Shown: piece after piece, positions 1 to 46,625 of the stretch
Layout of the letters: every line of letters begins with the position of its first letter
How positions within the stretch are numbered: position 1 is the first letter of the stretch
Assembly (NCBI GenBank): GCA_016869175.1
Contig: VGEV01000009.1
Location: 1-46,625 of the forward strand
Source of the DNA: Alphaproteobacteria bacterium
Lineage (GTDB): Bacteria > Pseudomonadota > Alphaproteobacteria > GCA-2731375
Direction of reading: 5' to 3'
DNA length: 46,625 nt
The notes under the pieces: generated by a model
Database searches by the model: none
Told to the model about the DNA's origin: nothing
The model's input: the letters and a program-made list of their open reading frames with translations, nothing else
Made by a program: the position numbers and the translations under genes

Positions 1-249
1 GAGATCGTTGGCATCCTCGTAGCCGCAGGCGATCGCCAGGAGGCGGGCGAGCGGGTGTATCACGCGCGCACCGTCGCGCCGATCGGCGATCAGGGCCGCA
101 AGCCTGTCCGCCAGACCGAGACGGCGCCCGGCCTGGGCCAGTACCATCACCCCGCCGTCGGAGCTGATGCGCCCGCCGTCGAACGACGCGCTCATCTTCT
201 TGCGCCCGACGCTTGGCAAATCGCAGGAGCGTTCTCTATCGTCGGCCAT
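1..249 (-). CDS. IS1380-family transposase, N-terminal part (runs off left edge)
   Basis: The minus strand is open from an ATG at 249 to base 1, giving the first 83 residues of a transposase that continues outside the window. The read-through includes FDGGRISSDGGVMVLAQAGR, then a stretch of the form RLGLADRLAALIADRRD and finally IACGYEDANDL. That order (FDGG-x-SSDGG, RRLGL-x-DRLA, ACGYEDANDL) is the characteristic N-terminus of IS1380-family DDE transposases, which move the element by cut-and-paste. The catalytic aspartates lie further in and cannot be seen, so activity cannot be judged. It is transcribed away from ggt. Confidence 0.88.
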   Translation of the reverse strand, partial: MADDRERSCDLPSVGRKKMSASFDGGRISSDGGVMVLAQAGRRLGLADRLAALIADRRDGARVIHPLARLLAIACGYEDANDL

Positions 250-375
250 GGCGGGCGTGGCGCCTCCCTGCTCTCGTGAAGGACCGGATTAGACAACCAA
301 ATCCTGAACGAAATCAGTGAGCTATGCTACACCCGCCGCACCGATACGGCCCGCGTCACGAATAATCCAGGCTAG
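1..375 (-). mobile_element. IS1380-family insertion sequence, partial, with probable outer end near 375
   Basis: About 125 bp of non-coding leader lie upstream of the transposase ATG. The outer end is placed at the motif AATAATCCAGGCTAG (361-375), which resembles the termini I recall for proteobacterial IS1380 elements; this is memory plus position, not an alignment. The second end and the target duplication are outside the window, so the boundary is tentative. The element sits about 100 bp upstream of the ggt start and may supply or disrupt its promoter. Confidence 0.5.
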
Positions 376-476
376 CGCGAGTTTTTCCCGCACGACCCGC
401 CGGCCCGCACTTTCTGCACGGTTGGTTCATGGCCCTGGGAGTTCGACATCGAGGTGGAGTGCGTCGCGCTGGCCTG

Positions 477-2162
477 ATGCGCGGGCTGATCCTCTGCCTG
501 CTGGCGGTTGCCTGGCCGGCCGCGGCGCGCGAGGCGGGGCCGGTGCTGGCCACCCGCCAGCTCGCCGTGGCGGCGCACCCGTTGGCGGCGGAAGCGGCAC
601 GCGACCTGTTGCGGCTGGGCGGCAGCGCGGTCGACGCCGCCATCGCCGCTGCCCTGGTGCTGGGCGTGGTGGAGCCGCAGGCGAGCGGACTTGGTGGCGG
701 CGGCTTCCTGCTGCATTGGTCGGCGGCGCATGGCCAGGTGACGAGCTACGATGGCCGCGAGACGGCGCCGGCCGCCGCCTTGCCCTCGCGCTTCCTCAAG
801 CCCGATGGCCGGCCGATGGCTTTCCCGGAAGCGCAGACGGGCGGCCTGTCGGTCGGCGTGCCCGGCCTTCTGCGCATGCTCGAATTGGCCCATCGCCGGC
901 ACGGCCGGCTGCCCTGGCCGGCCTTGTTCCAGCCGGCGATCCGCCTGGCCGAGGGCGGCTTCCCGGTGCCGCCGCGCCTCGCCGCCGCCCTGCGCGCAGC
1001 CGACCGCCTGGAACGGTTCGGCGAAACGCATGCGGCATTTCTCGCTGCCGACGGCTCGCTGGTGCAGAGCGGCGGCGTCTTGCGCAACCAGCCGTTGGCG
1101 GGCGTGCTGCGCCAGTTGGCGGCAGAGGGCGCCGACGCGTTGCATGCCGGGCCGCTTGCCCAGCGCATCGCCCAGGCGGTTGGCGAGGCGGCGGTCAACC
1201 CGGGCGATGTGACGGTGGCCGACCTTGCCGCCTATCGCGCGGTCGCACGCGAGCCGGTCTGCGGCGGCTATCGCGGCTACCGGGTCTGCGGCATGGGGCC
1301 GCCCAGCAGCGGCGGCCAGGTGGTGCTGCAAATGCTCGCGCTGCTGCAGCGCTTCGAACTCGGCGCCCTGGCACCCGATCACCCGCAGGCGGCGCATCTG
1401 TTCGCCGAGGCGGGCCGGCTCGCCTATGCGGACCGCGCGGCCTATCTGGCCGACCCCGATTTCGAGGCCGTGCCGCTGGCGGGCCTGCTGGCACGTGACT
1501 ATCTCGCCGGTCGCTCGGCGCTGATCGAGCCGCTGTGGGCGCTGGGCCAGGTGCCGGCAGGCGAGCCGGCCGGCCGGCGGGGCCACGCGCCCGTGCTGCC
1601 CGAGGTCGAGCACGGCACCACGCATCTCTCGGTGGTCGATGCCCTGGGCGATGCGGTGGCCCTGACCGCCAGCATCGAAGGACCGCTCGGCTCCTATCTC
1701 GGCGTCGGCGGCTTCCTGCTCAACAACCAGCTGACCGATTTCGCCTTCGAGCCGCAGCGCGAGGGTCGGCCGGTGGCGAACAGGGTGGCGGCTGGCAAGC
1801 GGCCGCGCTCGACCATGGCGCCAACGCTGGTGCTGGCGCCGGACGGCGGGCTCCACGCGGTGGTCGGCTCGGCCGGCGGCGCCCGCATCGGCCATTACGT
1901 GGCCGGCGCCATCCTGGCGCTGATCGACTGGCGGCTGGATCCAGCGCAGGCGCTCGGCCGGCCGCATGTCGGCAATCGCAACGGCCCGACCGAGCTGGAA
2001 CAGGCAACGCCGGCGGAAGCGCTGCTGGCGCCGCTGCGGACGCTGGGGCATGACCTGCGCTTCGTGCCGATGGCAAGTGGGACGCACCTGATCCAGCGTG
2101 CCCGAGAAGGCTGGCTGGGCGCCGCCGACCCGCGCCGCGAAGGCGCGGCGGCAGGCGATTAG
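477..2162 (+). CDS. ggt: Gamma-glutamyltransferase (Ntn-hydrolase, periplasmic)
   Basis: Cleaves or transfers the gamma-glutamyl group of glutathione and related compounds, normally in the periplasm after self-cleavage into two subunits. The 561-residue product has a signal peptide (LILCLLAVAWPAAA near residues 4-17), the substrate-binding arginine in YDGRETAP (about residue 94), the self-processing and nucleophilic threonine at the start of TTHLSVVD (about residue 381), and the later PRSTMAP and GSAGGARIG motifs that line the active site. Length is normal for the family. The ATG at 477 is chosen because it puts the signal peptide at the very N-terminus; an in-frame GTG at 459 or ATG at 429 would only lengthen the n-region. 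Its stop codon overlaps the stop of the convergent ubiH-like gene. Confidence 0.93.
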   Translation: MRGLILCLLAVAWPAAAREAGPVLATRQLAVAAHPLAAEAARDLLRLGGSAVDAAIAAALVLGVVEPQASGLGGGGFLLHWSAAHGQVTSYDGRETAPAAALPSRFLKPDGRPMAFPEAQTGGLSVGVPGLLRMLELAHRRHGRLPWPALFQPAIRLAEGGFPVPPRLAAALRAADRLERFGETHAAFLAADGSLVQSGGVLRNQPLAGVLRQLAAEGADALHAGPLAQRIAQAVGEAAVNPGDVTVADLAAYRAVAREPVCGGYRGYRVCGMGPPSSGGQVVLQMLALLQRFELGALAPDHPQAAHLFAEAGRLAYADRAAYLADPDFEAVPLAGLLARDYLAGRSALIEPLWALGQVPAGEPAGRRGHAPVLPEVEHGTTHLSVVDALGDAVALTASIEGPLGSYLGVGGFLLNNQLTDFAFEPQREGRPVANRVAAGKRPRSTMAPTLVLAPDGGLHAVVGSAGGARIGHYVAGAILALIDWRLDPAQALGRPHVGNRNGPTELEQATPAEALLAPLRTLGHDLRFVPMASGTHLIQRAREGWLGAADPRREGAAAGD

Positions 2163-3370
2163 GGCGGGACCGGTAATCCGCGGATGAGGCGCGGCAGGTC
2201 GCCGGCCGCTGCCGCGGCGTGCCGCTCGAACACCCGTTTCACGGCCGGCAGGCGGTTGACCAGGCCCAGGCCCAGCCGGCGCGCCACCCGCAGCGGCGGC
2301 AGGTTGTTGGAGAACAGCCGGGTCAGGCCGTCGGTCATCAGCAGCATGGCCAGCGCGTCGGGCCGCCGCCAGCGCTGGTAGCTTGCGAGCGCCAGCGCCT
2401 CGCCCAAATCGAGGCCAAGCCGGGCCTGGCGGGCCAACACCTCCGCAAGACAGGCGACGTCGCGCAGGCCCAGGTTCAGGCCCTGGCCGGCAATGGGGTG
2501 CATGGCTTGCGCCGCATCGCCCACCAGCACCAGGCGACGATCGACCACCCGTTCAGCTTGCTCCAAGGCCAACGGGTAATTGTAACGCGGCCCGGCCAGG
2601 CTCAGCAGGCCCAACTGCCCGTCGGCCTGGCGTTCGACGGCGGCCAGGAAGGTCGCCTCGTCGGCGGCCAGCAGAGCCCGGGCAAGATCGTGGCGCAGGC
2701 TCCAGACCAGCGACGAGCGGCTGCGGCGCATCGGCAGCAAGGCGAACGGACCGGTCGGGAAGAACTGCTCCTTGGCCACGCCGTCATGCGTGCGTTCATG
2801 CGCCAGGGTCACGACGATGGCGGTCTGCCGGTAGCGCCAGGAAAGCGCGTTGATGCCCGCTTGCGCCCGCAGCGCGGAGCCGCGGCCGTCCGCCGCGACC
2901 AGGAGCGGCGCCTCGACCGCGGTGCCGTCGTCCAGCTCGACGCGGGCGGCGAACTCCTCGCGCTGGATCGCCCGCAACCGGCGGCCGGCCAGCAGGCGGA
3001 TCGCCCCGCCGCGCTCCACCGCCGCCAGCAGCGCTTGGCGCAGGAAGCGGTTCTCCACCATGTAGCCGAACGGTTCGTCGCCGATCTCGCGGTGGTCGAA
3101 ATGCAGGAAAAGCGGCGAGCGGCCGTCCGCCACCCGGATGTCGCGGATGGGCTCGGCCTCGGCCGCCAGCGTGGGCCAAACGCCCAGCACCGCCAGCATG
3201 CGCTGGCTGCCCAGCGCCAGCGAACTCACCCGGCCGTCGTCGCCGGCGTCCGCCAGCGCGGTGCGCGGTCGACGCTCGATCAGCGCTGACCTGAGGCCGA
3301 CCGAGGCCGCCGCCAGAGCGAGCGCCTGGCCGATGAAGCCGCCGCCAACGATCGCCAGATCGACCTGCAT
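2159..3370 (-). CDS. FAD-dependent ubiquinone-biosynthesis hydroxylase, UbiH/UbiF/COQ6 family
   Basis: Flavoprotein monooxygenase of about 403 residues that would hydroxylate the aromatic ring of a ubiquinone precursor. It begins with the dinucleotide-binding motif DLAIVGGGFIGQALALAAA (residues 4-22). It carries the second FAD motif GDAAQAMHPIAGQGLNLGLRD from residue 284, including the PxAGQGLNLGLRD signature typical of UbiH/COQ6 enzymes. The start at 3370 is chosen because the GxGxxG fold normally begins within a few residues of the N-terminus; the frame stays open to 3484 but that extension has no domain features. It is convergent with ggt (stops overlap at 2159-2162) and divergent from glnK. 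Which ring position it hydroxylates cannot be read from sequence. Confidence 0.88.
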   Translation of the reverse strand: MQVDLAIVGGGFIGQALALAAASVGLRSALIERRPRTALADAGDDGRVSSLALGSQRMLAVLGVWPTLAAEAEPIRDIRVADGRSPLFLHFDHREIGDEPFGYMVENRFLRQALLAAVERGGAIRLLAGRRLRAIQREEFAARVELDDGTAVEAPLLVAADGRGSALRAQAGINALSWRYRQTAIVVTLAHERTHDGVAKEQFFPTGPFALLPMRRSRSSLVWSLRHDLARALLAADEATFLAAVERQADGQLGLLSLAGPRYNYPLALEQAERVVDRRLVLVGDAAQAMHPIAGQGLNLGLRDVACLAEVLARQARLGLDLGEALALASYQRWRRPDALAMLLMTDGLTRLFSNNLPPLRVARRLGLGLVNRLPAVKRVFERHAAAAAGDLPRLIRGLPVPP

Positions 3371-3556
3371 GCCAGAACCCGTCGCGCCGCGCACCATGCG
3401 GCAGGCAGCGGCGGCTGTCGAGGCTGACCAGGAAATAGGCAGCGATGCCTCTCTGCCTGCATTTTCAGCAGAGGCTGCGGCCAAGGCGCTGAACCGGCTC
3501 GGCTATTTCCGGCGAAACATAATCCAATCAATGAATTACCGGAAAGCCGTCAGGCC

Positions 3557-3570
3557 GGCATGGTTCTTGT
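3557..3570 (+). promoter_or_regulatory. Candidate sigma-54 (-24/-12) promoter upstream of glnK
   Basis: The sequence GGCATGGTTCTTGT places GG and GT exactly 10 bases apart, matching the -24 GG of the sigma-54 consensus (TGGCAC-N5-TTGC) but with GT instead of GC at -12. The internal TTCTTG also agrees with the usual -12 flank. It lies about 75 bp upstream of the glnK ATG, a sensible distance, and glnK-amtB operons are commonly NtrC/sigma-54 controlled. No clear NtrC enhancer pair was found upstream. Confidence 0.4.
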
Positions 3571-3644
3571 TTGTGGGCCGGGCGCGGCAGCGACGCCAGG
3601 CCGCCGAAGACGCGATCGACAACGAGAAACGGGGGCATGGGCGA

Positions 3645-3983
3645 ATGAAGCTGATCATGGCGGTGATCAAGCCGTTCAAGCTGGACGCCGTGCGCGAGGC
3701 GCTGACCGCGCTTGGCGTGCAAGGCATGACGGTCACCGAAGTCAAGGGCTTCGGGCGGCAGAAGGGACACACCGAGATCTACCGTGGCGCGGAATACACC
3801 GTCAGCCTGCTGCCCAAGCTGAAGATCGAGGTGGCGGTCAGCGACGAACTCGCCGACCGGGTGGTCGAGGCGCTGGTCGCCGCCGCCCGCTCCGGCCAGA
3901 TCGGCGACGGCAAGGTGTTTGTCTATCCGCTGCAACACGCGGTGCGGATCCGCACCGGCGAGACCGATGGGGAGGCGTTGTGA
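3645..3983 (+). CDS. glnK: PII nitrogen regulatory protein (GlnK/GlnB)
   Basis: 112-residue PII signal protein, exactly the standard length. It integrates 2-oxoglutarate, ATP/ADP and glutamine status and controls targets such as AmtB. Visible landmarks are the N-terminal MKLIMAVIKPFKLDAVREAL, the T-loop with the uridylylated tyrosine at position 51 in YRGAEYTV, and the C-terminal nucleotide-binding block GQIGDGKVFV. The ATG at 3645 has a GGGGG Shine-Dalgarno at 3631-3635 and starts directly at the PII fold. It is named glnK rather than glnB because amtB follows 80 bp downstream on the same strand, the conserved glnK-amtB pairing. Confidence 0.95.
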   Translation: MKLIMAVIKPFKLDAVREALTALGVQGMTVTEVKGFGRQKGHTEIYRGAEYTVSLLPKLKIEVAVSDELADRVVEALVAAARSGQIGDGKVFVYPLQHAVRIRTGETDGEAL

Positions 3984-4063
3984 GGAACGGTGACTTGGGC
4001 AGGGAACGCACTGGGCGAAAGGATGCCATTCGGTCCAGGACGGCGGCAACCAGGGGAATGACG

Positions 4064-5362
4064 ATGGGTGAATGGGCAGGGCGCGCCGGCCGGAGCGTGG
4101 CATTGGCGTTCGCGGGCATGCTGGCTGGCGGCGCGGCGCTGGCGGCAGACGCGCCGAAACTGGACAGCGGCGACACCGCCTGGATGCTGACCGCGACCGC
4201 GCTGGTGCTGATGATGACGGTGCCGGGACTGGCGCTGTTCTATGCCGGCATGGTGCGCAAGAAGAACGTCCTGGCCACCATGATGCAGAGCTTCGCCGCC
4301 TGCTGTCTGGTCACCGTGCTGTGGATGGTGGCCGGTTATTCCATCGCCTTCGGCGGCGAGGGCAGCTATTTCGGCGGCTTCGACAAGCTGCTGCTGCGCG
4401 GCATCGAAGTGGCGAGCTTGTCCGGCACGATACCCGAGACGGTCTTCATGATGTTCCAGATGACCTTCGCCATCATCACGCCGGCGCTGATCGTCGGCGC
4501 GGTGGCGGAGCGCATCAAGTTCTCGGCCCTGCTGTGGTTCATGGGGCTTTGGCTTCTGCTGGTCTATGCTCCGGTCGCGCATTGGGTGTGGGGGACGGGC
4601 GGCTTCCTCAAGGAAGCGGGCGTGCTGGATTTCGCCGGCGGCACCGTGGTGCACATCAATTCCGGCGTGGCCGCCTTGGTGCTCTGTCTGGTGCTGGGCA
4701 AGCGGGTCGGCTACGGCCGGGAGAACTTCGCCCCGCACAACCTGGTGCTGACGGTGATCGGCGCCTCGCTTCTGTGGGTCGGCTGGTTCGGCTTCAATGC
4801 CGGCTCAACGGCGGCGGCCAACGGCGTGGCGGGCATGGCAATGACCGTCACCCAGATCGCCACCGGCGCGGCCGGCCTGGCCTGGATGTTCGCCGAATGG
4901 GTGACGCGCAAGAAGCCGAGCGTCCTGGGCATCGCCTCGGGCGCGGTGGCGGGCCTGGTGGCGATCACGCCGGCCTCCGGCTATGTCACGCCGATGGGGG
5001 CGCTGCTGATCGGGCTTATCGCCGGCATTGTCTGTTTCTGGGGGGCGATGTGGCTGAAGAAGCAGCTCGGCTACGACGACTCGCTGGATGTTTTCGCGGT
5101 GCATGGCCTGGGCGGCATTGCCGGCGCTCTGCTGACGGGCGTATTCGCGGCCGAGGCGATCGGCGGCACCGGCGGCCTGCTGGAAGGGAACCCCGCCCAG
5201 CTCGGCAAGCAGGTCTATGGCGTGGTCGTGGTGCTGGTTTACAACGCCATCGTCAGCTTCGTCCTGATCAAGGCGGTTGGCGCCACGGTCGGCTTCCGAG
5301 TGCAAGAAGACGAGGAACGCGAGGGCCTCGACATTCGCCTGCATGGCGAGAGCGTTACCTAG
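4064..5362 (+). CDS. amtB: Ammonium transporter AmtB
   Basis: 432-residue inner-membrane ammonium channel of the Amt/Mep/Rh family. An N-terminal cleavable signal sequence (ALAFAGMLAGGAALA) is followed by about eleven membrane segments. Signature motifs include DTAWMLTATALVLMMT near the mature N-terminus, GLALFYAGMVRKKN, and the two conserved pore histidines in GGTVVHINSG and FAVHGLGGIAG. The ATG at 4064 is preferred over the one at 4058 because AGGGG at 4052-4056 then has 7-base spacing. It should be co-transcribed with glnK, whose product blocks the channel when nitrogen is plentiful. The stop codon lies inside the first base of the palindromic repeat described next. Confidence 0.95.
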   Translation: MGEWAGRAGRSVALAFAGMLAGGAALAADAPKLDSGDTAWMLTATALVLMMTVPGLALFYAGMVRKKNVLATMMQSFAACCLVTVLWMVAGYSIAFGGEGSYFGGFDKLLLRGIEVASLSGTIPETVFMMFQMTFAIITPALIVGAVAERIKFSALLWFMGLWLLLVYAPVAHWVWGTGGFLKEAGVLDFAGGTVVHINSGVAALVLCLVLGKRVGYGRENFAPHNLVLTVIGASLLWVGWFGFNAGSTAAANGVAGMAMTVTQIATGAAGLAWMFAEWVTRKKPSVLGIASGAVAGLVAITPASGYVTPMGALLIGLIAGIVCFWGAMWLKKQLGYDDSLDVFAVHGLGGIAGALLTGVFAAEAIGGTGGLLEGNPAQLGKQVYGVVVVLVYNAIVSFVLIKAVGATVGFRVQEDEEREGLDIRLHGESVT

Positions 5363-5480
5363 TGGTTCGCTGCCGACGCTTGGCTCCCAAGCGTCGGTTG
5401 AATCGAACCACTACCCCATTGATGCAGTGGGTCGACCGCCCAAACGGATGGGTAGCATCCGTTTGGGCCGATCCACTAGG
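5358..5480. repeat. Two-module palindromic element (REP/BIME-like) after amtB
   Basis: An 8-bp perfect inverted repeat CCTAGTGG (5358-5365) / CCACTAGG (5473-5480) encloses two tandem hairpin modules. Module 1: TAGTGGTTCG (5360-5369) pairs with CGAACCACTA (5404-5413), and inside it CCGACGCTTGG (5373-5383) pairs perfectly with CCAAGCGTCGG (5387-5397) across a CTC loop. Module 2: AGTGGGTCG (5426-5434) pairs with CGATCCACT (5469-5477) with one G-T mismatch, and inside it GCCCAAACGGATG (5438-5450) pairs perfectly with CATCCGTTTGGGC (5456-5468) across a 5-base loop. The base sequence of the two modules is shared (AGTGG-x-TCG) while the apical stems are unrelated, so the structure rather than the sequence appears conserved. 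No ORF is inside it. Confidence 0.85.
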
Positions 5481-5504
5481 TGGCGACGGTCAGAACAAAG
5501 GTGG

Positions 5505-5527
5505 ACGCGGGGGCTGGCCCCCCGCGT
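5505..5527 (+). terminator. Possible transcription terminator hairpin upstream of dapC
   Basis: ACGCGGGGG (5505-5513) pairs perfectly with CCCCCGCGT (5519-5527) across a 5-base loop and is followed by TTGCATTT, which is only modestly T-rich. It lies downstream of amtB and the palindromic repeat. It could end the glnK-amtB transcript, but the weak T tract keeps this uncertain. Confidence 0.4.
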
Positions 5528-5649
5528 TGCATTTCCCGTGCGTCGGGAGTAGTTTTGCTATCCGTTGTGCGCCGCGGGGCGGGCGGCTACAGTATCTTTT
5601 GCCGTTGGCGGTCTGTTCATGGCGCCTGCGAATCGCCTGCGAATCACCC

Positions 5650-6840
5650 ATGCTCAACAGCAACCTGGCGCTTCTGCCCGACTACCCGTTCGACCGGCTG
5701 CGGCGGCTGCTGGGCGGCGTGGAACCGCCGCCGGGCATGGCGCCGCTGGTGCTCAGCCTGGGCGAACCGCAGCACCCTTACCCGGATTTGGTGCGCGAGG
5801 TTCTGGCGGCCAGTGCCCATCTTTATGGCAAGTATCCGCCGCTGGCCGGCACGCCGGAGCTGCGCGAGGCGATCCGCGACTGGCTGATCCGGCGATATGG
5901 CCTGCCGGCGGACTTCATCGACCGCGATCGGCACATCTGCCCGGTTGCCGGCACCAAGGAGGGGCTGTTCATGGCGGCGTTGGCCGCCGTGCCGCCCGCC
6001 AAGGCGGGTCTACGCCCGGCGGTGCTGATGCCCAATCCGTTCTATCAGTGTTACGCGGGCGCCGCCGTGGCGGCCGGCGCCGAACCGCTCTACCTGCCGG
6101 CCACCCGGCAAACCGGCTTCCTGCCGGATTTCCAGGCGGTGCCGGAAGCAACGCTTGCCCGCACCGCGCTGGTCTATCTTTGTTCGCCGGCCAACCCCCA
6201 AGGCAGCGCCGCCAGCCTGGACTATCTGAAGGATCTGCTGGGCCTCGCCCGCCGCTTCGACTTCATTTTGGTGATCGACGAGTGCTACGCCGAGATCTAT
6301 CTCGGCGCGGCGCCGGTGGGGGCGCTGCAAGCGGCGGCCGCGCTGGGGCAGGGGCTCGATCGACTGATGGTGTTCCATTCCCTGTCCAAGCGGTCCAGCG
6401 TGCCGGGCTTGCGTTCGGGCTTCGCCGCCAGCGATGAGCGGCTGATGAAGGCGTTCCTGCGCCTGCGCGAGTATGGCGGCACAGCCTCGCCCCTGCCGGT
6501 CTATGCCGCGGCGACGGCGCTCTGGCGCGAGGAGAGCCACGTTGAGGCCAACCGGTCGCTCTACCGGCAGAAATTCGAGCTGGCGGAACGCGCGCTGTCC
6601 AATCGGTTCGGTTTCTATCGTCCCGATGGCGGCTTCTTCCTTTGGCTGGAGGTCGGCGACGGCGAGCAGGCCGGCAAGCGACTGTGGCAAGAAGCGGCGG
6701 TCCGGGTGCTGCCGGGCGCCTATCTCGCGCAGGCCAACGCCGAAGGCGACAATCCCGGCCAGTCCTATATCCGGGTCGCCCTGGTGGGCGATGCAGCCAG
6801 CACCGCCGAGGCGTTGAGCCGCCTCGGCGCGGTGCTGTAG
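5650..6840 (+). CDS. dapC: Succinyldiaminopimelate aminotransferase (DapC-type class I/II PLP enzyme)
   Basis: 396-residue fold-type I aminotransferase. The N-terminus has the form YPFDRLRRLLGGVEPPPGM followed by LSLGEPQHPYPD, the hallmark of DapC proteins that transaminate N-succinyl-2-amino-6-ketopimelate in lysine and peptidoglycan biosynthesis. Other motifs are YGKYPPLAGTPELREAI, SPANPQGS, the PLP aspartate region VIDECYAEIY, and the Schiff-base lysine in SLSKRSSVPGLRSGF (K247). The ATG at 5650 starts directly at the conserved block. It ends 9 bases before ftsK and may share its transcript. Other class I/II aminotransferases are similar, so the substrate is inferred from the N-terminal motif. 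Confidence 0.82.
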   Translation: MLNSNLALLPDYPFDRLRRLLGGVEPPPGMAPLVLSLGEPQHPYPDLVREVLAASAHLYGKYPPLAGTPELREAIRDWLIRRYGLPADFIDRDRHICPVAGTKEGLFMAALAAVPPAKAGLRPAVLMPNPFYQCYAGAAVAAGAEPLYLPATRQTGFLPDFQAVPEATLARTALVYLCSPANPQGSAASLDYLKDLLGLARRFDFILVIDECYAEIYLGAAPVGALQAAAALGQGLDRLMVFHSLSKRSSVPGLRSGFAASDERLMKAFLRLREYGGTASPLPVYAAATALWREESHVEANRSLYRQKFELAERALSNRFGFYRPDGGFFLWLEVGDGEQAGKRLWQEAAVRVLPGAYLAQANAEGDNPGQSYIRVALVGDAASTAEALSRLGAVL

Positions 6841-6849
6841 AGCCGGGCG

Positions 6850-9204
6850 ATGCTGCGGCCACGTGGTCAGGCCCGCCGGCCCGCCTTATTGCCGGCCGGC
6901 TTCGGCGAGTTCCTGCGGCGCCGCCTGCGCGAGGGGCTGGGCATCCTGCTGTTCGCCGCCGCCCTGCTGCTGGCGGCAACGCTGGCGAGCTATCATCCCG
7001 AGGATCCGAGCTGGAACAGCGCGGCGCCGGGGCCCGTCGCCAATTGGTTGGGGCGGTCGGGCGCGGTGCTGGCGGACCTGGCCGTGCAATGGCTGGGGCT
7101 TGCCGCGCTGCTGCCGATCCTGCTGTTCGCCGCCTGGGGCTGGCGGTTGGCCTCGCAACAGGGCCTGCCGCGCCTGCCGCTCAATCTGGTCATGGCACCG
7201 CTCGCCATGCTGAGCGCTGCCGTGCTGGCGGCCTTGCTGCCGGACTTCACCTTGTGGCCGTTCGAAACCGGGCCGGGCGGCGTGCTGGGGGCGCTTGCCT
7301 TGCGCTTGGCCTCGCTGGGCGCGCTGTCGGAATTCGCGGTGGCGGTGACCGCGCTGGCCGTGGCGCTGGCCAGTCTGCCGTTGGCGCTCGGTATCTCGGG
7401 TCGCGAATGGGCGCGGGCGGGGCACGCCATGGCCGGCGGCCTGCTGACCTTGCTTGCCGGCCTGCGTCTTCTGGCGCGGGCGACGGTGGCGTTGCGCCAG
7501 CGCTTGGCCCGCCTGCGGCGGCGCGCGAGCCCGCCAGCCCTGGCCATGTCGTTGCCGCAGCCGGCCGAGCCGGCGCCGACCGCCGAGGATCCGGCGGCCG
7601 AGCGACTGCAAGTGCACAAGCGGGAAAGCGTGCGCCGCAGCCGCCGGGTCGAGGCCGATGGCCAGGCGCGTCTGCAATTGGAGGAAGCCGACCGGTTCGC
7701 CCTGCCGACCCTGCGCCTGCTGCGCCAGCCCGAGCCACGCGGCCGCCAGCGTCAGGTCAACGCCGAGGCCCTGCAGCAGAACGCCCGGCTGCTGGAAAGC
7801 GTGTTGGACGATTATGGCGTGCGCGGCCAGATCAACGACGTGCGCCCCGGCCCGGTGGTGACGCTCTACGAGCTGGAGCCGGCGCCCGGCACCAAGACCG
7901 CCCGCGTGATCGGCCTGGCCGACGACATTGCCCGCTCGATGAGCGCGGTGGCGGTGCGCGTGGCCACGGTGCCGGGCCGCAGCGTGATCGGCATCGAACT
8001 GCCCAACCAGGGCCGCGAGACGGTCTATTTGAGCGAGCTGTTGGCGACCCCGGAGTTCAACAATCCGGCCGGCGCGTTGACACTGGCGCTGGGCAAGGAC
8101 ATCGGCGGCCAGCCGGTGATGGCCGACCTGGCGAAGATGCCGCATCTGCTGATCGCCGGGACCACCGGCTCCGGCAAGTCGGTGGCGATCAACGTGATGA
8201 TCCTGTCGTTGGTCTATCGGCTGCCGCCGGAACGCTGCCGGCTGATCCTGATCGACCCCAAGATGCTGGAACTGAGTGCCTATGACGGCATTCCGCATCT
8301 GCTGGCTCCGGTTGTCACCGACCCGGCCAAGGCGGTGGTGGCGCTGAAATGGGCGGTGCGCGAGATGGAGGGGCGCTACCGCGCCATGGCCCGCCTGGGG
8401 GTGCGCAACATCGCCGGCTACAACCGACGCCTGCAGGAAGCGCGGGAGGCGGGCGAAGTGCTGCGCCGCACCGTGCAGACCGGGTTCGATCCCGCGTCCG
8501 GTCAGCCGGTCTACGAGGAGGAACTGCTCGACACCGCGCCGCTGCCCTACATCGTGGTGGTGGTGGATGAGATGGCCGACCTGATGATGGTGGCCGGCCG
8601 CGAGATCGAGGGCGCCATCCAGCGTCTGGCGCAGATGGCGCGGGCTGCGGGCATCCACCTCATCATGGCCACCCAGCGGCCCTCGGTCGATGTCATCACT
8701 GGCACGATCAAGGCCAATTTCCCCACCCGCATCAGCTTCCAGGTGACCTCGAAGATCGACAGCCGCACCATCCTGGGCGAGCAGGGCGCGGAACAGCTTC
8801 TGGGCCAGGGCGACATGCTGTACATGGTGGGCGGCGGCCGTATCGGCCGGGTGCACGGGCCGTTCGTCTCGGAACGCGAGGTCGAACAGGTGGCGCGGTG
8901 GCTGCGCCAGCAGGGCGAGCCGGAATATCTCGACGCGGTGACCGAGAACGACGACGATCTGCCGGGCGGCGGTGCCGAGGGCGAGGTGGAGGCCGGCGGC
9001 GATAACAGCCTCTATGACCGGGCCGTCGACCTGGTCGCCCGGCACCAGCGCGCTTCCACCAGTTTCCTGCAACGTCACCTGCAGATCGGCTATAACCGGG
9101 CGGCGAGCCTGATGGAACGCATGGAACAGGAAGGAGCGGTCGGCCGGGCCAATCATGTGGGCAAGCGCGAGATTTTCGTCCGACGCGGCGATGACGATGC
9201 CTGA
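6850..9204 (+). CDS. ftsK: DNA translocase FtsK
   Basis: 784-residue septal DNA pump that clears and aligns chromosome termini for XerCD recombination at division. Residues about 25-190 hold four membrane segments, a charged linker follows, and the RecA-like motor begins around residue 300. Walker A is GTTGSGKS (lysine 443), Walker B is [14 protein letters not shown], and the motor also shows [16 protein letters not shown] and [13 protein letters not shown]. The last 65 or so residues ([20 protein letters not shown] onward) form the winged-helix gamma domain that reads polar KOPS sites. The linker is short, as in many alphaproteobacteria. It starts 9 bases after dapC and overlaps lolA by 14 bases. 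Confidence 0.96.
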
Positions 9205-9820
9205 GCGCTGGCGGCGCGCGCTGGCACTGATATTCGGGCTTCTCGTAGCTTGGCCGCTGGCCGTCGCGGCGGCGCTCAGCGAGCAGGATCTCAACGACAT
9301 CCGCCAGGTCGAGAACTACCTGGCCAAGCTTTCCACGCTACAGGCCAAGTTCGTGCAGATCGGCCCGCACGGGGAATTAGCGGAGGGCGATCTGTATTTG
9401 CGCCGGCCCGGCCGTCTGCGTTTCGAATACGCGCCGCCGGCGCCGCAATTGGTGGTGGCGGACGGCACTTGGCTGGTGCTCTATGACCGCGAATTGCGGC
9501 ATTTCGACCGCCTGCCGCTGTTCGAGACACCGCTTTCGGTGCTGCTGGCCGAGAAGATCGACCTGATGGAAAAGGTCGAGGTGGTCCGGGTGGAACGTGC
9601 GCCCGGGCAATTGCAGATCACCATGGTCGATCGCAAGCGCCCGCGCGAGGGCAGCCTGTCGTTGGTGTTCGAGACCCCGTCGCTGGCGCTCAGGCAATGG
9701 CATGTGCGCGACGCGCAGGGCGCCGTGACCACCATTTCACTGTCGGACACCCAATTGGGCGTCGCCCTCAGGCCCGAGCTTTTCGTGTTCCGCGAGCCCG
9801 GCAAGTTTCCAAGCGAGTAA
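9191..9820 (+). CDS. lolA: Outer-membrane lipoprotein carrier LolA
   Basis: 209-residue periplasmic chaperone that takes lipoproteins from LolCDE to the outer membrane. There is a signal peptide ([19 protein letters not shown]), then the family pattern [33 protein letters not shown] and [20 protein letters not shown], with a late [17 protein letters not shown] strand pair. Length fits the family. The start at 9191 (or 9197) overlaps the end of ftsK, so translation is probably coupled; ftsK-lolA adjacency is common in alphaproteobacteria. Confidence 0.9.
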
Positions 9821-9869
9821 CCATCGCCAGCTAGAGTGGCCGCCGTCGCCGGCAGGGGAACTTCACGGC

Positions 9870-11138
9870 ATGAACGACGATCTCCGCATCGTGGTGGTTG
9901 GGCTTGGTTATGTCGGTCTGCCGCTGGCAGTGGTATTGGCCAAGCATTTTCCGGTACTGGGTTTCGACATTTCGGGCAACCGTATCGCCGAACTCAGTCG
10001 CGGCCATGATCGCACCGGCGAGGTCGATGCCGAACAGCTGCGCCATAGCACGCTGAACTACACCAGTGCGCCCGACTCGCTGGCCGGATACGGTCTTTAC
10101 ATCGTCACCGTGCCGACCCCGGTCGACGATCACAATCTGCCCGACCTGTCGCCGTTGCGGGCGGCCTGCGCCGCGGTCGGTCCGGCGCTGCGGCGCGGCG
10201 CCACGGTGGTGTTCGAGAGCACGGTCTATCCCGGCGTCACCGAGGAAATCTGCGGCCCGGCGCTTGAGGCGGCCTCCGGCCTGCGCTGCGGGCAGGACTT
10301 TTTCCTGGGCTACTCGCCCGAGCGCATCAACCCCGGCGACCGCGAGCATACGGTCGACCGCATCACCAAGGTGATCGCCGGCCAGACCCCGGCGGTGACC
10401 GAGCTGCTGGCCAGGGTCTATGGCAAGGTGACCACGGGCGGCGTGTTCCGGGCGCGCGACATCAAGACCGCCGAGGCCGCCAAGGTGATCGAAAACGCCC
10501 AGCGCGACGTCAACATCGCCTTCATCAACGAGGTGGCGGTGATCGCCCAGCGGCTGGGCCTGTCGGTGCATGACGTGCTGGAGGCGGCCGGCACCAAGTG
10601 GAACTTCATGAAATTCACCCCCGGCTTCGTCGGCGGCCACTGCATTGGCGTCGATCCCTACTACCTCGCCTATCGGGCGAAGGAGGTGGGGCACAACCCG
10701 GAGATCATCCTGGCCGGGCGGCGGCTGAACGACAGCATGGGCCGCTTCGTGGCCGAGCGGGTCAACGCCGCCATGGGCAAGCCTGGCCGGGTCCTGGTGC
10801 TGGGCCTGACCTTCAAGGAGGACGTGCCCGACCTGCGCAACACCAAGATCGTCGACTTGGTGGCGGAGCTGCGCCGGCTCGGCCACCAGGTGGAGGTGCA
10901 CGACGCCGTCGCCGACCCGCGCGAGGCGGCGGATTTCTACGGGATCACGCTGATCGGGCCGCTTTCCCGTCTCGCCGGCTTCGACGCGCTGATCGGCGCC
11001 GTGCCGCATGCCGAATACCGCGCGCTCGGCGAGGCCGACCTGGCGCGGCTGGTGCCGGAAGGCGGCGTCATCGCCGATGCCAAGGGCCTCTGGCGCAAGA
11101 CCCCGCAGCCCCCCGGCCGCAAGCTCTGGCAGCTCTAG
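9870..11138 (+). CDS. tviB: UDP-N-acetylhexosamine 6-dehydrogenase, TviB/WbpO type
   Basis: 422-residue NAD-dependent UDP-sugar dehydrogenase that oxidises C6 of UDP-GlcNAc or UDP-GalNAc to the uronic acid. It shows the N-terminal nucleotide-binding motif VVVGLGYVGLPLAV, the TVPTPVDDHNLPDL loop, ESTVYPGVTEEI (typical of the TviB/WbpO branch), the catalytic cysteine in GGHCIGVDPYYLAY (C258), and LGLTFKEDVPDLRNTKI in the C-terminal domain. AGGGGA sits just upstream of the ATG. It heads the polysaccharide locus and should supply the uronic acid precursor. Its last 45 bases are partly duplicated at 11820-11863, beyond the HicAB-like island. WecC-type oxidation of UDP-ManNAc is possible but less well supported. 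Confidence 0.87.
   Translation: MNDDLRIVVVGLGYVGLPLAVVLAKHFPVLGFDISGNRIAELSRGHDRTGEVDAEQLRHSTLNYTSAPDSLAGYGLYIVTVPTPVDDHNLPDLSPLRAACAAVGPALRRGATVVFESTVYPGVTEEICGPALEAASGLRCGQDFFLGYSPERINPGDREHTVDRITKVIAGQTPAVTELLARVYGKVTTGGVFRARDIKTAEAAKVIENAQRDVNIAFINEVAVIAQRLGLSVHDVLEAAGTKWNFMKFTPGFVGGHCIGVDPYYLAYRAKEVGHNPEIILAGRRLNDSMGRFVAERVNAAMGKPGRVLVLGLTFKEDVPDLRNTKIVDLVAELRRLGHQVEVHDAVADPREAADFYGITLIGPLSRLAGFDALIGAVPHAEYRALGEADLARLVPEGGVIADAKGLWRKTPQPPGRKLWQL
11092..11136 (+). repeat. Direct repeat, copy 1 (3' end of tviB)
   Basis: This is the coding end of tviB. The first 13 bases (GGCGCAAGACCCC) and the last 23 (beginning CGGCCGCAAGCTCTGG) are identical to a second copy 728 bp downstream at 11820-11863; a 9-versus-8-base middle differs. 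The two copies bracket the HicB/HicA-like gene pair. Confidence 0.85.
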
Positions 11139-11224
11139 GCGGCGGCCGGCCGGCCATGTTGTGACTTGCCGGGACGATTCGCACGGCCATATGGTGCGGA
11201 GGGCCTGCCTAGGTGGGAATGGCG

Positions 11225-11530
11225 ATGGACAGGATCGTGCGATGCTACGCGCAAGGCGGCGGCCAGGACTGGCAGGCCTATTGCCTCGACCTCGACATCG
11301 CGGTGCAGGGGAAGTCGTTCGCCGAGGTGGAAACTTCCCTGCGCGAGGCAATCCGGCTCTATGTCGAAAGTCTTGCCGACCTGCCGGAGGCCGACCGCGC
11401 CCGCCTGCTCGACCGTCCGGTGCCGTTGTGGCCGCGGCTGGCGTTTGCCTGGCGCGCCTTCGCGTCAGCGCTTCCGCGGCGCGCCGCGCCGGGCCGCCAG
11501 CATAGCATCATGCTCGCCTGTCACGCCTAG
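11225..11530 (+). CDS. HicB-like antitoxin-family protein
   Basis: 101-residue small protein with the HicB-like partial RNase-H fold pattern: DWQAYCLDLDIAVQGKSF, EVETSLREAIRLYVE and LPEADRARLLDRPVPLW. HicB-type proteins neutralise HicA RNA-cleaving toxins and often regulate their own promoter. No separate ribbon-helix-helix or HTH domain is visible. The ATG at 11225 is chosen because AGGTGG at 11211-11216 has 8-base spacing; GTG at 11213 or ATG at 11219 are in frame. Unusually, the putative toxin gene is convergent and overlaps by four bases, rather than lying upstream in the same operon. Confidence 0.65.
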   Translation: MDRIVRCYAQGGGQDWQAYCLDLDIAVQGKSFAEVETSLREAIRLYVESLADLPEADRARLLDRPVPLWPRLAFAWRAFASALPRRAAPGRQHSIMLACHA

Positions 11531-11745
11531 AATGATCGACGAAACAAGGTATTAGGGAGACCCGATTGGCGGATCATCGAGCCCAGCGTGCCGGGCTTGA
11601 TGTCGTCGTTGCCGGCGCCCGCGACCACGACCTGCTGTATCTTGCCTTTGACCGTGCCCCGATAAATCGCATGACTGCCGCCGCTCTGGCGCCGCAGAAC
11701 GAACCCATGCTGTTCGAGGATACGGATGAAATCACGAAATTTCAT
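11527..11745 (-). CDS. HicA-like toxin-family protein
   Basis: 72-residue protein with the double-stranded RNA-binding-like HicA pattern: MKFRDFIRILEQHGFVLRRQ, then SGGSHAIYRG with the conserved histidine needed for RNA cleavage, and a C-terminal IKPGTLGSMIRQSGL helix. Family members are translation-inhibiting ribonucleases. The ATG at 11745 starts exactly at the fold; a TTG at 11763 would add six residues. It is convergent with the HicB-like gene (4-base overlap). A 7-bp inverted repeat, GCCAATT (11749-11755) / AATTGGC (11794-11800), lies just upstream and could be an operator. Confidence 0.72.
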   Translation of the reverse strand: MKFRDFIRILEQHGFVLRRQSGGSHAIYRGTVKGKIQQVVVAGAGNDDIKPGTLGSMIRQSGLPNTLFRRSF

Positions 11746-11819
11746 GGCGCCAATTTGCGCCAACCAACGAACGATTCGCTAGCAAGCGGCAGTAATTGGC
11801 ACGAATACCGAAGGCGGAC

Positions 11820-11863
11820 GGCGCAAGACCCCCGGCCGCCCGGCCGCAAGCTCTGGCAGCTCT
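11820..11863 (+). repeat. Direct repeat, copy 2 (truncated tviB 3' end)
   Basis: 44 bases matching the tviB terminus at 11092-11136. It ends exactly where the first TGAACG half-site of the downstream operator region begins (11863). It encodes nothing on its own; the short plus-strand frame through it ends in the same residues as TviB only because of the duplication. Confidence 0.85.
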
Positions 11864-11884
11864 GAACGTCGCGCCCTCGACCGC

Positions 11885-11929
11885 TTGACGTTCAGGCGGT
11901 GAACGGGCTATGCGTTCACGGGCTGAACG
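11885..11929 (+). promoter_or_regulatory. Promoter with two 17-bp palindromic operators for the EPS operon
   Basis: TTGACG (11885-11890) and TATGCG (11909-11914) are spaced by 18 bp and resemble -35/-10 elements. Two palindromes overlay them: CGTTCAGGCGGTGAACG (11889-11905) and CGTTCACGGGCTGAACG (11913-11929), each CGTTCA-N5-TGAACG with perfect 6-bp arms, centres 24 bp apart. A further TGAACG half-site lies at 11863-11868. One palindrome covers the edge of -35 and the other the end of -10, the arrangement expected for a repressor. The MarR-type regulator encoded 13 bp downstream is the obvious candidate to bind. Confidence 0.65.
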
Positions 11930-11941
11930 GGGCGGCGCGCA

Positions 11942-12604
11942 GTGGTTTCGCTGGAGTTCCAGGGCAAGGCCGGGACGGCCAAGCCGGCGGATGCGGAGGC
12001 TGACGGCCAGCTGACCCTTGACCTGCTGGACGCGGTCGGCAAGAACGCCAGCGCCTCACAGCGCAGTCTCGCCAAGGAACTGAACGTCGCGCTCGGCCTG
12101 ACCAATGCCTATCTCAAGCGTTGCATCAATCGCGGCCTGGTCAAGGTCGCGAAAACCCCGCCCAATCGCTACGCCTATTACCTGACGCCGCAAGGCTTCG
12201 CCGAGAAGAGCCGGCTGACGGCGCGCTATCTCGCCAACTCCTTCCGCTTCTATCGCCGGGCCCGCAACCAGTGCGACGCGCTGCTGGGCCAGGCGAGCGA
12301 GGCCGGCTGGCGGCGAGTGGCGCTGGCGGGCCAGGGCGAACTGGCCGAGGTGGCGTTGCTCTGCGCCCTGCAATTCGAACTCGAGGTACCGGGCATCATC
12401 GATGCCACGGCGACCGCCAATCGGTTCCGCCACGTGCCACTGGTGCGCGACCTGGAGAGCCTGCCGGGCATCGATGCCGTGCTGCTAACCGACCTCAAGA
12501 TGCCGCAAGCAAGCTACGAGCGGCTGGCCGGCCGGCTGGGTCCGGCCCGCGTGCTGACCCCGCCCTTGCTGAAGGTGCAGCTCGGCTTGGGGGATGGGCC
12601 GTGA
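11942..12604 (+). CDS. MarR-type EPS-associated regulator with extra C-terminal Rossmann-like domain
   Basis: 220-residue protein. Residues about 20-110 match the winged-helix family found at exopolysaccharide loci (MarR-family EPS-associated regulators): LTLDLLDAVGKNASASQRSL, NVALGLTNAYLKRCINRGLV, YAYYLTPQGFAEKSRLTARY. The C-terminal half (about 115-215) is an added alpha/beta domain beginning WRRVALAGQGELAEVALLCA, which resembles the nucleotide-binding start of sugar-related Rossmann folds; its ligand is unknown. The usual family members are little more than the N-terminal half. Start is GTG at 11942, right behind the palindromic promoter. The stop overlaps the start of the next gene (GTGA), indicating translational coupling. 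Confidence 0.82.
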   Translation: MVSLEFQGKAGTAKPADAEADGQLTLDLLDAVGKNASASQRSLAKELNVALGLTNAYLKRCINRGLVKVAKTPPNRYAYYLTPQGFAEKSRLTARYLANSFRFYRRARNQCDALLGQASEAGWRRVALAGQGELAEVALLCALQFELEVPGIIDATATANRFRHVPLVRDLESLPGIDAVLLTDLKMPQASYERLAGRLGPARVLTPPLLKVQLGLGDGP

Positions 12605-13104
12605 GCGCCTGGTACTGCGTCTACACTCAGCCGCGCCAGGAATTGTGGGCGCGCGGCAATCTGTGGGAACGCGGGTTCGAGGTCTATCTGCCGCTGATCA
12701 AGCGGCCGCGCCGCCATGCCCGGCGCACCGACTGGGTGGCGGCGCCGCTGTTCCCGAGTTACCTGTTCGCCCGCGCCGACCTGGCGGCGGGCGACCGCCG
12801 GCGCATCGCCAGCGCGCCCGGCGTGCGCAACCTGGTGGCGTTCGGGCCGTCGCCGGCGGAAGTGCCGGCCGCCGTCATCGCCGATATCCGCGGCCGCGAG
12901 GATGCCAGCGGCTATGTCGCGCTCGATCCCACGGCCGGCCTGAAGCCTGGCGACCCGGTGCGCCTCGACTGGGCGGGGCTGACCGATTGCGTCGGCCTGT
13001 TCGCCGGCGTCGCCGACAAGCAGCGCGTCGTCGTGCTGCTGCGGCTCTTGGGCCGCGAACTGCGCGTGCAGGCGCCAGCCGCCGCGCTGGCCCGCGCCGG
13101 ATAG
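12601..13104 (+). CDS. NusG/RfaH-like transcription antitermination protein
   Basis: 167-residue NusG-family specialised elongation factor. The NGN domain starts WYCVYTQPRQELWARGNLWE and includes GFEVYLPLIKRPRRHAR and PLFPSYLFAR; a KOW domain follows (GDPVRLDWAGLTDCVGLF through about residue 160). RfaH-type factors load on RNA polymerase and suppress termination in long polysaccharide operons. It is the second gene of such an operon (about 16 kb follow), overlapping the regulator by four bases with a GTG start. No ops element (GGCGGTAGC-like) was found in the leader, so recruitment may differ from enterobacterial RfaH. Confidence 0.85.
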   Translation: MSAWYCVYTQPRQELWARGNLWERGFEVYLPLIKRPRRHARRTDWVAAPLFPSYLFARADLAAGDRRRIASAPGVRNLVAFGPSPAEVPAAVIADIRGREDASGYVALDPTAGLKPGDPVRLDWAGLTDCVGLFAGVADKQRVVVLLRLLGRELRVQAPAAALARAG

Positions 13105-13110
13105 GCCCCG

Positions 13111-14574
13111 ATGCTGCAGCCGCTGGCCCAGCTTGGCCGCTCCACCCTGATCTACGGGCTCGGCCTTGCCGCCGGGCGGCTGCTGTCGCTGCTGACGTTG
13201 CCGATCTTCACCCGCTATCTGTCGGCGACGGAGTTCGGCCTGATCGCCTTGCTGCTGCTGGCGGGCATGGTCGCGCGGCAGGCCTGCGGGCTCGGCATCG
13301 GCGGGGCGGCGGGCATTGTCTATTTCCGCGCCGCCGATGCGAGCGGGCGCGCCGCCGCCCTGTGGACGGCGGCAATGCTGACGGGGCTCGGCGCGCTGGC
13401 GCTGCTGGGGCTGGCCTGGCTTGCCGCCCCGGCGCTGGGCGGCGTGTTGCTGGACGGGGCCGAGCGCGCCGGACTGATCCGCTGGCACGCACTCGGCCTC
13501 GCGGCCGGCATGCTGGCGGAGATGCTGCTGTTGCGGCTGCAATTCGAAAGCCGGCCCGCGGCTTTCGTGTTGCTCTCGGTCGGACAGGGCGCCACCGGCC
13601 TCGCGCTCAGCTATCTGCTAGTGGTCGAGGCCGGTTTCGGCATCGCCGGCTGGATCGTTGGCAATTGCGGCGGGGCGCTGCTCGGCCTGCTGGCGGTGCT
13701 GCTGGTGGTGCTTGCCGGTTGCCGGCCGGCGTTCGACCGGCACCTCGTGCGCCCGCTGCTGACCAGCGGCCTGCCCCTGGTGCCGGGCGGATTGCTGACG
13801 TTACTGCTGTTCCAGGGGGCCACCTACGCGGTCGCGCGCGAGGCCGGACTGGCGGTCGCCGGGCAGTTCTCCATCGCCCTGCAATTCGGCGCCGGCATGA
13901 TGTTGCTGACGGGCGCCTTCGGCAACGCCTGGTACCCCTACTTCCAGTCCCATGCCGGACGACCGGAGGAGGCGGCCCGGCAGTTTCCACGCTTGGTCAG
14001 CGCCTATGCTTTCGGCTTCGGGCTGGCGGCACTCGCCTTCTTCGCGGTTGCCCGGCCGCTGGTCGCGCTGCTGACCGAGGCCGGTTTCCATGCCGCCTAT
14101 CGCGGCGTCGGATGGTCGGCGCTGGCCTATTACCTGCTTGCGCTGTGGAGCATGCTGCTGCCGGCGCTCTATTTCGCGCGGGAAACCTGGCTGGTCCTGC
14201 CCGTGCAGGCCGCGGCCGTGGTCTATGCCGCCGGCGGGCATGTCTTGCTGCTGCCCGCCCTGGGCCTGGAGGGGGCTGCGATGGCGGTGGCGCTGGGCGC
14301 GGGCGGCATGGTGGCAACGCAGTTGCTGGCCAACCGGCTGCGCGGCTATCGCTTGCCGATGACCGAGCCCGGCCGGCTGCTGGCCGCCTTGTCGGCGCTG
14401 GCGGTGGCCGTGCTGACGCAACGTGCCATCGACGAAAGCCTTGCCTTGCCGCTCGCGCTGCCCGCTTCGGCCGCTTTGCTGGCCGCCTACGCGGCGGTCG
14501 GCTGGCGCGGTCTGGGGCGGGAACGCCTGGCGCTGACGACGCGGCTGCGTGCCCGCGGGCAGCTGCGGGCATGA
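13111..14574 (+). CDS. Wzx-type polysaccharide flippase / oligosaccharide transporter
   Basis: 487-residue polytopic membrane protein with about 14 hydrophobic segments across its length. The opening LGRSTLIYGLGLAAGRLLSL followed by LPIFTRYLSATEFGL is typical of the polysaccharide-biosynthesis branch of the MOP flippase superfamily, which turns lipid-linked repeat units to the periplasmic face. It starts 6 bases after the RfaH-like gene and its stop overlaps the following methyltransferase start (ATGA). A second, truncated flippase gene lies at the right edge of the window. Confidence 0.85.
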   Translation: MLQPLAQLGRSTLIYGLGLAAGRLLSLLTLPIFTRYLSATEFGLIALLLLAGMVARQACGLGIGGAAGIVYFRAADASGRAAALWTAAMLTGLGALALLGLAWLAAPALGGVLLDGAERAGLIRWHALGLAAGMLAEMLLLRLQFESRPAAFVLLSVGQGATGLALSYLLVVEAGFGIAGWIVGNCGGALLGLLAVLLVVLAGCRPAFDRHLVRPLLTSGLPLVPGGLLTLLLFQGATYAVAREAGLAVAGQFSIALQFGAGMMLLTGAFGNAWYPYFQSHAGRPEEAARQFPRLVSAYAFGFGLAALAFFAVARPLVALLTEAGFHAAYRGVGWSALAYYLLALWSMLLPALYFARETWLVLPVQAAAVVYAAGGHVLLLPALGLEGAAMAVALGAGGMVATQLLANRLRGYRLPMTEPGRLLAALSALAVAVLTQRAIDESLALPLALPASAALLAAYAAVGWRGLGRERLALTTRLRARGQLRA

Positions 14575-15383
14575 ACACGATCTATGCCCGCCCGCCGCTG
14601 CGCGTCGAGAACGGCGTGCCGATCTTCGCCGCCCCCGACGCCTATACCGACAACTACGAACGGATCGCCAGCGACCATCTGGCCGCGATCGGCCAAGGCA
14701 TCGCCAATCCGTTCATCGAAGACGCGATGTGGCGCGAGCTGGAAGATTCCACCGTCGCCCTGATCGAGCGCCACGCGCCCGCCGGCGGCCGCCTGCTCGA
14801 CATCGGCTGCGGTACCGGCCGGCTGCTGGATCGCCTGCCCCGGTTCGAGCGGTTCGGCGTCGACATCAGCCTTGCCTATCTCGGCCGCTTGCGCGAACGG
14901 CAGATCGAGGCCGCGCTTGCCCGGGTCGAGGCCCTGCCGCATGCCGATGCCAGTTTCGATGTGGTGAGCGCCACCGACGTGCTGGAACATGTGATCGACC
15001 TGCATGCCGCCTGCCTGGAAATGACGCGGGTGCTGAAGCCGGAGGGGCTGTGCTGCGTGCGGGTGCCCTACCGCGAGGATCTGGCGCCCTATCTGGCGGA
15101 GGGCTACCCCTACCGCTTCGCGCACCTGCGCAGCTTCGACGAACATGCGCTGAAGCTGCTGTTCTGCCGGGTGCTGGACTTCGATCATCTGGCCGCGGAG
15201 TTCGTGCATCCGCTCGATGCCGGCTATTGCCGGCTGCCGCTGCCGCGCGGCAGGGGGGCGCTGACGCGGGCCCTGGCATGGCTGGAACGGCTGACGCCGG
15301 CGATGGTGGCGGGCTGGCGGCGCCGGCTCTATCGCCCGGTCGTCATCAGCATGGCCTTCCGCAAACGGGCGGCGCATGACTGA
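14571..15383 (+). CDS. SAM-dependent methyltransferase (class I)
   Basis: 270-residue Rossmann-fold methyltransferase. The SAM-binding motif RLLDIGCGTGRLLDRLP lies near residue 74, the acidic second strand FGVDISLAYLGRL follows, and FDVVSATDVLEHVIDLHAAC with MTRVLKPEGLCCVRVPY completes motifs II-IV of the Methyltransf_11/25 type. The substrate is unknown; within this operon a sugar residue or glycan is likely. The start overlaps the flippase stop and the end overlaps the next methyltransferase by 8 bases. Confidence 0.83.
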   Translation: MNTIYARPPLRVENGVPIFAAPDAYTDNYERIASDHLAAIGQGIANPFIEDAMWRELEDSTVALIERHAPAGGRLLDIGCGTGRLLDRLPRFERFGVDISLAYLGRLRERQIEAALARVEALPHADASFDVVSATDVLEHVIDLHAACLEMTRVLKPEGLCCVRVPYREDLAPYLAEGYPYRFAHLRSFDEHALKLLFCRVLDFDHLAAEFVHPLDAGYCRLPLPRGRGALTRALAWLERLTPAMVAGWRRRLYRPVVISMAFRKRAAHD

Positions 15384-16194
15384 GGCAACGCTTGGCGGCG
15401 ACAACGCGCGCTTCTGGGACGAGCTTTGCGGTTCCACGCTGGCGCGCACGCTCGGCATCAGCGATCACTCGCCGGCTTCGCTGCAGCGCTTCGACGACTG
15501 GTATTTCCGCTTCTATCCCTATCTCGCGCGCCATGTGCCGTTTCCCAACGTGGCGGACAAGCGGGTGCTGGAAGTGGGGCTGGGCTATGGCAGCGTCGGC
15601 GAACGGCTGGCGCGCGCCGGCGCCGATTATCACGGCCTCGACATCGCCGCCGGGCCGGTCGCCATGCTCAACCTGCGGCTCGCGCGCCTCGGCCTGCGAG
15701 CAAGCGCACAGCAGGGCAGCGTGCTCGACTGCCCGTTTCCCGACGCCAGTTTCGATCACGTCGTGGCGATCGGCTGCTACCACCATACCGGCGACATCGG
15801 CCGGGCGCTGGACGAGACCTGGCGGATCCTGAAGCCGGGCGGCGAGGCCTGGATCATGGTCTACCATGCCTATTCCTATCGCCGCTGGCTGCGCTTTCCG
15901 GCCACGACCTTCGCGCAATGGCGGTGGGAATATCTGGGCGGAGCGGCGCCGGGCAAGGCAAGTGCCGCCGAACGCCGGGCCTACGATGCCGACAGCCAAG
16001 GCAACGCGGCGCCGGAAACGGCCTTCCTGTCACGCCGGCAGCTCAAGCAGCTCTGCGCGCGCTTTCGCGGCTTCGAGGCGCGACTGGAGAATGCCAGCCT
16101 GGGCCATCTCGACCAGCTGGTGCCGCGCGCCCTGCAACTGGCGACGCTGGGCCGCCTGGCCGGCCTCGACGTCTACCTGCACCTGACGAAATGA
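15376..16194 (+). CDS. SAM-dependent methyltransferase (class I), second copy type
   Basis: 272 residues. SAM-binding motif VLEVGLGYGSVGERLA near residue 64, FDHVVAIGCYHHTGDIGRAL and the IV-type strand WRILKPGGEAWIMVYH are clear. The central part (YHAYSYRRWLRFPATTF onward) and the late SRRQLKQLCARFRGFE region are like methyltransferases found in glycan gene clusters. It is not a close duplicate of the preceding gene. Overlaps both neighbours (8 bases before, ATGA after). Probably acts on a nucleotide-linked or lipid-linked sugar; target unknown. Confidence 0.82.
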   Translation: MTEATLGGDNARFWDELCGSTLARTLGISDHSPASLQRFDDWYFRFYPYLARHVPFPNVADKRVLEVGLGYGSVGERLARAGADYHGLDIAAGPVAMLNLRLARLGLRASAQQGSVLDCPFPDASFDHVVAIGCYHHTGDIGRALDETWRILKPGGEAWIMVYHAYSYRRWLRFPATTFAQWRWEYLGGAAPGKASAAERRAYDADSQGNAAPETAFLSRRQLKQLCARFRGFEARLENASLGHLDQLVPRALQLATLGRLAGLDVYLHLTK

Positions 16195-17540
16195 CCATGC
16201 ACGGCCAGGTCCCCGGCACGCGCCCGCTCAATGTGCTGCTGCTGCACGACCGCCAGCCTCGCCTCGCCGGCACGGTCGACCAGCATGTCGCGGCACTGGC
16301 CAATCGGTCGCGGCACAAGGTGGTCGGGCTCAAGATGCTGGGCGATCTGCCGGCCGGCCTCGATCTGGCGGCGTTCGATGCCATCGTGCTGCATTACACG
16401 CTGGTCGCCTGCCACGACGCCTATGTCTCGCCGGCGACGCGCGCGCGGCTTGCCGCCGCGCCGGGCGTGAAGGCGGCCTTCATCCAGGATGAATATCGCT
16501 TCGTCGACCGCACCGTGGCGGCGTTGTGTGCGATCGGGCTGGACCTGCTGTTCACCTGCGTGCCTGAGCCGGAGATCGAGAAGGTCTACCCGGCGGAGCG
16601 GCTGCCGGGCGTCGTCAAGCGCAACGTCTTGACCGGTTACGTCGACGAAAGCCTGTTGGGGCGGCCCGTCCTTGCGCTTCGGGACCGGCCGGTCGACGTC
16701 GGCTACCGCGCCCGCAAGGTGCCGGCCTGGCTCGGCGGCTTCGGCCAGGAGAAGTGGGCGATCGGCGTGCGCTTCGGCCAGGACGCGCCAGCCCATGGCC
16801 TGAAGGTCGATCTCGCCTATCGCGAGGAGGAGCGGCTCTACGGCCAGGCCTGGATTGATTTCATGACCGGCTGCAAGGCGACGCTGGGAACCGAATCGGG
16901 CGCTTCGGTTTTCGACTTCAGCGGCGAGGTGCAGCGCCAGGTGGAGGCGGCCTTGCTGGCCGACCCCGACCTGCCGTTCGAGACCCTGCAGGAACGCTAT
17001 TTCAAGCATCTGGAAGGCCTGATCCGGCTCAACCAGATCTCCCCGCGCTGCTTCGAGGCGGCGGCGCTGAAGACGCTGATGATCCTTTACGAGGGCGAAT
17101 ATTCCGGCCGGTTGACGGCCTGGCGCCACTATCTGCCGCTCAACAAGGACCATTCCAACATGGCCGAGATCGCAGCCGCCCTGCGCGACCTGCCGCGCTG
17201 CCAGGCGATGGTCGACTGCGCGTACGAGGAAGTGGCGCTGGCGCCGGCCAATTCGTTCCGCCAGCACGTGGCGGAGGTCGATGCCTGGTTGGCCGAGGCC
17301 TGGCACGACAAGCGCCCGTCGCCGGCCCCGGGGCTGGCCGATGGCGCCCTGCATCGGCTGCAGCGGCCGAACTTCCGCCAGCGTCGACGCAACCTGCAGC
17401 GCTGGCTCTACGAACACGCCAACCTGCTGCTGTTCCGCCACTTGCTGGGCGCCATGCCGGCGGCCCGGCGCGACCGGCTGCAACTCGTCCTGCACCGGGG
17501 CCTGAAGAGCCTGCTGACCGCGGTGCGCCCGCGTGTCTAG
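16191..17540 (+). CDS. Glycosyltransferase-like protein (GT1/GT4-type C-terminal domain)
   Basis: 449-residue soluble protein. The first 120 residues look like a GT-B N-terminal half (LNVLLLHDRQPRLAGTVDQH, FDAIVLHYTLVACHD, VKAAFIQDEYRFVDRTVAAL). The middle has VGYRARKVPAWLGGFGQEKW and ATLGTESGASVFDFSGEVQ. The region ISPRCFEAAALKTLMILYEG and HYLPLNKDHSNMAEIAAALR resembles the C-terminal glycosyl-transferase 1 domain with its sugar-nucleotide acidic motif. It has no transmembrane segment. It immediately precedes an AsnB-type gene, and the same order recurs at 23405-26541. The acceptor and donor cannot be assigned. Confidence 0.6.
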   Translation: MTMHGQVPGTRPLNVLLLHDRQPRLAGTVDQHVAALANRSRHKVVGLKMLGDLPAGLDLAAFDAIVLHYTLVACHDAYVSPATRARLAAAPGVKAAFIQDEYRFVDRTVAALCAIGLDLLFTCVPEPEIEKVYPAERLPGVVKRNVLTGYVDESLLGRPVLALRDRPVDVGYRARKVPAWLGGFGQEKWAIGVRFGQDAPAHGLKVDLAYREEERLYGQAWIDFMTGCKATLGTESGASVFDFSGEVQRQVEAALLADPDLPFETLQERYFKHLEGLIRLNQISPRCFEAAALKTLMILYEGEYSGRLTAWRHYLPLNKDHSNMAEIAAALRDLPRCQAMVDCAYEEVALAPANSFRQHVAEVDAWLAEAWHDKRPSPAPGLADGALHRLQRPNFRQRRRNLQRWLYEHANLLLFRHLLGAMPAARRDRLQLVLHRGLKSLLTAVRPRV

Positions 17541-17600
17541 GGAAGTACTCGACAGGACCGGAGCGAGCGCCTATAGCGCAAAAGCAATGGATGCGAAGTC

Positions 17601-19514
17601 ATGTGCGGCATAGCGGGCGCGGTCAGCCTGTCGGGGCGGCCGATCGAAGTGCTGGGACGGCGGCTGGCCGTGATGGCCGGGCTGATCCGCCACCGCGGGC
17701 CCGATGGCGAGGGTTTCTGGCGAGCGGCCGACGACTGCGTCGGCTTCGCCCACCGGCGGCTTGCCATCATCGACCTGTCGCCGACCGGCGCGCAGCCGAT
17801 GCTGGCGCCCAACGCTACCGCCATCACCTATAACGGCGAGGTCTACAATTATCGCGAACTGCGCGAGGAGCTGGCGCCGCATTGGCGCTTCCGTTCGAAT
17901 TCCGACACCGAATGCGTGCTGGCGGCCTACGAGCGGGACGACACCGAATGCCTCGCGCGGCTTCGCGGCATGTTCGCCTTCGCGCTGTGGGACGAGAAGC
18001 GCAAGCGCCTGTTCTGCGCGCGCGACCGTTTCGGCATCAAGCCGTTCTACTACGCCGTCGTCGGCGATGTGCTGTTGTTCGCGTCGGAGGCCAAGGCCCT
18101 GCTGCCCTGGCTGCCGGAGATCGCCACCGATCCGCAGGCGCTGGCGGAATATCTCACCTTCCAATACGGCATCGGCGAGCACACGCTGTTCAAGGGCGTG
18201 CGGCAATTGCTGCCCGGCCACGCGCTGACGTTGCAGGACGGCCAGCTTCGGGTCTGGCGCTACTGGGATGTCAACTACGAGATCGACTTCGACCACAGCC
18301 CCAACTATTACCGCCGGCGCACGGCCGAACTGGTCGGGCAGTCGCTCGGTCTGCACTTGCGCAGCGACGTGCCGGTCGGCGCCTATCTCTCGGGCGGCAT
18401 CGATTCCTCGTTGGTCGCCATCCTGGCGACGCGCGCGCAAGGCAACGCCAGCCAGTCCTTTCACGGCAAGTTCACCTGCCATCCAGGCTACGACGAAAGC
18501 GTCTACGCGCGCACAGTGGCGCAAGGCTGCGGCAGCCGGCTGCACGAAATCGACATCGGCCCGGAGGATTTCCGCGACAATATCGAGCGTGTCGTCTACC
18601 ACCTCGACTATCCCGTGGCCGGCCCCGGCTCGTTCCCGCAATTCATGGTCTCCCGCCTGGCCGCCGCCCACGTCAAGGTGGTGCTGGGCGGGCAGGGCGG
18701 CGACGAGGTGTTCGGCGGCTATGCGCGCTACCTGCTCGCCTATTTCGAGCAGTGCATCAAGGCGGCGGTTGACGGCACCTACCGCAACGGCAACTACGTG
18801 GTGACGATCGAATCGATCGTGCCCAACCTCACCTTGTTGCAGGAATACAAGCCGCTGATGGCGGAATTCTGGCGGCAAGGCCTGTTCGGCCCGGCGGAGG
18901 AACGCTATCTGCGCCTGATCGACCGCTCGACCGACCTGGCCGACGAGGTGGACTGGCAGGCGCTCGACCGCCAGCGCGTGGCTGCGGACTTCAAGGCGAT
19001 CTTCAACAACCGCGCCAATGTCCGCAAGGAAGCCTATTTCGACATGATGACGCATTTCGACTTCAAGTGCCTGCTGCCGGCCTTGCTGCATGTCGAGGAT
19101 CGCATGAGCATGGCGCACGGCCTGGAAGCGCGCGTGCCGCTTCTGGACCATCCCTTGATCGAGTTCGCCGCCACCGTGCCGGCCGACATCAAGTTCGCGG
19201 GCGGTGCCATGAAGCACCTGATCAAGACCACCTTCGCCGCCGATTTGCCGCCCTCGCTGCTGCAACGGCGCGACAAGATGGGCTTCCCCGTGCCGCTCAA
19301 GGAATGGTTCCAGGGCGAGTTGGCCGATCTCGTCGCCGACCTGTTCGCCAGCGACAGCGCGCGCGCGCGGCCGTTCCTCAATGCGCCGGCGGTGTTGCGC
19401 AATTTCGCCGAGGCCGGGCGGTTCTCGCGCAAGACCTGGGGGCTGCTGTGCCTCGAACTCTGGCATCGGCGGTTCCACGACCGCGCGCCCGAATGGCGCG
19501 CCATGGCCGCCTGA
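17601..19514 (+). CDS. asnB: Asparagine synthase-type amidotransferase (glutamine-hydrolysing)
   Basis: 637-residue two-domain enzyme. The N-terminal Ntn glutaminase starts MCGIAGAVSL with Cys2 as nucleophile, plus LIRHRGPDGEG, AHRRLAIIDLS and ITYNGEVYNYRELREEL. The C-terminal ATP-pyrophosphatase has the PP-loop SGGIDSS (264-270), LGGQGGDEVFGGYARYL, and the late EDRMSMAHGLEARVPLLDH. In glycan clusters such enzymes commonly amidate uronic acids rather than make free asparagine (WbpS-like), and the tviB gene here makes such a uronate likely. It follows the glycosyltransferase-like gene by 60 bp. Function as a true asparagine synthetase cannot be excluded. Confidence 0.9.
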   Translation: MCGIAGAVSLSGRPIEVLGRRLAVMAGLIRHRGPDGEGFWRAADDCVGFAHRRLAIIDLSPTGAQPMLAPNATAITYNGEVYNYRELREELAPHWRFRSNSDTECVLAAYERDDTECLARLRGMFAFALWDEKRKRLFCARDRFGIKPFYYAVVGDVLLFASEAKALLPWLPEIATDPQALAEYLTFQYGIGEHTLFKGVRQLLPGHALTLQDGQLRVWRYWDVNYEIDFDHSPNYYRRRTAELVGQSLGLHLRSDVPVGAYLSGGIDSSLVAILATRAQGNASQSFHGKFTCHPGYDESVYARTVAQGCGSRLHEIDIGPEDFRDNIERVVYHLDYPVAGPGSFPQFMVSRLAAAHVKVVLGGQGGDEVFGGYARYLLAYFEQCIKAAVDGTYRNGNYVVTIESIVPNLTLLQEYKPLMAEFWRQGLFGPAEERYLRLIDRSTDLADEVDWQALDRQRVAADFKAIFNNRANVRKEAYFDMMTHFDFKCLLPALLHVEDRMSMAHGLEARVPLLDHPLIEFAATVPADIKFAGGAMKHLIKTTFAADLPPSLLQRRDKMGFPVPLKEWFQGELADLVADLFASDSARARPFLNAPAVLRNFAEAGRFSRKTWGLLCLELWHRRFHDRAPEWRAMAA

Positions 19515-19536
19515 GGACTTCGTTCATGGAGAGGCA

Positions 19537-20472
19537 ATGAAAGTCTTCATCACCGGCGGCGCCGGCTTCATCGGCTCCCACCTGGCCGACCGACTGCTGG
19601 CGCAAGGCGACACCGTGGCCGTGCTCGACAATTACGAGACCGGCCGGCGCGACAATCTGGCGGCCCACCCGCGGCTCAGCGTGCACGAAGGCTCGGTCGC
19701 CGATGCCGGTCTGGTGACGGGCCTGATCGGCGATAGCAAGCCCGATCTCGTGGTGCATGCCGCCGCCAGCTACAAGGACCCGGAGAACTGGCTGCAGGAC
19801 GGCCTCGTCAACACCGTCGGTACCGCCAACGTCGCCAAGGCGGCCAAGGCGGCGGGCTGCCGGCGCCTGATCTATTTCCAGACCGCGCTCTGCTATGGCC
19901 TGAAACCCTTGGAACAGCCGATCACGCTGGCGCATCCCATTCTGCCGGGCGGCTCGTCCTATGCCATCAGCAAGACGGCGGGCGAGTATTACATCCAGCT
20001 TGCCGGCCTCGATTTCGTCACCTTCCGTCTCGCCAACGCCTATGGCCCGCGCAACCTGTCCGGCCCGCTGCCGACCTTCTATCAGCGGCTGACCGAGGGC
20101 AAGCCGTGCTTCGTCATGGATACCAGGCGCGACTTCATCTTCATCGACGATCTGGTCGATTGCGTGCTGGGAGCGGCGGCGGGCAAGGGACACGGCGCCT
20201 ATCACATATCCTCCGGCTCGGACTACGCCATCAGGCAATTGTTCGAGGAAACGGTGAAGGCGCTGCGCATCAACCTGGAACGCCCGGTCGAGGTCCGGCC
20301 GCGCCAGCCCGACGACGTTGCCACCATCCTGCTCGACCCCAGCCGCACCGAGGCCGAGTTCGGCTGGCGGGTGAAGACGCCGCTGGGCCAGGGCGTGGCG
20401 CGGGCGATCGACTGGTACAAGAGTCACGGCGTCAGCCAGACGTTCACGCACTTGAACCTGCCGAAGGGTTGA
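19537..20472 (+). CDS. NAD-dependent epimerase/dehydratase (extended SDR)
   Basis: 311-residue extended short-chain dehydrogenase acting on nucleotide sugars. The NAD motif MKVFITGGAGFIGSH is at the N-terminus, the catalytic YxxxK is YAISK (Tyr142), and FRLANAYGPRNLSGP and DFIFIDDLVDCVLGA are family landmarks. The upstream catalytic Ser/Thr position reads FQTALCYG, so a threonine or cysteine replaces the more usual serine. GAGAGG precedes the ATG at 19537. Whether it is a 4-epimerase, 4,6-dehydratase or decarboxylase cannot be told from sequence alone. Confidence 0.83.
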   Translation: MKVFITGGAGFIGSHLADRLLAQGDTVAVLDNYETGRRDNLAAHPRLSVHEGSVADAGLVTGLIGDSKPDLVVHAAASYKDPENWLQDGLVNTVGTANVAKAAKAAGCRRLIYFQTALCYGLKPLEQPITLAHPILPGGSSYAISKTAGEYYIQLAGLDFVTFRLANAYGPRNLSGPLPTFYQRLTEGKPCFVMDTRRDFIFIDDLVDCVLGAAAGKGHGAYHISSGSDYAIRQLFEETVKALRINLERPVEVRPRQPDDVATILLDPSRTEAEFGWRVKTPLGQGVARAIDWYKSHGVSQTFTHLNLPKG

Positions 20473-20482
20473 GGCGCGGACG

Positions 20483-21325
20483 ATGGCACGGCGGGTCAGC
20501 AACGCCGAGGTGCGCGACTTCTGGGAAGCGAACCCGGTGGCGGCGGCGGCGATCGAAGCGGCGCCCGGCAGCGCCGGCTTCTTCGCCGCCTTCGACCGGC
20601 TGCGCGAGGCGGAGGAGTGCGAACCTTGTGCTTTTTCCAACCTGATCCACGGCTATGACCGGGCGGCTGGCTTGGCGGTGTTGGATGTCGGTTGCGGCAA
20701 CGGCTATGTGCTGGAGCGCTACGCGCGCCATGGCGCGTGGGCGGCCGGCATCGATCTGACCGAGGCGGCCTTGCGGCTGTCGCGCCGGCGCTTCGAGCTG
20801 GCGGGCCTGCGCGGCGAATTCCGCCTGACCGACGGCTCGCGCGTGCCGTTCGCCGATGCCAGCTTCGACATCGCTTGCGCCATGGGCGTGCTGCACCATA
20901 TCGAGGATCCGCTGCCGATGCTCCGCGAGATGCACCGCGTGCTGAAGCCGGAGGGTCGGCTCATCCTCATGCTCTATCATCGCCACAGTTGGAAGGCGCG
21001 GGTGCTGATCCGCTTGCGCCGGCTGCTCGATCCGCGCTTCCGCGGCCTGAGCCAGCAGGAGGCGCTCAACCGCAACGACGGCGCCGGCTGCCCGCTGGCG
21101 CGGGTCTATTCCCGGGCCGAGGCGACGGCCGTGCTGGCGGCGGCCGGCTTCGTCGAGCCGCGCTTCACCGTCAACCAGCTCGGCTGGCGTCAGCTCCTCT
21201 TGGTGCCGCCGCTCGCCCGCCTGCTGGCGCCGCTGCTGCCGAGCCCCGATCGCAGCTTCCTTGCCCGGCGCTGGGGCTGGGCGCTCTACGTCCACGCCCG
21301 GCGCGGCGCTGACCACAAGGGCTGA
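20483..21325 (+). CDS. SAM-dependent methyltransferase (class I), third in operon
   Basis: 280 residues. The SAM motif AVLDVGCGNGYVLERYA is near residue 65, then AAGIDLTEAALRLSRRR, FDIACAMGVLHHIEDPLPML and MHRVLKPEGRLILMLYHRHS. This is the Methyltransf_11 pattern. The C-terminal 80 residues (CPLARVYSRAEATAVLAAAG, followed by a hydrophobic LVPPLARLLAPLLP) may contact membrane or lipid-linked substrate. It sits between two epimerase genes (10-base gap before, 4 after). Substrate unknown. Confidence 0.83.
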   Translation: MARRVSNAEVRDFWEANPVAAAAIEAAPGSAGFFAAFDRLREAEECEPCAFSNLIHGYDRAAGLAVLDVGCGNGYVLERYARHGAWAAGIDLTEAALRLSRRRFELAGLRGEFRLTDGSRVPFADASFDIACAMGVLHHIEDPLPMLREMHRVLKPEGRLILMLYHRHSWKARVLIRLRRLLDPRFRGLSQQEALNRNDGAGCPLARVYSRAEATAVLAAAGFVEPRFTVNQLGWRQLLLVPPLARLLAPLLPSPDRSFLARRWGWALYVHARRGADHKG

Positions 21326-21329
21326 TGCC

Positions 21330-22373
21330 ATGCTGCAGGGCGCGACGGTGGTGGTGGTGGGCGCGGCCGGCTTCGTCGGTGCCAACTTGTGTCATCGCCT
21401 GCTGGCGTTGGGCGTGCGGCGCCTGGTGGCGGTCGACAACTTGCTGTCGGCCGAGGCCGACAATCTGTCGGACGATCCGCGGCTCAGCTTCCTGCACGGC
21501 TCGATCACCGAGGACCGCCTGCTGGCGCGACTGCCGCCGGCCGACTGCGTGTTCCATCTCGCGACCTACCACGGCAACCAGAGCTCCATGGCCGATCCGC
21601 TGGCCGACCACGACAACAACCTGCTGCCGACGCTGAAACTGTGCGAGCACCTGAAGGTCGCGCCGGGCCTCCACAAGCTGGTCTATGCCTCGGCCGGCTG
21701 CACGGTGGCGGAGAAGACCTTCGCGGCGGCGGACGCAACACGCGAGGACGATCCCGTTTCGCTCTATCTCGACAGCCCCTACCAGATTTCCAAGATCGTC
21801 GGCGAGTTCTATGGCAACTACTACTTCATGCGGCACAAGCTGCCGTTCGTGAAGGCGCGTTTCCAGAACGTCTATGGTCCGCGCGAGGTGCTGGGCGCCG
21901 GCCGCTGGCGCGGCACGCCGGCCAGCGTCTGGCGCAACGTGACGCCGACCTTCATCTGGAAGGCGCTGGCCGGCGAGGCGCTGCCGGTGGAGAACGGTGG
22001 CATCGCCACGCGCGACTTCATCTATGTCGACGATCTGGTGGACGGTCTGGTTGCCTGCGCCGAGCGGGGCGAGCCGGGCGAGGTCTACAATCTCGCCTCC
22101 GGCGTCGAGACGACGATCCTGCAATTGGCCGAGACGGTGAACCGGCTGACCGGCAACAAGACGCCCATCCGTCTCGCACCGGCGCGCAATTGGGACCGCT
22201 CCGGCAAGCGCTATGGCGATCCGGCCAAGGCGGCCGAGCGGCTCGGTTTCCGCGCCGGCACGCCGCTGGAGGACGGGCTCGCCCGCACCATCGAGTGGAC
22301 CCGTGCCAATGCCGCGTGGATCGGCCACTGCATCGCCCGGCACCGGCGCTTCCTGGCCGAAGCCGAGCGATGA
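21330..22373 (+). CDS. NAD-dependent nucleotide-sugar epimerase/dehydratase (extended SDR)
   Basis: 347-residue extended SDR. It starts TVVVVGAAGFVGANLCHRLL, with VFHLATYHGNQSSM, KLVYASAGCTVAEK carrying the catalytic serine region, and the active-site YQISK (Tyr151). FQNVYGPREVLGAG and DFIYVDDLVDGLVACAERGE complete the family pattern. The ATG at 21330 starts at the fold; the frame is open earlier but overlaps the methyltransferase. The stop overlaps the UDP-GlcNAc 2-epimerase start (ATGA). Probably a 4-epimerase or dehydratase for a UDP-sugar used in the repeat unit. Confidence 0.83.
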   Translation: MLQGATVVVVGAAGFVGANLCHRLLALGVRRLVAVDNLLSAEADNLSDDPRLSFLHGSITEDRLLARLPPADCVFHLATYHGNQSSMADPLADHDNNLLPTLKLCEHLKVAPGLHKLVYASAGCTVAEKTFAAADATREDDPVSLYLDSPYQISKIVGEFYGNYYFMRHKLPFVKARFQNVYGPREVLGAGRWRGTPASVWRNVTPTFIWKALAGEALPVENGGIATRDFIYVDDLVDGLVACAERGEPGEVYNLASGVETTILQLAETVNRLTGNKTPIRLAPARNWDRSGKRYGDPAKAAERLGFRAGTPLEDGLARTIEWTRANAAWIGHCIARHRRFLAEAER

Positions 22374-23401
22374 GCGTGCTCTCGGTCGTCGGCGCCCGGC
22401 CGCAATTCGTCAAGGCCGCCGCCGTCAGCCGGGCACTGCGGACGGCGGGCCTGCCGGAAACGATGCTGCATACCGGGCAGCATTACGATGCCGACATGTC
22501 GCAAGTGTTCTTCGATGAACTCGACATTCCGGCCCCGCGGCACAATCTCGGCGTGCACGGCGGCCGCCACGGCGAGATGACGGGGCGCATGCTGCTGGCC
22601 CTCGAGCCGATCCTGTTGGCGGAAAAGCCCGACTGGGTGCTGGTCTATGGCGACACCAATTCGACGCTCGCGGCCGCGTTGGCGGCGGCCAAGCTCAATC
22701 TGCGGGTCGCGCATGTGGAAGCGGGCCTGCGCTCGTTCAACCGGCGCATGCCGGAGGAGCTCAACCGGCTGCTGACCGATCATCTGAGCGCCCTGCTGTT
22801 CTGTCCGACGCGGGCCGCCGTCGCCAACCTGGCGAGGGAAGGCATCAAGGCCGGCGTGCATCACGTCGGCGACGTGATGTACGACGCCACGCTGCATGCC
22901 AAGGCAGCCGCCGGGCGACGATCCGACATCCTGCTTCGACTGGGCCTCGTCCCCGGCCGCTACGACGTGGCGACCCTGCACCGGGCGGAGAACACCGACG
23001 ATGCCCAGCGCCTGAAGCGGCTCACCGATTGGCTGAAGGAACGGGCGGCGGTGCGTCCGGTCGTGCTGCCGCTGCATCCGCGCACGCGGGCGGCAGTGAC
23101 GGCGGCCGGGCTTGATCTCGCCGGCCTTGCCGTCATTCCGCCCGCCTCCTACCTCGACATGGCGGCTTTGGTGGCCGATGCCGCCGCCGTCTACACCGAT
23201 TCCGGCGGGCTGCAGAAAGAGGCCTATTTCCACCGCAAGCCCTGCGTCACCTTGCGCGAGGAGACGGAGTGGGTGGAAACCGTCGCGGCTGGCTGGAACC
23301 GGCTGTGGCAGGGGCCGGGTTTCGCACCGCGAAGCGAGATATCGGACTATGGCGACGGCCAAGCGGCGCAGCGCATCGTCGCCATCCTGGCGGGCGGCTA
23401 G
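22370..23401 (+). CDS. wecB: UDP-N-acetylglucosamine 2-epimerase (non-hydrolysing)
   Basis: 343-residue GT-B-fold epimerase interconverting UDP-GlcNAc and UDP-ManNAc, or a related 2-epimerisation as in WbpI. It starts VLSVVGARPQFVKAAAVSRA. It then has LHTGQHYDADMSQVFF, WVLVYGDTNSTLAAALAAAK, HVEAGLRSFNRRMPEELNR, TLHRAENTDD, and the C-terminal YTDSGGLQKEAYFHRKPCVT, all family signatures. It supplies a ManNAc-type precursor to the operon. Starts on the ATGA overlap with the preceding SDR gene and ends 3 bases before the next gene. Confidence 0.92.
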   Translation: MSVLSVVGARPQFVKAAAVSRALRTAGLPETMLHTGQHYDADMSQVFFDELDIPAPRHNLGVHGGRHGEMTGRMLLALEPILLAEKPDWVLVYGDTNSTLAAALAAAKLNLRVAHVEAGLRSFNRRMPEELNRLLTDHLSALLFCPTRAAVANLAREGIKAGVHHVGDVMYDATLHAKAAAGRRSDILLRLGLVPGRYDVATLHRAENTDDAQRLKRLTDWLKERAAVRPVVLPLHPRTRAAVTAAGLDLAGLAVIPPASYLDMAALVADAAAVYTDSGGLQKEAYFHRKPCVTLREETEWVETVAAGWNRLWQGPGFAPRSEISDYGDGQAAQRIVAILAGG

Positions 23402-23404
23402 CGC

Positions 23405-24613
23405 ATGCGGGAATCGCGCATCAAGACCCTGGTACTGCACGCGCACTACACCACGCGGCTGTCCTATTACGACGATTGGCTGGATGCCTTTCGCGCTGCG
23501 CCCGGATTCGCGGTCACCGCGCTCAACATCTGCCAGCGGGACATCGGCGCGGCGCTCAAGCCGGCGCTGCGGGAGGCCGAACTGACGGTGCTGCTGCATT
23601 CGACCAACGGCGACACCACGATCTACCTGGAACCGCTGGCCCCCCTGTTGGCCGCGCGCAAGGGCAAACTGCTGAGCTTCGTCGGCAACGAGTTCAACGC
23701 GGTCGGCTCGCCCATCGCCGCCAAGCGGCAAGTATTGGCCGTCGTCCGGCCGGACATCATCGCCACGCAATTGCTGAAGGAAGCGGGCGCCTATCTGTTC
23801 GGCGACCTGGCGGAACGCATCATCGCCGTGCCACACGCCCTCAATCCCGGGGCCTTTCGCGCCGAGCGGTCGGCCGCGGAGCGCCATATCGACCTCGGCG
23901 TGCGCGCGGCCCGCTATCTGCCGCATCTGGGCGACGAGGACCGCAACCGGGTGCACGCGCTGTTCGCCGCCAACCGTTTCCAGCCACCGCTCACGGTCGA
24001 TATCGGCGATCAGCGCCTGACGCGGAGCGACTGGGCGCGCTTCCTCAACGACTGTCGAGGGACGGTCAGTTGCGAGGCCGGCTCCTGGTATCTCGAACGC
24101 GACGACGCCACGGTCGAGGCAATCCGCCAATGGACGCGCCGGCGGATGGGCGGCCGGCTGGTGATCGCCAACGATTCGAACCTGCGCCGGCTCGGGCACA
24201 AACTGCCCTGGGGCCTGCGCGCGGCCGCCCGGCGCCTGCTCAGCGCGGGCCCGTTGCGGCATGAGGTGACCGTCAACGAGGAACTGCCGTTCGCGGAGGT
24301 GCATGCCCGCTTCTTCGCCGGCCGCCCGCGCCCGCCCGTCTACGGCAAGTGCATCTCCTCGCGCCATTTCGACGCCATCGGCACTAAGACCTGCCAGATC
24401 ATGCTGCGCGGCCGCTATAACGACATCCTCGAGGCCGACCGCGACTATATCGCGTTGGCGCCCGACTTCGCGAACCTGGAAGACGCGGTGGCGCGCTTCC
24501 GCGACGCACGCTATCGCCAGGCGATGGTGGATGCCGCCTATGAGCGCGCGCTGGCCGCGCATACCTACCGTCACCGCATCGACCGCGTCGCCGACGCGGT
24601 GGCGGCGCTCTAG
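23405..24613 (+). CDS. Glycosyltransferase-like protein (GT1-type C-terminal domain)
   Basis: 402 residues without membrane segments. The N-terminal half (LVLHAHYTTRLSYYDDWLDA, TVLLHSTNGDTTIYLE) and the middle (FAANRFQPPLTVDIGDQRLT) look GT-B-like. The end has GTKTCQIMLRGRYNDILEAD, DYIALAPDFANLEDAVARF and YRQAMVDAAYERALAAHTYR, which parallels the C-terminal GT1 domain of the 16191-17540 product (GTES, SGRL and LPLNKDHSN region). As there, an AsnB-type gene follows directly. Family assignment is from pattern only, and donor and acceptor are unknown. Confidence 0.6.
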   Translation: MRESRIKTLVLHAHYTTRLSYYDDWLDAFRAAPGFAVTALNICQRDIGAALKPALREAELTVLLHSTNGDTTIYLEPLAPLLAARKGKLLSFVGNEFNAVGSPIAAKRQVLAVVRPDIIATQLLKEAGAYLFGDLAERIIAVPHALNPGAFRAERSAAERHIDLGVRAARYLPHLGDEDRNRVHALFAANRFQPPLTVDIGDQRLTRSDWARFLNDCRGTVSCEAGSWYLERDDATVEAIRQWTRRRMGGRLVIANDSNLRRLGHKLPWGLRAAARRLLSAGPLRHEVTVNEELPFAEVHARFFAGRPRPPVYGKCISSRHFDAIGTKTCQIMLRGRYNDILEADRDYIALAPDFANLEDAVARFRDARYRQAMVDAAYERALAAHTYRHRIDRVADAVAAL

Positions 24614-24615
24614 CG

Positions 24616-26541
24616 ATGTGCGGCATTGCCGGCATCTTCGATCCACGCGGCGGTGCCGAGGCCGGCCTGCTGGCGAGCCAAGCCCGCGTCATGGCCGATG
24701 CCATCCGCCATCGCGGCCCCGATTCCGACGGCCTGTGGGTGGACGCGGCGGCGGGCGTGGCGCTGGCGCACCGGCGCCTTGCCATCATCGATCTCAGCGC
24801 CGAAGGCCACCAGCCGATGCTCTCGGCCGACGGCCGCTATGTGCTGGTCTATAACGGCGAGGTCTATAACTTCCCCGAACTGCGCCGCGAACTCGAAGCG
24901 CTGGGATGCGGGTTTCGCGGCCGTTCCGACAGCGAGGTGATGCTGGCGGCGATCCGCCAGTGGGGTTTGCGGCCGGCGCTTGCGCGCTTCGTCGGCATGT
25001 TCGCCTTCGCGCTGTGGGATCGGCAGGCGAGCACGCTCCATCTGGTGCGCGACCGGTTGGGCGTGAAGCCGCTCTATTGGAGCCATCGCGACGGCCGCCT
25101 GCTGTTCGGCTCGGAACTGAAGGCGCTGGAAGCGCACGCCGACTGTCCGCGCGAACTCGATCGCGACGCCTTGGCGCTCTACTTCCGACGCAATTGCATC
25201 CCGGCGCCGCTTTCCATCTATCGCGGCGTCAACAAGCTGCCGCCGGCCAGCATTCTGAGCATGGCGGCCGGTGCCAACGCGCCCGGCATCGAGCGTTACT
25301 GGTCGCTGGCCGAGGTGGCCGAGGCGGGGCAGACGCGGCCCTTCGCCGGCGACGAGAGGGAGGCGACCGACGAGTTGGAGCGCCTGGCGCTGGAAGCCGT
25401 GCGCTGCCGGCTGGTGGCGGACGTGCCGTTGGGGGTGTTTCTTTCGGGCGGCATCGATTCCTCGACCGTCACGGCATTGATGCAGCGGGCAAGCGCGCAA
25501 CCGGTCAGCAGCTTTTCGATCGGCTTCGCCGATGCCGGCTACGACGAAGCCAGCAATGCGGCGGCGGTCGCGCGCCATCTCGGCACTCGCCACCAGGAGC
25601 TTTACGTCCGCGAGGCGGAGGCGCTTGCCGTGGTGCCGCGCCTGGGCGAGCTGCTGGACGAGCCGTTCGGCGATTCCTCGTTCCTGCCGACCCATCTCGT
25701 CGCCCAGCTCGCGCGGCAGCAGGTGACGGTGGCGCTGTCGGGCGACGGCGGCGACGAGTTCTTCGCCGGCTACAATCGGCATCTGTGGGTGGCGCGGGTC
25801 GCGCAGCTGGGCCGTCTGCCACGCGTTCTCAGGCAAGCGGCGGCTCGCGGGCTGCGCGCGCTGCCGCCGGCCACCTGGGATCGCCTGGCAGGCGTGTTCC
25901 GCCAGCGTAACCCGGGCGACAAGCTGCACAAGCTGGCCGGCATCCTGGCGGCGGACGGCGAAGCGGCGATCTATCAGGGCCTGACCAGCCACTGGACGGC
26001 ACCAGCGTCGCTGTTGCCGGGTGCCAGCGAGCCGGCCGACCTGCCCGCTCGCCCGGCCGACTGGCCTCGCCTGCCGGACTTCACCCGGACGATAATGTAT
26101 CTCGATGCCATGACCTATCTGCCGGACGACATCCTGACCAAGGTCGACCGGGCCAGCATGGCCGTCGGCCTGGAAGCGCGCGAGCCGCTTCTCGACCATC
26201 GGCTGGTCGCCTTCGCCTGGAGCCTGCCGTCGGGCATGCATGTCGCGGGCGGCGTCGGCAAGCGGCTGCTGCGGGCGGTGCTGCACCGCCATGTTCCGCC
26301 GGCCCTGGTCGAGCGGCCGAAAATGGGGTTCGCGGTGCCGCTGGCCGAATGGCTGCGCGGGCCTTTGCGCGACTGGGCGGAGGATCTGTTGCAGCCGGCC
26401 CGGCTGGCTGACGGCGGGCTGATCGATCCGGCGCCGGTGCGCGAACTGTGGTCCCAGCACCTGGCGGGCCGGCGCAACGGTCAGCACCAGTTGTGGGACG
26501 TGCTGGCCTTGCAGGCCTGGCGAAGGGCGCGCGCCGCATGA
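24616..26541 (+). CDS. asnB: Asparagine synthase-type amidotransferase (second copy)
   Basis: 641-residue glutaminase plus ATP-pyrophosphatase. MCGIAGIFDP with Cys2, AIRHRGPDSDG, AHRRLAIIDLS and LVYNGEVYNFPEL mark the glutaminase. SGGIDSS (277-283), ALSGDGGDEFFAGYNRHLW and VDRASMAVGLEAREPLLDH mark the synthetase. It is about the same length as the first copy but clearly diverged, so this is not a recent duplication. It starts 2 bases after the glycosyltransferase-like gene and overlaps the GT4 gene by ATGA. As for the other copy, amidation of a uronic acid in the glycan is more likely than asparagine synthesis. Confidence 0.9.
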   Translation: MCGIAGIFDPRGGAEAGLLASQARVMADAIRHRGPDSDGLWVDAAAGVALAHRRLAIIDLSAEGHQPMLSADGRYVLVYNGEVYNFPELRRELEALGCGFRGRSDSEVMLAAIRQWGLRPALARFVGMFAFALWDRQASTLHLVRDRLGVKPLYWSHRDGRLLFGSELKALEAHADCPRELDRDALALYFRRNCIPAPLSIYRGVNKLPPASILSMAAGANAPGIERYWSLAEVAEAGQTRPFAGDEREATDELERLALEAVRCRLVADVPLGVFLSGGIDSSTVTALMQRASAQPVSSFSIGFADAGYDEASNAAAVARHLGTRHQELYVREAEALAVVPRLGELLDEPFGDSSFLPTHLVAQLARQQVTVALSGDGGDEFFAGYNRHLWVARVAQLGRLPRVLRQAAARGLRALPPATWDRLAGVFRQRNPGDKLHKLAGILAADGEAAIYQGLTSHWTAPASLLPGASEPADLPARPADWPRLPDFTRTIMYLDAMTYLPDDILTKVDRASMAVGLEAREPLLDHRLVAFAWSLPSGMHVAGGVGKRLLRAVLHRHVPPALVERPKMGFAVPLAEWLRGPLRDWAEDLLQPARLADGGLIDPAPVRELWSQHLAGRRNGQHQLWDVLALQAWRRARAA

Positions 26542-27686
26542 GGGCGATATCGCAACCCCGCCTGCTCTACCTGATGAACGAGGCGCTGTTCTTCACCACC
26601 CATCGCATGCCGGTCGCCCTGGCGGCCCGGGCGCAAGGCTTCGAGGTGCACGTCGCGGCGCCTTACGCGGCCGAGCATGTCGCCGTGATCGAGCGCAACG
26701 GCTTCGCCTATCACGCCATCTCGTTGCAGCGCGGCGGGCAAAGCCCCATCGCGGATCTGCGGCTCTTCCTCGCCTGCTGGCGGCTGATACGCCAGTTGCG
26801 GCCGCGCCTCGTGCATCATGTGGCGATGAAGCCGATCCTCTATGGCGGGCTTGCCAGCCGACTCTTGGGCGTGCCGGCGACCGTGCACGCGGTGACCGGG
26901 CTCGGCCATCTCTTCGTGCGCCAGGATTGGCGGGCGCGGAGCTTGCGCTGGATCGTGTTGCGGCTCTACCGACTGGCGCTGCGCCACGGCAACGCGCGCG
27001 TCATCTTCCAGAACCGCGACGACCTGGCGATGTTCGTCGCGCGCGGCTTGGTGGCGCCGGCGGCAACGCGCCTGATCCGCGGCACCGGCGTCGACATGGC
27101 GGTTTTCCATCCGGCACCGACGCTGCCGTGGCCGCCCCTGGTGCTGTTCCCGGCGCGGCTGATCGCCGACAAGGGCGTGTATGAATTCGTCGCCGCCGCG
27201 CGTCTGCTGAAACAGCACGGCATGCCGGGCCGCTTCGTGCTGGTCGGCCGACGCGACCCGGAGAATCCGACCGATGTCGCGGAAGCGACCCTGCACGGCT
27301 GGGTCGCGGACGGCATCGTCGAATGGTGGGGCTTCCGGCGAGACATGCCCGAGGTGCTGCGCCAGGCCAGCATCGTCTGCACGCCCAGCTACCGTGAGGG
27401 CCTGCCGCGCGGCTTGATCGAGGCGGCGGCGAGCGGCCTGCCGATCGTCACCACCGACGTGCCCGGCTGCCGCGAGATCGTGGAGCACGAGGCAACCGGC
27501 CTGTTGGTGCCGGCGCGCGATGCCCCGGCTACGGCAGCCGCGCTCGGCCGGCTTATCGCCGACCGGGCGCTCTGCCAACGGCTGGGCGCCGAGGGGCGCC
27601 GGCGCGCATTGCGCGACTATGCTCTCGAACCGTTCGTCGCCGCGACGCTAGCCCTCTATCGCGAGCTCTTGCCATGCCCCGGCTGA
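26538..27686 (+). CDS. Glycosyltransferase family 4 protein
   Basis: 382-residue GT-B transferase. The segment HAISLQRGGQSPIADLRLFL, the LRPRLVHHVAMKPILYGGLA loop and AVTGLGHLF are typical of the PglA/CapM-like GT4 enzymes that add a hexosamine to a lipid-linked glycan. The C-terminal half has FPARLIADKGVYEFVAAARL, FVLVGRRDPENP and the donor-binding PSYREGLPRGLIEAAASGLP with its E-x7-E pattern. The ATG at 26538 overlaps the asnB stop; the O-antigen ligase gene overlaps its 3' end by 13 bases. Specific sugar unknown. Confidence 0.88.
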   Translation: MRAISQPRLLYLMNEALFFTTHRMPVALAARAQGFEVHVAAPYAAEHVAVIERNGFAYHAISLQRGGQSPIADLRLFLACWRLIRQLRPRLVHHVAMKPILYGGLASRLLGVPATVHAVTGLGHLFVRQDWRARSLRWIVLRLYRLALRHGNARVIFQNRDDLAMFVARGLVAPAATRLIRGTGVDMAVFHPAPTLPWPPLVLFPARLIADKGVYEFVAAARLLKQHGMPGRFVLVGRRDPENPTDVAEATLHGWVADGIVEWWGFRRDMPEVLRQASIVCTPSYREGLPRGLIEAAASGLPIVTTDVPGCREIVEHEATGLLVPARDAPATAAALGRLIADRALCQRLGAEGRRRALRDYALEPFVAATLALYRELLPCPG

Positions 27687-28879
27687 CGCCGATCGCCCTT
27701 ATCGCCGGTCTCTTTGCGCCCTTGGGTGTGCTGGCGCCGAAGGGCATGTGGCTGTTGTTCTTGGTTCCGGCGCTCTGGCAGTCCGTGCTCGCTTGGCGTG
27801 GCGGCGAACTGGGCACGGCCTTCCGCGGGCCGCTGGCCTGGCTCGCGCTGGCGGCCTCGGCATGGGCGCTCGGCAGCGCCGGCTGGGCGCTCTCGCCCTG
27901 GCCGGCGCTGGCGGTGGCAGCCTCCCTCGCTCTGGGTTTCGCCGGCTTGCTGATCCTGTTGGCCGCCGCCCGCAGCCTGGACGAGACCGACAAGCGGATG
28001 GTGGAGCGCGCGCTGGTGCTGGGGTTCGCCGTGGCGGCGGGGCTGCTGGCGGTCGACCTGGCGGCGGGCGGCGCTGGTTTGCGGCTGGCGCATGGGTTGC
28101 TGCGCGAGGACGAGCCGTTCCGCCATACCTTGTTCAACCGGCGCATCACCGTGCTGTCGCTCGCCGCCTGGCCCGCCATGCTGGTGCTGTGGGGTCGCGG
28201 CAAACGGCTGATGGCGCTCGCCTGCCCGCTGCTGGTGCTGCTGCTGGCCTTCGCCGGCTACAGTCTGTCGGCCCGCCTGGCCGCGGTGGCGGCGCTGGCC
28301 GGCTTCGCCTTGGCGCTCGTTCTGCCCAGGGCAACGCGCGTGCTGCTGGCCGGCGGCGTCGCCGCCTTTGCGCTGCTCATGCCCCTGCTCGCGCAGGGGC
28401 CGCTCAAGCCCGAGCGCTACGAGACCAGCCTGGGCGGCCGTGCCTATTCGGCGTTGCACCGCCTGCATATCTGGCGGTTCAGCGCCGAGCGCATTGCCGA
28501 GCGGCCGCTCGCCGGCTGGGGCATGGATGCCTCGCGGCGCATGCCGGGCGGCGATCAGGCGCTGCCCAGGGGCGGCAACCTGATGAACCTGCATCCGCAT
28601 AACGGCAGCCTGCAGGTCTGGCTGGAACTGGGCGGCATCGGCGCCCTGCTGCTGGCCGGGCTGGTCGGGCTGGCGGCCTTCGCTGGCCGGATGATCGACG
28701 ACCGCGTCGGCCAGGCGGCGGCATTGGCCGCCTTTGTCAATGGCTTCGCCGTGCTCAACCTCAGCTACGGCATCTGGCAGCGCTGGTGGCTGGCCACGCT
28801 GCTGTTGGCCGCGGTGCTGCTGGCCACGTTCGCTACTCGCCGATCTGCAGAATCAGGCCGCGATCCCGTGCGGCTCTGA
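27674..28879 (+). CDS. O-antigen ligase/polymerase family membrane protein (Wzy/WaaL)
   Basis: 401 residues with roughly ten to twelve membrane spans. A large periplasmic loop holds MNLHPHNGSLQVWLELGGIG, the HxHN-like motif of the O-antigen ligase (Wzy_C) family, preceded by RLHIWRFSAERIAERPLAGW. Such proteins polymerise repeat units (Wzy) or attach chains to a carrier. As the only intact one in an operon with a flippase, it is best seen as the polymerase. It is the last gene of the long operon; its 3' end overlaps the convergent ABC permease gene by 47 bases. Confidence 0.85.
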   Translation: MPRLTPIALIAGLFAPLGVLAPKGMWLLFLVPALWQSVLAWRGGELGTAFRGPLAWLALAASAWALGSAGWALSPWPALAVAASLALGFAGLLILLAAARSLDETDKRMVERALVLGFAVAAGLLAVDLAAGGAGLRLAHGLLREDEPFRHTLFNRRITVLSLAAWPAMLVLWGRGKRLMALACPLLVLLLAFAGYSLSARLAAVAALAGFALALVLPRATRVLLAGGVAAFALLMPLLAQGPLKPERYETSLGGRAYSALHRLHIWRFSAERIAERPLAGWGMDASRRMPGGDQALPRGGNLMNLHPHNGSLQVWLELGGIGALLLAGLVGLAAFAGRMIDDRVGQAAALAAFVNGFAVLNLSYGIWQRWWLATLLLAAVLLATFATRRSAESGRDPVRL

Positions 28880-29657
28880 GGCAGTAGAGAAAAATGCCGG
28901 CGCCGGCGGCGAGATAGCCGAGGTTGAGCAGGCCGGCCCAGAGCATGACGTCGAGCCGCACCCAGCCGTCGATCAGGACCGCCCGCATGCCCTCGAACAC
29001 ATAGGCCGACGGCAGGCACCAGGAAACCAGCTGCAGCCAGGACGGCAGCGAGGCGACCGGATAGTAGACGCCGCTGATCGGCGCCACCGCCATGATCACG
29101 ACCCAGGCCAACGTTTCGGCGCCCAGCCCGAAGCGCAGCACCAGGCCGTTCAGCGCCAGGCCGATGGCCCAGCCGAAGACGATGAGGTTGAAGAAGAAGG
29201 CGATGAGCGGCAGCCCCAGGCTGTAGACCGAGAAGCCATAGAACACGATGGCCAGCAACGTCGCCGGCACCACGCCCAGGACGGTGCGCGCCAGGCTGAC
29301 GGCAAGGAAGCCGACGATCATCTCCCAGGGTCGGATCGGGCTGACGAACATGTGGCCGAGGTTGCGCGACCACATTTCCTCCAGGAACGGGATGCAGACG
29401 CCCAACTGCCCGCGAAACAGGATGTCCCACAACAGCACGCCCGACAGCAGCACGCCAAAGGCGTTGGCAATGTAAGAGGACTGCGTCGCCAGGAACTGCG
29501 TGATGAAGCCCCAGAGCACCATCTGCACGGTTGGCCAGTAGGCCAGCTCGGCCAACCGTGTCCAGGAACCGCGCAGCAGATAGAGATGACGCAACGACAT
29601 GGCGCCAACGCGGACGAGCGAGGCGCGCGGCACGCCGCCGATCGCGGCCCAGCTCAT
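28833..29657 (-). CDS. ABC-2 type transporter permease
   Basis: 274-residue inner-membrane protein with six predicted spans. The cytoplasmic start (SWTRLAELAYWPTVQMVLWG) and the LFRGQLGVCIPFLEEMWSRN, HMFVSPIRPWEMIVGFLAVS and GVYYPVASLPSWLQLVSWCL segments are typical of ABC-2 export permeases. It pairs with the ATPase encoded directly upstream, whose stop overlaps this ATG at 29657. Substrate unknown: drugs, lipids or a glycan are possible. The 3' end overlaps the O-antigen ligase gene on the other strand. Confidence 0.87.
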   Translation of the reverse strand: MSWAAIGGVPRASLVRVGAMSLRHLYLLRGSWTRLAELAYWPTVQMVLWGFITQFLATQSSYIANAFGVLLSGVLLWDILFRGQLGVCIPFLEEMWSRNLGHMFVSPIRPWEMIVGFLAVSLARTVLGVVPATLLAIVFYGFSVYSLGLPLIAFFFNLIVFGWAIGLALNGLVLRFGLGAETLAWVVIMAVAPISGVYYPVASLPSWLQLVSWCLPSAYVFEGMRAVLIDGWVRLDVMLWAGLLNLGYLAAGAGIFLYCLRAARDRGLILQIGE

Positions 29658-30403
29658 GCCGCCGCCTCGGCCCGGCCGCGTCCGCGGGCAATGTCGAGGA
29701 ACACCTCCTCCAGGTTCTTGCGGCCGTAACGCTGGATCAGTTCGGCCGGCGCGCCCGTATCGACCGCCCGGCCGCGTTTCAGCATGATCACTTCGCCGCA
29801 CAGCCGTTCGACCTCGCCCATGTTGTGCGAAGCGAGCAGGATGGTGGCGCCTGCCTGCCGCTGGTAGTCGCGCAAGTAGCCGCGCACCCAGTCGGCGGTG
29901 TCGGGATCGAGGGAGGCGGTCGGTTCGTCCAGCAGCAGCGCTTCCGGCTCGTTGATCAGCGCCTTGGCCAGCGCCACGCGGGTGCGCTGCCCGGCCGACA
30001 GTTTGCCGGTCGGCCGGTCGAGGAACTCGGCGATGTCGAGGTCGCGCGCCAAGCGTTGGATCCGCCCGGAAACCTGCCTGACGCCATAGAGCAGCGCATA
30101 GACGCGCAAGTTCTCCGCCACCGTCAGGCGGTGCGGCAGGTCCACATAGGGCGAGGAGAAGTTGATCTGCTGGAGCACCTGGTGGCGGTGGTGCAACATG
30201 TCCTGGCCGAGCAATCGGATCGTGCCCGTGCTCGGCAGGATCAGGCCCAACAGCATGCCGATGGTGGTGGTCTTGCCGGCGCCGTTGCCGCCCAATAGCG
30301 CGGTGATGCTGCCCTTGGGGACGGTGAAACTGACACCGTCGACCGCCACCACCTCGCCGAACCGCTTGCTCAAGTCGGCGACTTCGATAGCGTTGTCTTT
30401 CAT
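29654..30403 (-). CDS. ABC-2 type transporter ATP-binding protein
   Basis: 249-residue ABC ATPase. Walker A is GGNGAGKTTT, the signature is LSAGQRTRVALAKALI, Walker B is ALLLDEPTASLDPDTA, and the H-loop is ILLASHNMGEVERL. This is the DrrA/NodI-like subfamily that drives ABC-2 permeases. The ATG at 30403 starts at MKDNAIEVADLSKRFG. A much longer open frame upstream on this strand is a shadow of regB. Its start is only 9 bases from the divergent regB start, so the promoter regions of the two genes must overlap or lie inside the genes. Confidence 0.9.
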   Translation of the reverse strand: MKDNAIEVADLSKRFGEVVAVDGVSFTVPKGSITALLGGNGAGKTTTIGMLLGLILPSTGTIRLLGQDMLHHRHQVLQQINFSSPYVDLPHRLTVAENLRVYALLYGVRQVSGRIQRLARDLDIAEFLDRPTGKLSAGQRTRVALAKALINEPEALLLDEPTASLDPDTADWVRGYLRDYQRQAGATILLASHNMGEVERLCGEVIMLKRGRAVDTGAPAELIQRYGRKNLEEVFLDIARGRGRAEAAA

Positions 30404-30412
30404 GCGGGCACT

Positions 30413-31735
30413 ATGGCCAGGAACGCGATGAAGAGCCAGTCCGCCGCGCCTCAATCGACGACGGCAGCGGTTGCGGGCGGGGCGCGTGGCGGCCGGGTGC
30501 GGGTGCGGACGCTGGTGGTGATCCGCTGGATCGCGCTGGCCGGCCAGGTCACCACGCTGCTGGTGGTCAGCGAGGCGCTGGCTGCCCCAGTGCCGATGAC
30601 GGTGGCCATGGCGCTGATCGCCATCTCGGCGCTGCTCAATGCCTGGCTCGGCATCCGCCAGCGCCGGCAGGCCTGGCACAGCGAACGCGAGGCCCTGCTG
30701 TTTCTTGGCTATGACGTGGTGCAGGTCTCCGCCTTGCTGTTCCTGACCGGCGGGCTCGCCAACCCCTTCGCCATGCTGATCCTGGTCCCGGTGACGGTCT
30801 CCGCGACCATATTGCGGCTGGCCAGCACGCTCAGCCTGGCGGCCTTCTCGGTCGCGGCGGTCAGCCTGTTGGCGGAGGTGCACGCGCCGTTGCCCTGGGC
30901 GGGCGGCAGCCTCGTGCTGCCGCGGGTCTATATGCTGGGCGTCTGGATCGCGCTGGTGCTCGGCATGGGCTTTATCGTGTTTTTCGTCTATCGAGTGGCG
31001 CAGGAGGCCCGCCGCATGCAGGATGCCTTGAGCGCAACGCAACTGTCGTTGGCGCGGCAGCAAGAGCTGTCCTCGCTGGGTGCGTTGGCCGCCGCCGCCG
31101 CGCATGAGCTTGGCACGCCGCTTTCGACCATCCAGCTCGTTACCAAGGAACTGGCACGCGAATTTCCGCAGGACAGCGAGACCGGCGCCGACATTCGCCT
31201 GCTCGGCAGCCAGGCGCAGCGTTGCCGCGAAATCCTGGCCCGCCTTGCGCGCAACCCTGGCGATTCGGGCGACACCACCTTCGACCGCCTGCCTCTGGGC
31301 GTGCTGTTGCAAACGGTGGCCGAACCCTATCGGCGCGAGGGCGTCGCTGTGCGCATCAAGGTCGACAGCGAGCCCGGACAGGCCCCACCGCTGTTGACCC
31401 GCACGCCGGAACTGAAGCAGGGGCTCGGCAACCTGGTGGCGAATGCCATCGAGTTCGCCCGCGCGGAAGTGGCGATCGATGGGCGCTGGTCGAATGCCGG
31501 TCTGAGCCTCGAGATCCTGGACGACGGTCCGGGCTTTTCCTCGGAGATCCTCGACCGCTTGGGCGAGCCCTATGTTACGTCCCGTCCCGGGCGGGGCGGC
31601 ATGGGGCTGGGGGTGTTCATCGCCAAGACGCTGTTGGAGCGAACCGGCGCCACGGTCGGCTTCGCCAATCGGCGCCGCGGACGGGGGGCGCGGGTGAGCA
31701 TCGTCTGGCCGCCCGCAGCGCTTGCGGCGGCCTGA
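30413..31735 (+). CDS. regB: Redox-sensing histidine kinase, RegB/PrrB/ActS family
   Basis: 440-residue membrane kinase with six spans in the first half. GGLANPF (113-119) is the ubiquinone-responsive GGxxNPF loop, and the DHp histidine is in HELGTPLSTI (H231). The redox-active cysteine context QRCREIL (C271) corresponds to Cys265 of RegB, and the ATPase domain shows LVANAIEFA, LDDGPGF and GRGGMGLGVFIAKTLL. It senses the respiratory quinone pool and phosphorylates RegA. The start may be ATG 30413 or 30428. The 3' end is 19 bases from the cognate regulator. Confidence 0.92.
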   Translation: MARNAMKSQSAAPQSTTAAVAGGARGGRVRVRTLVVIRWIALAGQVTTLLVVSEALAAPVPMTVAMALIAISALLNAWLGIRQRRQAWHSEREALLFLGYDVVQVSALLFLTGGLANPFAMLILVPVTVSATILRLASTLSLAAFSVAAVSLLAEVHAPLPWAGGSLVLPRVYMLGVWIALVLGMGFIVFFVYRVAQEARRMQDALSATQLSLARQQELSSLGALAAAAAHELGTPLSTIQLVTKELAREFPQDSETGADIRLLGSQAQRCREILARLARNPGDSGDTTFDRLPLGVLLQTVAEPYRREGVAVRIKVDSEPGQAPPLLTRTPELKQGLGNLVANAIEFARAEVAIDGRWSNAGLSLEILDDGPGFSSEILDRLGEPYVTSRPGRGGMGLGVFIAKTLLERTGATVGFANRRRGRGARVSIVWPPAALAAA

Positions 31736-31754
31736 GGCCGAAGGGGGGAAGTGG

Positions 31755-32303
31755 ATGATCGACACGCCGTCCGGCGACGGCAAGCAGCTTCTGCTGGTCG
31801 ACGACGACGACCTCTGGCTGAAGCGGCTGGCCCGCGCCATGGAGCGGCGCGGCTACGAAGTGTTGACCGCCGGCAGCGTGGCCGAGGGGCTGGAGGTGCT
31901 GCGCCTGCGCGCGCCCGGCTTCGCCGTGGTCGATCTGCGCCTGGGCGACGGCAACGGCCTGGACGTGGTGGAGGCGCTGCGCGCCCGCCGACCGGATGCG
32001 CGGATCGTGGTGTTGACCGGCTATGGCGCGATCGCGACGGCGGTGGCGGCGATCAAGCTTGGCGCGGTCGACTACCTCGCCAAGCCGGCCGATGCCGACG
32101 AACTCGACCTCGTGCTCAGCGGAGCCGACCCGGAACGTCCGACGGCGCCGGAACGGCCGATGTCCGCGGACCGGGTGCGCTGGGAGCACATCCAGCGGAT
32201 CTACGAGCAATGCAACCGGAACGTCTCGGAAACCGCGCGCCAGCTCAACATGCACCGCCGCACCCTGCAGCGCATCCTGGCCAAACGTTCGCCCAAGGAA
32301 TGA
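31755..32303 (+). CDS. regA: Response regulator, RegA/PrrA/ActR family
   Basis: 182-residue two-domain regulator, close to the usual 184. The receiver has acidic residues in LLLVDDDDLWLKRLARAMER, the phosphoacceptor Asp60 in VVDLRLGDGNGLDVV, the switch threonine in VVLTGYGAIATAVAAIKLGA and the lysine in DYLAKPADADEL. The Fis-type helix-turn-helix (WEHIQRIYEQCNRNVSETAR, LNMHRRTLQRILAKRSPKE) ends the protein, as in RegA. AGGGGGGAAG provides a strong ribosome site at the ATG at 31755. RegA typically regulates photosynthesis, nitrogen fixation and respiration genes. It is convergent with the EAL-like gene. Confidence 0.92.
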   Translation: MIDTPSGDGKQLLLVDDDDLWLKRLARAMERRGYEVLTAGSVAEGLEVLRLRAPGFAVVDLRLGDGNGLDVVEALRARRPDARIVVLTGYGAIATAVAAIKLGAVDYLAKPADADELDLVLSGADPERPTAPERPMSADRVRWEHIQRIYEQCNRNVSETARQLNMHRRTLQRILAKRSPKE

Positions 32304-32313
32304 GCCGGGGTCG

Positions 32314-33621
32314 TCAGGGCGGTTCCGCCAGCAGCCGGTCGACATAGTGGCCCTGGAAGGTCGGAATGCCGAGATCGTGGCCGAAACGCACCGCCTCCGG
32401 CTCGCCGCAATGCGCCAGCACGACATGCGCCAGCACGACATGCGCCGGCCCGACCGCTTGCACCTGCTGACGGAGCCTTGCCAGCGCCCGCTGACCGACC
32501 CCGCCGATCAGCTGGGTCTGCCAGTGCAGCTTGTAGAAATCGCAGCCCAGCTCAGGATGGCACAACAGCGGGAAGGCGTCGCAGCTGAGACCGTCCAGCA
32601 GCACGCGATGGCCGCGTGTCCGCAGAAAGACCTGCGCACGATGGAACTGCGCCAGGTCGGCCAGCGCATCCAACGCCTGGATTTCGATGATCAGCGGCCG
32701 TTGCGTCTTCAGCCGGATGTCCCGGTCGAACGCGAGGAACAGGTCGCTCGTCACGCTGGCGACGTTCAGGTTGAGGGCCAAGGTCTGGCTTTCCAGATTG
32801 TTCTCTCCCGGCAGCAGCCGCAGCATGCGCCGATCGAGCAGCACGGTCAGGTACTGGAACAGCCAACGATTGGCGAACAGGTTGACATCGGGCAGCAGCC
32901 GGCGGCCGAGCGCGCCGATGGCGACGTAGATCTGGGTGAACAGCGGCTGTGGCCGCTGTTGCGCCACGATCGCAGCCGCCGACTGCCGACGCACCAGTTC
33001 GCGCAAATCGATGCTCGCCAACAGGTTCTCGACGCGCACCAGACGCGGCAGATCGACCGCCGGCTGGCGCGGCACCGTTTCCACCGAGCGATCGACCAGG
33101 ACGTGGCCGGGACGCGCCATCGGCTCCGGCCCGTGGTCCGGCATGAACGAGGGTTCCGGGGACGTCGGGTAGGGGTTCGCTTCGATTGCCCGTGCGGTGT
33201 GCAGGCTTTGCGCCAGGGCCAGCAGCCCGGCATAGTCGCGTTCCAGTTCATACCAGGTGCAGAACGGGTCTTCCGGCGGCGCCTCGTCCTTGAGCAGTGG
33301 ATCCTCGCTGAACAGGAAGCGCAATTGCAGCACGCCGTGGTCGATCTCGGCGACGCTCGCACCCTTCACGATGAGCACGAGGTCGCCCGTGCGCGTCTGG
33401 AAGCAGCCGCCGTCGAACTTGCGGGTCAGAGCGTCCAGCGTGCTGAAGGCGACGCGCACATACTGCTCGCGCCGATTGTAATGCTGCAGCCGGCTGATGT
33501 GCACATGGACGGCCCGACGGCCGACGGTGTGCCGAGCCAAACGCTCCACATAGTCGAGCAGACGTTCCTCTTCCTTGGGCAGATTTGCGGCCTGGCGCGG
33601 AATGTGCGTTGTCCCCGGCAC
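32314..33621 (-). CDS. Degenerate GGDEF/EAL-like protein (c-di-GMP effector candidate)
   Basis: About 435 residues. Residues 1-100 resemble a truncated GGDEF/PAS-like fold (AFSTLDALTRKFDGGCFQTR). The C-terminal 230 residues follow the EAL order: a start near FTQIYVAIGALGRRLLPDVN, then LALNLNVASVTSDLFLAFDR, LIIEIQALDALADL, VLLDGLSCDAFPLLC, CDFYKLHWQ, and LAHCGEPEAVRFGHDLGIPT followed by FQGHYVDRLL. The catalytic EAL glutamate and the DD metal pair are not preserved, so enzymatic phosphodiesterase activity is unlikely and it may be a c-di-GMP-binding or scaffold protein. The GTG at 33621 is chosen because the frame above it (to 33816) overlaps the divergent kinase gene; TTG near 33650 is an alternative. 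EAL assignment is by pattern and moderate. Confidence 0.55.
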   Translation of the reverse strand: MPGTTHIPRQAANLPKEEERLLDYVERLARHTVGRRAVHVHISRLQHYNRREQYVRVAFSTLDALTRKFDGGCFQTRTGDLVLIVKGASVAEIDHGVLQLRFLFSEDPLLKDEAPPEDPFCTWYELERDYAGLLALAQSLHTARAIEANPYPTSPEPSFMPDHGPEPMARPGHVLVDRSVETVPRQPAVDLPRLVRVENLLASIDLRELVRRQSAAAIVAQQRPQPLFTQIYVAIGALGRRLLPDVNLFANRWLFQYLTVLLDRRMLRLLPGENNLESQTLALNLNVASVTSDLFLAFDRDIRLKTQRPLIIEIQALDALADLAQFHRAQVFLRTRGHRVLLDGLSCDAFPLLCHPELGCDFYKLHWQTQLIGGVGQRALARLRQQVQAVGPAHVVLAHVVLAHCGEPEAVRFGHDLGIPTFQGHYVDRLLAEPP

Positions 33622-33695
33622 TTTGCTACCGTCGATGGTATGGCCCAACGGGTGGCTCTCGCCGCTCGCGGGCGGCGACCGGAATCCTGCGGGAG

Positions 33696-34592
33696 ATGGC
33701 GTTAGTTTTGCGTGAACGCCGGGCGACGGCGGCGCCGCAAGCGGCGGTCCGCTTTCGGGGGTGGCGCGGCGCCATCGCGCTGGCGGCTGATGCGCGCCTT
33801 TTGGCGCTGCTGGCACGCCTGGCGCCGGGCTGGCCGTCCGCGCCGGGGCGGGCGCCGGTCCGCGCCAGCGTCGAGGTGACGCGGGCCGGCAGGCGTTTTC
33901 GCATCGAGACCAGCGCCTATGCGGCGCCCGACTACGGCTTCACCCGGTATCTGCCGGCCGCCAACGGCACGCTCGGCGTGCTGATCGGCAGCTACATCGC
34001 GGCTGATCCGGAAACGATCGGTTTGCATGCGGCGGCGCTGGCATTCGGCGGGCGGGCGGCGGCGCTGCTGGGCGACAGCTTCGCCGGCAAGAGCACGCTG
34101 GCGTTGACCCTGGCGGCGGTCGGAGGCCGGTTGCTCGCCGACGACCGGCTGGCGGTTCGCCTGCAAGAGCCGCCCGTGGTGTTCGGCTTCGGCACCGCGG
34201 CGAAGTTGCGCTTGCCCTATCCGGCATGGGCGAGCGCGCGCTTCCGGGCGATGGTGGTCCGCCATGGCGCCTGCTTGGCTGCCAACCTGCTGGCGCTTGA
34301 CTTGACGGCCAGCCGGAGCTGCGGCTTCGCCGAGGCCGTGCTGTTATCGGCGCTGTTCGTGCTGGCGCGTGATCCCGCGCATGTCGGGCCGCCCGCGACG
34401 GAACGGCTGGGGCGCCCGGAAATCATGCACCGGCTCATCCAGCAGATGTTCGCGCCGCACCTGCCGCCCTCGGCGGTGCTGGCGGCGGCGCGGAAGCTGG
34501 CGGAGGCCGCCCCCGCCTATCGCTTGCGCTACCGCGAGGCCTCGGCCGTGCCGGCTCTGCTGCGACGTTGCCTGGCCGAGGGCCAGCCGTGA
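33696..34592 (+). CDS. HprK-related kinase-fold protein (HPr-rel-A type)
   Basis: 298-residue protein related to the C-terminal P-loop domain of HPr kinase/phosphorylase. Walker A reads LLGDSFAGKSTLAL (lysine 132), followed by GGRLLADDRLAVRL with the acidic residues of the metal site. It lacks the HPr-binding N-terminal domain; the N-terminal 100 residues are family-specific. Such proteins occur with a PqqD-like protein and a nucleotidyltransferase in exopolysaccharide or sorting loci (the HPr-rel-A system), whose biochemical role is not established. GGGAG immediately precedes the ATG. Overlaps the PqqD-like gene by GTGA. Confidence 0.72.
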   Translation: MALVLRERRATAAPQAAVRFRGWRGAIALAADARLLALLARLAPGWPSAPGRAPVRASVEVTRAGRRFRIETSAYAAPDYGFTRYLPAANGTLGVLIGSYIAADPETIGLHAAALAFGGRAAALLGDSFAGKSTLALTLAAVGGRLLADDRLAVRLQEPPVVFGFGTAAKLRLPYPAWASARFRAMVVRHGACLAANLLALDLTASRSCGFAEAVLLSALFVLARDPAHVGPPATERLGRPEIMHRLIQQMFAPHLPPSAVLAAARKLAEAAPAYRLRYREASAVPALLRRCLAEGQP

Positions 34593-34855
34593 GCCGCTAT
34601 CGCCGGATCGGCCCGGCCTGCGAGACCGCGATCGATGGCGAGCTATTCCTGGTGTTGAACAACCAGGACATCGTGCATCTCGACCCCCTGGCTGCGGCGC
34701 TGTGGCGCCTGCTGGACGAGCCGATGGCCGAGGAGGCGATCCTGCGGGTCTTCGCCGCCGCGTTTCCCGCCACTCCCAGCCAGCAACTGAGCGGCGATCT
34801 GGCGACGGCAATCCGCTTGCTTGAAGCGGCCGGCGCGCTGGTGCGCGAAGACTGA
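34589..34855 (+). CDS. PqqD-family protein (HPr-rel-A system)
   Basis: 88-residue protein with the PqqD fold: FLVLNNQDIVHLDPLAAALW (the ligand-like DIVHLDP-x-AAAIW strand and helix), a central EEAILRVFAAAF helix, and a final ATAIRLLEAAGALVRED. PqqD proteins bind short leader peptides of ribosomally made peptide precursors. It starts with GTG on the overlap with the HprK-like gene. A convergent 49-residue membrane protein gene ends just 5 bases beyond its stop codon. Confidence 0.72.
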   Translation: MSRYRRIGPACETAIDGELFLVLNNQDIVHLDPLAAALWRLLDEPMAEEAILRVFAAAFPATPSQQLSGDLATAIRLLEAAGALVRED

Positions 34856-34860
34856 GCGTC

Positions 34861-35010
34861 TCAGGCCGGGCTCAGTACCTTCTTGACGCCGATGCCCAAC
34901 AGCGCCAGCACGGCCAGCAAACTCAGCAATGCGACATAGGGATCGCCATAGGGCAGGCCGCGAAACAGCGCAACCCACAGATCCCAGGTACGAAAAACGA
35001 CGACGTCCAT
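34861..35010 (-). CDS. 49-residue single-span membrane microprotein behind a c-di-GMP riboswitch
   Basis: Open reading frame of 49 codons with an AAGGGAGAA Shine-Dalgarno 9 bases before the ATG at 35010. The N-terminus MDVVVFRTWDLWVALFRGLP is aromatic-rich. It is followed by YGDPYVALLSLLAV and the rest of one hydrophobic span of about 17 residues, then a KKVLSPA tail. That topology suggests insertion with the tail on the cytoplasmic or periplasmic side, not predictable here. No homologue is recognised. There is no PEP-CTERM, TAT or Cys/Gly-rich leader signature. It is directly downstream of a c-di-GMP-I riboswitch and is the only gene that switch can control, apart from any readthrough. The strong ribosome site and the riboswitch argue that this small gene is real. 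Confidence 0.75.
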   Translation of the reverse strand: MDVVVFRTWDLWVALFRGLPYGDPYVALLSLLAVLALLGIGVKKVLSPA

Positions 35011-35017
35011 TGCGCGG

Positions 35018-35115
35018 TTCTCCCTTCGGCGGCCCCGCTACCCGCCTTGTCGCCAAGGCGGGCCGGAGGCTTTGCGTCCCGCCGTTACCGGCGGTTTGCC
35101 TGTTCGTGGCACGCT
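35018..35115 (-). ncRNA. Cyclic di-GMP-I (GEMM-I) riboswitch upstream of the membrane microprotein
   Basis: On the minus strand the order GGCAAACC, a P2 stem CCGCCG-GUAA-CGGCGG with a GNRA tetraloop, GGGACGCAAAGCCUCCGGCC, a P3 stem CCCGCCUUG-GCGA-CAAGGCGGG, and GGGUAGCGGGG matches the c-di-GMP-I riboswitch class point for point. It resembles the Vibrio cholerae Vc2 aptamer, including its GGCAAACC and GGGACGCAAAGCC blocks. The closing P1 helix was not drawn with confidence. The ribosome site AAGGGAG begins right after the aptamer 3' edge, which suggests control of translation initiation rather than a terminator. It lies in the 132 bases between the nucleotidyltransferase gene and the 49-codon gene. 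Confidence 0.92.
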
Positions 35116-35142
35116 GTGCCCGCAATGCTGGTGTAATATGGA

Positions 35143-36246
35143 TCACAGCTCTTTCCGGGGTGTTAAGGCCGTCCGTGCGGTCGGCGCGACCGGCCGGCCG
35201 GTCTGCGGACGCAGCAGTCCGTGGAGGCGGAGGCGATAGCGTGCCAGCACCGTCGAGGGCTGCGCCGTTAGCAGGGCTTCGCGCCGGATGCTGGCGAGGG
35301 TCGAAAGCGGGTGCGGGTAGAGCAGGGCGAGCTGCGCGCGCGCGCGGCGATATTCGCCCCGGCACCAGGCAGGCAAGGCGTCTGGTCGCGCGGCCAGCGA
35401 CGCAGGCAGCAGGGCGGCCGGCAGGCCCAGGTCGGCAAGCAAGGCGAAAAACGCGGCGACCGGCCGGGCAACCCCGCCCGCCGCCGCCAGCCGAACCAGT
35501 TCGGCGGCGTCGATCGTCTGACCGAAGCGCGCCAGCAGTCGGCTGGCATCGATCAGCTTGGTCACCGCCGGCGGGCCGAACAGGTCGCGAGCGGCATGCG
35601 TCGCGCAGAGCAGGAGGGCGTGCGTCGGTGCCGGCACCAGGATCGTGCCTGCCGGCGTTGCCGCCGGCCGGGCGGCCGCGAACACCGCCTGGGCCGGCAG
35701 GGCACGGTGCACCGGCCAAGCATCGGCCTGCTGATGCAGGTCGATCTGGCTCACCCCATCCGCGCTGGCCAGAGGCAGGAAGCTGGAATCGTGCACGAAG
35801 CCCCAGCGCGAACGGGCGCGAGGCGGTACGAAATCGAGGCCGCCCGCCCGCAGCAGGGCCAGCAGCCTGTCGCGCTCGGCCGCCCCGACCAAGAGGTCGC
35901 AATCGCTCATGCCGCGGCAATCGGCATCGTCATAGAGCGTGTAGGCGGCCCCCATGCCTTTCAGGCAGACCACCGGAAGGCCGGCTTCGGCCGCCCGTCG
36001 CGCCCAGCCGAGCCCGCCGGTCCGGGCCAGCCGGTTGAGCAGGCGGCTTTGCCGCGCTGCCGCCGCTGGAACCATCGGGGCGCCGTCGAGCAGGGTCCAG
36101 CCCGACAACAGGTGGTCGGCCATGGCAGGCGTCAGCAGCGCGGCAAGTCGACCGGCCCACTCCGCCGGCACGGCCCCGGGGCCGACGTCGCCACCCAGCA
36201 GCGCCGCCCAGGCCGCGCGGATCGACGCCCGCACGGAATCAACCAT
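35143..36246 (-). CDS. Nucleotidyltransferase-fold protein (NTP_transf_5-like), HPr-rel-A associated
   Basis: 367-residue protein of the nucleotidyltransferase superfamily branch found with HprK-like and PqqD-like proteins. The characteristic block VVCLKGMGAAYTLYDDADCR followed by GMSDCDLLV (near residues 90-120) holds the DxD-type metal site of that family. The rest is helical. It is encoded on the minus strand, opposite to the kinase and PqqD-like genes, and lies upstream of the c-di-GMP riboswitch. Its transcript could continue into the riboswitch and the small membrane gene. Substrate unknown. Confidence 0.75.
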   Translation of the reverse strand: MVDSVRASIRAAWAALLGGDVGPGAVPAEWAGRLAALLTPAMADHLLSGWTLLDGAPMVPAAAARQSRLLNRLARTGGLGWARRAAEAGLPVVCLKGMGAAYTLYDDADCRGMSDCDLLVGAAERDRLLALLRAGGLDFVPPRARSRWGFVHDSSFLPLASADGVSQIDLHQQADAWPVHRALPAQAVFAAARPAATPAGTILVPAPTHALLLCATHAARDLFGPPAVTKLIDASRLLARFGQTIDAAELVRLAAAGGVARPVAAFFALLADLGLPAALLPASLAARPDALPAWCRGEYRRARAQLALLYPHPLSTLASIRREALLTAQPSTVLARYRLRLHGLLRPQTGRPVAPTARTALTPRKEL

Positions 36247-36269
36247 CTGGGCGCGATTCTTGCATCGCG

Positions 36270-36283
36270 GATATCCGGATATC
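36270..36283. promoter_or_regulatory. 14-bp perfect palindrome in the divergent promoter region
   Basis: GATATCCGGATATC is self-complementary over 14 bases. It lies between the divergent nucleotidyltransferase gene (start 36246) and the export-cluster gene starting at 36321, an operator-like position. An 11-base palindrome ACACCTGGTGT follows at 36340-36350. No known binding protein is recognised. Confidence 0.35.
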
Positions 36284-36320
36284 GCCCAGATGCTGAACTG
36301 GACTACACAGGAATATCAAG

Positions 36321-37517
36321 ATGTTGCGCCTCGACATTGACACCTGGTGTTTGACAGGCCGGCGGTTTCGGTCTCATGTTGGCACAATGCGGTCGATTCG
36401 TCCGGCAAGGGCTCGCGCAGCGGCGCCATCGGTTGGCCTGTGGGCCCTGTTGCTGGGGCTGCTGTTGGCCGCCGGCATCTGGCTGAGCTTGGCGCGGGCG
36501 CAAGCGGGCGCGGCGGAGCAGGCGGCGACGGCCGCCTTGGCGGGGCAGGCCAACGCCGCGGTCATGCTGCGCGCCTATCTCGCCGGCGGCCAGCCCAACC
36601 CTACCCAAGTGGCGGAGCGGGCCGGCGCATTGATGCGCGCCCTGCAGCAGCAGGCGGGCGGCGATCTCTTGGCGTTGCAGCAGGCCCTGGTGGCGGTGGA
36701 GCATCAGGCGGCGCTGGCGCTGCGTGCCGCCGCCGTCCTGCGGGTGGGCATGTTGGACGGTTTCATCGTGCCGCCGGAAGTGCTGGCGTTCGATTTCGGC
36801 CCGGTGGCGCAGCCGGCGGCGCCCGGTTTTGAGCGGATCGGCCCCGCCGACCCACGGCTGTTGGGCGGCGCGGTACAGGCGATCGGCGGTCCCCCCGGCG
36901 ATTTCCTGGCCGATGGCGTGGTCGGGCTGACCGGGCTGACCATACCGGTACCCCCCGGCGACTGGCGGGTGATCCTGCTGGTCGGCGACACTGTGCGCGG
37001 CGACAGCGCCATTCTGTTCGGCCAGCAGCTCTCGTTCAACGGCCAGCCGGTACCGATCGCCGCGAGCGGCCCGGCACAGTGGCTGAATGCCGGATATCTG
37101 ACCGGGCCGGGCGGCCTTGCGGTCAGTGGCGTCAGCGAACAGGCGGGCCAGCTCGTGGTCAGCCTGCAGGGAGCGGCGCTGAACGGCGCCGCGGTGGTGC
37201 AGACCATTTCGCTTTCGGGCGCCGCGCTCAGCCTGCAATTCCTGCCGGCGCCTGGACAACAGACCGCCCTGTCGGCGCTGTTGTTGGAACCGGCCACAAG
37301 TCAGAGCGCTTTGCTGCCGAGCCCGGCCGCCGCCCAGGCCCTGGCCACGGATGAAGTCGCCATCCTGGCCGCCGAGGCACAGATCCAAGCCCAACTCGCC
37401 GGCATCCTGACCGAGGTCGCCACCGCTGCCGGCGCCAGCCCGGGCGAGCTGGCCATCCTGTTCCCGCCTGGCGGCCCGCCGCTTGCCGAACCGAATGTGG
37501 CGGCCAGCGCCAATTGA
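36321..37517 (+). CDS. Membrane-anchored exported protein of unknown function in the EPS export cluster
   Basis: 398 residues with one N-terminal membrane segment (VGLWALLLGLLLAAGIWLSL near residue 38) followed by an exported, alanine/glutamine-rich helical portion and a beta-rich middle (WRVILLVGDTVRGDSAILFG, QLSFNGQPVPI). No enzyme motif is seen. The ATG at 36321 has AGGA at 8-base spacing; the ATG at 36387 is an alternative giving a shorter cytoplasmic tail. It is the first gene of a cluster leading to the outer-membrane barrel, Wza-like and Wzz/kinase genes, so a role in polysaccharide export or in modifying the nascent polymer is plausible but not shown. Confidence 0.5.
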   Translation: MLRLDIDTWCLTGRRFRSHVGTMRSIRPARARAAAPSVGLWALLLGLLLAAGIWLSLARAQAGAAEQAATAALAGQANAAVMLRAYLAGGQPNPTQVAERAGALMRALQQQAGGDLLALQQALVAVEHQAALALRAAAVLRVGMLDGFIVPPEVLAFDFGPVAQPAAPGFERIGPADPRLLGGAVQAIGGPPGDFLADGVVGLTGLTIPVPPGDWRVILLVGDTVRGDSAILFGQQLSFNGQPVPIAASGPAQWLNAGYLTGPGGLAVSGVSEQAGQLVVSLQGAALNGAAVVQTISLSGAALSLQFLPAPGQQTALSALLLEPATSQSALLPSPAAAQALATDEVAILAAEAQIQAQLAGILTEVATAAGASPGELAILFPPGGPPLAEPNVAASAN

Positions 37518-38847
37518 CAGGGGGACGAGCGCCGGCAGCTTGGCTTGCGCCGGGGCAGCTTGGCTATTGTTCGCGGCTGCCCCTGCCGGCGCCCAGGAAC
37601 TCCTGCGCGAGGTAGCCGACCTGTCGGACGAGGCCGATGCGGTGCAGGAATCGGTCGGCAAGCGCAAGCGACCGGAATTCGAGCCGCTTGGTCTAATGCT
37701 GGGCGACATTCTTGGCCGGGCCGGGCGTGGCGAGGGACCGCACCTCCTGGGCAGCTTCACCCTGCTGCCCAAGCTGGAACTTGGCGCCACTACCGACGAC
37801 AACGTGTTTCGCGCCGAGCGCGGCAAGCGTTCCGATCTGGCGAGCAGCAGCGCCGTCGAATTCGATCTGAAATCGGACTTCGCCCGCCACGCCTTCAATC
37901 TGCGGGGTCGGGGCGAGTTGGGACGTTTTGTCGACCTAGCGAGCGAGAATTACGAGGATTTCCTGGTCGAAGCCAGCCCGCGCATCGACATCTCGGCGTT
38001 CGAGCAGTTGCGGCTGCGCGGCTCATACGCGCTCGAGCATCAGAGTCGGGGCGACGTGGGGCAGGATTTCGCCACGGCCGAGAGCATCCCCGTGCGCCGT
38101 GCCCGTGCCGAGGCCGACTGGCGGTTCCAGCGCGGGGCTTTTTCCAGCCGTGCCCGCTATCGCTTCGCCGATACCGACTACCGCGATGCGGGGGGCGTCG
38201 ACAACGACTTCCTGGACAGCGAGTTGCACCGCATCAACCTGCGGGGCGGTTACGAGGCGCAACAAGGCGTCACGCTCTGGCTCGAACCGGGCCTGCTGTG
38301 GCAGCGCTTTCCCAACGCGGCCTTGGGCGGACTGGCGCGCGACAGCGAGGGCTGGCAAGTCCTGGCCGGCTTCACCTACGACCTGTCGGCTGTGACCTTT
38401 GTGGAACTGGGCGCCGGCTACGTCACGCGGCGGTTCGACGATCCCGGTCTGGACGAGATCGGCGACATTGCGGCCGAGGCGCGCGCGGTGTGGAATGTGC
38501 GCCCGCTGGTGACCCTGGAAGCGCTGCTCGCGCGCAATGTGCGGGCGGTGCAGGTGGGTGGCGCCTCGGCGGCGATCGATACCGGCTTCGAGGCGGCGGC
38601 GTTCTGGGACCCGCGGGAGAATCTGATCCTGGAGTTGCGCGGCGGCCTGCACCATCTCGACTACGCCACCCTTCCCGGCGCGGAACGTAGCGAGGACGAG
38701 GCGTTCGTGCGTCTGGTCGGCCGCTATCTGCTCAATCCCAACCTGCACTTGCGCTTGAAGTACGAGTATTCGACGCTGGCATCCGACATTGCCGGCGAAA
38801 GCTATGACGCCAATGTATTCACGCTCACCGCGATCCTGCAGCTTTAA
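37495..38847 (+). CDS. Outer-membrane beta-barrel protein (exopolysaccharide-cluster type)
   Basis: 450-residue secreted protein. A signal peptide (SLACAGAAWLLFAAAPAGAQ) is followed by a periplasmic start and then alternating aromatic beta-strands: GSFTLLPKLELGATTDDNVF, NLRGRGELGRF, RLRGSYALEHQSRG, WRFQRGAFSSRARYRF, RYLLNPNLHLRLKYEYSTLA. The final strand ends NVFTLTAILQL with a terminal aromatic/leucine pattern. This fits the outer-membrane barrel family encoded next to polysaccharide export genes. The ATG at 37495 overlaps the preceding gene by 23 bases. It likely acts as an outer-membrane exit or docking protein. Confidence 0.75.
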   Translation: MWRPAPIDRGTSAGSLACAGAAWLLFAAAPAGAQELLREVADLSDEADAVQESVGKRKRPEFEPLGLMLGDILGRAGRGEGPHLLGSFTLLPKLELGATTDDNVFRAERGKRSDLASSSAVEFDLKSDFARHAFNLRGRGELGRFVDLASENYEDFLVEASPRIDISAFEQLRLRGSYALEHQSRGDVGQDFATAESIPVRRARAEADWRFQRGAFSSRARYRFADTDYRDAGGVDNDFLDSELHRINLRGGYEAQQGVTLWLEPGLLWQRFPNAALGGLARDSEGWQVLAGFTYDLSAVTFVELGAGYVTRRFDDPGLDEIGDIAAEARAVWNVRPLVTLEALLARNVRAVQVGGASAAIDTGFEAAAFWDPRENLILELRGGLHHLDYATLPGAERSEDEAFVRLVGRYLLNPNLHLRLKYEYSTLASDIAGESYDANVFTLTAILQL

Positions 38848-39379
38848 GGCGCGCCTGGCGGCCTGCTGGCTGGCCGGCTGGTTGACCTGGCTTCCGGCTG
38901 GCGCCTCGGCACAGCTTTCCGACTATCTCATGGGTCCGGGCGACAAGGTTCAGGTGAGCGTGTTCGGTCACCCCGACCTGTCCAGCCAGCCCACGGTCAA
39001 CGCCAATGGCAACATCGCCATGCCGCTGCTCGGCCAGGTCAAGGCGACGGGGCTTACGGTCGGCGAACTGCAACGCGACCTCGAACGCGCGCTGGACAAG
39101 GATTTCGTCGCCAACCCACGGGTCAGCATCGAGGTTCTCACCTACCGGCCGTTCTTCATCCTGGGCGAAGTGCAGAAGCCCGGCAAATACGACTATGTCG
39201 CCGGTATCAACGTGCGCATGGCCGTGGCGATCGCCGGCGGCTATACGCGGCGGGCGCAGGAGGATCCAGTAGCGATCCTCAGGGCCGACCGCGAGGGCAA
39301 GCAGCAACGCCTGTCGGTCGATCAGGACACGCTGGTATTGCCGGGCGACACGCTGGAAATCGAGCGCCGGCTGTTCTGA
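38804..39379 (+). CDS. Polysaccharide export protein, Wza/GumB family
   Basis: 191 residues with a signal peptide (LAACWLAGWLTWLPAGASA). The Poly_export block starts LSDYLMGPGDKVQVSVFGHP and continues through NANGNIAMPLLGQVKATGLT. It is followed by a SLBB-like domain (YRPFFILGEVQKPGKYDY, AVAIAGGYTRRAQ). No lipobox is apparent, unlike Wza. Such proteins form the periplasmic and outer-membrane export gate with the Wzc-type co-polymerase. The ATG at 38804 (or 38813) overlaps the barrel gene by 44 bases. The name Wza-like describes the family only. Confidence 0.85.
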   Translation: MTPMYSRSPRSCSFKARLAACWLAGWLTWLPAGASAQLSDYLMGPGDKVQVSVFGHPDLSSQPTVNANGNIAMPLLGQVKATGLTVGELQRDLERALDKDFVANPRVSIEVLTYRPFFILGEVQKPGKYDYVAGINVRMAVAIAGGYTRRAQEDPVAILRADREGKQQRLSVDQDTLVLPGDTLEIERRLF

Positions 39380-39570
39380 CCAATCCGGGCTAGCTAATAC
39401 GCCGCCACCTGATCGACCCGGGTGACCGCTGTCACTGCGGGGAAGTAACGAATTGTTGTTAGAATTCCCGGCGAATTGCGCGCGTATCAAGGGCAGCCGG
39501 ATGGGTCTGCCCGAACGGGCGCGCCGGCAGGACTGCCAGGATCGAGAGCAAAGGAACGGGACCCGCCCCC

Positions 39571-41847
39571 GTGGTGACGCAACGCGCCAACGAAGAACCG
39601 ATCGACAGCGTCGCCGAACCGTCGGCGCCGCACAGCGCTTTCGATTTGCGGGTGATGCTGCACGTCCTGTGGCGCCGTCGCCTGCTGGTCTTGGGTACCG
39701 CGTTGCTGCTGAGCGGCTTGGTCGCGCTGGTGCTGGCGCGCATGACGCCGCTCTATGTCGCTGAATCGCAGCTCGTCTTCGAAACCCAGCGGGAACGTAC
39801 GGTCAGTTTCGAGGAAGTGCTGCAAAGCGGCAACTTCGACTACACCACCGGACAGACCGAAGCGGCCGTGCTGATGTCGCGCGACCTGGCGGAGCGTGCG
39901 ATCGCCAAGCTCAACCTGGCCCGCCATCCGGTGTTCAATCCTGAACTGGCGCCCGCCAAGCCACGCCTGCTGCCGCCGCTGCCTTGGCGGCAATGGCTGG
40001 ACGACTGGCTGCCGCCCTGGGCGATGGCGGCCTTGCGGGGCCAGGCGGCCGAACAGGCCGCGATGCCGAGTCCCGAGCAGCAGGCTCGCGCCAAGCACGA
40101 ACGGCTGGTCGATGCGTTCCTCGCCGGCATCGAGGTTGACGTGCCCGAACGCAGCCGCGTGTTGAAGGTGCGCTATACCTCGGAGGATCACCAGCTTGCG
40201 GCACAAGTCGCCAACACACTGGCCGAGCTCTATATCCAGGAGACCGTGCGCCGCAAGTTCGACGCCACCGCGCGCGCCACCGGCTGGCTGAACGAGCAAG
40301 TCGGCGATCTGCGCCTGCGCATGGAAGCGGCACAAGCGGCGCTGGAGGAACATCGCCGGCGCATCGGGTACCTCAACGTCGAGGGCCAGGGCAGCCTGCT
40401 GGCGCAGCAACTGGCGCAGCTTTCCGGGGACCTGTTGCGCGCCCGCACCGCCCGGGCCGAGGCCGAGGCGCGCGACCGGCAGGTGCGCAAGCTGCTGCAA
40501 ACGCAGGATGGCGTGCAGGCGGCCGCCGCGGTGCTGCAATCGCCCATCGTGCAGCGCCTGCGCGAACAGGAAGCGAAGGTCAGCCGCGAACTGACCGAGC
40601 TGCGCACGCAACTGCGCGATCAGCATCCCCGCCTGCTGCTGAAGGAAAACGAGCTGGAGGATCTCAAGATCAGCATCGGCCGCGAAATGCAGAAGGTGGC
40701 GCAGAGCCTGAGCAACGAACATGAGCTGGCGCTGATCCGGGAACGCTCGACCGGGCGCGAGGTGAACGAGCTGCGCCGGGCGTTCGAGGAGCAGAACAAT
40801 GCGCTGGTGCGCCTGCGCTCGCTGGAAAGCGAGGCGCGCGCGGCTGGCGAGGTCTATCAGGCGGTGCTGTTGCGCTTCAAGCAGACCGACGTGCAGGAAG
40901 TCGGCCTGGAGAAACCCGACGCGCGGCTTATCTCCAGCGCGGTGCCGCCGGCCGAGCCCGCCTATCCGAAGAAGCCGTTGATCCTGGCCGCGGCCTTGGT
41001 CCTGGCCCTGGCGCTGGGTGTGCTGTTGGCCTTCCTGCTGGAATATCTCGACGCGGGGTTCCGCAGCCTGGCGCATGCCGAGAGCCTGACGGGCGTCCAG
41101 GGCCTGGGCTTGCTGCCCGCGCTGTCGCGCCGGCGCTTGCGCAGGCGCGCCGCGCACGAGGTGATGGTGGAAGAGCCGAACGCACCCTACGCCGAGTCGG
41201 TGCGCGGCATCCGCGCGGCACTGATGCTGTCGGGCGGCCGGCCGCCGAAGACCGTGCTGGTGGGCTCGGCAATGCCGGGCGAGGGCAAGACCTCGCTCGC
41301 GGTGTCGCTGGCGCGGGCAGCGGCGCGCTCGGGCCAGCGCACCCTGCTCATCGACTTCGATTTGCGCAATCCCTCGGTGCACGAGAATCTCGGCGTGGCG
41401 AACTTCAAGGGCCTGGCCGATCACCTGTCGGGAGACGCCGATCTCAGCGCCGTCACCGAGTATGACGAGCGAACCGGGCTTTCCTATGTCACGGCCGGCC
41501 ATTTCGACCGACATCCGGCGGAACTGCTGGCGCCGGCGAAGTTGCAGCAATTGTGCGAGCGGGTGAAGTTCGCATACGACTTCGTGGTCTTCGACACCGC
41601 ACCGGTGCTGGCAGTGGCCGACACGCTGGCACTGGCGAGGCATGTGGATCGCGTGGTGTTCACGGTCGAATGGGGCACCACTCAGCGCGAAGCGGTGCAG
41701 GCGGCGCTGCGCCAACTGACCGATGCGGGCGCCCGCATCGCCGGGGTGGTGTTGAGCAAGGTCAACACACGTCGGCACGCGGCCTACGCCTACGGCACCT
41801 ACCAGTACTATTATGGCGCCTATGCCGGCGGTGCGCGACGCGGCTGA
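39571..41847 (+). CDS. Wzz/BY-kinase fusion, polysaccharide co-polymerase (Wzc/ExoP type)
   Basis: 758-residue inner-membrane protein. Wzz domain near residues 20-110 (first span LLVLGTALLLSGLVALVLAR), long periplasmic coiled coil (about 150-440), a second span LILAAALVLALALGVLLAFL, then a cytoplasmic BY-kinase. The kinase has Walker A SAMPGEGKTSLAVSLA, Walker A' LLIDFDLRNPS and VVFDTAPVL. The C-terminus YAYGTYQYYYGAY carries seven tyrosines for autophosphorylation. This is the one-polypeptide form seen in proteobacteria. It controls chain length and the export cycle together with the Wza-like protein. GTG at 39571 or 39574; AAAGGAACGG lies just upstream. Confidence 0.94.
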   Translation: MVTQRANEEPIDSVAEPSAPHSAFDLRVMLHVLWRRRLLVLGTALLLSGLVALVLARMTPLYVAESQLVFETQRERTVSFEEVLQSGNFDYTTGQTEAAVLMSRDLAERAIAKLNLARHPVFNPELAPAKPRLLPPLPWRQWLDDWLPPWAMAALRGQAAEQAAMPSPEQQARAKHERLVDAFLAGIEVDVPERSRVLKVRYTSEDHQLAAQVANTLAELYIQETVRRKFDATARATGWLNEQVGDLRLRMEAAQAALEEHRRRIGYLNVEGQGSLLAQQLAQLSGDLLRARTARAEAEARDRQVRKLLQTQDGVQAAAAVLQSPIVQRLREQEAKVSRELTELRTQLRDQHPRLLLKENELEDLKISIGREMQKVAQSLSNEHELALIRERSTGREVNELRRAFEEQNNALVRLRSLESEARAAGEVYQAVLLRFKQTDVQEVGLEKPDARLISSAVPPAEPAYPKKPLILAAALVLALALGVLLAFLLEYLDAGFRSLAHAESLTGVQGLGLLPALSRRRLRRRAAHEVMVEEPNAPYAESVRGIRAALMLSGGRPPKTVLVGSAMPGEGKTSLAVSLARAAARSGQRTLLIDFDLRNPSVHENLGVANFKGLADHLSGDADLSAVTEYDERTGLSYVTAGHFDRHPAELLAPAKLQQLCERVKFAYDFVVFDTAPVLAVADTLALARHVDRVVFTVEWGTTQREAVQAALRQLTDAGARIAGVVLSKVNTRRHAAYAYGTYQYYYGAYAGGARRG

Positions 41848-42535
41848 ACCGGGGGGCGGCTGGTTTCGCCTCGTCCTGCCATTCACGCTGGCCGCGCTGG
41901 TGGCGGTGATGGCACTGCCGCGGCTGGCGGCGGCGGTCGCGGAACTGCCAGCCCGTGCCGTGCTGGAAGCCTTGCGCCGGGGCGAACTGCGTTCGCTGCC
42001 GGGCCTGCGGGCCGCCGCATCGGCGGCCGAGGCGGGGTTAGCCTGGCGCGAATCCGCCGAATTGTGGAACGGGCTGGCGCTGCTGCGCCAGCATCAGGCG
42101 CAGTTGGCGGGACTCGACCTGCCGGGCGGGCCGGCGCAGGCGTTGCTTGCCGACGCGGCCGCCGCCTCGGTTCGCGCGTTGGCGCTGGCGCCAGCGGACG
42201 GCTATGCCTGGGGCCGGTTGGCGGAAGCGCGGCTTGCGCTGCACGGGCCGGCCGCTGCCGCACCGGCGTTCGCCCGGGACTTGGCACTGGCGTCCAACGA
42301 TCTTGGTCGGCTGTGGCAGCAGGTCGATCTGGGCTTGACGCTGTGGACGACGCTGGCGGCGCCGGAGCGCGAGGCGCTCGGCCTGCGGTTTCTCCAGGCA
42401 GGACGGCGCAACCCACATTTGTTGGCCTGGATGGCGGCGCGGCGGCATGGGCTAGGGCCGGTCCGCGACGCGCTGGCGCGGGAGGCCGGCTTGTTGAGCC
42501 GTTTCGACGCCGCCTACCGCGGCCGCCGGCTTTGA
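41813..42535 (+). CDS. Helical exported protein with TPR-like features, function unknown
   Basis: 240-residue protein with an N-terminal hydrophobic segment (LVLPFTLAALVAVMALPRLA) and then alanine/leucine-rich helical repeats (AASAAEAGLAWRESAELWNG, DGYAWGRLAEARLALHGPAA) suggesting TPR-like architecture. Overlaps the Wzc gene by 35 bases, so translation is coupled and a function in the export complex is plausible. Its 3' end (42452-42535) overlaps the minus-strand pseudogene. No catalytic motif seen. Confidence 0.6.
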   Translation: MAPMPAVRDAAEPGGGWFRLVLPFTLAALVAVMALPRLAAAVAELPARAVLEALRRGELRSLPGLRAAASAAEAGLAWRESAELWNGLALLRQHQAQLAGLDLPGGPAQALLADAAAASVRALALAPADGYAWGRLAEARLALHGPAAAAPAFARDLALASNDLGRLWQQVDLGLTLWTTLAAPEREALGLRFLQAGRRNPHLLAWMAARRHGLGPVRDALAREAGLLSRFDAAYRGRRL

Positions 42536-42855
42536 CGGCTTGACCAGCAGCGCCGCGCGGCCGAAGCCGGTGCCGAGAAGGAAGGCGAAGGTCAGCCCGA
42601 GCGCTGGAATCTGCAAGGGGAAGTCCAGCGCCGCGTGCGCGGCGGCCAGCGCGCCGGCCGCCACCGCCGCCTGCGCCAAGCCATCGCCGGCGCGGGCCGC
42701 CCGCCAGCACTTGCCCAGAACCAGGGCGAACAACGCCAGCAGCAGCACCAGCGCCGGCACGCCCGCGGCCTTCAAGGTCAGGTACTTGGCGATGGCGTAG
42801 TCCTCGCGATCGCCATGCTTGTCGAAGAACTCCGCCAGCGTGGCCCAGTAATCCT
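42452..42855 (-). pseudogene. Fused remnant: transglutaminase-like peptidase end joined to O-antigen ligase C-terminus
   Basis: Continuation, in a shifted frame, of the gene starting at 43209. It reads DYWATLAEFFDKHGDREDYA, then IAKYLTLKAAGVPA of a BTLCP-type cysteine peptidase. At about 42752-42770 it switches to a membrane stretch LVLLLALFALVLGK and AHAALDFPLQIPALGLTFAF, which is the C-terminal end typical of O-antigen ligase proteins. The catalytic cysteine of the GDCEDYA motif is arginine (codon 42806-42808). It has no plausible start of its own. Best explained as a deletion that joined the 5' part of one gene to the 3' end of a polymerase gene. Confidence 0.6.
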
Positions 42856-43209
42856 CTACCCCCAATTGACGGGGTCGAGGATGTAGCGGAAGCGATTCAT
42901 GTGCGCGTTGACGGTGGCCAGCTGCTGGTCGCGCTCCCGCCGGCTGAGTTCTACCACCAGCTTCTGCCAGTCGGGCGTGGGGCAGCGCGGCCCACCGCCG
43001 CCCAGGCACTCCGCGCCGGCGCGTTGGCGCTCGGCGAAATAGCGCTCCAACATGCCCGTCCATTTGGGAAACGGCGTTAGGTTGGCGTTGGCGACCTCGT
43101 TCGAGCGGAACAATGCGGGCGCCGGATTGGGCTGCAGCAGCAGGCACAACAGCAGCAGGGCGCTAAAGGCCTTGCGCACCCAACGTTCCGACACCTGATC
43201 TGGCGGCAT
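42856..43209 (-). pseudogene. Transglutaminase-like cysteine peptidase (BTLCP type), frameshifted N-terminal part
   Basis: 117-codon frame with signal-like start (FSALLLLCLLLQPNPAPALF) and the BTLCP pattern FPKWTGMLERYF and QQLATVNAHMNRFRYILDPV, ending NWG and a stop at 42856. The expected next motif, DYW-x-T-x-x-EF and the catalytic GDCEDYA, continues in the other frame. A run of five C on the plus strand (42859-42863) would restore the frame if it had six, so a one-base deletion or assembly error in this homopolymer is likely. BTLCP proteins are associated with LapD/LapG-type adhesin control or export clusters. Confidence 0.65.
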
Positions 43210-43255
43210 GTCGGTCTTCCCTGTCGGATCGTCGGCAAGGCTAGCGCCCGAGCGG

Positions 43256-43270
43256 TTAAGCCTCTGTCAA
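43256..43270 (+). promoter_or_regulatory. Possible CtrA-like box upstream of the HD-GYP-like gene
   Basis: TTAA-N7-TCAA (43256-43259 and 43267-43270) differs by one base from the alphaproteobacterial CtrA consensus TTAA-N7-TTAA, and TTAACC occurs again at 43292-43297. They lie 20-60 bp before the 43318 ATG, between divergent genes. Short sites of this kind arise by chance, so this is weak. Confidence 0.25.
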
Positions 43271-43317
43271 CCCGATGCGGGCATGCCTAGATTAACCCTG
43301 TTGGCGCCAAGGGACGG

Positions 43318-45441
43318 ATGCCGTTGGTGAGCGAGACGACGACTGCGAGCACGATCGGCCAGCGGCCGGGCCAAGGCGTCTGGCTGGCTGGCGTGGCGCT
43401 GCTGGCGGTTGCTCTGGCCGGGGTCCTCGCGGTGCTGCAGTTCGTCGCCGGCGAGCGGTCGCGCGATCTGACGCAATGGCAGATCCGGCTGGGCATCGTC
43501 GCCGATGGCCGCGCCGCCGCGGTGGCCGGTTGGTGGCAGCAGCAGTTCCACACGCTGGCCGAGATCGCCGAAAACGCCTCGGTGCAGCTCTACATGAGCG
43601 AGTTGGCGCTGGCGGGCGGCGACCGTGCCAAGGTCACTGCCGAGACGGCGCAGGCCGACTACCTGCGCAACCTGCTGCAGGCGGTGGCCGAACGCAGCGG
43701 CTTTGCCGAACCGACGCCGCCGCACGCGCTGCCCGCCAACGTGCAGCGACTGAGCGGTGCCGGCTTGGCGCTGAGCGACATCGATGGCGGCTTGTTGGCC
43801 GCGACGCCGGGCATGCCGCCCATCGAAGGCCTGCTGAAACAACTGGTGCAGCGTACGGCGCGCGGCGAGCGCGGGTTTGTCGATTTGCATGCCGGCAGCG
43901 ACGGCCGGCCAAGCCTGGTCTTCCTGCAGCCCGTCTTCGCGCTGCAGGGCGGGCGCAAGGAAACGGACGTGGTCGGCTTGGTCCTTGGGCTGCGCCCGGT
44001 TGGCGCCGATCTGTTCGGCCGGCTGGCGCAGCCGGGTGAGACCGAACGCAGCGCCGAGACGCTGTTGATCCGCGCCGCACCGGGCGGCGTCGAATACGTG
44101 TCGCCGCTGAAGGATGGCACGCCGCCGTTGACCCGCACGCTGGCCCGCGACACCCCCGATCTGGACGCGGCCGCGGCGCTGCGCCAGCCAGGCAGGTTCG
44201 GCGTCGGCCGAGATTATGCCGGTGCCGAGGTGCTGGCGGTGAGCCGCCGTCTGTCCGGGCCGCCCTGGCTGTTGCTCCGCAAGGTCGATCGGGCCGAAGC
44301 CCTGGCGGAAAGCGACCGCCGCTTGGCCGTGTTGCTGACCGTGCTGCTGCTCGCCATCGCCTTGGTGGCGGCGGCCCTGGTGGCGGTCTGGCGCCATGCC
44401 AGTTCGCGCCGCGCCAATGCGGCGGCCGACGCGCTCGGCCGGTCCAATGCCCGGCTGGAGGCGTTGAGCCGGTTTCTGCGCCTGGTCAGCGACGGCCAGC
44501 CCACGCGCATCGCGGCGGTCGACGACCAGGGCCGCTTCACCTTCGCCAACCGTCAGGCCGCGTTCGCCGCCGGCGCCTCGGCCGAGGCGATGCTCGGCAA
44601 GTCTCTGGCCCCGGTGCCGGGCCCGGCGGCGGCCCGGCCCTACGAGGAGATGAACCGCCGTGCCTTGACCAGCGGCGCGGCGCAGTCCGAAATCCGCACC
44701 ATCGACGATGCCGACGGCCAGCGCCGGGTGTTGCGGGCCGAGCACCTGCCGTTGCCGGCGGAGGGTAGCCGGCGTGGCGTCCTGATGATCGAGGAAGACA
44801 TCACCCGTCTGGTGGAGGAACGCGAGCGGCGCGAGCGAGCGCTGGGCGAACTGATCGCCACGCTGGTGGCGGTCGTCGACCGCAGAGATCCCTACTCGGC
44901 CGATCATTCCAACCGGGTTGCCGAGGTGGCCGACGCCATCGCCCGGGAGATGCAAGTGGCGGAACTCGATCGCACCACCGCGGTGATCGCCGGCCGCCTG
45001 ATGAACCTGGGCAAGATTTCGGTGCCGAGCGAGGTGCTGACCAAGAACGAGCCGCTGACCGAGGCCGAGCGCCGGCTGGTGCGCGAGAGCGTGCAGGCCA
45101 GCGCCGATCTGCTGGGCAACGTCGCCTTCGACGGCCCGGTCGTGGAAACCTTGCGGCAGTTGCAGGAACAATGGGATGGCGGCGGCCCGCGCGGCCTTGC
45201 CGGGGAGGCGATCTTGTTGCCGGCGCGGATCTTGGCGGTGGCCAACGCCTTTGTTGGCATGGTCAGCCCGCGGGCCTACCGGCGGGCGCTCAGCTTCGAT
45301 CAGGCAGCGCAGCAATTGCTGAGCGAGGCCGGGACCCGGCTCGATCGCCGCCCGGTCAGCGCATTGCTGCACTTTCTTGAGAATCTGGGCGGTCGCGGCC
45401 GCTGGGCGGGCTTCGCGGCCGCGCCTCAGGCGGCGCAATAG
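43318..45441 (+). CDS. Membrane PAS/HD-GYP-like protein without canonical metal ligands
   Basis: 707 residues: span near 22-45, a periplasmic sensor region (about 46-335), a second span (about 338-360), a PAS domain (RIAAVDDQGRFTFANRQAAF, about 395-490) and a C-terminal HD-GYP-like domain. The HD-GYP landmarks are eroded. The HD pair expected in LLHDIGKI reads LMNLGKI, and the HHE-x-x-DGxGYP block reads LQEQWDGGGPRG; only DPYSADHSNRVAEVADAI keeps its histidine. It should not hydrolyse c-di-GMP but may bind it or act as a receptor. ATG 43318 has AAGGGA three bases upstream; a GTG at 43327 is an alternative. Ten bases separate it from the phosphatase gene. Confidence 0.72.
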   Translation: MPLVSETTTASTIGQRPGQGVWLAGVALLAVALAGVLAVLQFVAGERSRDLTQWQIRLGIVADGRAAAVAGWWQQQFHTLAEIAENASVQLYMSELALAGGDRAKVTAETAQADYLRNLLQAVAERSGFAEPTPPHALPANVQRLSGAGLALSDIDGGLLAATPGMPPIEGLLKQLVQRTARGERGFVDLHAGSDGRPSLVFLQPVFALQGGRKETDVVGLVLGLRPVGADLFGRLAQPGETERSAETLLIRAAPGGVEYVSPLKDGTPPLTRTLARDTPDLDAAAALRQPGRFGVGRDYAGAEVLAVSRRLSGPPWLLLRKVDRAEALAESDRRLAVLLTVLLLAIALVAAALVAVWRHASSRRANAAADALGRSNARLEALSRFLRLVSDGQPTRIAAVDDQGRFTFANRQAAFAAGASAEAMLGKSLAPVPGPAAARPYEEMNRRALTSGAAQSEIRTIDDADGQRRVLRAEHLPLPAEGSRRGVLMIEEDITRLVEERERRERALGELIATLVAVVDRRDPYSADHSNRVAEVADAIAREMQVAELDRTTAVIAGRLMNLGKISVPSEVLTKNEPLTEAERRLVRESVQASADLLGNVAFDGPVVETLRQLQEQWDGGGPRGLAGEAILLPARILAVANAFVGMVSPRAYRRALSFDQAAQQLLSEAGTRLDRRPVSALLHFLENLGGRGRWAGFAAAPQAAQ

Positions 45442-45451
45442 CGGGCGGGCG

Positions 45452-46255
45452 ATGGCCAGCGAGCGGGCTTCCGACAATGCGAAACGGCAAGGCCGGGGCT
45501 GGCCGCATTGGCCCTTCCGGCGGACGCCGGCCGAGCCGGAGGCGAGCCTGCCGGCCGGGCGACGGCTCTATGCCGTCGGCGACATTCATGGCCGACTGGA
45601 CCTGCTGGAGGACATGCTGGCGCTGATCGCGGCCGACCGGGCGCTGCACCCATCGGGCGACTGCGGCATGGTCTTCCTGGGCGACTATGTCGATCGTGGA
45701 TCCGACAGCCGGGGCGTGGTGGAACGACTGCGGGGCCTGGCCGGCGAGACGCCGGCGCCGATCTTTCTGATGGGCAACCACGAAGCGATGCTGCTGCATT
45801 TTCTGGAGCAAGGGCAGGGCGGCTTCAATTGGCTTTACAACGGTGGCGCGGCGACGCTGCTCAGCTACGGCGTCGCCTGGCCGGCGACGGCCGACGGCGA
45901 AAGCGGAATGGCGCCGGTGCGCAGCGCGCTGGCGGCGGCGCTGCCGACCGCGCATCGCGAGTTCCTGTCCGCGCTCAGGCTTTGGCATGGCGAGGGCGAC
46001 TATCTTTTCGTGCATGCCGGCGTCCGGCCGGGCGTGCCACTGGCCGAGCAGAGCGCGGAGGATCTGCTGTGGATCCGGGAGGAATTCCTGGACCACGACG
46101 GACCGCTGCCGCAGGTCGTGGTGCACGGCCACACCATCGCCCGCAAGGTCGAGCTGCGGCGGCACCGCATCGGCATCGACACCGGCGCTTACCATTCCGG
46201 CCGCCTGACCTGCCTGGTGCTGGAAGGCAGCGGCCGGCGTTTGCTTGCCACCTGA
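45452..46255 (+). CDS. PPP-family serine/threonine (or diadenosine) metallophosphatase
   Basis: 267-residue calcineurin-like phosphatase. The PPP metal motifs are in order: YAVGDIHGRLDLLEDML, VFLGDYVDRGSDSRGVVE, FLMGNHEAMLLHFL, then LFVHAGVRPGVPL and VVVHGHTIA. This is the bacterial PrpA/ApaH-like class that removes phosphate from Ser/Thr/Tyr proteins or cleaves Ap4A. The ATG at 45452 gives about 35 residues before the first motif. It follows the HD-GYP-like gene by 10 bases. Substrate is not determinable. Confidence 0.85.
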   Translation: MASERASDNAKRQGRGWPHWPFRRTPAEPEASLPAGRRLYAVGDIHGRLDLLEDMLALIAADRALHPSGDCGMVFLGDYVDRGSDSRGVVERLRGLAGETPAPIFLMGNHEAMLLHFLEQGQGGFNWLYNGGAATLLSYGVAWPATADGESGMAPVRSALAAALPTAHREFLSALRLWHGEGDYLFVHAGVRPGVPLAEQSAEDLLWIREEFLDHDGPLPQVVVHGHTIARKVELRRHRIGIDTGAYHSGRLTCLVLEGSGRRLLAT

Positions 46256-46264
46256 GCCGGCCCC

Positions 46265-46447
46265 TTGCGCCGGCTCGTGCTGCTGAAGGCCGTCAATAGC
46301 GCGGCAACCGCGCTGTTCGACCTGCTGGTCACATTCGTGTTCGTGCGCGCGCTGGGGGTGGAGGGCTTCGCGCAGTACGCGCTGCTGGCCGCCATAGCCA
46401 ACTATCCCGGCATCCACCGGATGACTGGCTCTTGGGGGCAAGATTGA
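46265..46447 (+). pseudogene. Polysaccharide flippase, truncated after about 47 codons
   Basis: The frame from TTG 46265 (or GTG 46277) gives LVLLKAVNSAATALFDLLVT and FVFVRALGVEGFAQYALLAA, the start of a Wzx-like MOP flippase. After Y47 (base 46405) it becomes unrelated (PGIHRMTGSWGQD) and stops at 46447. A true flippase runs to 400-500 residues, so the gene is interrupted at about 46405 by other sequence, presumably an insertion whose body continues beyond the window. It follows the phosphatase by 9 bases. Confidence 0.6.
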
Positions 46448-46625
46448 CGCCTAGAGTGCGCATTGGCAAGCCCGAGCCCCGCCGCGGGCGGTTAGATAGC
46501 CCGGATGCGGGTAAAATCGGCGCGTCGGGTCGCGGAAGCTACGATATTGTTCTCGCCAAGACGCACCTCTGCTGTGGTTTTCGCTGGAACTCATGCGGCC
46601 GGCCTGTTTACGCCGGCGCTGGAGG
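46448..46625. other. Right-edge sequence, unassigned (probable inserted DNA)
   Basis: No recognisable gene. It begins about where the flippase homology ends, so it may be the end of a mobile element. A plus-strand frame from ATG 46505 (MRVKSARRVAEATILFSPRR) stays open to the window edge for about 40 codons but resembles nothing known. TAGCCCGGAT at 46496-46505 shares nine of ten bases with the left IS1380 end on the opposite strand, then diverges. Identification needs the adjoining sequence. Confidence 0.3.

Follow-up and report, generated by a model that had tools for sequence, protein, structure and literature searches.

Upstream of a long run of polysaccharide genes on an alphaproteobacterial contig, two exact inverted repeats overlap a promoter and directly precede the gene of a winged-helix protein. 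The question that this locus raises is which protein reads the repeats and which step of gene expression is controlled through them. In the 46,625 nucleotides that were analysed as a whole (the window), the letters and the comparison with related loci make it quite probable that the palindromes are the operators of the winged-helix/Rossmann regulator encoded downstream, which would act as an autorepressor at initiation; RfaH-like control of elongation may follow. The locus comprises the following features:

11863–11868, unstranded: TGAACG half-site, present, out of register with the upstream sites of relatives (−24 to −28)
11885–11890, plus strand: −35 hexamer TTGACG, read from the sequence, columns 99–100% conserved in 84 aligned relatives
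11889–11905, unstranded: operator 1, CGTTCAGGCGGTGAACG, in the −35/−10 spacer, exact, core with at most two mismatches in 88 of 105 loci
11909–11914, plus strand: −10 hexamer TATGCG, read from the sequence, TA at 92–93% in relatives (TAnnnT)
11913–11929, unstranded: operator 2, CGTTCACGGGCTGAACG, at the −10 end and putative start, exact, downstream second site in 59 of 88 core loci
11942–12604, plus strand: regulator, 220 aa, GTG start, winged helix (about 15–82), long helix (83–120), Rossmann domain (about 125–210)
12601–13104, plus strand: gene 2, RfaH/UpxY-like NusG paralogue, 167 aa, GTG start (PF02357, TIGR01955, PDB RfaH)
13111–28879, plus strand: polysaccharide gene run, closely packed, which suggests a single transcript

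The palindromes (CGTTCA-N5-TGAACG) start 24 bp apart, and the second ends 12 bp before the GTG of the regulator at 11942. They are arranged around a promoter with a −35 hexamer that matches five of six consensus positions, an 18-bp spacer and a −10 hexamer without the final T of the relatives' TAnnnT. Operator 1 shares 2 bp with the −35 hexamer and otherwise occupies the spacer, and operator 2 shares the final 2 bp of the −10 hexamer and then spans the likely start site. The sequence-only reading of this DNA had described twin exact palindromes 24 bp apart at a TTGACG/TATGCG promoter, which is borne out by the sequence and by the background counts. Its geometry of one site at −35 and one at −10 has to be corrected to spacer plus start because of the positions just given.

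At the GC content of the window (69.3%), chance would produce 0.001 exact sites and 5e-10 close pairs. With up to two mismatches allowed, the window contains five matches against 1.31 expected, a number that is reached by none of 100 shuffles, and TGAACG and CGTTCA together occur only 25 times. The 3.97-Mb genome harbors three copies of GTTCA-N5-TGAAC, which are the window pair and a copy within a coding ORF (C88:5584) that is ruled out as a regulatory target by this position. The close pair of exact sites is unique genome-wide. The composite TTGACGTTCA-N5-TGAAC is likewise present as a single copy in the genome, and the runner-up matches carry two mismatches.

A further half-site upstream had also been claimed; TGAACG does exist at 11863–11868, but it is out of register with the sites of relatives. 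Since the upstream site of the relatives sits 24–28 bp before operator 1, the half-site is probably a chance occurrence, and it is ruled out as a third operator. The letters around it (CTGAACGTCGCGC, 11862–11874) recur at 12080–12092, in the region that codes for the helix-turn-helix of the regulator.

The relatives come from two sets, namely the 31 genomes (of 96) that gave a match and the best 80 of 186 loci. Removal of three window-locus copies, and of loci whose last 150 bp upstream were identical, left 105 distinct regions, the window included. In the 300 bp upstream of the regulator, TTCA-N5-TGAA is found at 95 of these 105 loci and is missing in ten, with a total of 159 sites against about 0.5 expected (background: 692,549 bp of sequence from these loci). 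When the TTCA repeats are given control spacers of N2–N4 or N6–N10, the 105 upstream regions yield zero or one site; of the 255 alternative four-base half-sites, the best reaches six. A motif search upstream of orthologues is what the sequence-only reading had set as its refutation test; with the motif present at this frequency and fixed in the −35/−10 spacer, the operator reading of the regulator promoter gains comparative support. Over 450 bp, an exact twin 22–28 bp apart occurs in 52 of the 105 regions, sites without such a twin in 44 and no site in nine. The most distant relatives (L029, L030, L032, and L033) are among those in which the site was not found over this length.

The site holds a constant register within the promoter. 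The core TTGAC-N-TTCA-N5-TGAA is recognized with at most two mismatches in 88 of the 105 regions (76 exact, eight with one mismatch, four with two) and is missing in 17. The 84 loci with at most one mismatch align as TTGACGTTCA-N5-TGAAC-N4-TAnnnT, in which the T and A reach 92–93% and the final T 68%. This alignment corresponds to a −35 TTGACG, an 18-bp spacer and a −10 TAnnnT with operator 1 occupying the spacer; judged from it, operator 1 is clearly locked in the −35/−10 spacer of a sigma-70-like promoter. In six of the 17 core-less regions (L023, L056, L060, L070, L086, and L110), the site directly follows a −10-like hexamer, ATAGTG or ATAGCG. A second site with at most one mismatch lies downstream in 53 of the 88 core loci, upstream in 15, on both sides in six and is absent in 14. 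The spacing is 22–25 bp downstream (23 most frequent) and 24–28 bp upstream. The resulting range of 22–28 bp spans roughly half a turn of the helix, so that tight cooperativity on a single face is not general. The window groups with its 11 nearest relatives in one supported set of a quick tree, and all of these loci are of the downstream type.

The regulator is a two-domain protein in which the DNA-binding half is assigned more easily by sequence than the C-terminal one. Pfam identifies HTH_24 (5e-9), and MarR_2 scores 19.1 bits, below its threshold of 27. The MarR_EPS model TIGR04176 matches residues 24–114 (E 2.3e-17) with 63 bits, below the curated cut-off of 88. In the AlphaFold2 model, built from 96 sequences (pLDDT 89.8), a winged helix is followed by a long helix and a C-terminal domain; structures of the MarR and PadR types match the N-terminal half equally well (VIA Z 12–13). 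The C-terminal domain was modelled alone because the winged helix filled the VIA list of the whole model and the Foldseek rows were not credited; the top Foldseek rows, mainly O-methyltransferases, aligned with an rmsd of 11–14. Modelled separately (pLDDT 96), the domain is Rossmann-like, with fold matches to succinyl-CoA synthetase alpha (Z 10.9), Rex (10.8), 3nkl (10.1), and WbaP (9.7), where values within 1 of each other count as tied and families missing from the lists are not counted as excluded. The structure 3nkl is a UDP-QuiNAc dehydrogenase that shares 25% identity over 92 residues with the C-terminal domain. Pfam PglD_N matches weakly in five of 86 members of the regulator family, and a search of solved structures with the regulator sequence gave weak matches only. 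The models suggest that the regulator likely binds a nucleotide-type ligand. The earlier designation as a MarR-type regulator has to be amended: the protein is no plain MarR, as it carries a C-terminal Rossmann domain and its MarR_EPS score stays below the cut-off.

Two known families offer partial models for such a protein. The regulator shares with Rex repressors an N-terminal winged helix and a C-terminal Rossmann domain (3wg9, Z 10.8, rmsd 2.7, 96 aligned). Unlike Rex, its DNA-binding half matches MarR and PadR types, and its C-terminal domain is matched about equally by CoA-binding and NDP-sugar enzymes. A Rex-type N-terminal DNA-binding domain was not found by Pfam at E values up to 0.01, which returned only HTH_24 and the weak MarR_2 match. 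MarR autorepressors are winged-helix proteins with a palindrome of 15–17 bp over the −35/−10/start region and a gene beside the operator. The regulator resembles them in its winged helix, in the palindrome that overlaps the promoter, where its binding is predicted, and in the gene that adjoins the operator; it differs by the added Rossmann domain.

Across genomes, the operator tracks the protein. The regulator is encoded by 92 of 385 sampled genomes of the class; the exact composite site is present in 38, all of them belonging to the 92 (hypergeometric 2e-27). None of the 293 genomes without the regulator contains it, and the reversed pattern occurs in one of 385. There are 44 composite sites in total; by a tally of coordinates, 37 of them precede the regulator by no more than about 200 bp, and seven lie elsewhere. 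One of these seven (G003:C214) lies at a contig end and duplicates main-locus sequence.

The same holds when the winged helix occurs in other protein contexts. Stand-alone MarR_EPS loci above the TIGR04176 cut-off carry GTTCA-N5-TGAAC upstream in 11 of 14 cases; those without it are L159, L165, and L167, the last of which is cut by a contig edge. At seven loci that encode proteins of about 700 aa (L168–L173 and L175), GTTCA-N4-TGAAC is found upstream in every case and the N5 site in none. Three of these seven proteins were analysed with Pfam and join a winged helix to ATP sulfurylase and APS kinase in one chain, possibly a self-regulating enzyme for PAPS supply. As the half-site follows the winged helix through varied domain partners, this is the best evidence that the regulator reads the half-site. 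On sequence grounds, GTTCA-N5-TGAAC clearly accompanies the winged-helix/Rossmann protein family. The likeness to MarR_EPS accordingly extends from the matching winged-helix region to the operator of the stand-alone members. It ends at the 220 aa of the regulator with its added Rossmann domain, compared to 105 positions in the model, and at its loci, which usually have two operators, one of them in the promoter spacer.

Repression by the regulator has to be weighed against other readings of the same sites. An origin by chance in GC-rich DNA has a negligible probability. Perfect palindromes can arise in a 4-Mb genome, and the third exact copy is probably one of them, but with 5e-10 close pairs expected in the window and the site conserved at 95 of 105 loci, the background counts and the orthologue comparison rule this origin out. 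A function in RNA, where the palindromes would form small hairpins as an attenuator or stability element, is very improbable. Site 2 would be transcribed, given the position of the promoter, but operator 1 is the best conserved and, between −35 and −10, is not transcribed from this promoter; in addition, the arms are invariant and do not covary. A different DNA-binding protein (e.g., LexA or a CRP/FNR type) might use the sites, with the regulator gene merely as a target, which is an improbable arrangement. The half-sites of GTTC-N7-GAAC are common to the alphaproteobacterial LexA box, but this box is a direct repeat, GTTC-N7-GTTC, and is ruled out by the inverted repeats at both sites. The three copies in the genome, the lack of a composite in all 293 sampled genomes that do not encode the regulator and the persistence of the site, with a change of spacer, across domain fusions also speak against another protein.

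Finally, the regulator may bind the sites and activate, either by MerR-like bending or untwisting of the spacer or as a ligand-switched repressor and activator, which is unlikely. Operator 1 lies exactly within the spacer, and 18 bp is slightly long. MerR promoters, however, have spacers of 19–20 bp, compared to which 18 bp is near optimal, and the −35 hexamer reaches 5/6 of the consensus. The non-self targets of relatives have near-consensus −10s such as TATAAT, and in most loci the start site is covered by site 2, an arrangement suited to repression. Repression is preferred because the promoter is near consensus, the spacer measures 18 bp and the second site is often found over the start; a near-optimal promoter with an occupied spacer fits this preference.

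The gene that follows the regulator was not characterized in the sequence-only reading and turns out to encode an RfaH-like NusG paralogue. Its start overlaps the stop of the regulator by 4 bp. Gene 2 matches the NusG N-terminal domain PF02357 (6.9e-16, 59 bits) above the cut-off of 22.2, the RfaH model TIGR01955 with 95.9 bits below the cut-off of 144.5, the UpxY model with 65.3 bits, again below the cut-off, and PDB RfaH at 2e-11. A NusG-like gene is found directly after the regulator in 87 of 105 loci, and two of the 18 misses are without contig room. A 929-aa ORF (12594–15383) that was considered as gene 2 is a read-through frame; the genes in this region are 12601–13104, 13111–14574, and 14571–15383. 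The gene run encodes a Wzx-like flippase, methyltransferases, two AsnB-type amidotransferases, sugar epimerases, a UDP-GlcNAc 2-epimerase, glycosyltransferases, and an O-antigen ligase/Wzy-like protein. The extent of about 17 kb that had been given for the operon agrees with the plus-strand genes from 11942 to 28879, with the close packing pointing to one transcript. A UDP-glucose/GDP-mannose dehydrogenase gene further upstream (9870–11138, plus strand) has the same orientation but is not part of the proposed operon.

The core of the E. coli ops element is GGCGGTAGCGTG, and a search modelled on it yielded CACCCGGACTGCGGTAGCRTG in relatives. A copy of the CACCCG type is located 45–103 bp past the stop codon of the NusG-like gene in 31 of 87 loci, and an ops-like copy within 1.7 kb of the regulator start in 35 of 105. 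A hairpin precedes GCGGTAGC in all five copies that were folded (z −1.4 to −4.0) out of 33 aligned. The letters of the stem covary between some loci by eye, without a count, and a simple check for a five-base stem is passed by 16 of 34 copies. Examples of hairpin plus element are L092:6176–6241, L083:6192–6257, and L151 (G140:C463:6649–6666). Seven relatives' loci scanned whole against Rfam matched no family. At L019, L035, L040, and L043, the ops-like element lies on the opposite strand, where it perhaps serves a divergent operon. The exact ops-like element occurs in 33 of 385 genomes, 27 of which are among the 92 with the regulator (2e-13), and the reversed pattern occurs in two of 385.

Operator and ops-like element meet at the remote sites. 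Five of the six non-self composite sites precede genes for an ABC transporter, two Polysacc_synt_2 proteins, an RmlD-type protein, and an NTP transferase; no gene is assigned to the remaining one. GCGGTAGC is found 71–131 bp behind the start of the composite site at five of these six, all but the ABC transporter (chance about 4e-10), so that operator and ops-like element stand in tandem at the remote targets of relatives. The window is different. It contains no ops-like element (best PWM score −2.7), and its genome no credible copy, with ten matches at three mismatches compared to 29 for the reversed pattern. With the element absent from this genome, the elongation step here would rest on gene 2 alone. 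The GGTAG in the −10 region was considered as an ops element and rejected because TAnnnT sits 18 bp past TTGACG and the remote −10s are TATAAT-like.

In the proposed mechanism, RNA polymerase would be blocked by a regulator dimer on operator 1, and another dimer, bound over the start on operator 2, would reinforce the block. Repression by the regulator would thereby extend from its own gene to that of the co-translated RfaH-like factor and to the polysaccharide run of about 17 kb. A nucleotide-type ligand (NDP-sugar, NAD(H), or CoA-like) in the Rossmann domain might relieve repression, as the fold resemblance hints, and the RfaH-like factor may then carry the polymerase along the long operon. 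A wider reading is offered tentatively. This would be an alphaproteobacterial surface-polysaccharide regulon with two gates, of a kind not described before, in which the operator could gate initiation and a leader element of hairpin plus GCGGTAGC could gate elongation. A co-translated pair of sensor-repressor and RfaH-like factor might read both, in its own operon as well as at distant genes for sugar nucleotides and export, with the second element lost, moved or unrecognisable in the window genome. If this were true, the Rossmann domain would feed back sugar-nucleotide or redox state.

Gene 2 resembles RfaH and UpxY in matching both models and PDB RfaH and in heading a long polysaccharide operon, and the GCGGTAGC of relatives resembles the E. 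coli ops core. It differs in its scores below both cut-offs and its co-translation with an initiation regulator, and the ops-like element of relatives differs in its preceding hairpin and its absence from the window genome. The part of PMC7593976 drawn on here associates the RfaH cluster CL4 with an HTH regulator and names no operator or ops element for it. According to the same part, E. coli RfaH is the only one whose recruitment is known in detail. In view of the CL4 association, the pairing of regulator and RfaH-like factor may already be on record (PMC7593976, same part). In the parts of PMC10599003 and PMC8007912 that concern it here, the MarR_EPS family appears as annotation only. A search that covered open-access PMC full text returned no publication that deals with the operator or with any tested MarR_EPS regulator; one bacterial match to the operator letters, in the matching part of PMC3999280, is a primer.

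MarR_EPS-type regulators have been database names and mere list entries in the open-access literature searched. The comparison supplies them with a concrete operator, its register in the promoter and a rule open to testing. This rule extends to stand-alone members and, with a shifted spacer, to an enzyme fusion. In addition, an initiation regulator becomes linked to an RfaH-like factor, with a candidate ops-like element outside enterobacteria, where the recruitment of such factors is described as open in the cited part of PMC7593976. Operon and remote targets become predictable from sequence, and cultured relatives include Paramagnetospirillum, Bradyrhizobium, and Afipia.

Two neighboring features complete the window. 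A HicA toxin gene (11213–11530, plus strand; PF07927, 6.6e-16) lies just upstream of the operator region and is convergent with a 105-aa ORF (11763–11527, minus strand) that is HicB-like by eye, has no Pfam match and stands in an unusual order. The sole Rfam match in the window is a c-di-GMP-I riboswitch (RF01051, 62.4 bits) at 35110–35025 on the minus strand.

Follow-up and report, generated by a model that had tools for sequence, protein, structure and literature searches.

A conserved family of short alphaproteobacterial membrane proteins with a riboswitch-linked member in an exopolysaccharide locus

What does a c-di-GMP riboswitch control when the gene behind it encodes only 49 residues, and what would so short a protein do in an exopolysaccharide (EPS) locus? 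We addressed this question in a 46,625-nt stretch of alphaproteobacterial DNA, hereafter the window (Table 1). A sequence-only reading had proposed a riboswitch-controlled membrane microprotein without recognisable family, which could be a small regulator of the EPS export machinery or a peptide handled by the neighbouring cassette.

Table 1. Position, strand and supporting evidence of the features around the microprotein gene in the window
Feature	Position	Strand	Evidence and remarks
HprK-related kinase ORF	33585..34592	+	TIGR04352 HprK_rel_A 1.9e-7, PF07475 3.9e-4, both below cut-off
PqqD-like gene	34589..34855	+	PF05402 E 1.4e-7; convergent, 5 bp from the microprotein stop codon
Microprotein ORF	34861..35010	-	ATG start, 49 aa, MDVVVFRTWDLWVALFRGLPYGDPYVALLSLLAVLALLGIGVKKVLSPA
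Shine-Dalgarno AAGGGAG	35020..35026	-	9 nt ahead of the microprotein ATG; read from sequence
c-di-GMP-I (GEMM-I) riboswitch aptamer	35025..35110	-	RF01051, 62.4 bits vs gathering score 35
CRP/FNR-like palindrome	35132..35147	.	TGTGATCCATATTACA (read on -); 1 mismatch to TGTGA-N6-TCACA
NTP_transf_5 nucleotidyltransferase gene	35143..36246	-	PF14907 E 6.1e-25
EpsL-like outer-membrane beta-barrel	37483..38847	+	PF10082 5.1e-58; TIGR03014 2.5e-16, below cut-off

The microprotein gene and its c-di-GMP-I aptamer

The features first noticed from the sequence alone were all found again: the ribosome site, two tryptophans near the N-terminus (W9 and W12), a single hydrophobic span (residues 26-42, KD 2.79), a KKVLSPA tail, and a position between the convergent PqqD-like gene (34855 vs 34861) and the nucleotidyltransferase gene. 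AlphaFold2, run with ten rows, predicted a helix (residues 2-15), a loop (16-23) and a second helix (24-46) with a mean pLDDT of 75.2 and a pTM of 0.44, and the model is therefore only moderate. In all five members examined, net positive charge is absent from the segment preceding the membrane helix, pointing to a C-terminus on the inside; judged from charge, the topology would be N-out/C-in.

No Pfam or NCBIfam model covers the microprotein or its relatives, and tblastn against plasmids gave no match to it. As in PEP-CTERM proteins and other small C-terminal anchors, basic residues come directly behind the membrane helix of the microprotein, and an EpsL-like porin is encoded in the locus; unlike those proteins, it lacks the PEP motif and its conserved part is the N-terminal half. 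With no PEP in the sequence and zero NCBIfam matches up to E 1, we ruled out a PEP-CTERM protein. Two families of similarly short proteins were also rejected, since both matches fell below the curated cut-offs and the WxxW part lay outside the matched stretch: DUF3149 (PF11346) was touched by one relative (0.0069, 16.4 vs 23.2 bits) and DUF4006 (PF13179) by the window protein (0.21, 12 vs 22 bits).

The RF01051 match spans the whole model (positions 1-87) with the conserved core matched and, as in the known class, lies in the leader of a membrane-related gene; unlike the known cases, that gene encodes an undescribed microprotein. Model position 11, which we take to be the ligand-contacting G20, where an A would point to cGAMP, is a G in the alignment of the window aptamer. 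The aptamer ends 14 nt before the microprotein ATG and shares its last two bases with the Shine-Dalgarno. On the other side, the nucleotidyltransferase gene ends 32 nt before the aptamer on the same strand, so the aptamer could be part of its transcript; the stretch 34840-35260 yielded neither a sigma-70-like promoter nor a terminator.

As a comparison set we used 15 genomes of the order, all of one family and from five genera. They contain 52 RF01051 matches, 51 of which exceed the cut-off, and the leaders of 30 of these 52 were read. Nearly all 30 have the Shine-Dalgarno no more than a few bases from where the aptamer ends, which makes translational control the simplest reading, and we infer that translation of the microprotein is set by c-di-GMP through the predicted GEMM-I aptamer. 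An outer helix as expression platform was not supported: pairing energies averaged -10.6 kcal/mol vs -10.1 kcal/mol when the flanks were swapped, with p<=0.05 in 2 of the 30 leaders, nothing beyond chance. In the window leader, the 5' flank is able to pair with CGCAAUG at the microprotein start codon. A review describes c-di-GMP riboswitches as preceding motility, chemotaxis and adherence genes, states that terminators are not the means by which the V. cholerae ones act, and cautions that the direction of a switch cannot be inferred from other species (PMC6366702).

A family of short proteins under purifying selection

Searched with the 49-residue query at a permissive E of 1, 14 of the 15 genomes gave matches. 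The best were short ORFs that align with most of the window protein; weak matches inside long ORFs (L043, L049, L054, L055 and L056 among them) and L044 were discarded by eye. Members share the signature W-x2-W-x7-P-[YFL]-[WG]-[DNS]-P-x-[GV]-A and, behind it, a single membrane helix, and the window microprotein has the WxxW, the P-x-x-x-P-x-[GV]-A and the helix behind them. It scores E 8.5e-16 with profile A2, which includes its own row.

The family extends beyond the comparison set. An 18-row family profile run against 385 genomes of the class passed E 0.01 in 18 of them; genomes of other families with E <=9e-6 were G129, G288, G232, G023, G156, G323, G017 and G254, and in all, relatives were found in six further families of this class. 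In G023, G156 and G254 another residue replaces the signature's first P. A wider profile added G250, its remaining top matches being mostly its own rows. Among 398 genomes of the phylum, ten passed E 0.01 with a 19-row profile, including the window's own genome; we dropped the other nine matches, which were weak, partial and in many cases inside long ORFs, and the short ones that were read (L099, L104, L106) lack the full motif. The initial impression of a protein without recognisable family thus stands for Pfam and NCBIfam and fails beyond them, given that the family spans several families of the class. A literature search, mostly at the level of listings, returned nothing on it. What is new here is the protein family; the riboswitch is of a known kind.

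The relatives are under purifying selection. For eight type A genes (the two paralog types are described below), dN/dS was 0.03-0.30 in 24 of 28 pairs, the other four being saturated, and for five type B genes it was 0.10-0.34 in seven of ten pairs, with three saturated. Control frames (two other sense frames and one antisense) gave a mean pN/pS of 1.3-2.0. This test covers relatives: the genus of the window copy holds only this genome, so there is no dN/dS for the copy itself. Loss of the frame or a ratio near 1 among relatives, which would have spoken against a real gene, was thus not what we saw (dN/dS 0.03-0.34, wrong frames above 1), and aligning short ORFs behind GEMM-I aptamers recovered the tryptophan-containing start, the span and the synonymous bias expected of a family, whereas the KK tail proved not to be general. 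We conclude that the microprotein is a real gene of an alphaproteobacterial family without a Pfam or NCBIfam model. A spurious ORF, with the riboswitch serving some other target, is very improbable: the ORF is short and the window copy has no congeneric counterpart, but the relatives keep the frame, the position behind the aptamer and the conserved residues, which largely refutes the idea for them. A membrane-active toxin or holin-type peptide kept low by the riboswitch would also be short, hydrophobic and Trp-containing, behind a regulatory leader. Against this stand several chromosomal paralogs, the long-term purifying selection seen among relatives, and a holin match that is weak, sub-threshold and confined to 1 of 18 members, and we regard it as improbable.

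The two paralog types differ in their tails: type A mostly ends in KY..W....R, and the KK tail is seen in the window copy and some type B members. On a type-B-only profile built without its own row, the window copy scores 32.9 bits, vs 18.9 on the type A profile. In the tree it groups with the G288 and G323 members, without starred support, and a PxGDPY[VIL]A variant is common to it, G288, G323 and G325. The G323 member lies near a class III cyclase gene and an intact HD-GYP gene, that of G325, whose frame is broken, between HD-GYP and CHASE2-cyclase genes, and that of G288 near FlgO. The window copy therefore combines type B surroundings with a type A leader and is not clearly type B.

Distant members in three genomes (L087, L089, L093) face a convergent gene, of TetR type in L087 and similar in the other two. 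They adjoin a block with an FGGY-kinase gene, accompanied in L087 and L089 by xanthine-dehydrogenase-type genes.

Control elements upstream of family members

A member of the microprotein family follows a c-di-GMP-I aptamer in 11 of the 15 family genomes, and in a twelfth (G009) the contig ends inside the leader of a member. For G006 and G002 the linkage was taken from match coordinates, and the G002 aptamer is below the cut-off. Nine of the 30 leaders read lead to a family member, with an intact start 11-14 nt behind the aptamer in six. Of the other three, G007 has a broken frame, G001 has lost the start codon, and in G014 the microprotein lies about 170 nt downstream of the aptamer by match coordinates, after a nine-codon ORF. 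Damaged copies (G007, G001 and the G325 member mentioned above) were kept uncorrected. This ORF (L018, around 1609-1640) starts 11 nt behind the aptamer and could be a leader peptide. The earlier description of the microprotein as riboswitch-controlled is thus borne out in the sense of riboswitch-linked, with an RF01051 score well above the gathering score and purifying selection in relatives.

Other genes behind c-di-GMP-I aptamers in this family of genomes encode flagellin, a CheY-like response regulator, Sel1 repeats, ParA-like proteins and a weak PilZ match, which fits a motile/sessile regulon. Several further leaders lead to ORFs worth recording. Seven of the 30 (L005, L019, L021, L023, L025, L026, L028) carry a conserved 76-aa ORF (MELNLSPSS... 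or close) 11 nt behind the aptamer; the copy tested (L019) has no Pfam match, and in L005 a weak Rap1a-like gene follows. The second c-di-GMP-I riboswitch of the window's own genome (L001:1211-1489, contig C28) precedes a 93-aa ORF without Pfam match. Elsewhere in the family and the class, a ParA/MipZ-like ATPase gene stands 10 to about 200 nt behind the aptamer in L006, L022, L176, L177, L178, L180 and L181, in some cases after an intervening stretch or a small ORF; in the last five the call is one of sequence resemblance only.

Outside the window's own family, no scanned member has an Rfam match upstream. RF01051 is present in 5 of the 10 member-carrying genomes there, vs 33 of 385 in the class, and precedes ParA-like genes or, once, a 73-aa ORF; this co-occurrence is suggestive only, as the carrier genomes are related.

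A second kind of element lies before other paralogs. All seven type B copies have TGTGA-N6-TCACT within 300 nt upstream, with differing spacer bases and, in six of the seven, at 51-62 nt from the start, against a background of 16 in 1647 windows (300 nt each). The G009 copy, the seventh, came to light once the palindrome pattern was already known, and its distance was counted on the sequence itself. Upstream of the type B members other than the G009 copy, no Rfam match was found. The three type A genes without riboswitch all carry a two-mismatch palindrome at 101-108 nt (shuffles p ~0.1 each), and across the eight riboswitch-linked type A copies for which all 300 nt upstream are present there is no such site at <=2 mismatches; the G009 riboswitch-linked type A copy, with only 22 nt of upstream sequence, is outside this count. 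The window palindrome, the only such site at <=1 mismatch in the whole 46.6 kb, overlaps the nucleotidyltransferase stop codon, 121 nt upstream of the microprotein ATG and 21 nt from the aptamer. With so little room before the aptamer, activation from this site is difficult to envisage. Four genomes each had one or two perfect TGTGA-N6-TCACA sites, close to the number for the reversed-pattern control, so that these counts do not show a CRP regulon of precisely this form. Our reading relies on the conserved type B palindrome alone.

The glycan locus and the possible role of the microprotein

Around the window copy lie genes for an asparagine synthase, a glycosyltransferase, a Wzy_C ligase, an SLBB export protein and the EpsL-like porin. 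The arrangement resembles known cassettes of HprK-related kinase A and PqqD (TIGR04352, PF05402) in its kinase-PqqD pair with an adjoining NTP_transf_5 gene, but differs in that the window kinase falls below the model cut-off and the microprotein is no known cassette part. The real start of the HprK-related ORF is probably further in. Also in the window, an HD_5 protein (43318-45438, +), without HD and GYP motifs, and a weak EAL match (32317-33801, -) represent c-di-GMP-turnover domains that look degenerate.

Window-type PqqD genes occur once each in 12 of the 15 family genomes, the window gene being the only one found in its own. Six of the seven type B copies are near the single HprK-PqqD pair, a linkage seen in three genera, at about 0.5-6 kb from PqqD in G003, G004, G005, G009, G011 and G013; in G008 the type B gene and PqqD are on separate contigs, both near contig starts. 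No microprotein was found on the 5.1-kb PqqD contig of G010, nor within <=10 kb on either side of PqqD in G002, G006 and G007 (in G006 one side is shortened by a contig end). Gene order at the HprK-PqqD pair differs between the window and the type B loci. At four of the latter (L080, L082, L084, L096; genes named by Pfam for L082 and by similarity for the others), an amidase gene diverges from the microprotein gene, and sugar-nucleotide, HprK-like, PqqD and TPP enzyme genes follow downstream. A histidine kinase gene beside type B loci has a homologue near the window copy. These four loci also share a conserved 85-91-aa ORF without Pfam match between the cytidylyltransferase and HprK-like genes (L082:7059-7316, +; homologues in L080, L084 and L096).

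Could the microprotein then be a peptide substrate or carrier, bound by the PqqD-like protein and modified by the kinase or by the nucleotidyltransferase? Lasso-peptide clusters contain HprK-like kinases and nucleotidyltransferases, which speaks for this reading together with the 5-bp distance from the only window-type PqqD gene of the genome and the linkage in three genera. However, W9, W12, P24 and A27 are also invariant in members of the PqqD-less genomes G001 and G014 and in paralogs far from any cassette, the protein carries a membrane helix and lacks a separable core, and three genomes have PqqD but no microprotein in the stretch around it (G002, G006, G007). The suggestion of a peptide handled by the cassette is weakened accordingly, and we consider it unlikely.

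Riboswitch-linked type A and more distant members lie outside EPS loci, type A beside unrelated or metabolic genes, and therefore an EPS-specific role does not hold for the whole family. This leaves room for a small structural subunit that belongs to some general membrane complex with no tie to EPS (respiratory, transport or stator), with c-di-GMP only adjusting its supply. The wide spread, the changing neighbours, the placement of type A alone beside metabolic genes and the CRP-like sites before other paralogs would suit such a subunit, but no complex genes are common to the loci, and the link of type B and the window copy to a glycan locus would need another reason. We regard this as a less probable alternative.

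The account that we favour is that the microprotein is an inner-membrane protein, translated under c-di-GMP control, that tunes a membrane complex of the EPS locus; taken jointly, these parts form our best explanation, to which we give about an even chance. c-di-GMP would act via the GEMM-I aptamer, whose 3' end touches the Shine-Dalgarno, on translation of the microprotein. Of the several paralogs, the window copy corresponds by position to the one at the HprK-PqqD/EPS locus. Its tryptophan-bearing helix and membrane helix would most likely dock on a membrane complex of that locus and tune it when cyclic-nucleotide levels change, so that the protein would serve EPS assembly or export as a small accessory or regulator. 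The gene, its family, the selection acting on relatives, the aptamer and the linkage are observed; ligand binding, the direction of the switch, the topology and the partner or target are the parts of this account that we infer. The early suggestion of a small EPS-export regulator thus gains from a link to the HprK-PqqD/EPS locus that is non-random, while the regulator role itself is plausible and unproven. Put more broadly, the microprotein probably helps couple c-di-GMP to a surface machine, for example polysaccharide export or motility.

More tentatively, and with rather less confidence, these microproteins may be a general cyclic-nucleotide output of Alphaproteobacteria, whose different paralogs came repeatedly under either c-di-GMP riboswitches or CRP-like sites and directly adjust a membrane machine. 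If so, they would form a protein arm of the c-di-GMP response without a c-di-GMP-binding domain of its own, acting on EPS export here and perhaps on the flagellum elsewhere. Many genes behind c-di-GMP riboswitches are of unknown function, 114 of them in the GEMM regulon by one count (PMC3766115). Standard annotation tends to overlook proteins of this size. Here, one gene behind a c-di-GMP riboswitch resolves into a conserved family whose paralogs carry different control elements of the cyclic-nucleotide type and, should its members act on EPS export or the flagellum, they would be very short effectors of the motile-to-sessile switch.

Follow-up and report, generated by a model that had tools for sequence, protein, structure and literature searches.

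The locus and its aptamer

The stretch of DNA analysed here (46,625 nt, hereafter the window) is a polysaccharide locus with Wza-, Wzc- and EpsL-like genes. The features on which the analysis is centred are as follows.

35025–35110, minus strand: c-di-GMP-I (GEMM-I) riboswitch aptamer (RF01051, 62.4 bits, E 5.9e-10, complete model)
35105–35109, minus strand: 5' strand of helix P1, CC-A-CG, with proposed pairing to CG-AA-GG at 35028–35023 (anchored pairing count over 67 loci)
35020–35024, minus strand: Shine–Dalgarno (SD) sequence GGGAG (from the sequence), the first two G residues being the proposed 3' partners of a P1 extension
34861–35010, minus strand: 49-aa single-span membrane protein MDVVVFRTWDLWVALFRGLPYGDPYVALLSLLAVLALLGIGVKKVLSPA (ORF, profile matches, one-long-helix model)
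35152–35166, minus strand: weak CtrA-like box TTAACACCCCGGAAA with 2 mismatches (p 0.055), located 56 nt upstream of the aptamer
34568–34855, plus strand: PqqD-like gene, converging on the 49-codon ORF
35143–36246, minus strand: NTP_transf_5 nucleotidyltransferase gene, upstream of the aptamer, with 32 nt from its stop codon to the aptamer

At 33585–36246, an HprK-like kinase, the PqqD-like protein and the nucleotidyltransferase are grouped around the switch. A degenerate EAL protein is encoded at 32314–33816 on the minus strand (PF00563, E 0.0032, below the cut-off) and is conserved in the corresponding locus of the relative G002; it is possibly a c-di-GMP receptor and not an enzyme. The gene at 43318–45441 on the plus strand, in the polysaccharide locus, encodes a protein ending in an HD-GYP-like domain (assigned by eye), the catalytic motif of which is disturbed.

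The initial annotation placed a GEMM-I riboswitch on the minus strand and proposed an Infernal search with RF01051. According to the cmscan search with Rfam 15, RF01051 at 35110–35025 on that strand is the sole Rfam match in the whole window. The match covers model positions 1–87 of 87, and its 62.4 bits compare with a gathering score of 35. The place given previously (35018–35115) was correct, but its start and end are each a few bases off. The blocks that had been claimed were all located at the expected sites by reading the sequence, namely GGCAAACC, the GUAA-capped P2, GGGACGCAAAGCC, P3 and GGTAGCGGGG. When the short stretch alone was searched, the clan model listed was RF03167 (c-di-GMP-I-GGC) with 57.4 bits, just below its cut-off of 59, which is exceeded by the aptamers of some relatives. 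The two models agree in predicting a class I c-di-GMP aptamer.

The position equal to G20 of Vc2 is, by reading of the sequence, the first G of GGCAAACC. A G20A change lets class I switches bind cGAMP (PMC6274999). The A at this position that marks the cGAMP-binding GEMM-Ib type is thus absent from the window aptamer. The window shares with the RF01051 class the complete core, the GNRA-looped P2, P3, the G at the Vc2-G20 position and a gene directly downstream. Nothing essential differs; P1 of the window extends into the SD, a feature common to most of the relatives' switches. As judged from its sequence, the window riboswitch is an ordinary member of the class.

The 49-residue protein and its family

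The AAGGGAG ribosome site noted right behind the aptamer was found as GGGAG at 35024–35020, and the ATG at 35010 follows 9 nt behind this SD and 14 nt behind the aptamer. The ORF has the 49 codons described (35010–34861). AlphaFold predicts a short helix at residues 3–14 and a long one at residues 22–46, with the PYGDPY motif in the loop between them (mean pLDDT 89), in keeping with the single membrane span proposed for it. A PDB fold search with this two-helix model gave no match. In Pfam/NCBIfam, the best match of the window ORF was PF13179 at E 0.21, below the cut-off, and the homologues all remained below the curated cut-offs. Weak matches of the small proteins to SecE, DUF3149 and DUF4006 were discarded as membrane-helix likeness.

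A profile was built from eight small proteins (alignment A3) picked solely for their position behind relatives' c-di-GMP-I switches. In a search of the window's own genome, this profile ranked the window ORF first (E 0.0013), as the only significant match; the next one had E 1.25. Because the eight proteins were selected by their RNA, the match is an independent test. A broader profile, from which the window protein was excluded, matched the ORF at E 3.0e-13, though it includes proteins from G288 and G323 that were first found using a profile containing the window protein. The window ORF is, on this comparative evidence, a real gene. It runs head-on into the PqqD-like gene, and is therefore the sole immediate target of the switch. 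The convergent genes beyond the ORF and the conservation of the protein family behind like switches are consistent with the dedicated small membrane-protein target that had been proposed.

The family is marked by WxxW, about seven further residues, P[YFL][WG][DNS]P[YFHW][GVI]A and then one membrane helix (alignment A5). The window ORF belongs to this PxWxPxGA family according to the motif, the helix and the profile excluding the window protein, and its copy departs from the W and the G of the motif. Members occur in 13 of the 15 genomes of the window's taxonomic family, and within the genomes searched they are confined to Alphaproteobacteria. The five phylum-wide profile matches that were read look spurious; four came from outside the class. 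Wherever dS was computable, dN/dS among the relatives was 0.03–0.30, and the relatives' small proteins are therefore constrained as proteins.

The copies that bear a switch are those of the window and of G001, G002, G003, G005, G006, G007, G009, G010, G013 and G014. The G012 copy retains a partial switch, the contig end falling just inside the aptamer. Eleven relatives' copies thus carry or keep part of a switch, at least 10 with the switch found in front. In two cases the switch is kept and the ORF is damaged: it is frameshifted in G003 (L122), and its usual start ATG is changed to AGG in G014 (L063). Therefore, either the small gene is dispensable there or the assemblies are wrong. Eleven paralogues have no switch, comprising SPHGA-type copies in G005, G011 and G012 and eight WNPxGA/WDPYGA loci (L100, L101, L140, L142, L153, L154, L156 and L157). 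A CRP-like palindrome, TGTGA-N6-TCACT, precedes all eight of the latter, at 67–78 nt upstream in seven and at 225 nt in one. In the profile comparison, the window protein scored 31.5 bits with the WNPxGA/WDPYGA type and 18.3 bits with the SPHGA type, and is by this measure nearer to the former. The family appears to be undescribed so far, and both it and its recurrent pairing with a c-di-GMP-I switch are, from the sequence comparisons, new.

Switches of the relatives and proposed control of translation

RF01051 was searched in 191 relatives, and 27 genomes matched, including all 15 of the window's taxonomic family. The genes behind 67 riboswitch matches were read regardless of the window ORF, and names outside Pfam/NCBIfam were assigned by eye. 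The genes include flagellins, a 136-aa CheY-like protein, ParA-like ATPases, Sel1-type-repeat-like proteins, a 76-aa protein and a protein of 55–61 aa with a single membrane helix, for example MLSSISFMFDTYWTLWTTLFPSIPFWSPHGAVMTLIIMAAVAVLVGKYCWTVFQRT. The initial annotation regarded so small a target as unusual. This holds only in part: in the 15 family genomes the switches recurrently precede the 49–61 aa family proteins and the 76-aa protein, alongside flagellins and CheY-like genes.

The window's genome has two c-di-GMP-I switches, versus two to five in relatives of the same family, and both serve small ORFs. The other switch (L040, G000:C28:5409-5495, 74.2 bits) lies before a 93-aa ORF that stands behind a PagL-type lipid A deacylase-like gene (named by eye). 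At another locus (L082/L148, G006:C32), the aptamer match extends over about 183 nt and therefore seems to include an insertion of approximately 100 nt.

P1 takes the form CC-N-CG : CG-AA(A)-GG, in which GG is the start of the SD. The RF03167 model likewise contains P1 and closes it with a pair that uses G 35024, where the window SD begins. Both added pairs into the GG are possible in 41 of the 59 anchored loci, versus 27% for background dinucleotides; since the SD is conserved for ribosome binding, compensatory change or covariation can neither test nor prove the pairing. The 41 loci include the window and the SPHGA-type loci of G001, G003, G005, G007, G009, G010, G013 and G014. The distance from aptamer to start is 10–16 nt in 54 of the 67 relatives' loci, and thus P1 falls inside the 30S footprint. 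The outer pairs of P1 can reach the GG of the SD, so ligand binding would hold the SD. A scan of the locus for terminators gave no terminator-like site.

We therefore favour, with some confidence, an OFF switch over translation of the 49-residue membrane protein, which would act as a small modulator of a nearby partner. In the cell, c-di-GMP bound to the aptamer would stabilize it together with helix P1. The outer P1 pairs would then occupy the first G residues of the SD and block ribosome loading, and the protein would be made only at low c-di-GMP. The inner-membrane protein may in turn modulate a partner encoded nearby, for example the RegB sensor kinase, or surface-glycan export.

Vc2 is said, in the title of a 2018 report by Inuzuka, to mask a ribosome site distant from the aptamer. 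In this respect the two switches differ, the ribosome site being far from the aptamer in Vc2 whereas the window SD touches P1. They differ also in the target, which is a transcription regulator for Vc2 and a 49-aa membrane protein for the window switch. Vc2, before tfoY of Vibrio cholerae, is likewise a class I aptamer with translational control, and it is OFF when bound (PMC7371385), the mode favoured here for the window. Several observations count against the OFF model. Ligand-free folding of 11 leaders gave no consistent SD partner, masking or unmasking, and other bacteria have c-di-GMP-I switches of either direction. In G002, a hairpin lies in the 139 nt that separate the aptamer from the small ORF, so that the expression platform is a different one. 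The 11 switchless paralogues, the damaged ORFs in G003 and G014 and the motif departures of the window copy also weigh against it.

In an ON switch, the SD would be hidden by another pairing in the unliganded RNA and freed by c-di-GMP, and synthesis of the protein would coincide with the sessile, matrix-producing state. The surrounding polysaccharide locus would agree with such timing, and c-di-GMP-I switches do work in both directions across bacteria, oppositely even within V. cholerae (PMC6366702). In ligand-free folding, the SD is partly paired (about 0.5–0.6) with the early coding region. These partners, however, are not aptamer segments and vary among the relatives. The switch-to-start distance and the P1 overlap favour blocking, and the same layout precedes flagellins and a CheY-like gene in the relatives. 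The ON switch is accordingly rated as unlikely, though a serious competitor.

The short distance of 32 nt from the nucleotidyltransferase stop codon, and a sigma-70 scan that found no promoter-like site at the locus, would also suit an aptamer that is part of the nucleotidyltransferase mRNA and mainly affects its 3' end or stability, with the ORF as a by-product. The relatives' switches, however, keep the small ORF and the fixed distance in other contexts as well, and the small ORF is under purifying selection there. We consider this read-through very improbable.

CtrA-like boxes, RegB and a possible role of the protein

TTAA-N7-TTAA, which we take to be the CtrA consensus, occurs mostly 50–95 nt upstream of the relatives' aptamers (for example at L045, L057, L067 and L068). 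When no more than one mismatch is allowed, gap 7 gives 37 of 52 family loci (9 perfect), versus 3–16 loci (0–1 perfect) at other gaps. A DNA-binding region of CtrA is also encoded in the window's genome and shares 86% identity with a Caulobacter CtrA sequence. The boxes before most switches point to a division of labour, in which transcription would be set by one regulator and translation by c-di-GMP. The window box has two mismatches and p 0.055, and thus CtrA control of the window copy is doubtful.

Many of the relatives' c-di-GMP-I switches serve flagellins, and yet no match to flagellin (PF00669) was found in the window's genome, which is rated 100% complete. It follows that the small protein does not simply belong to the flagellum. 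The same result suits the ON switch, as a role in the motile state has no obvious object here. Together with the weak CtrA-like box and a number of switches at the low end of the two to five, it would also fit a relic, left in a lineage that lost flagella and controlling nothing of consequence. Against a relic, the aptamer is complete with its core and helices intact, the ORF is open and recognizable, and the degenerate EAL gene and the HD-GYP-like gene share the window. We give a relic the least credence of these explanations.

Under the favoured OFF switch, the gene neighbourhood offers a candidate partner. HprK-like and PqqD-like genes neighbour the WNPxGA/WDPYGA paralogues, as does RegB/RegA in several loci; the window copy has every one of them in its vicinity. 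RegB is found within about 6 kb of a family member in the window, G001, G002, G005 and G013, and RegA likewise in the same genomes except G001 (both names assigned by eye). In G002, the switch and the small ORF are followed by EAL-like, RegA and RegB homologues (35%, 73% and 59% identity). G002 thus combines the switch with RegB/RegA, and the window locus therefore matches the relatives' RegB/RegA-linked locus, with a switch in addition. MgrB and SafA, single-span membrane proteins of about 50–65 residues, modulate sensor kinases. The window protein resembles them in size, in its one membrane helix and in the position of its gene near a membrane sensor kinase (RegB), a likeness drawn from the neighbourhood. 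The linkage, the sole clue to function, weakly hints at a kinase or surface-export modulator.

The pairing of riboswitch and small protein is real, but it is a further case of a known kind. In the literature searched, we found no relevant paper on a c-di-GMP riboswitch with a small membrane protein or with CtrA, and the small-protein family has so far no name or model. The action of c-di-GMP often passes along a chain of proteins. In the present case, direct RNA control across a lineage appears to apply to a short, conserved membrane protein, with paralogues under other control, as the CRP-like palindrome indicates. The motile-phase genes of this lineage, including a small protein that tunes RegB or surface-glycan export, might conceivably be gated twice, with transcription turned ON by CtrA and translation turned OFF by c-di-GMP; we hold this to be a long shot. 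If it were true, one protein of 49–61 residues would link cell-cycle, c-di-GMP and redox signalling. The switch and its small protein form a compact, testable unit for the study of small membrane proteins in the c-di-GMP response.
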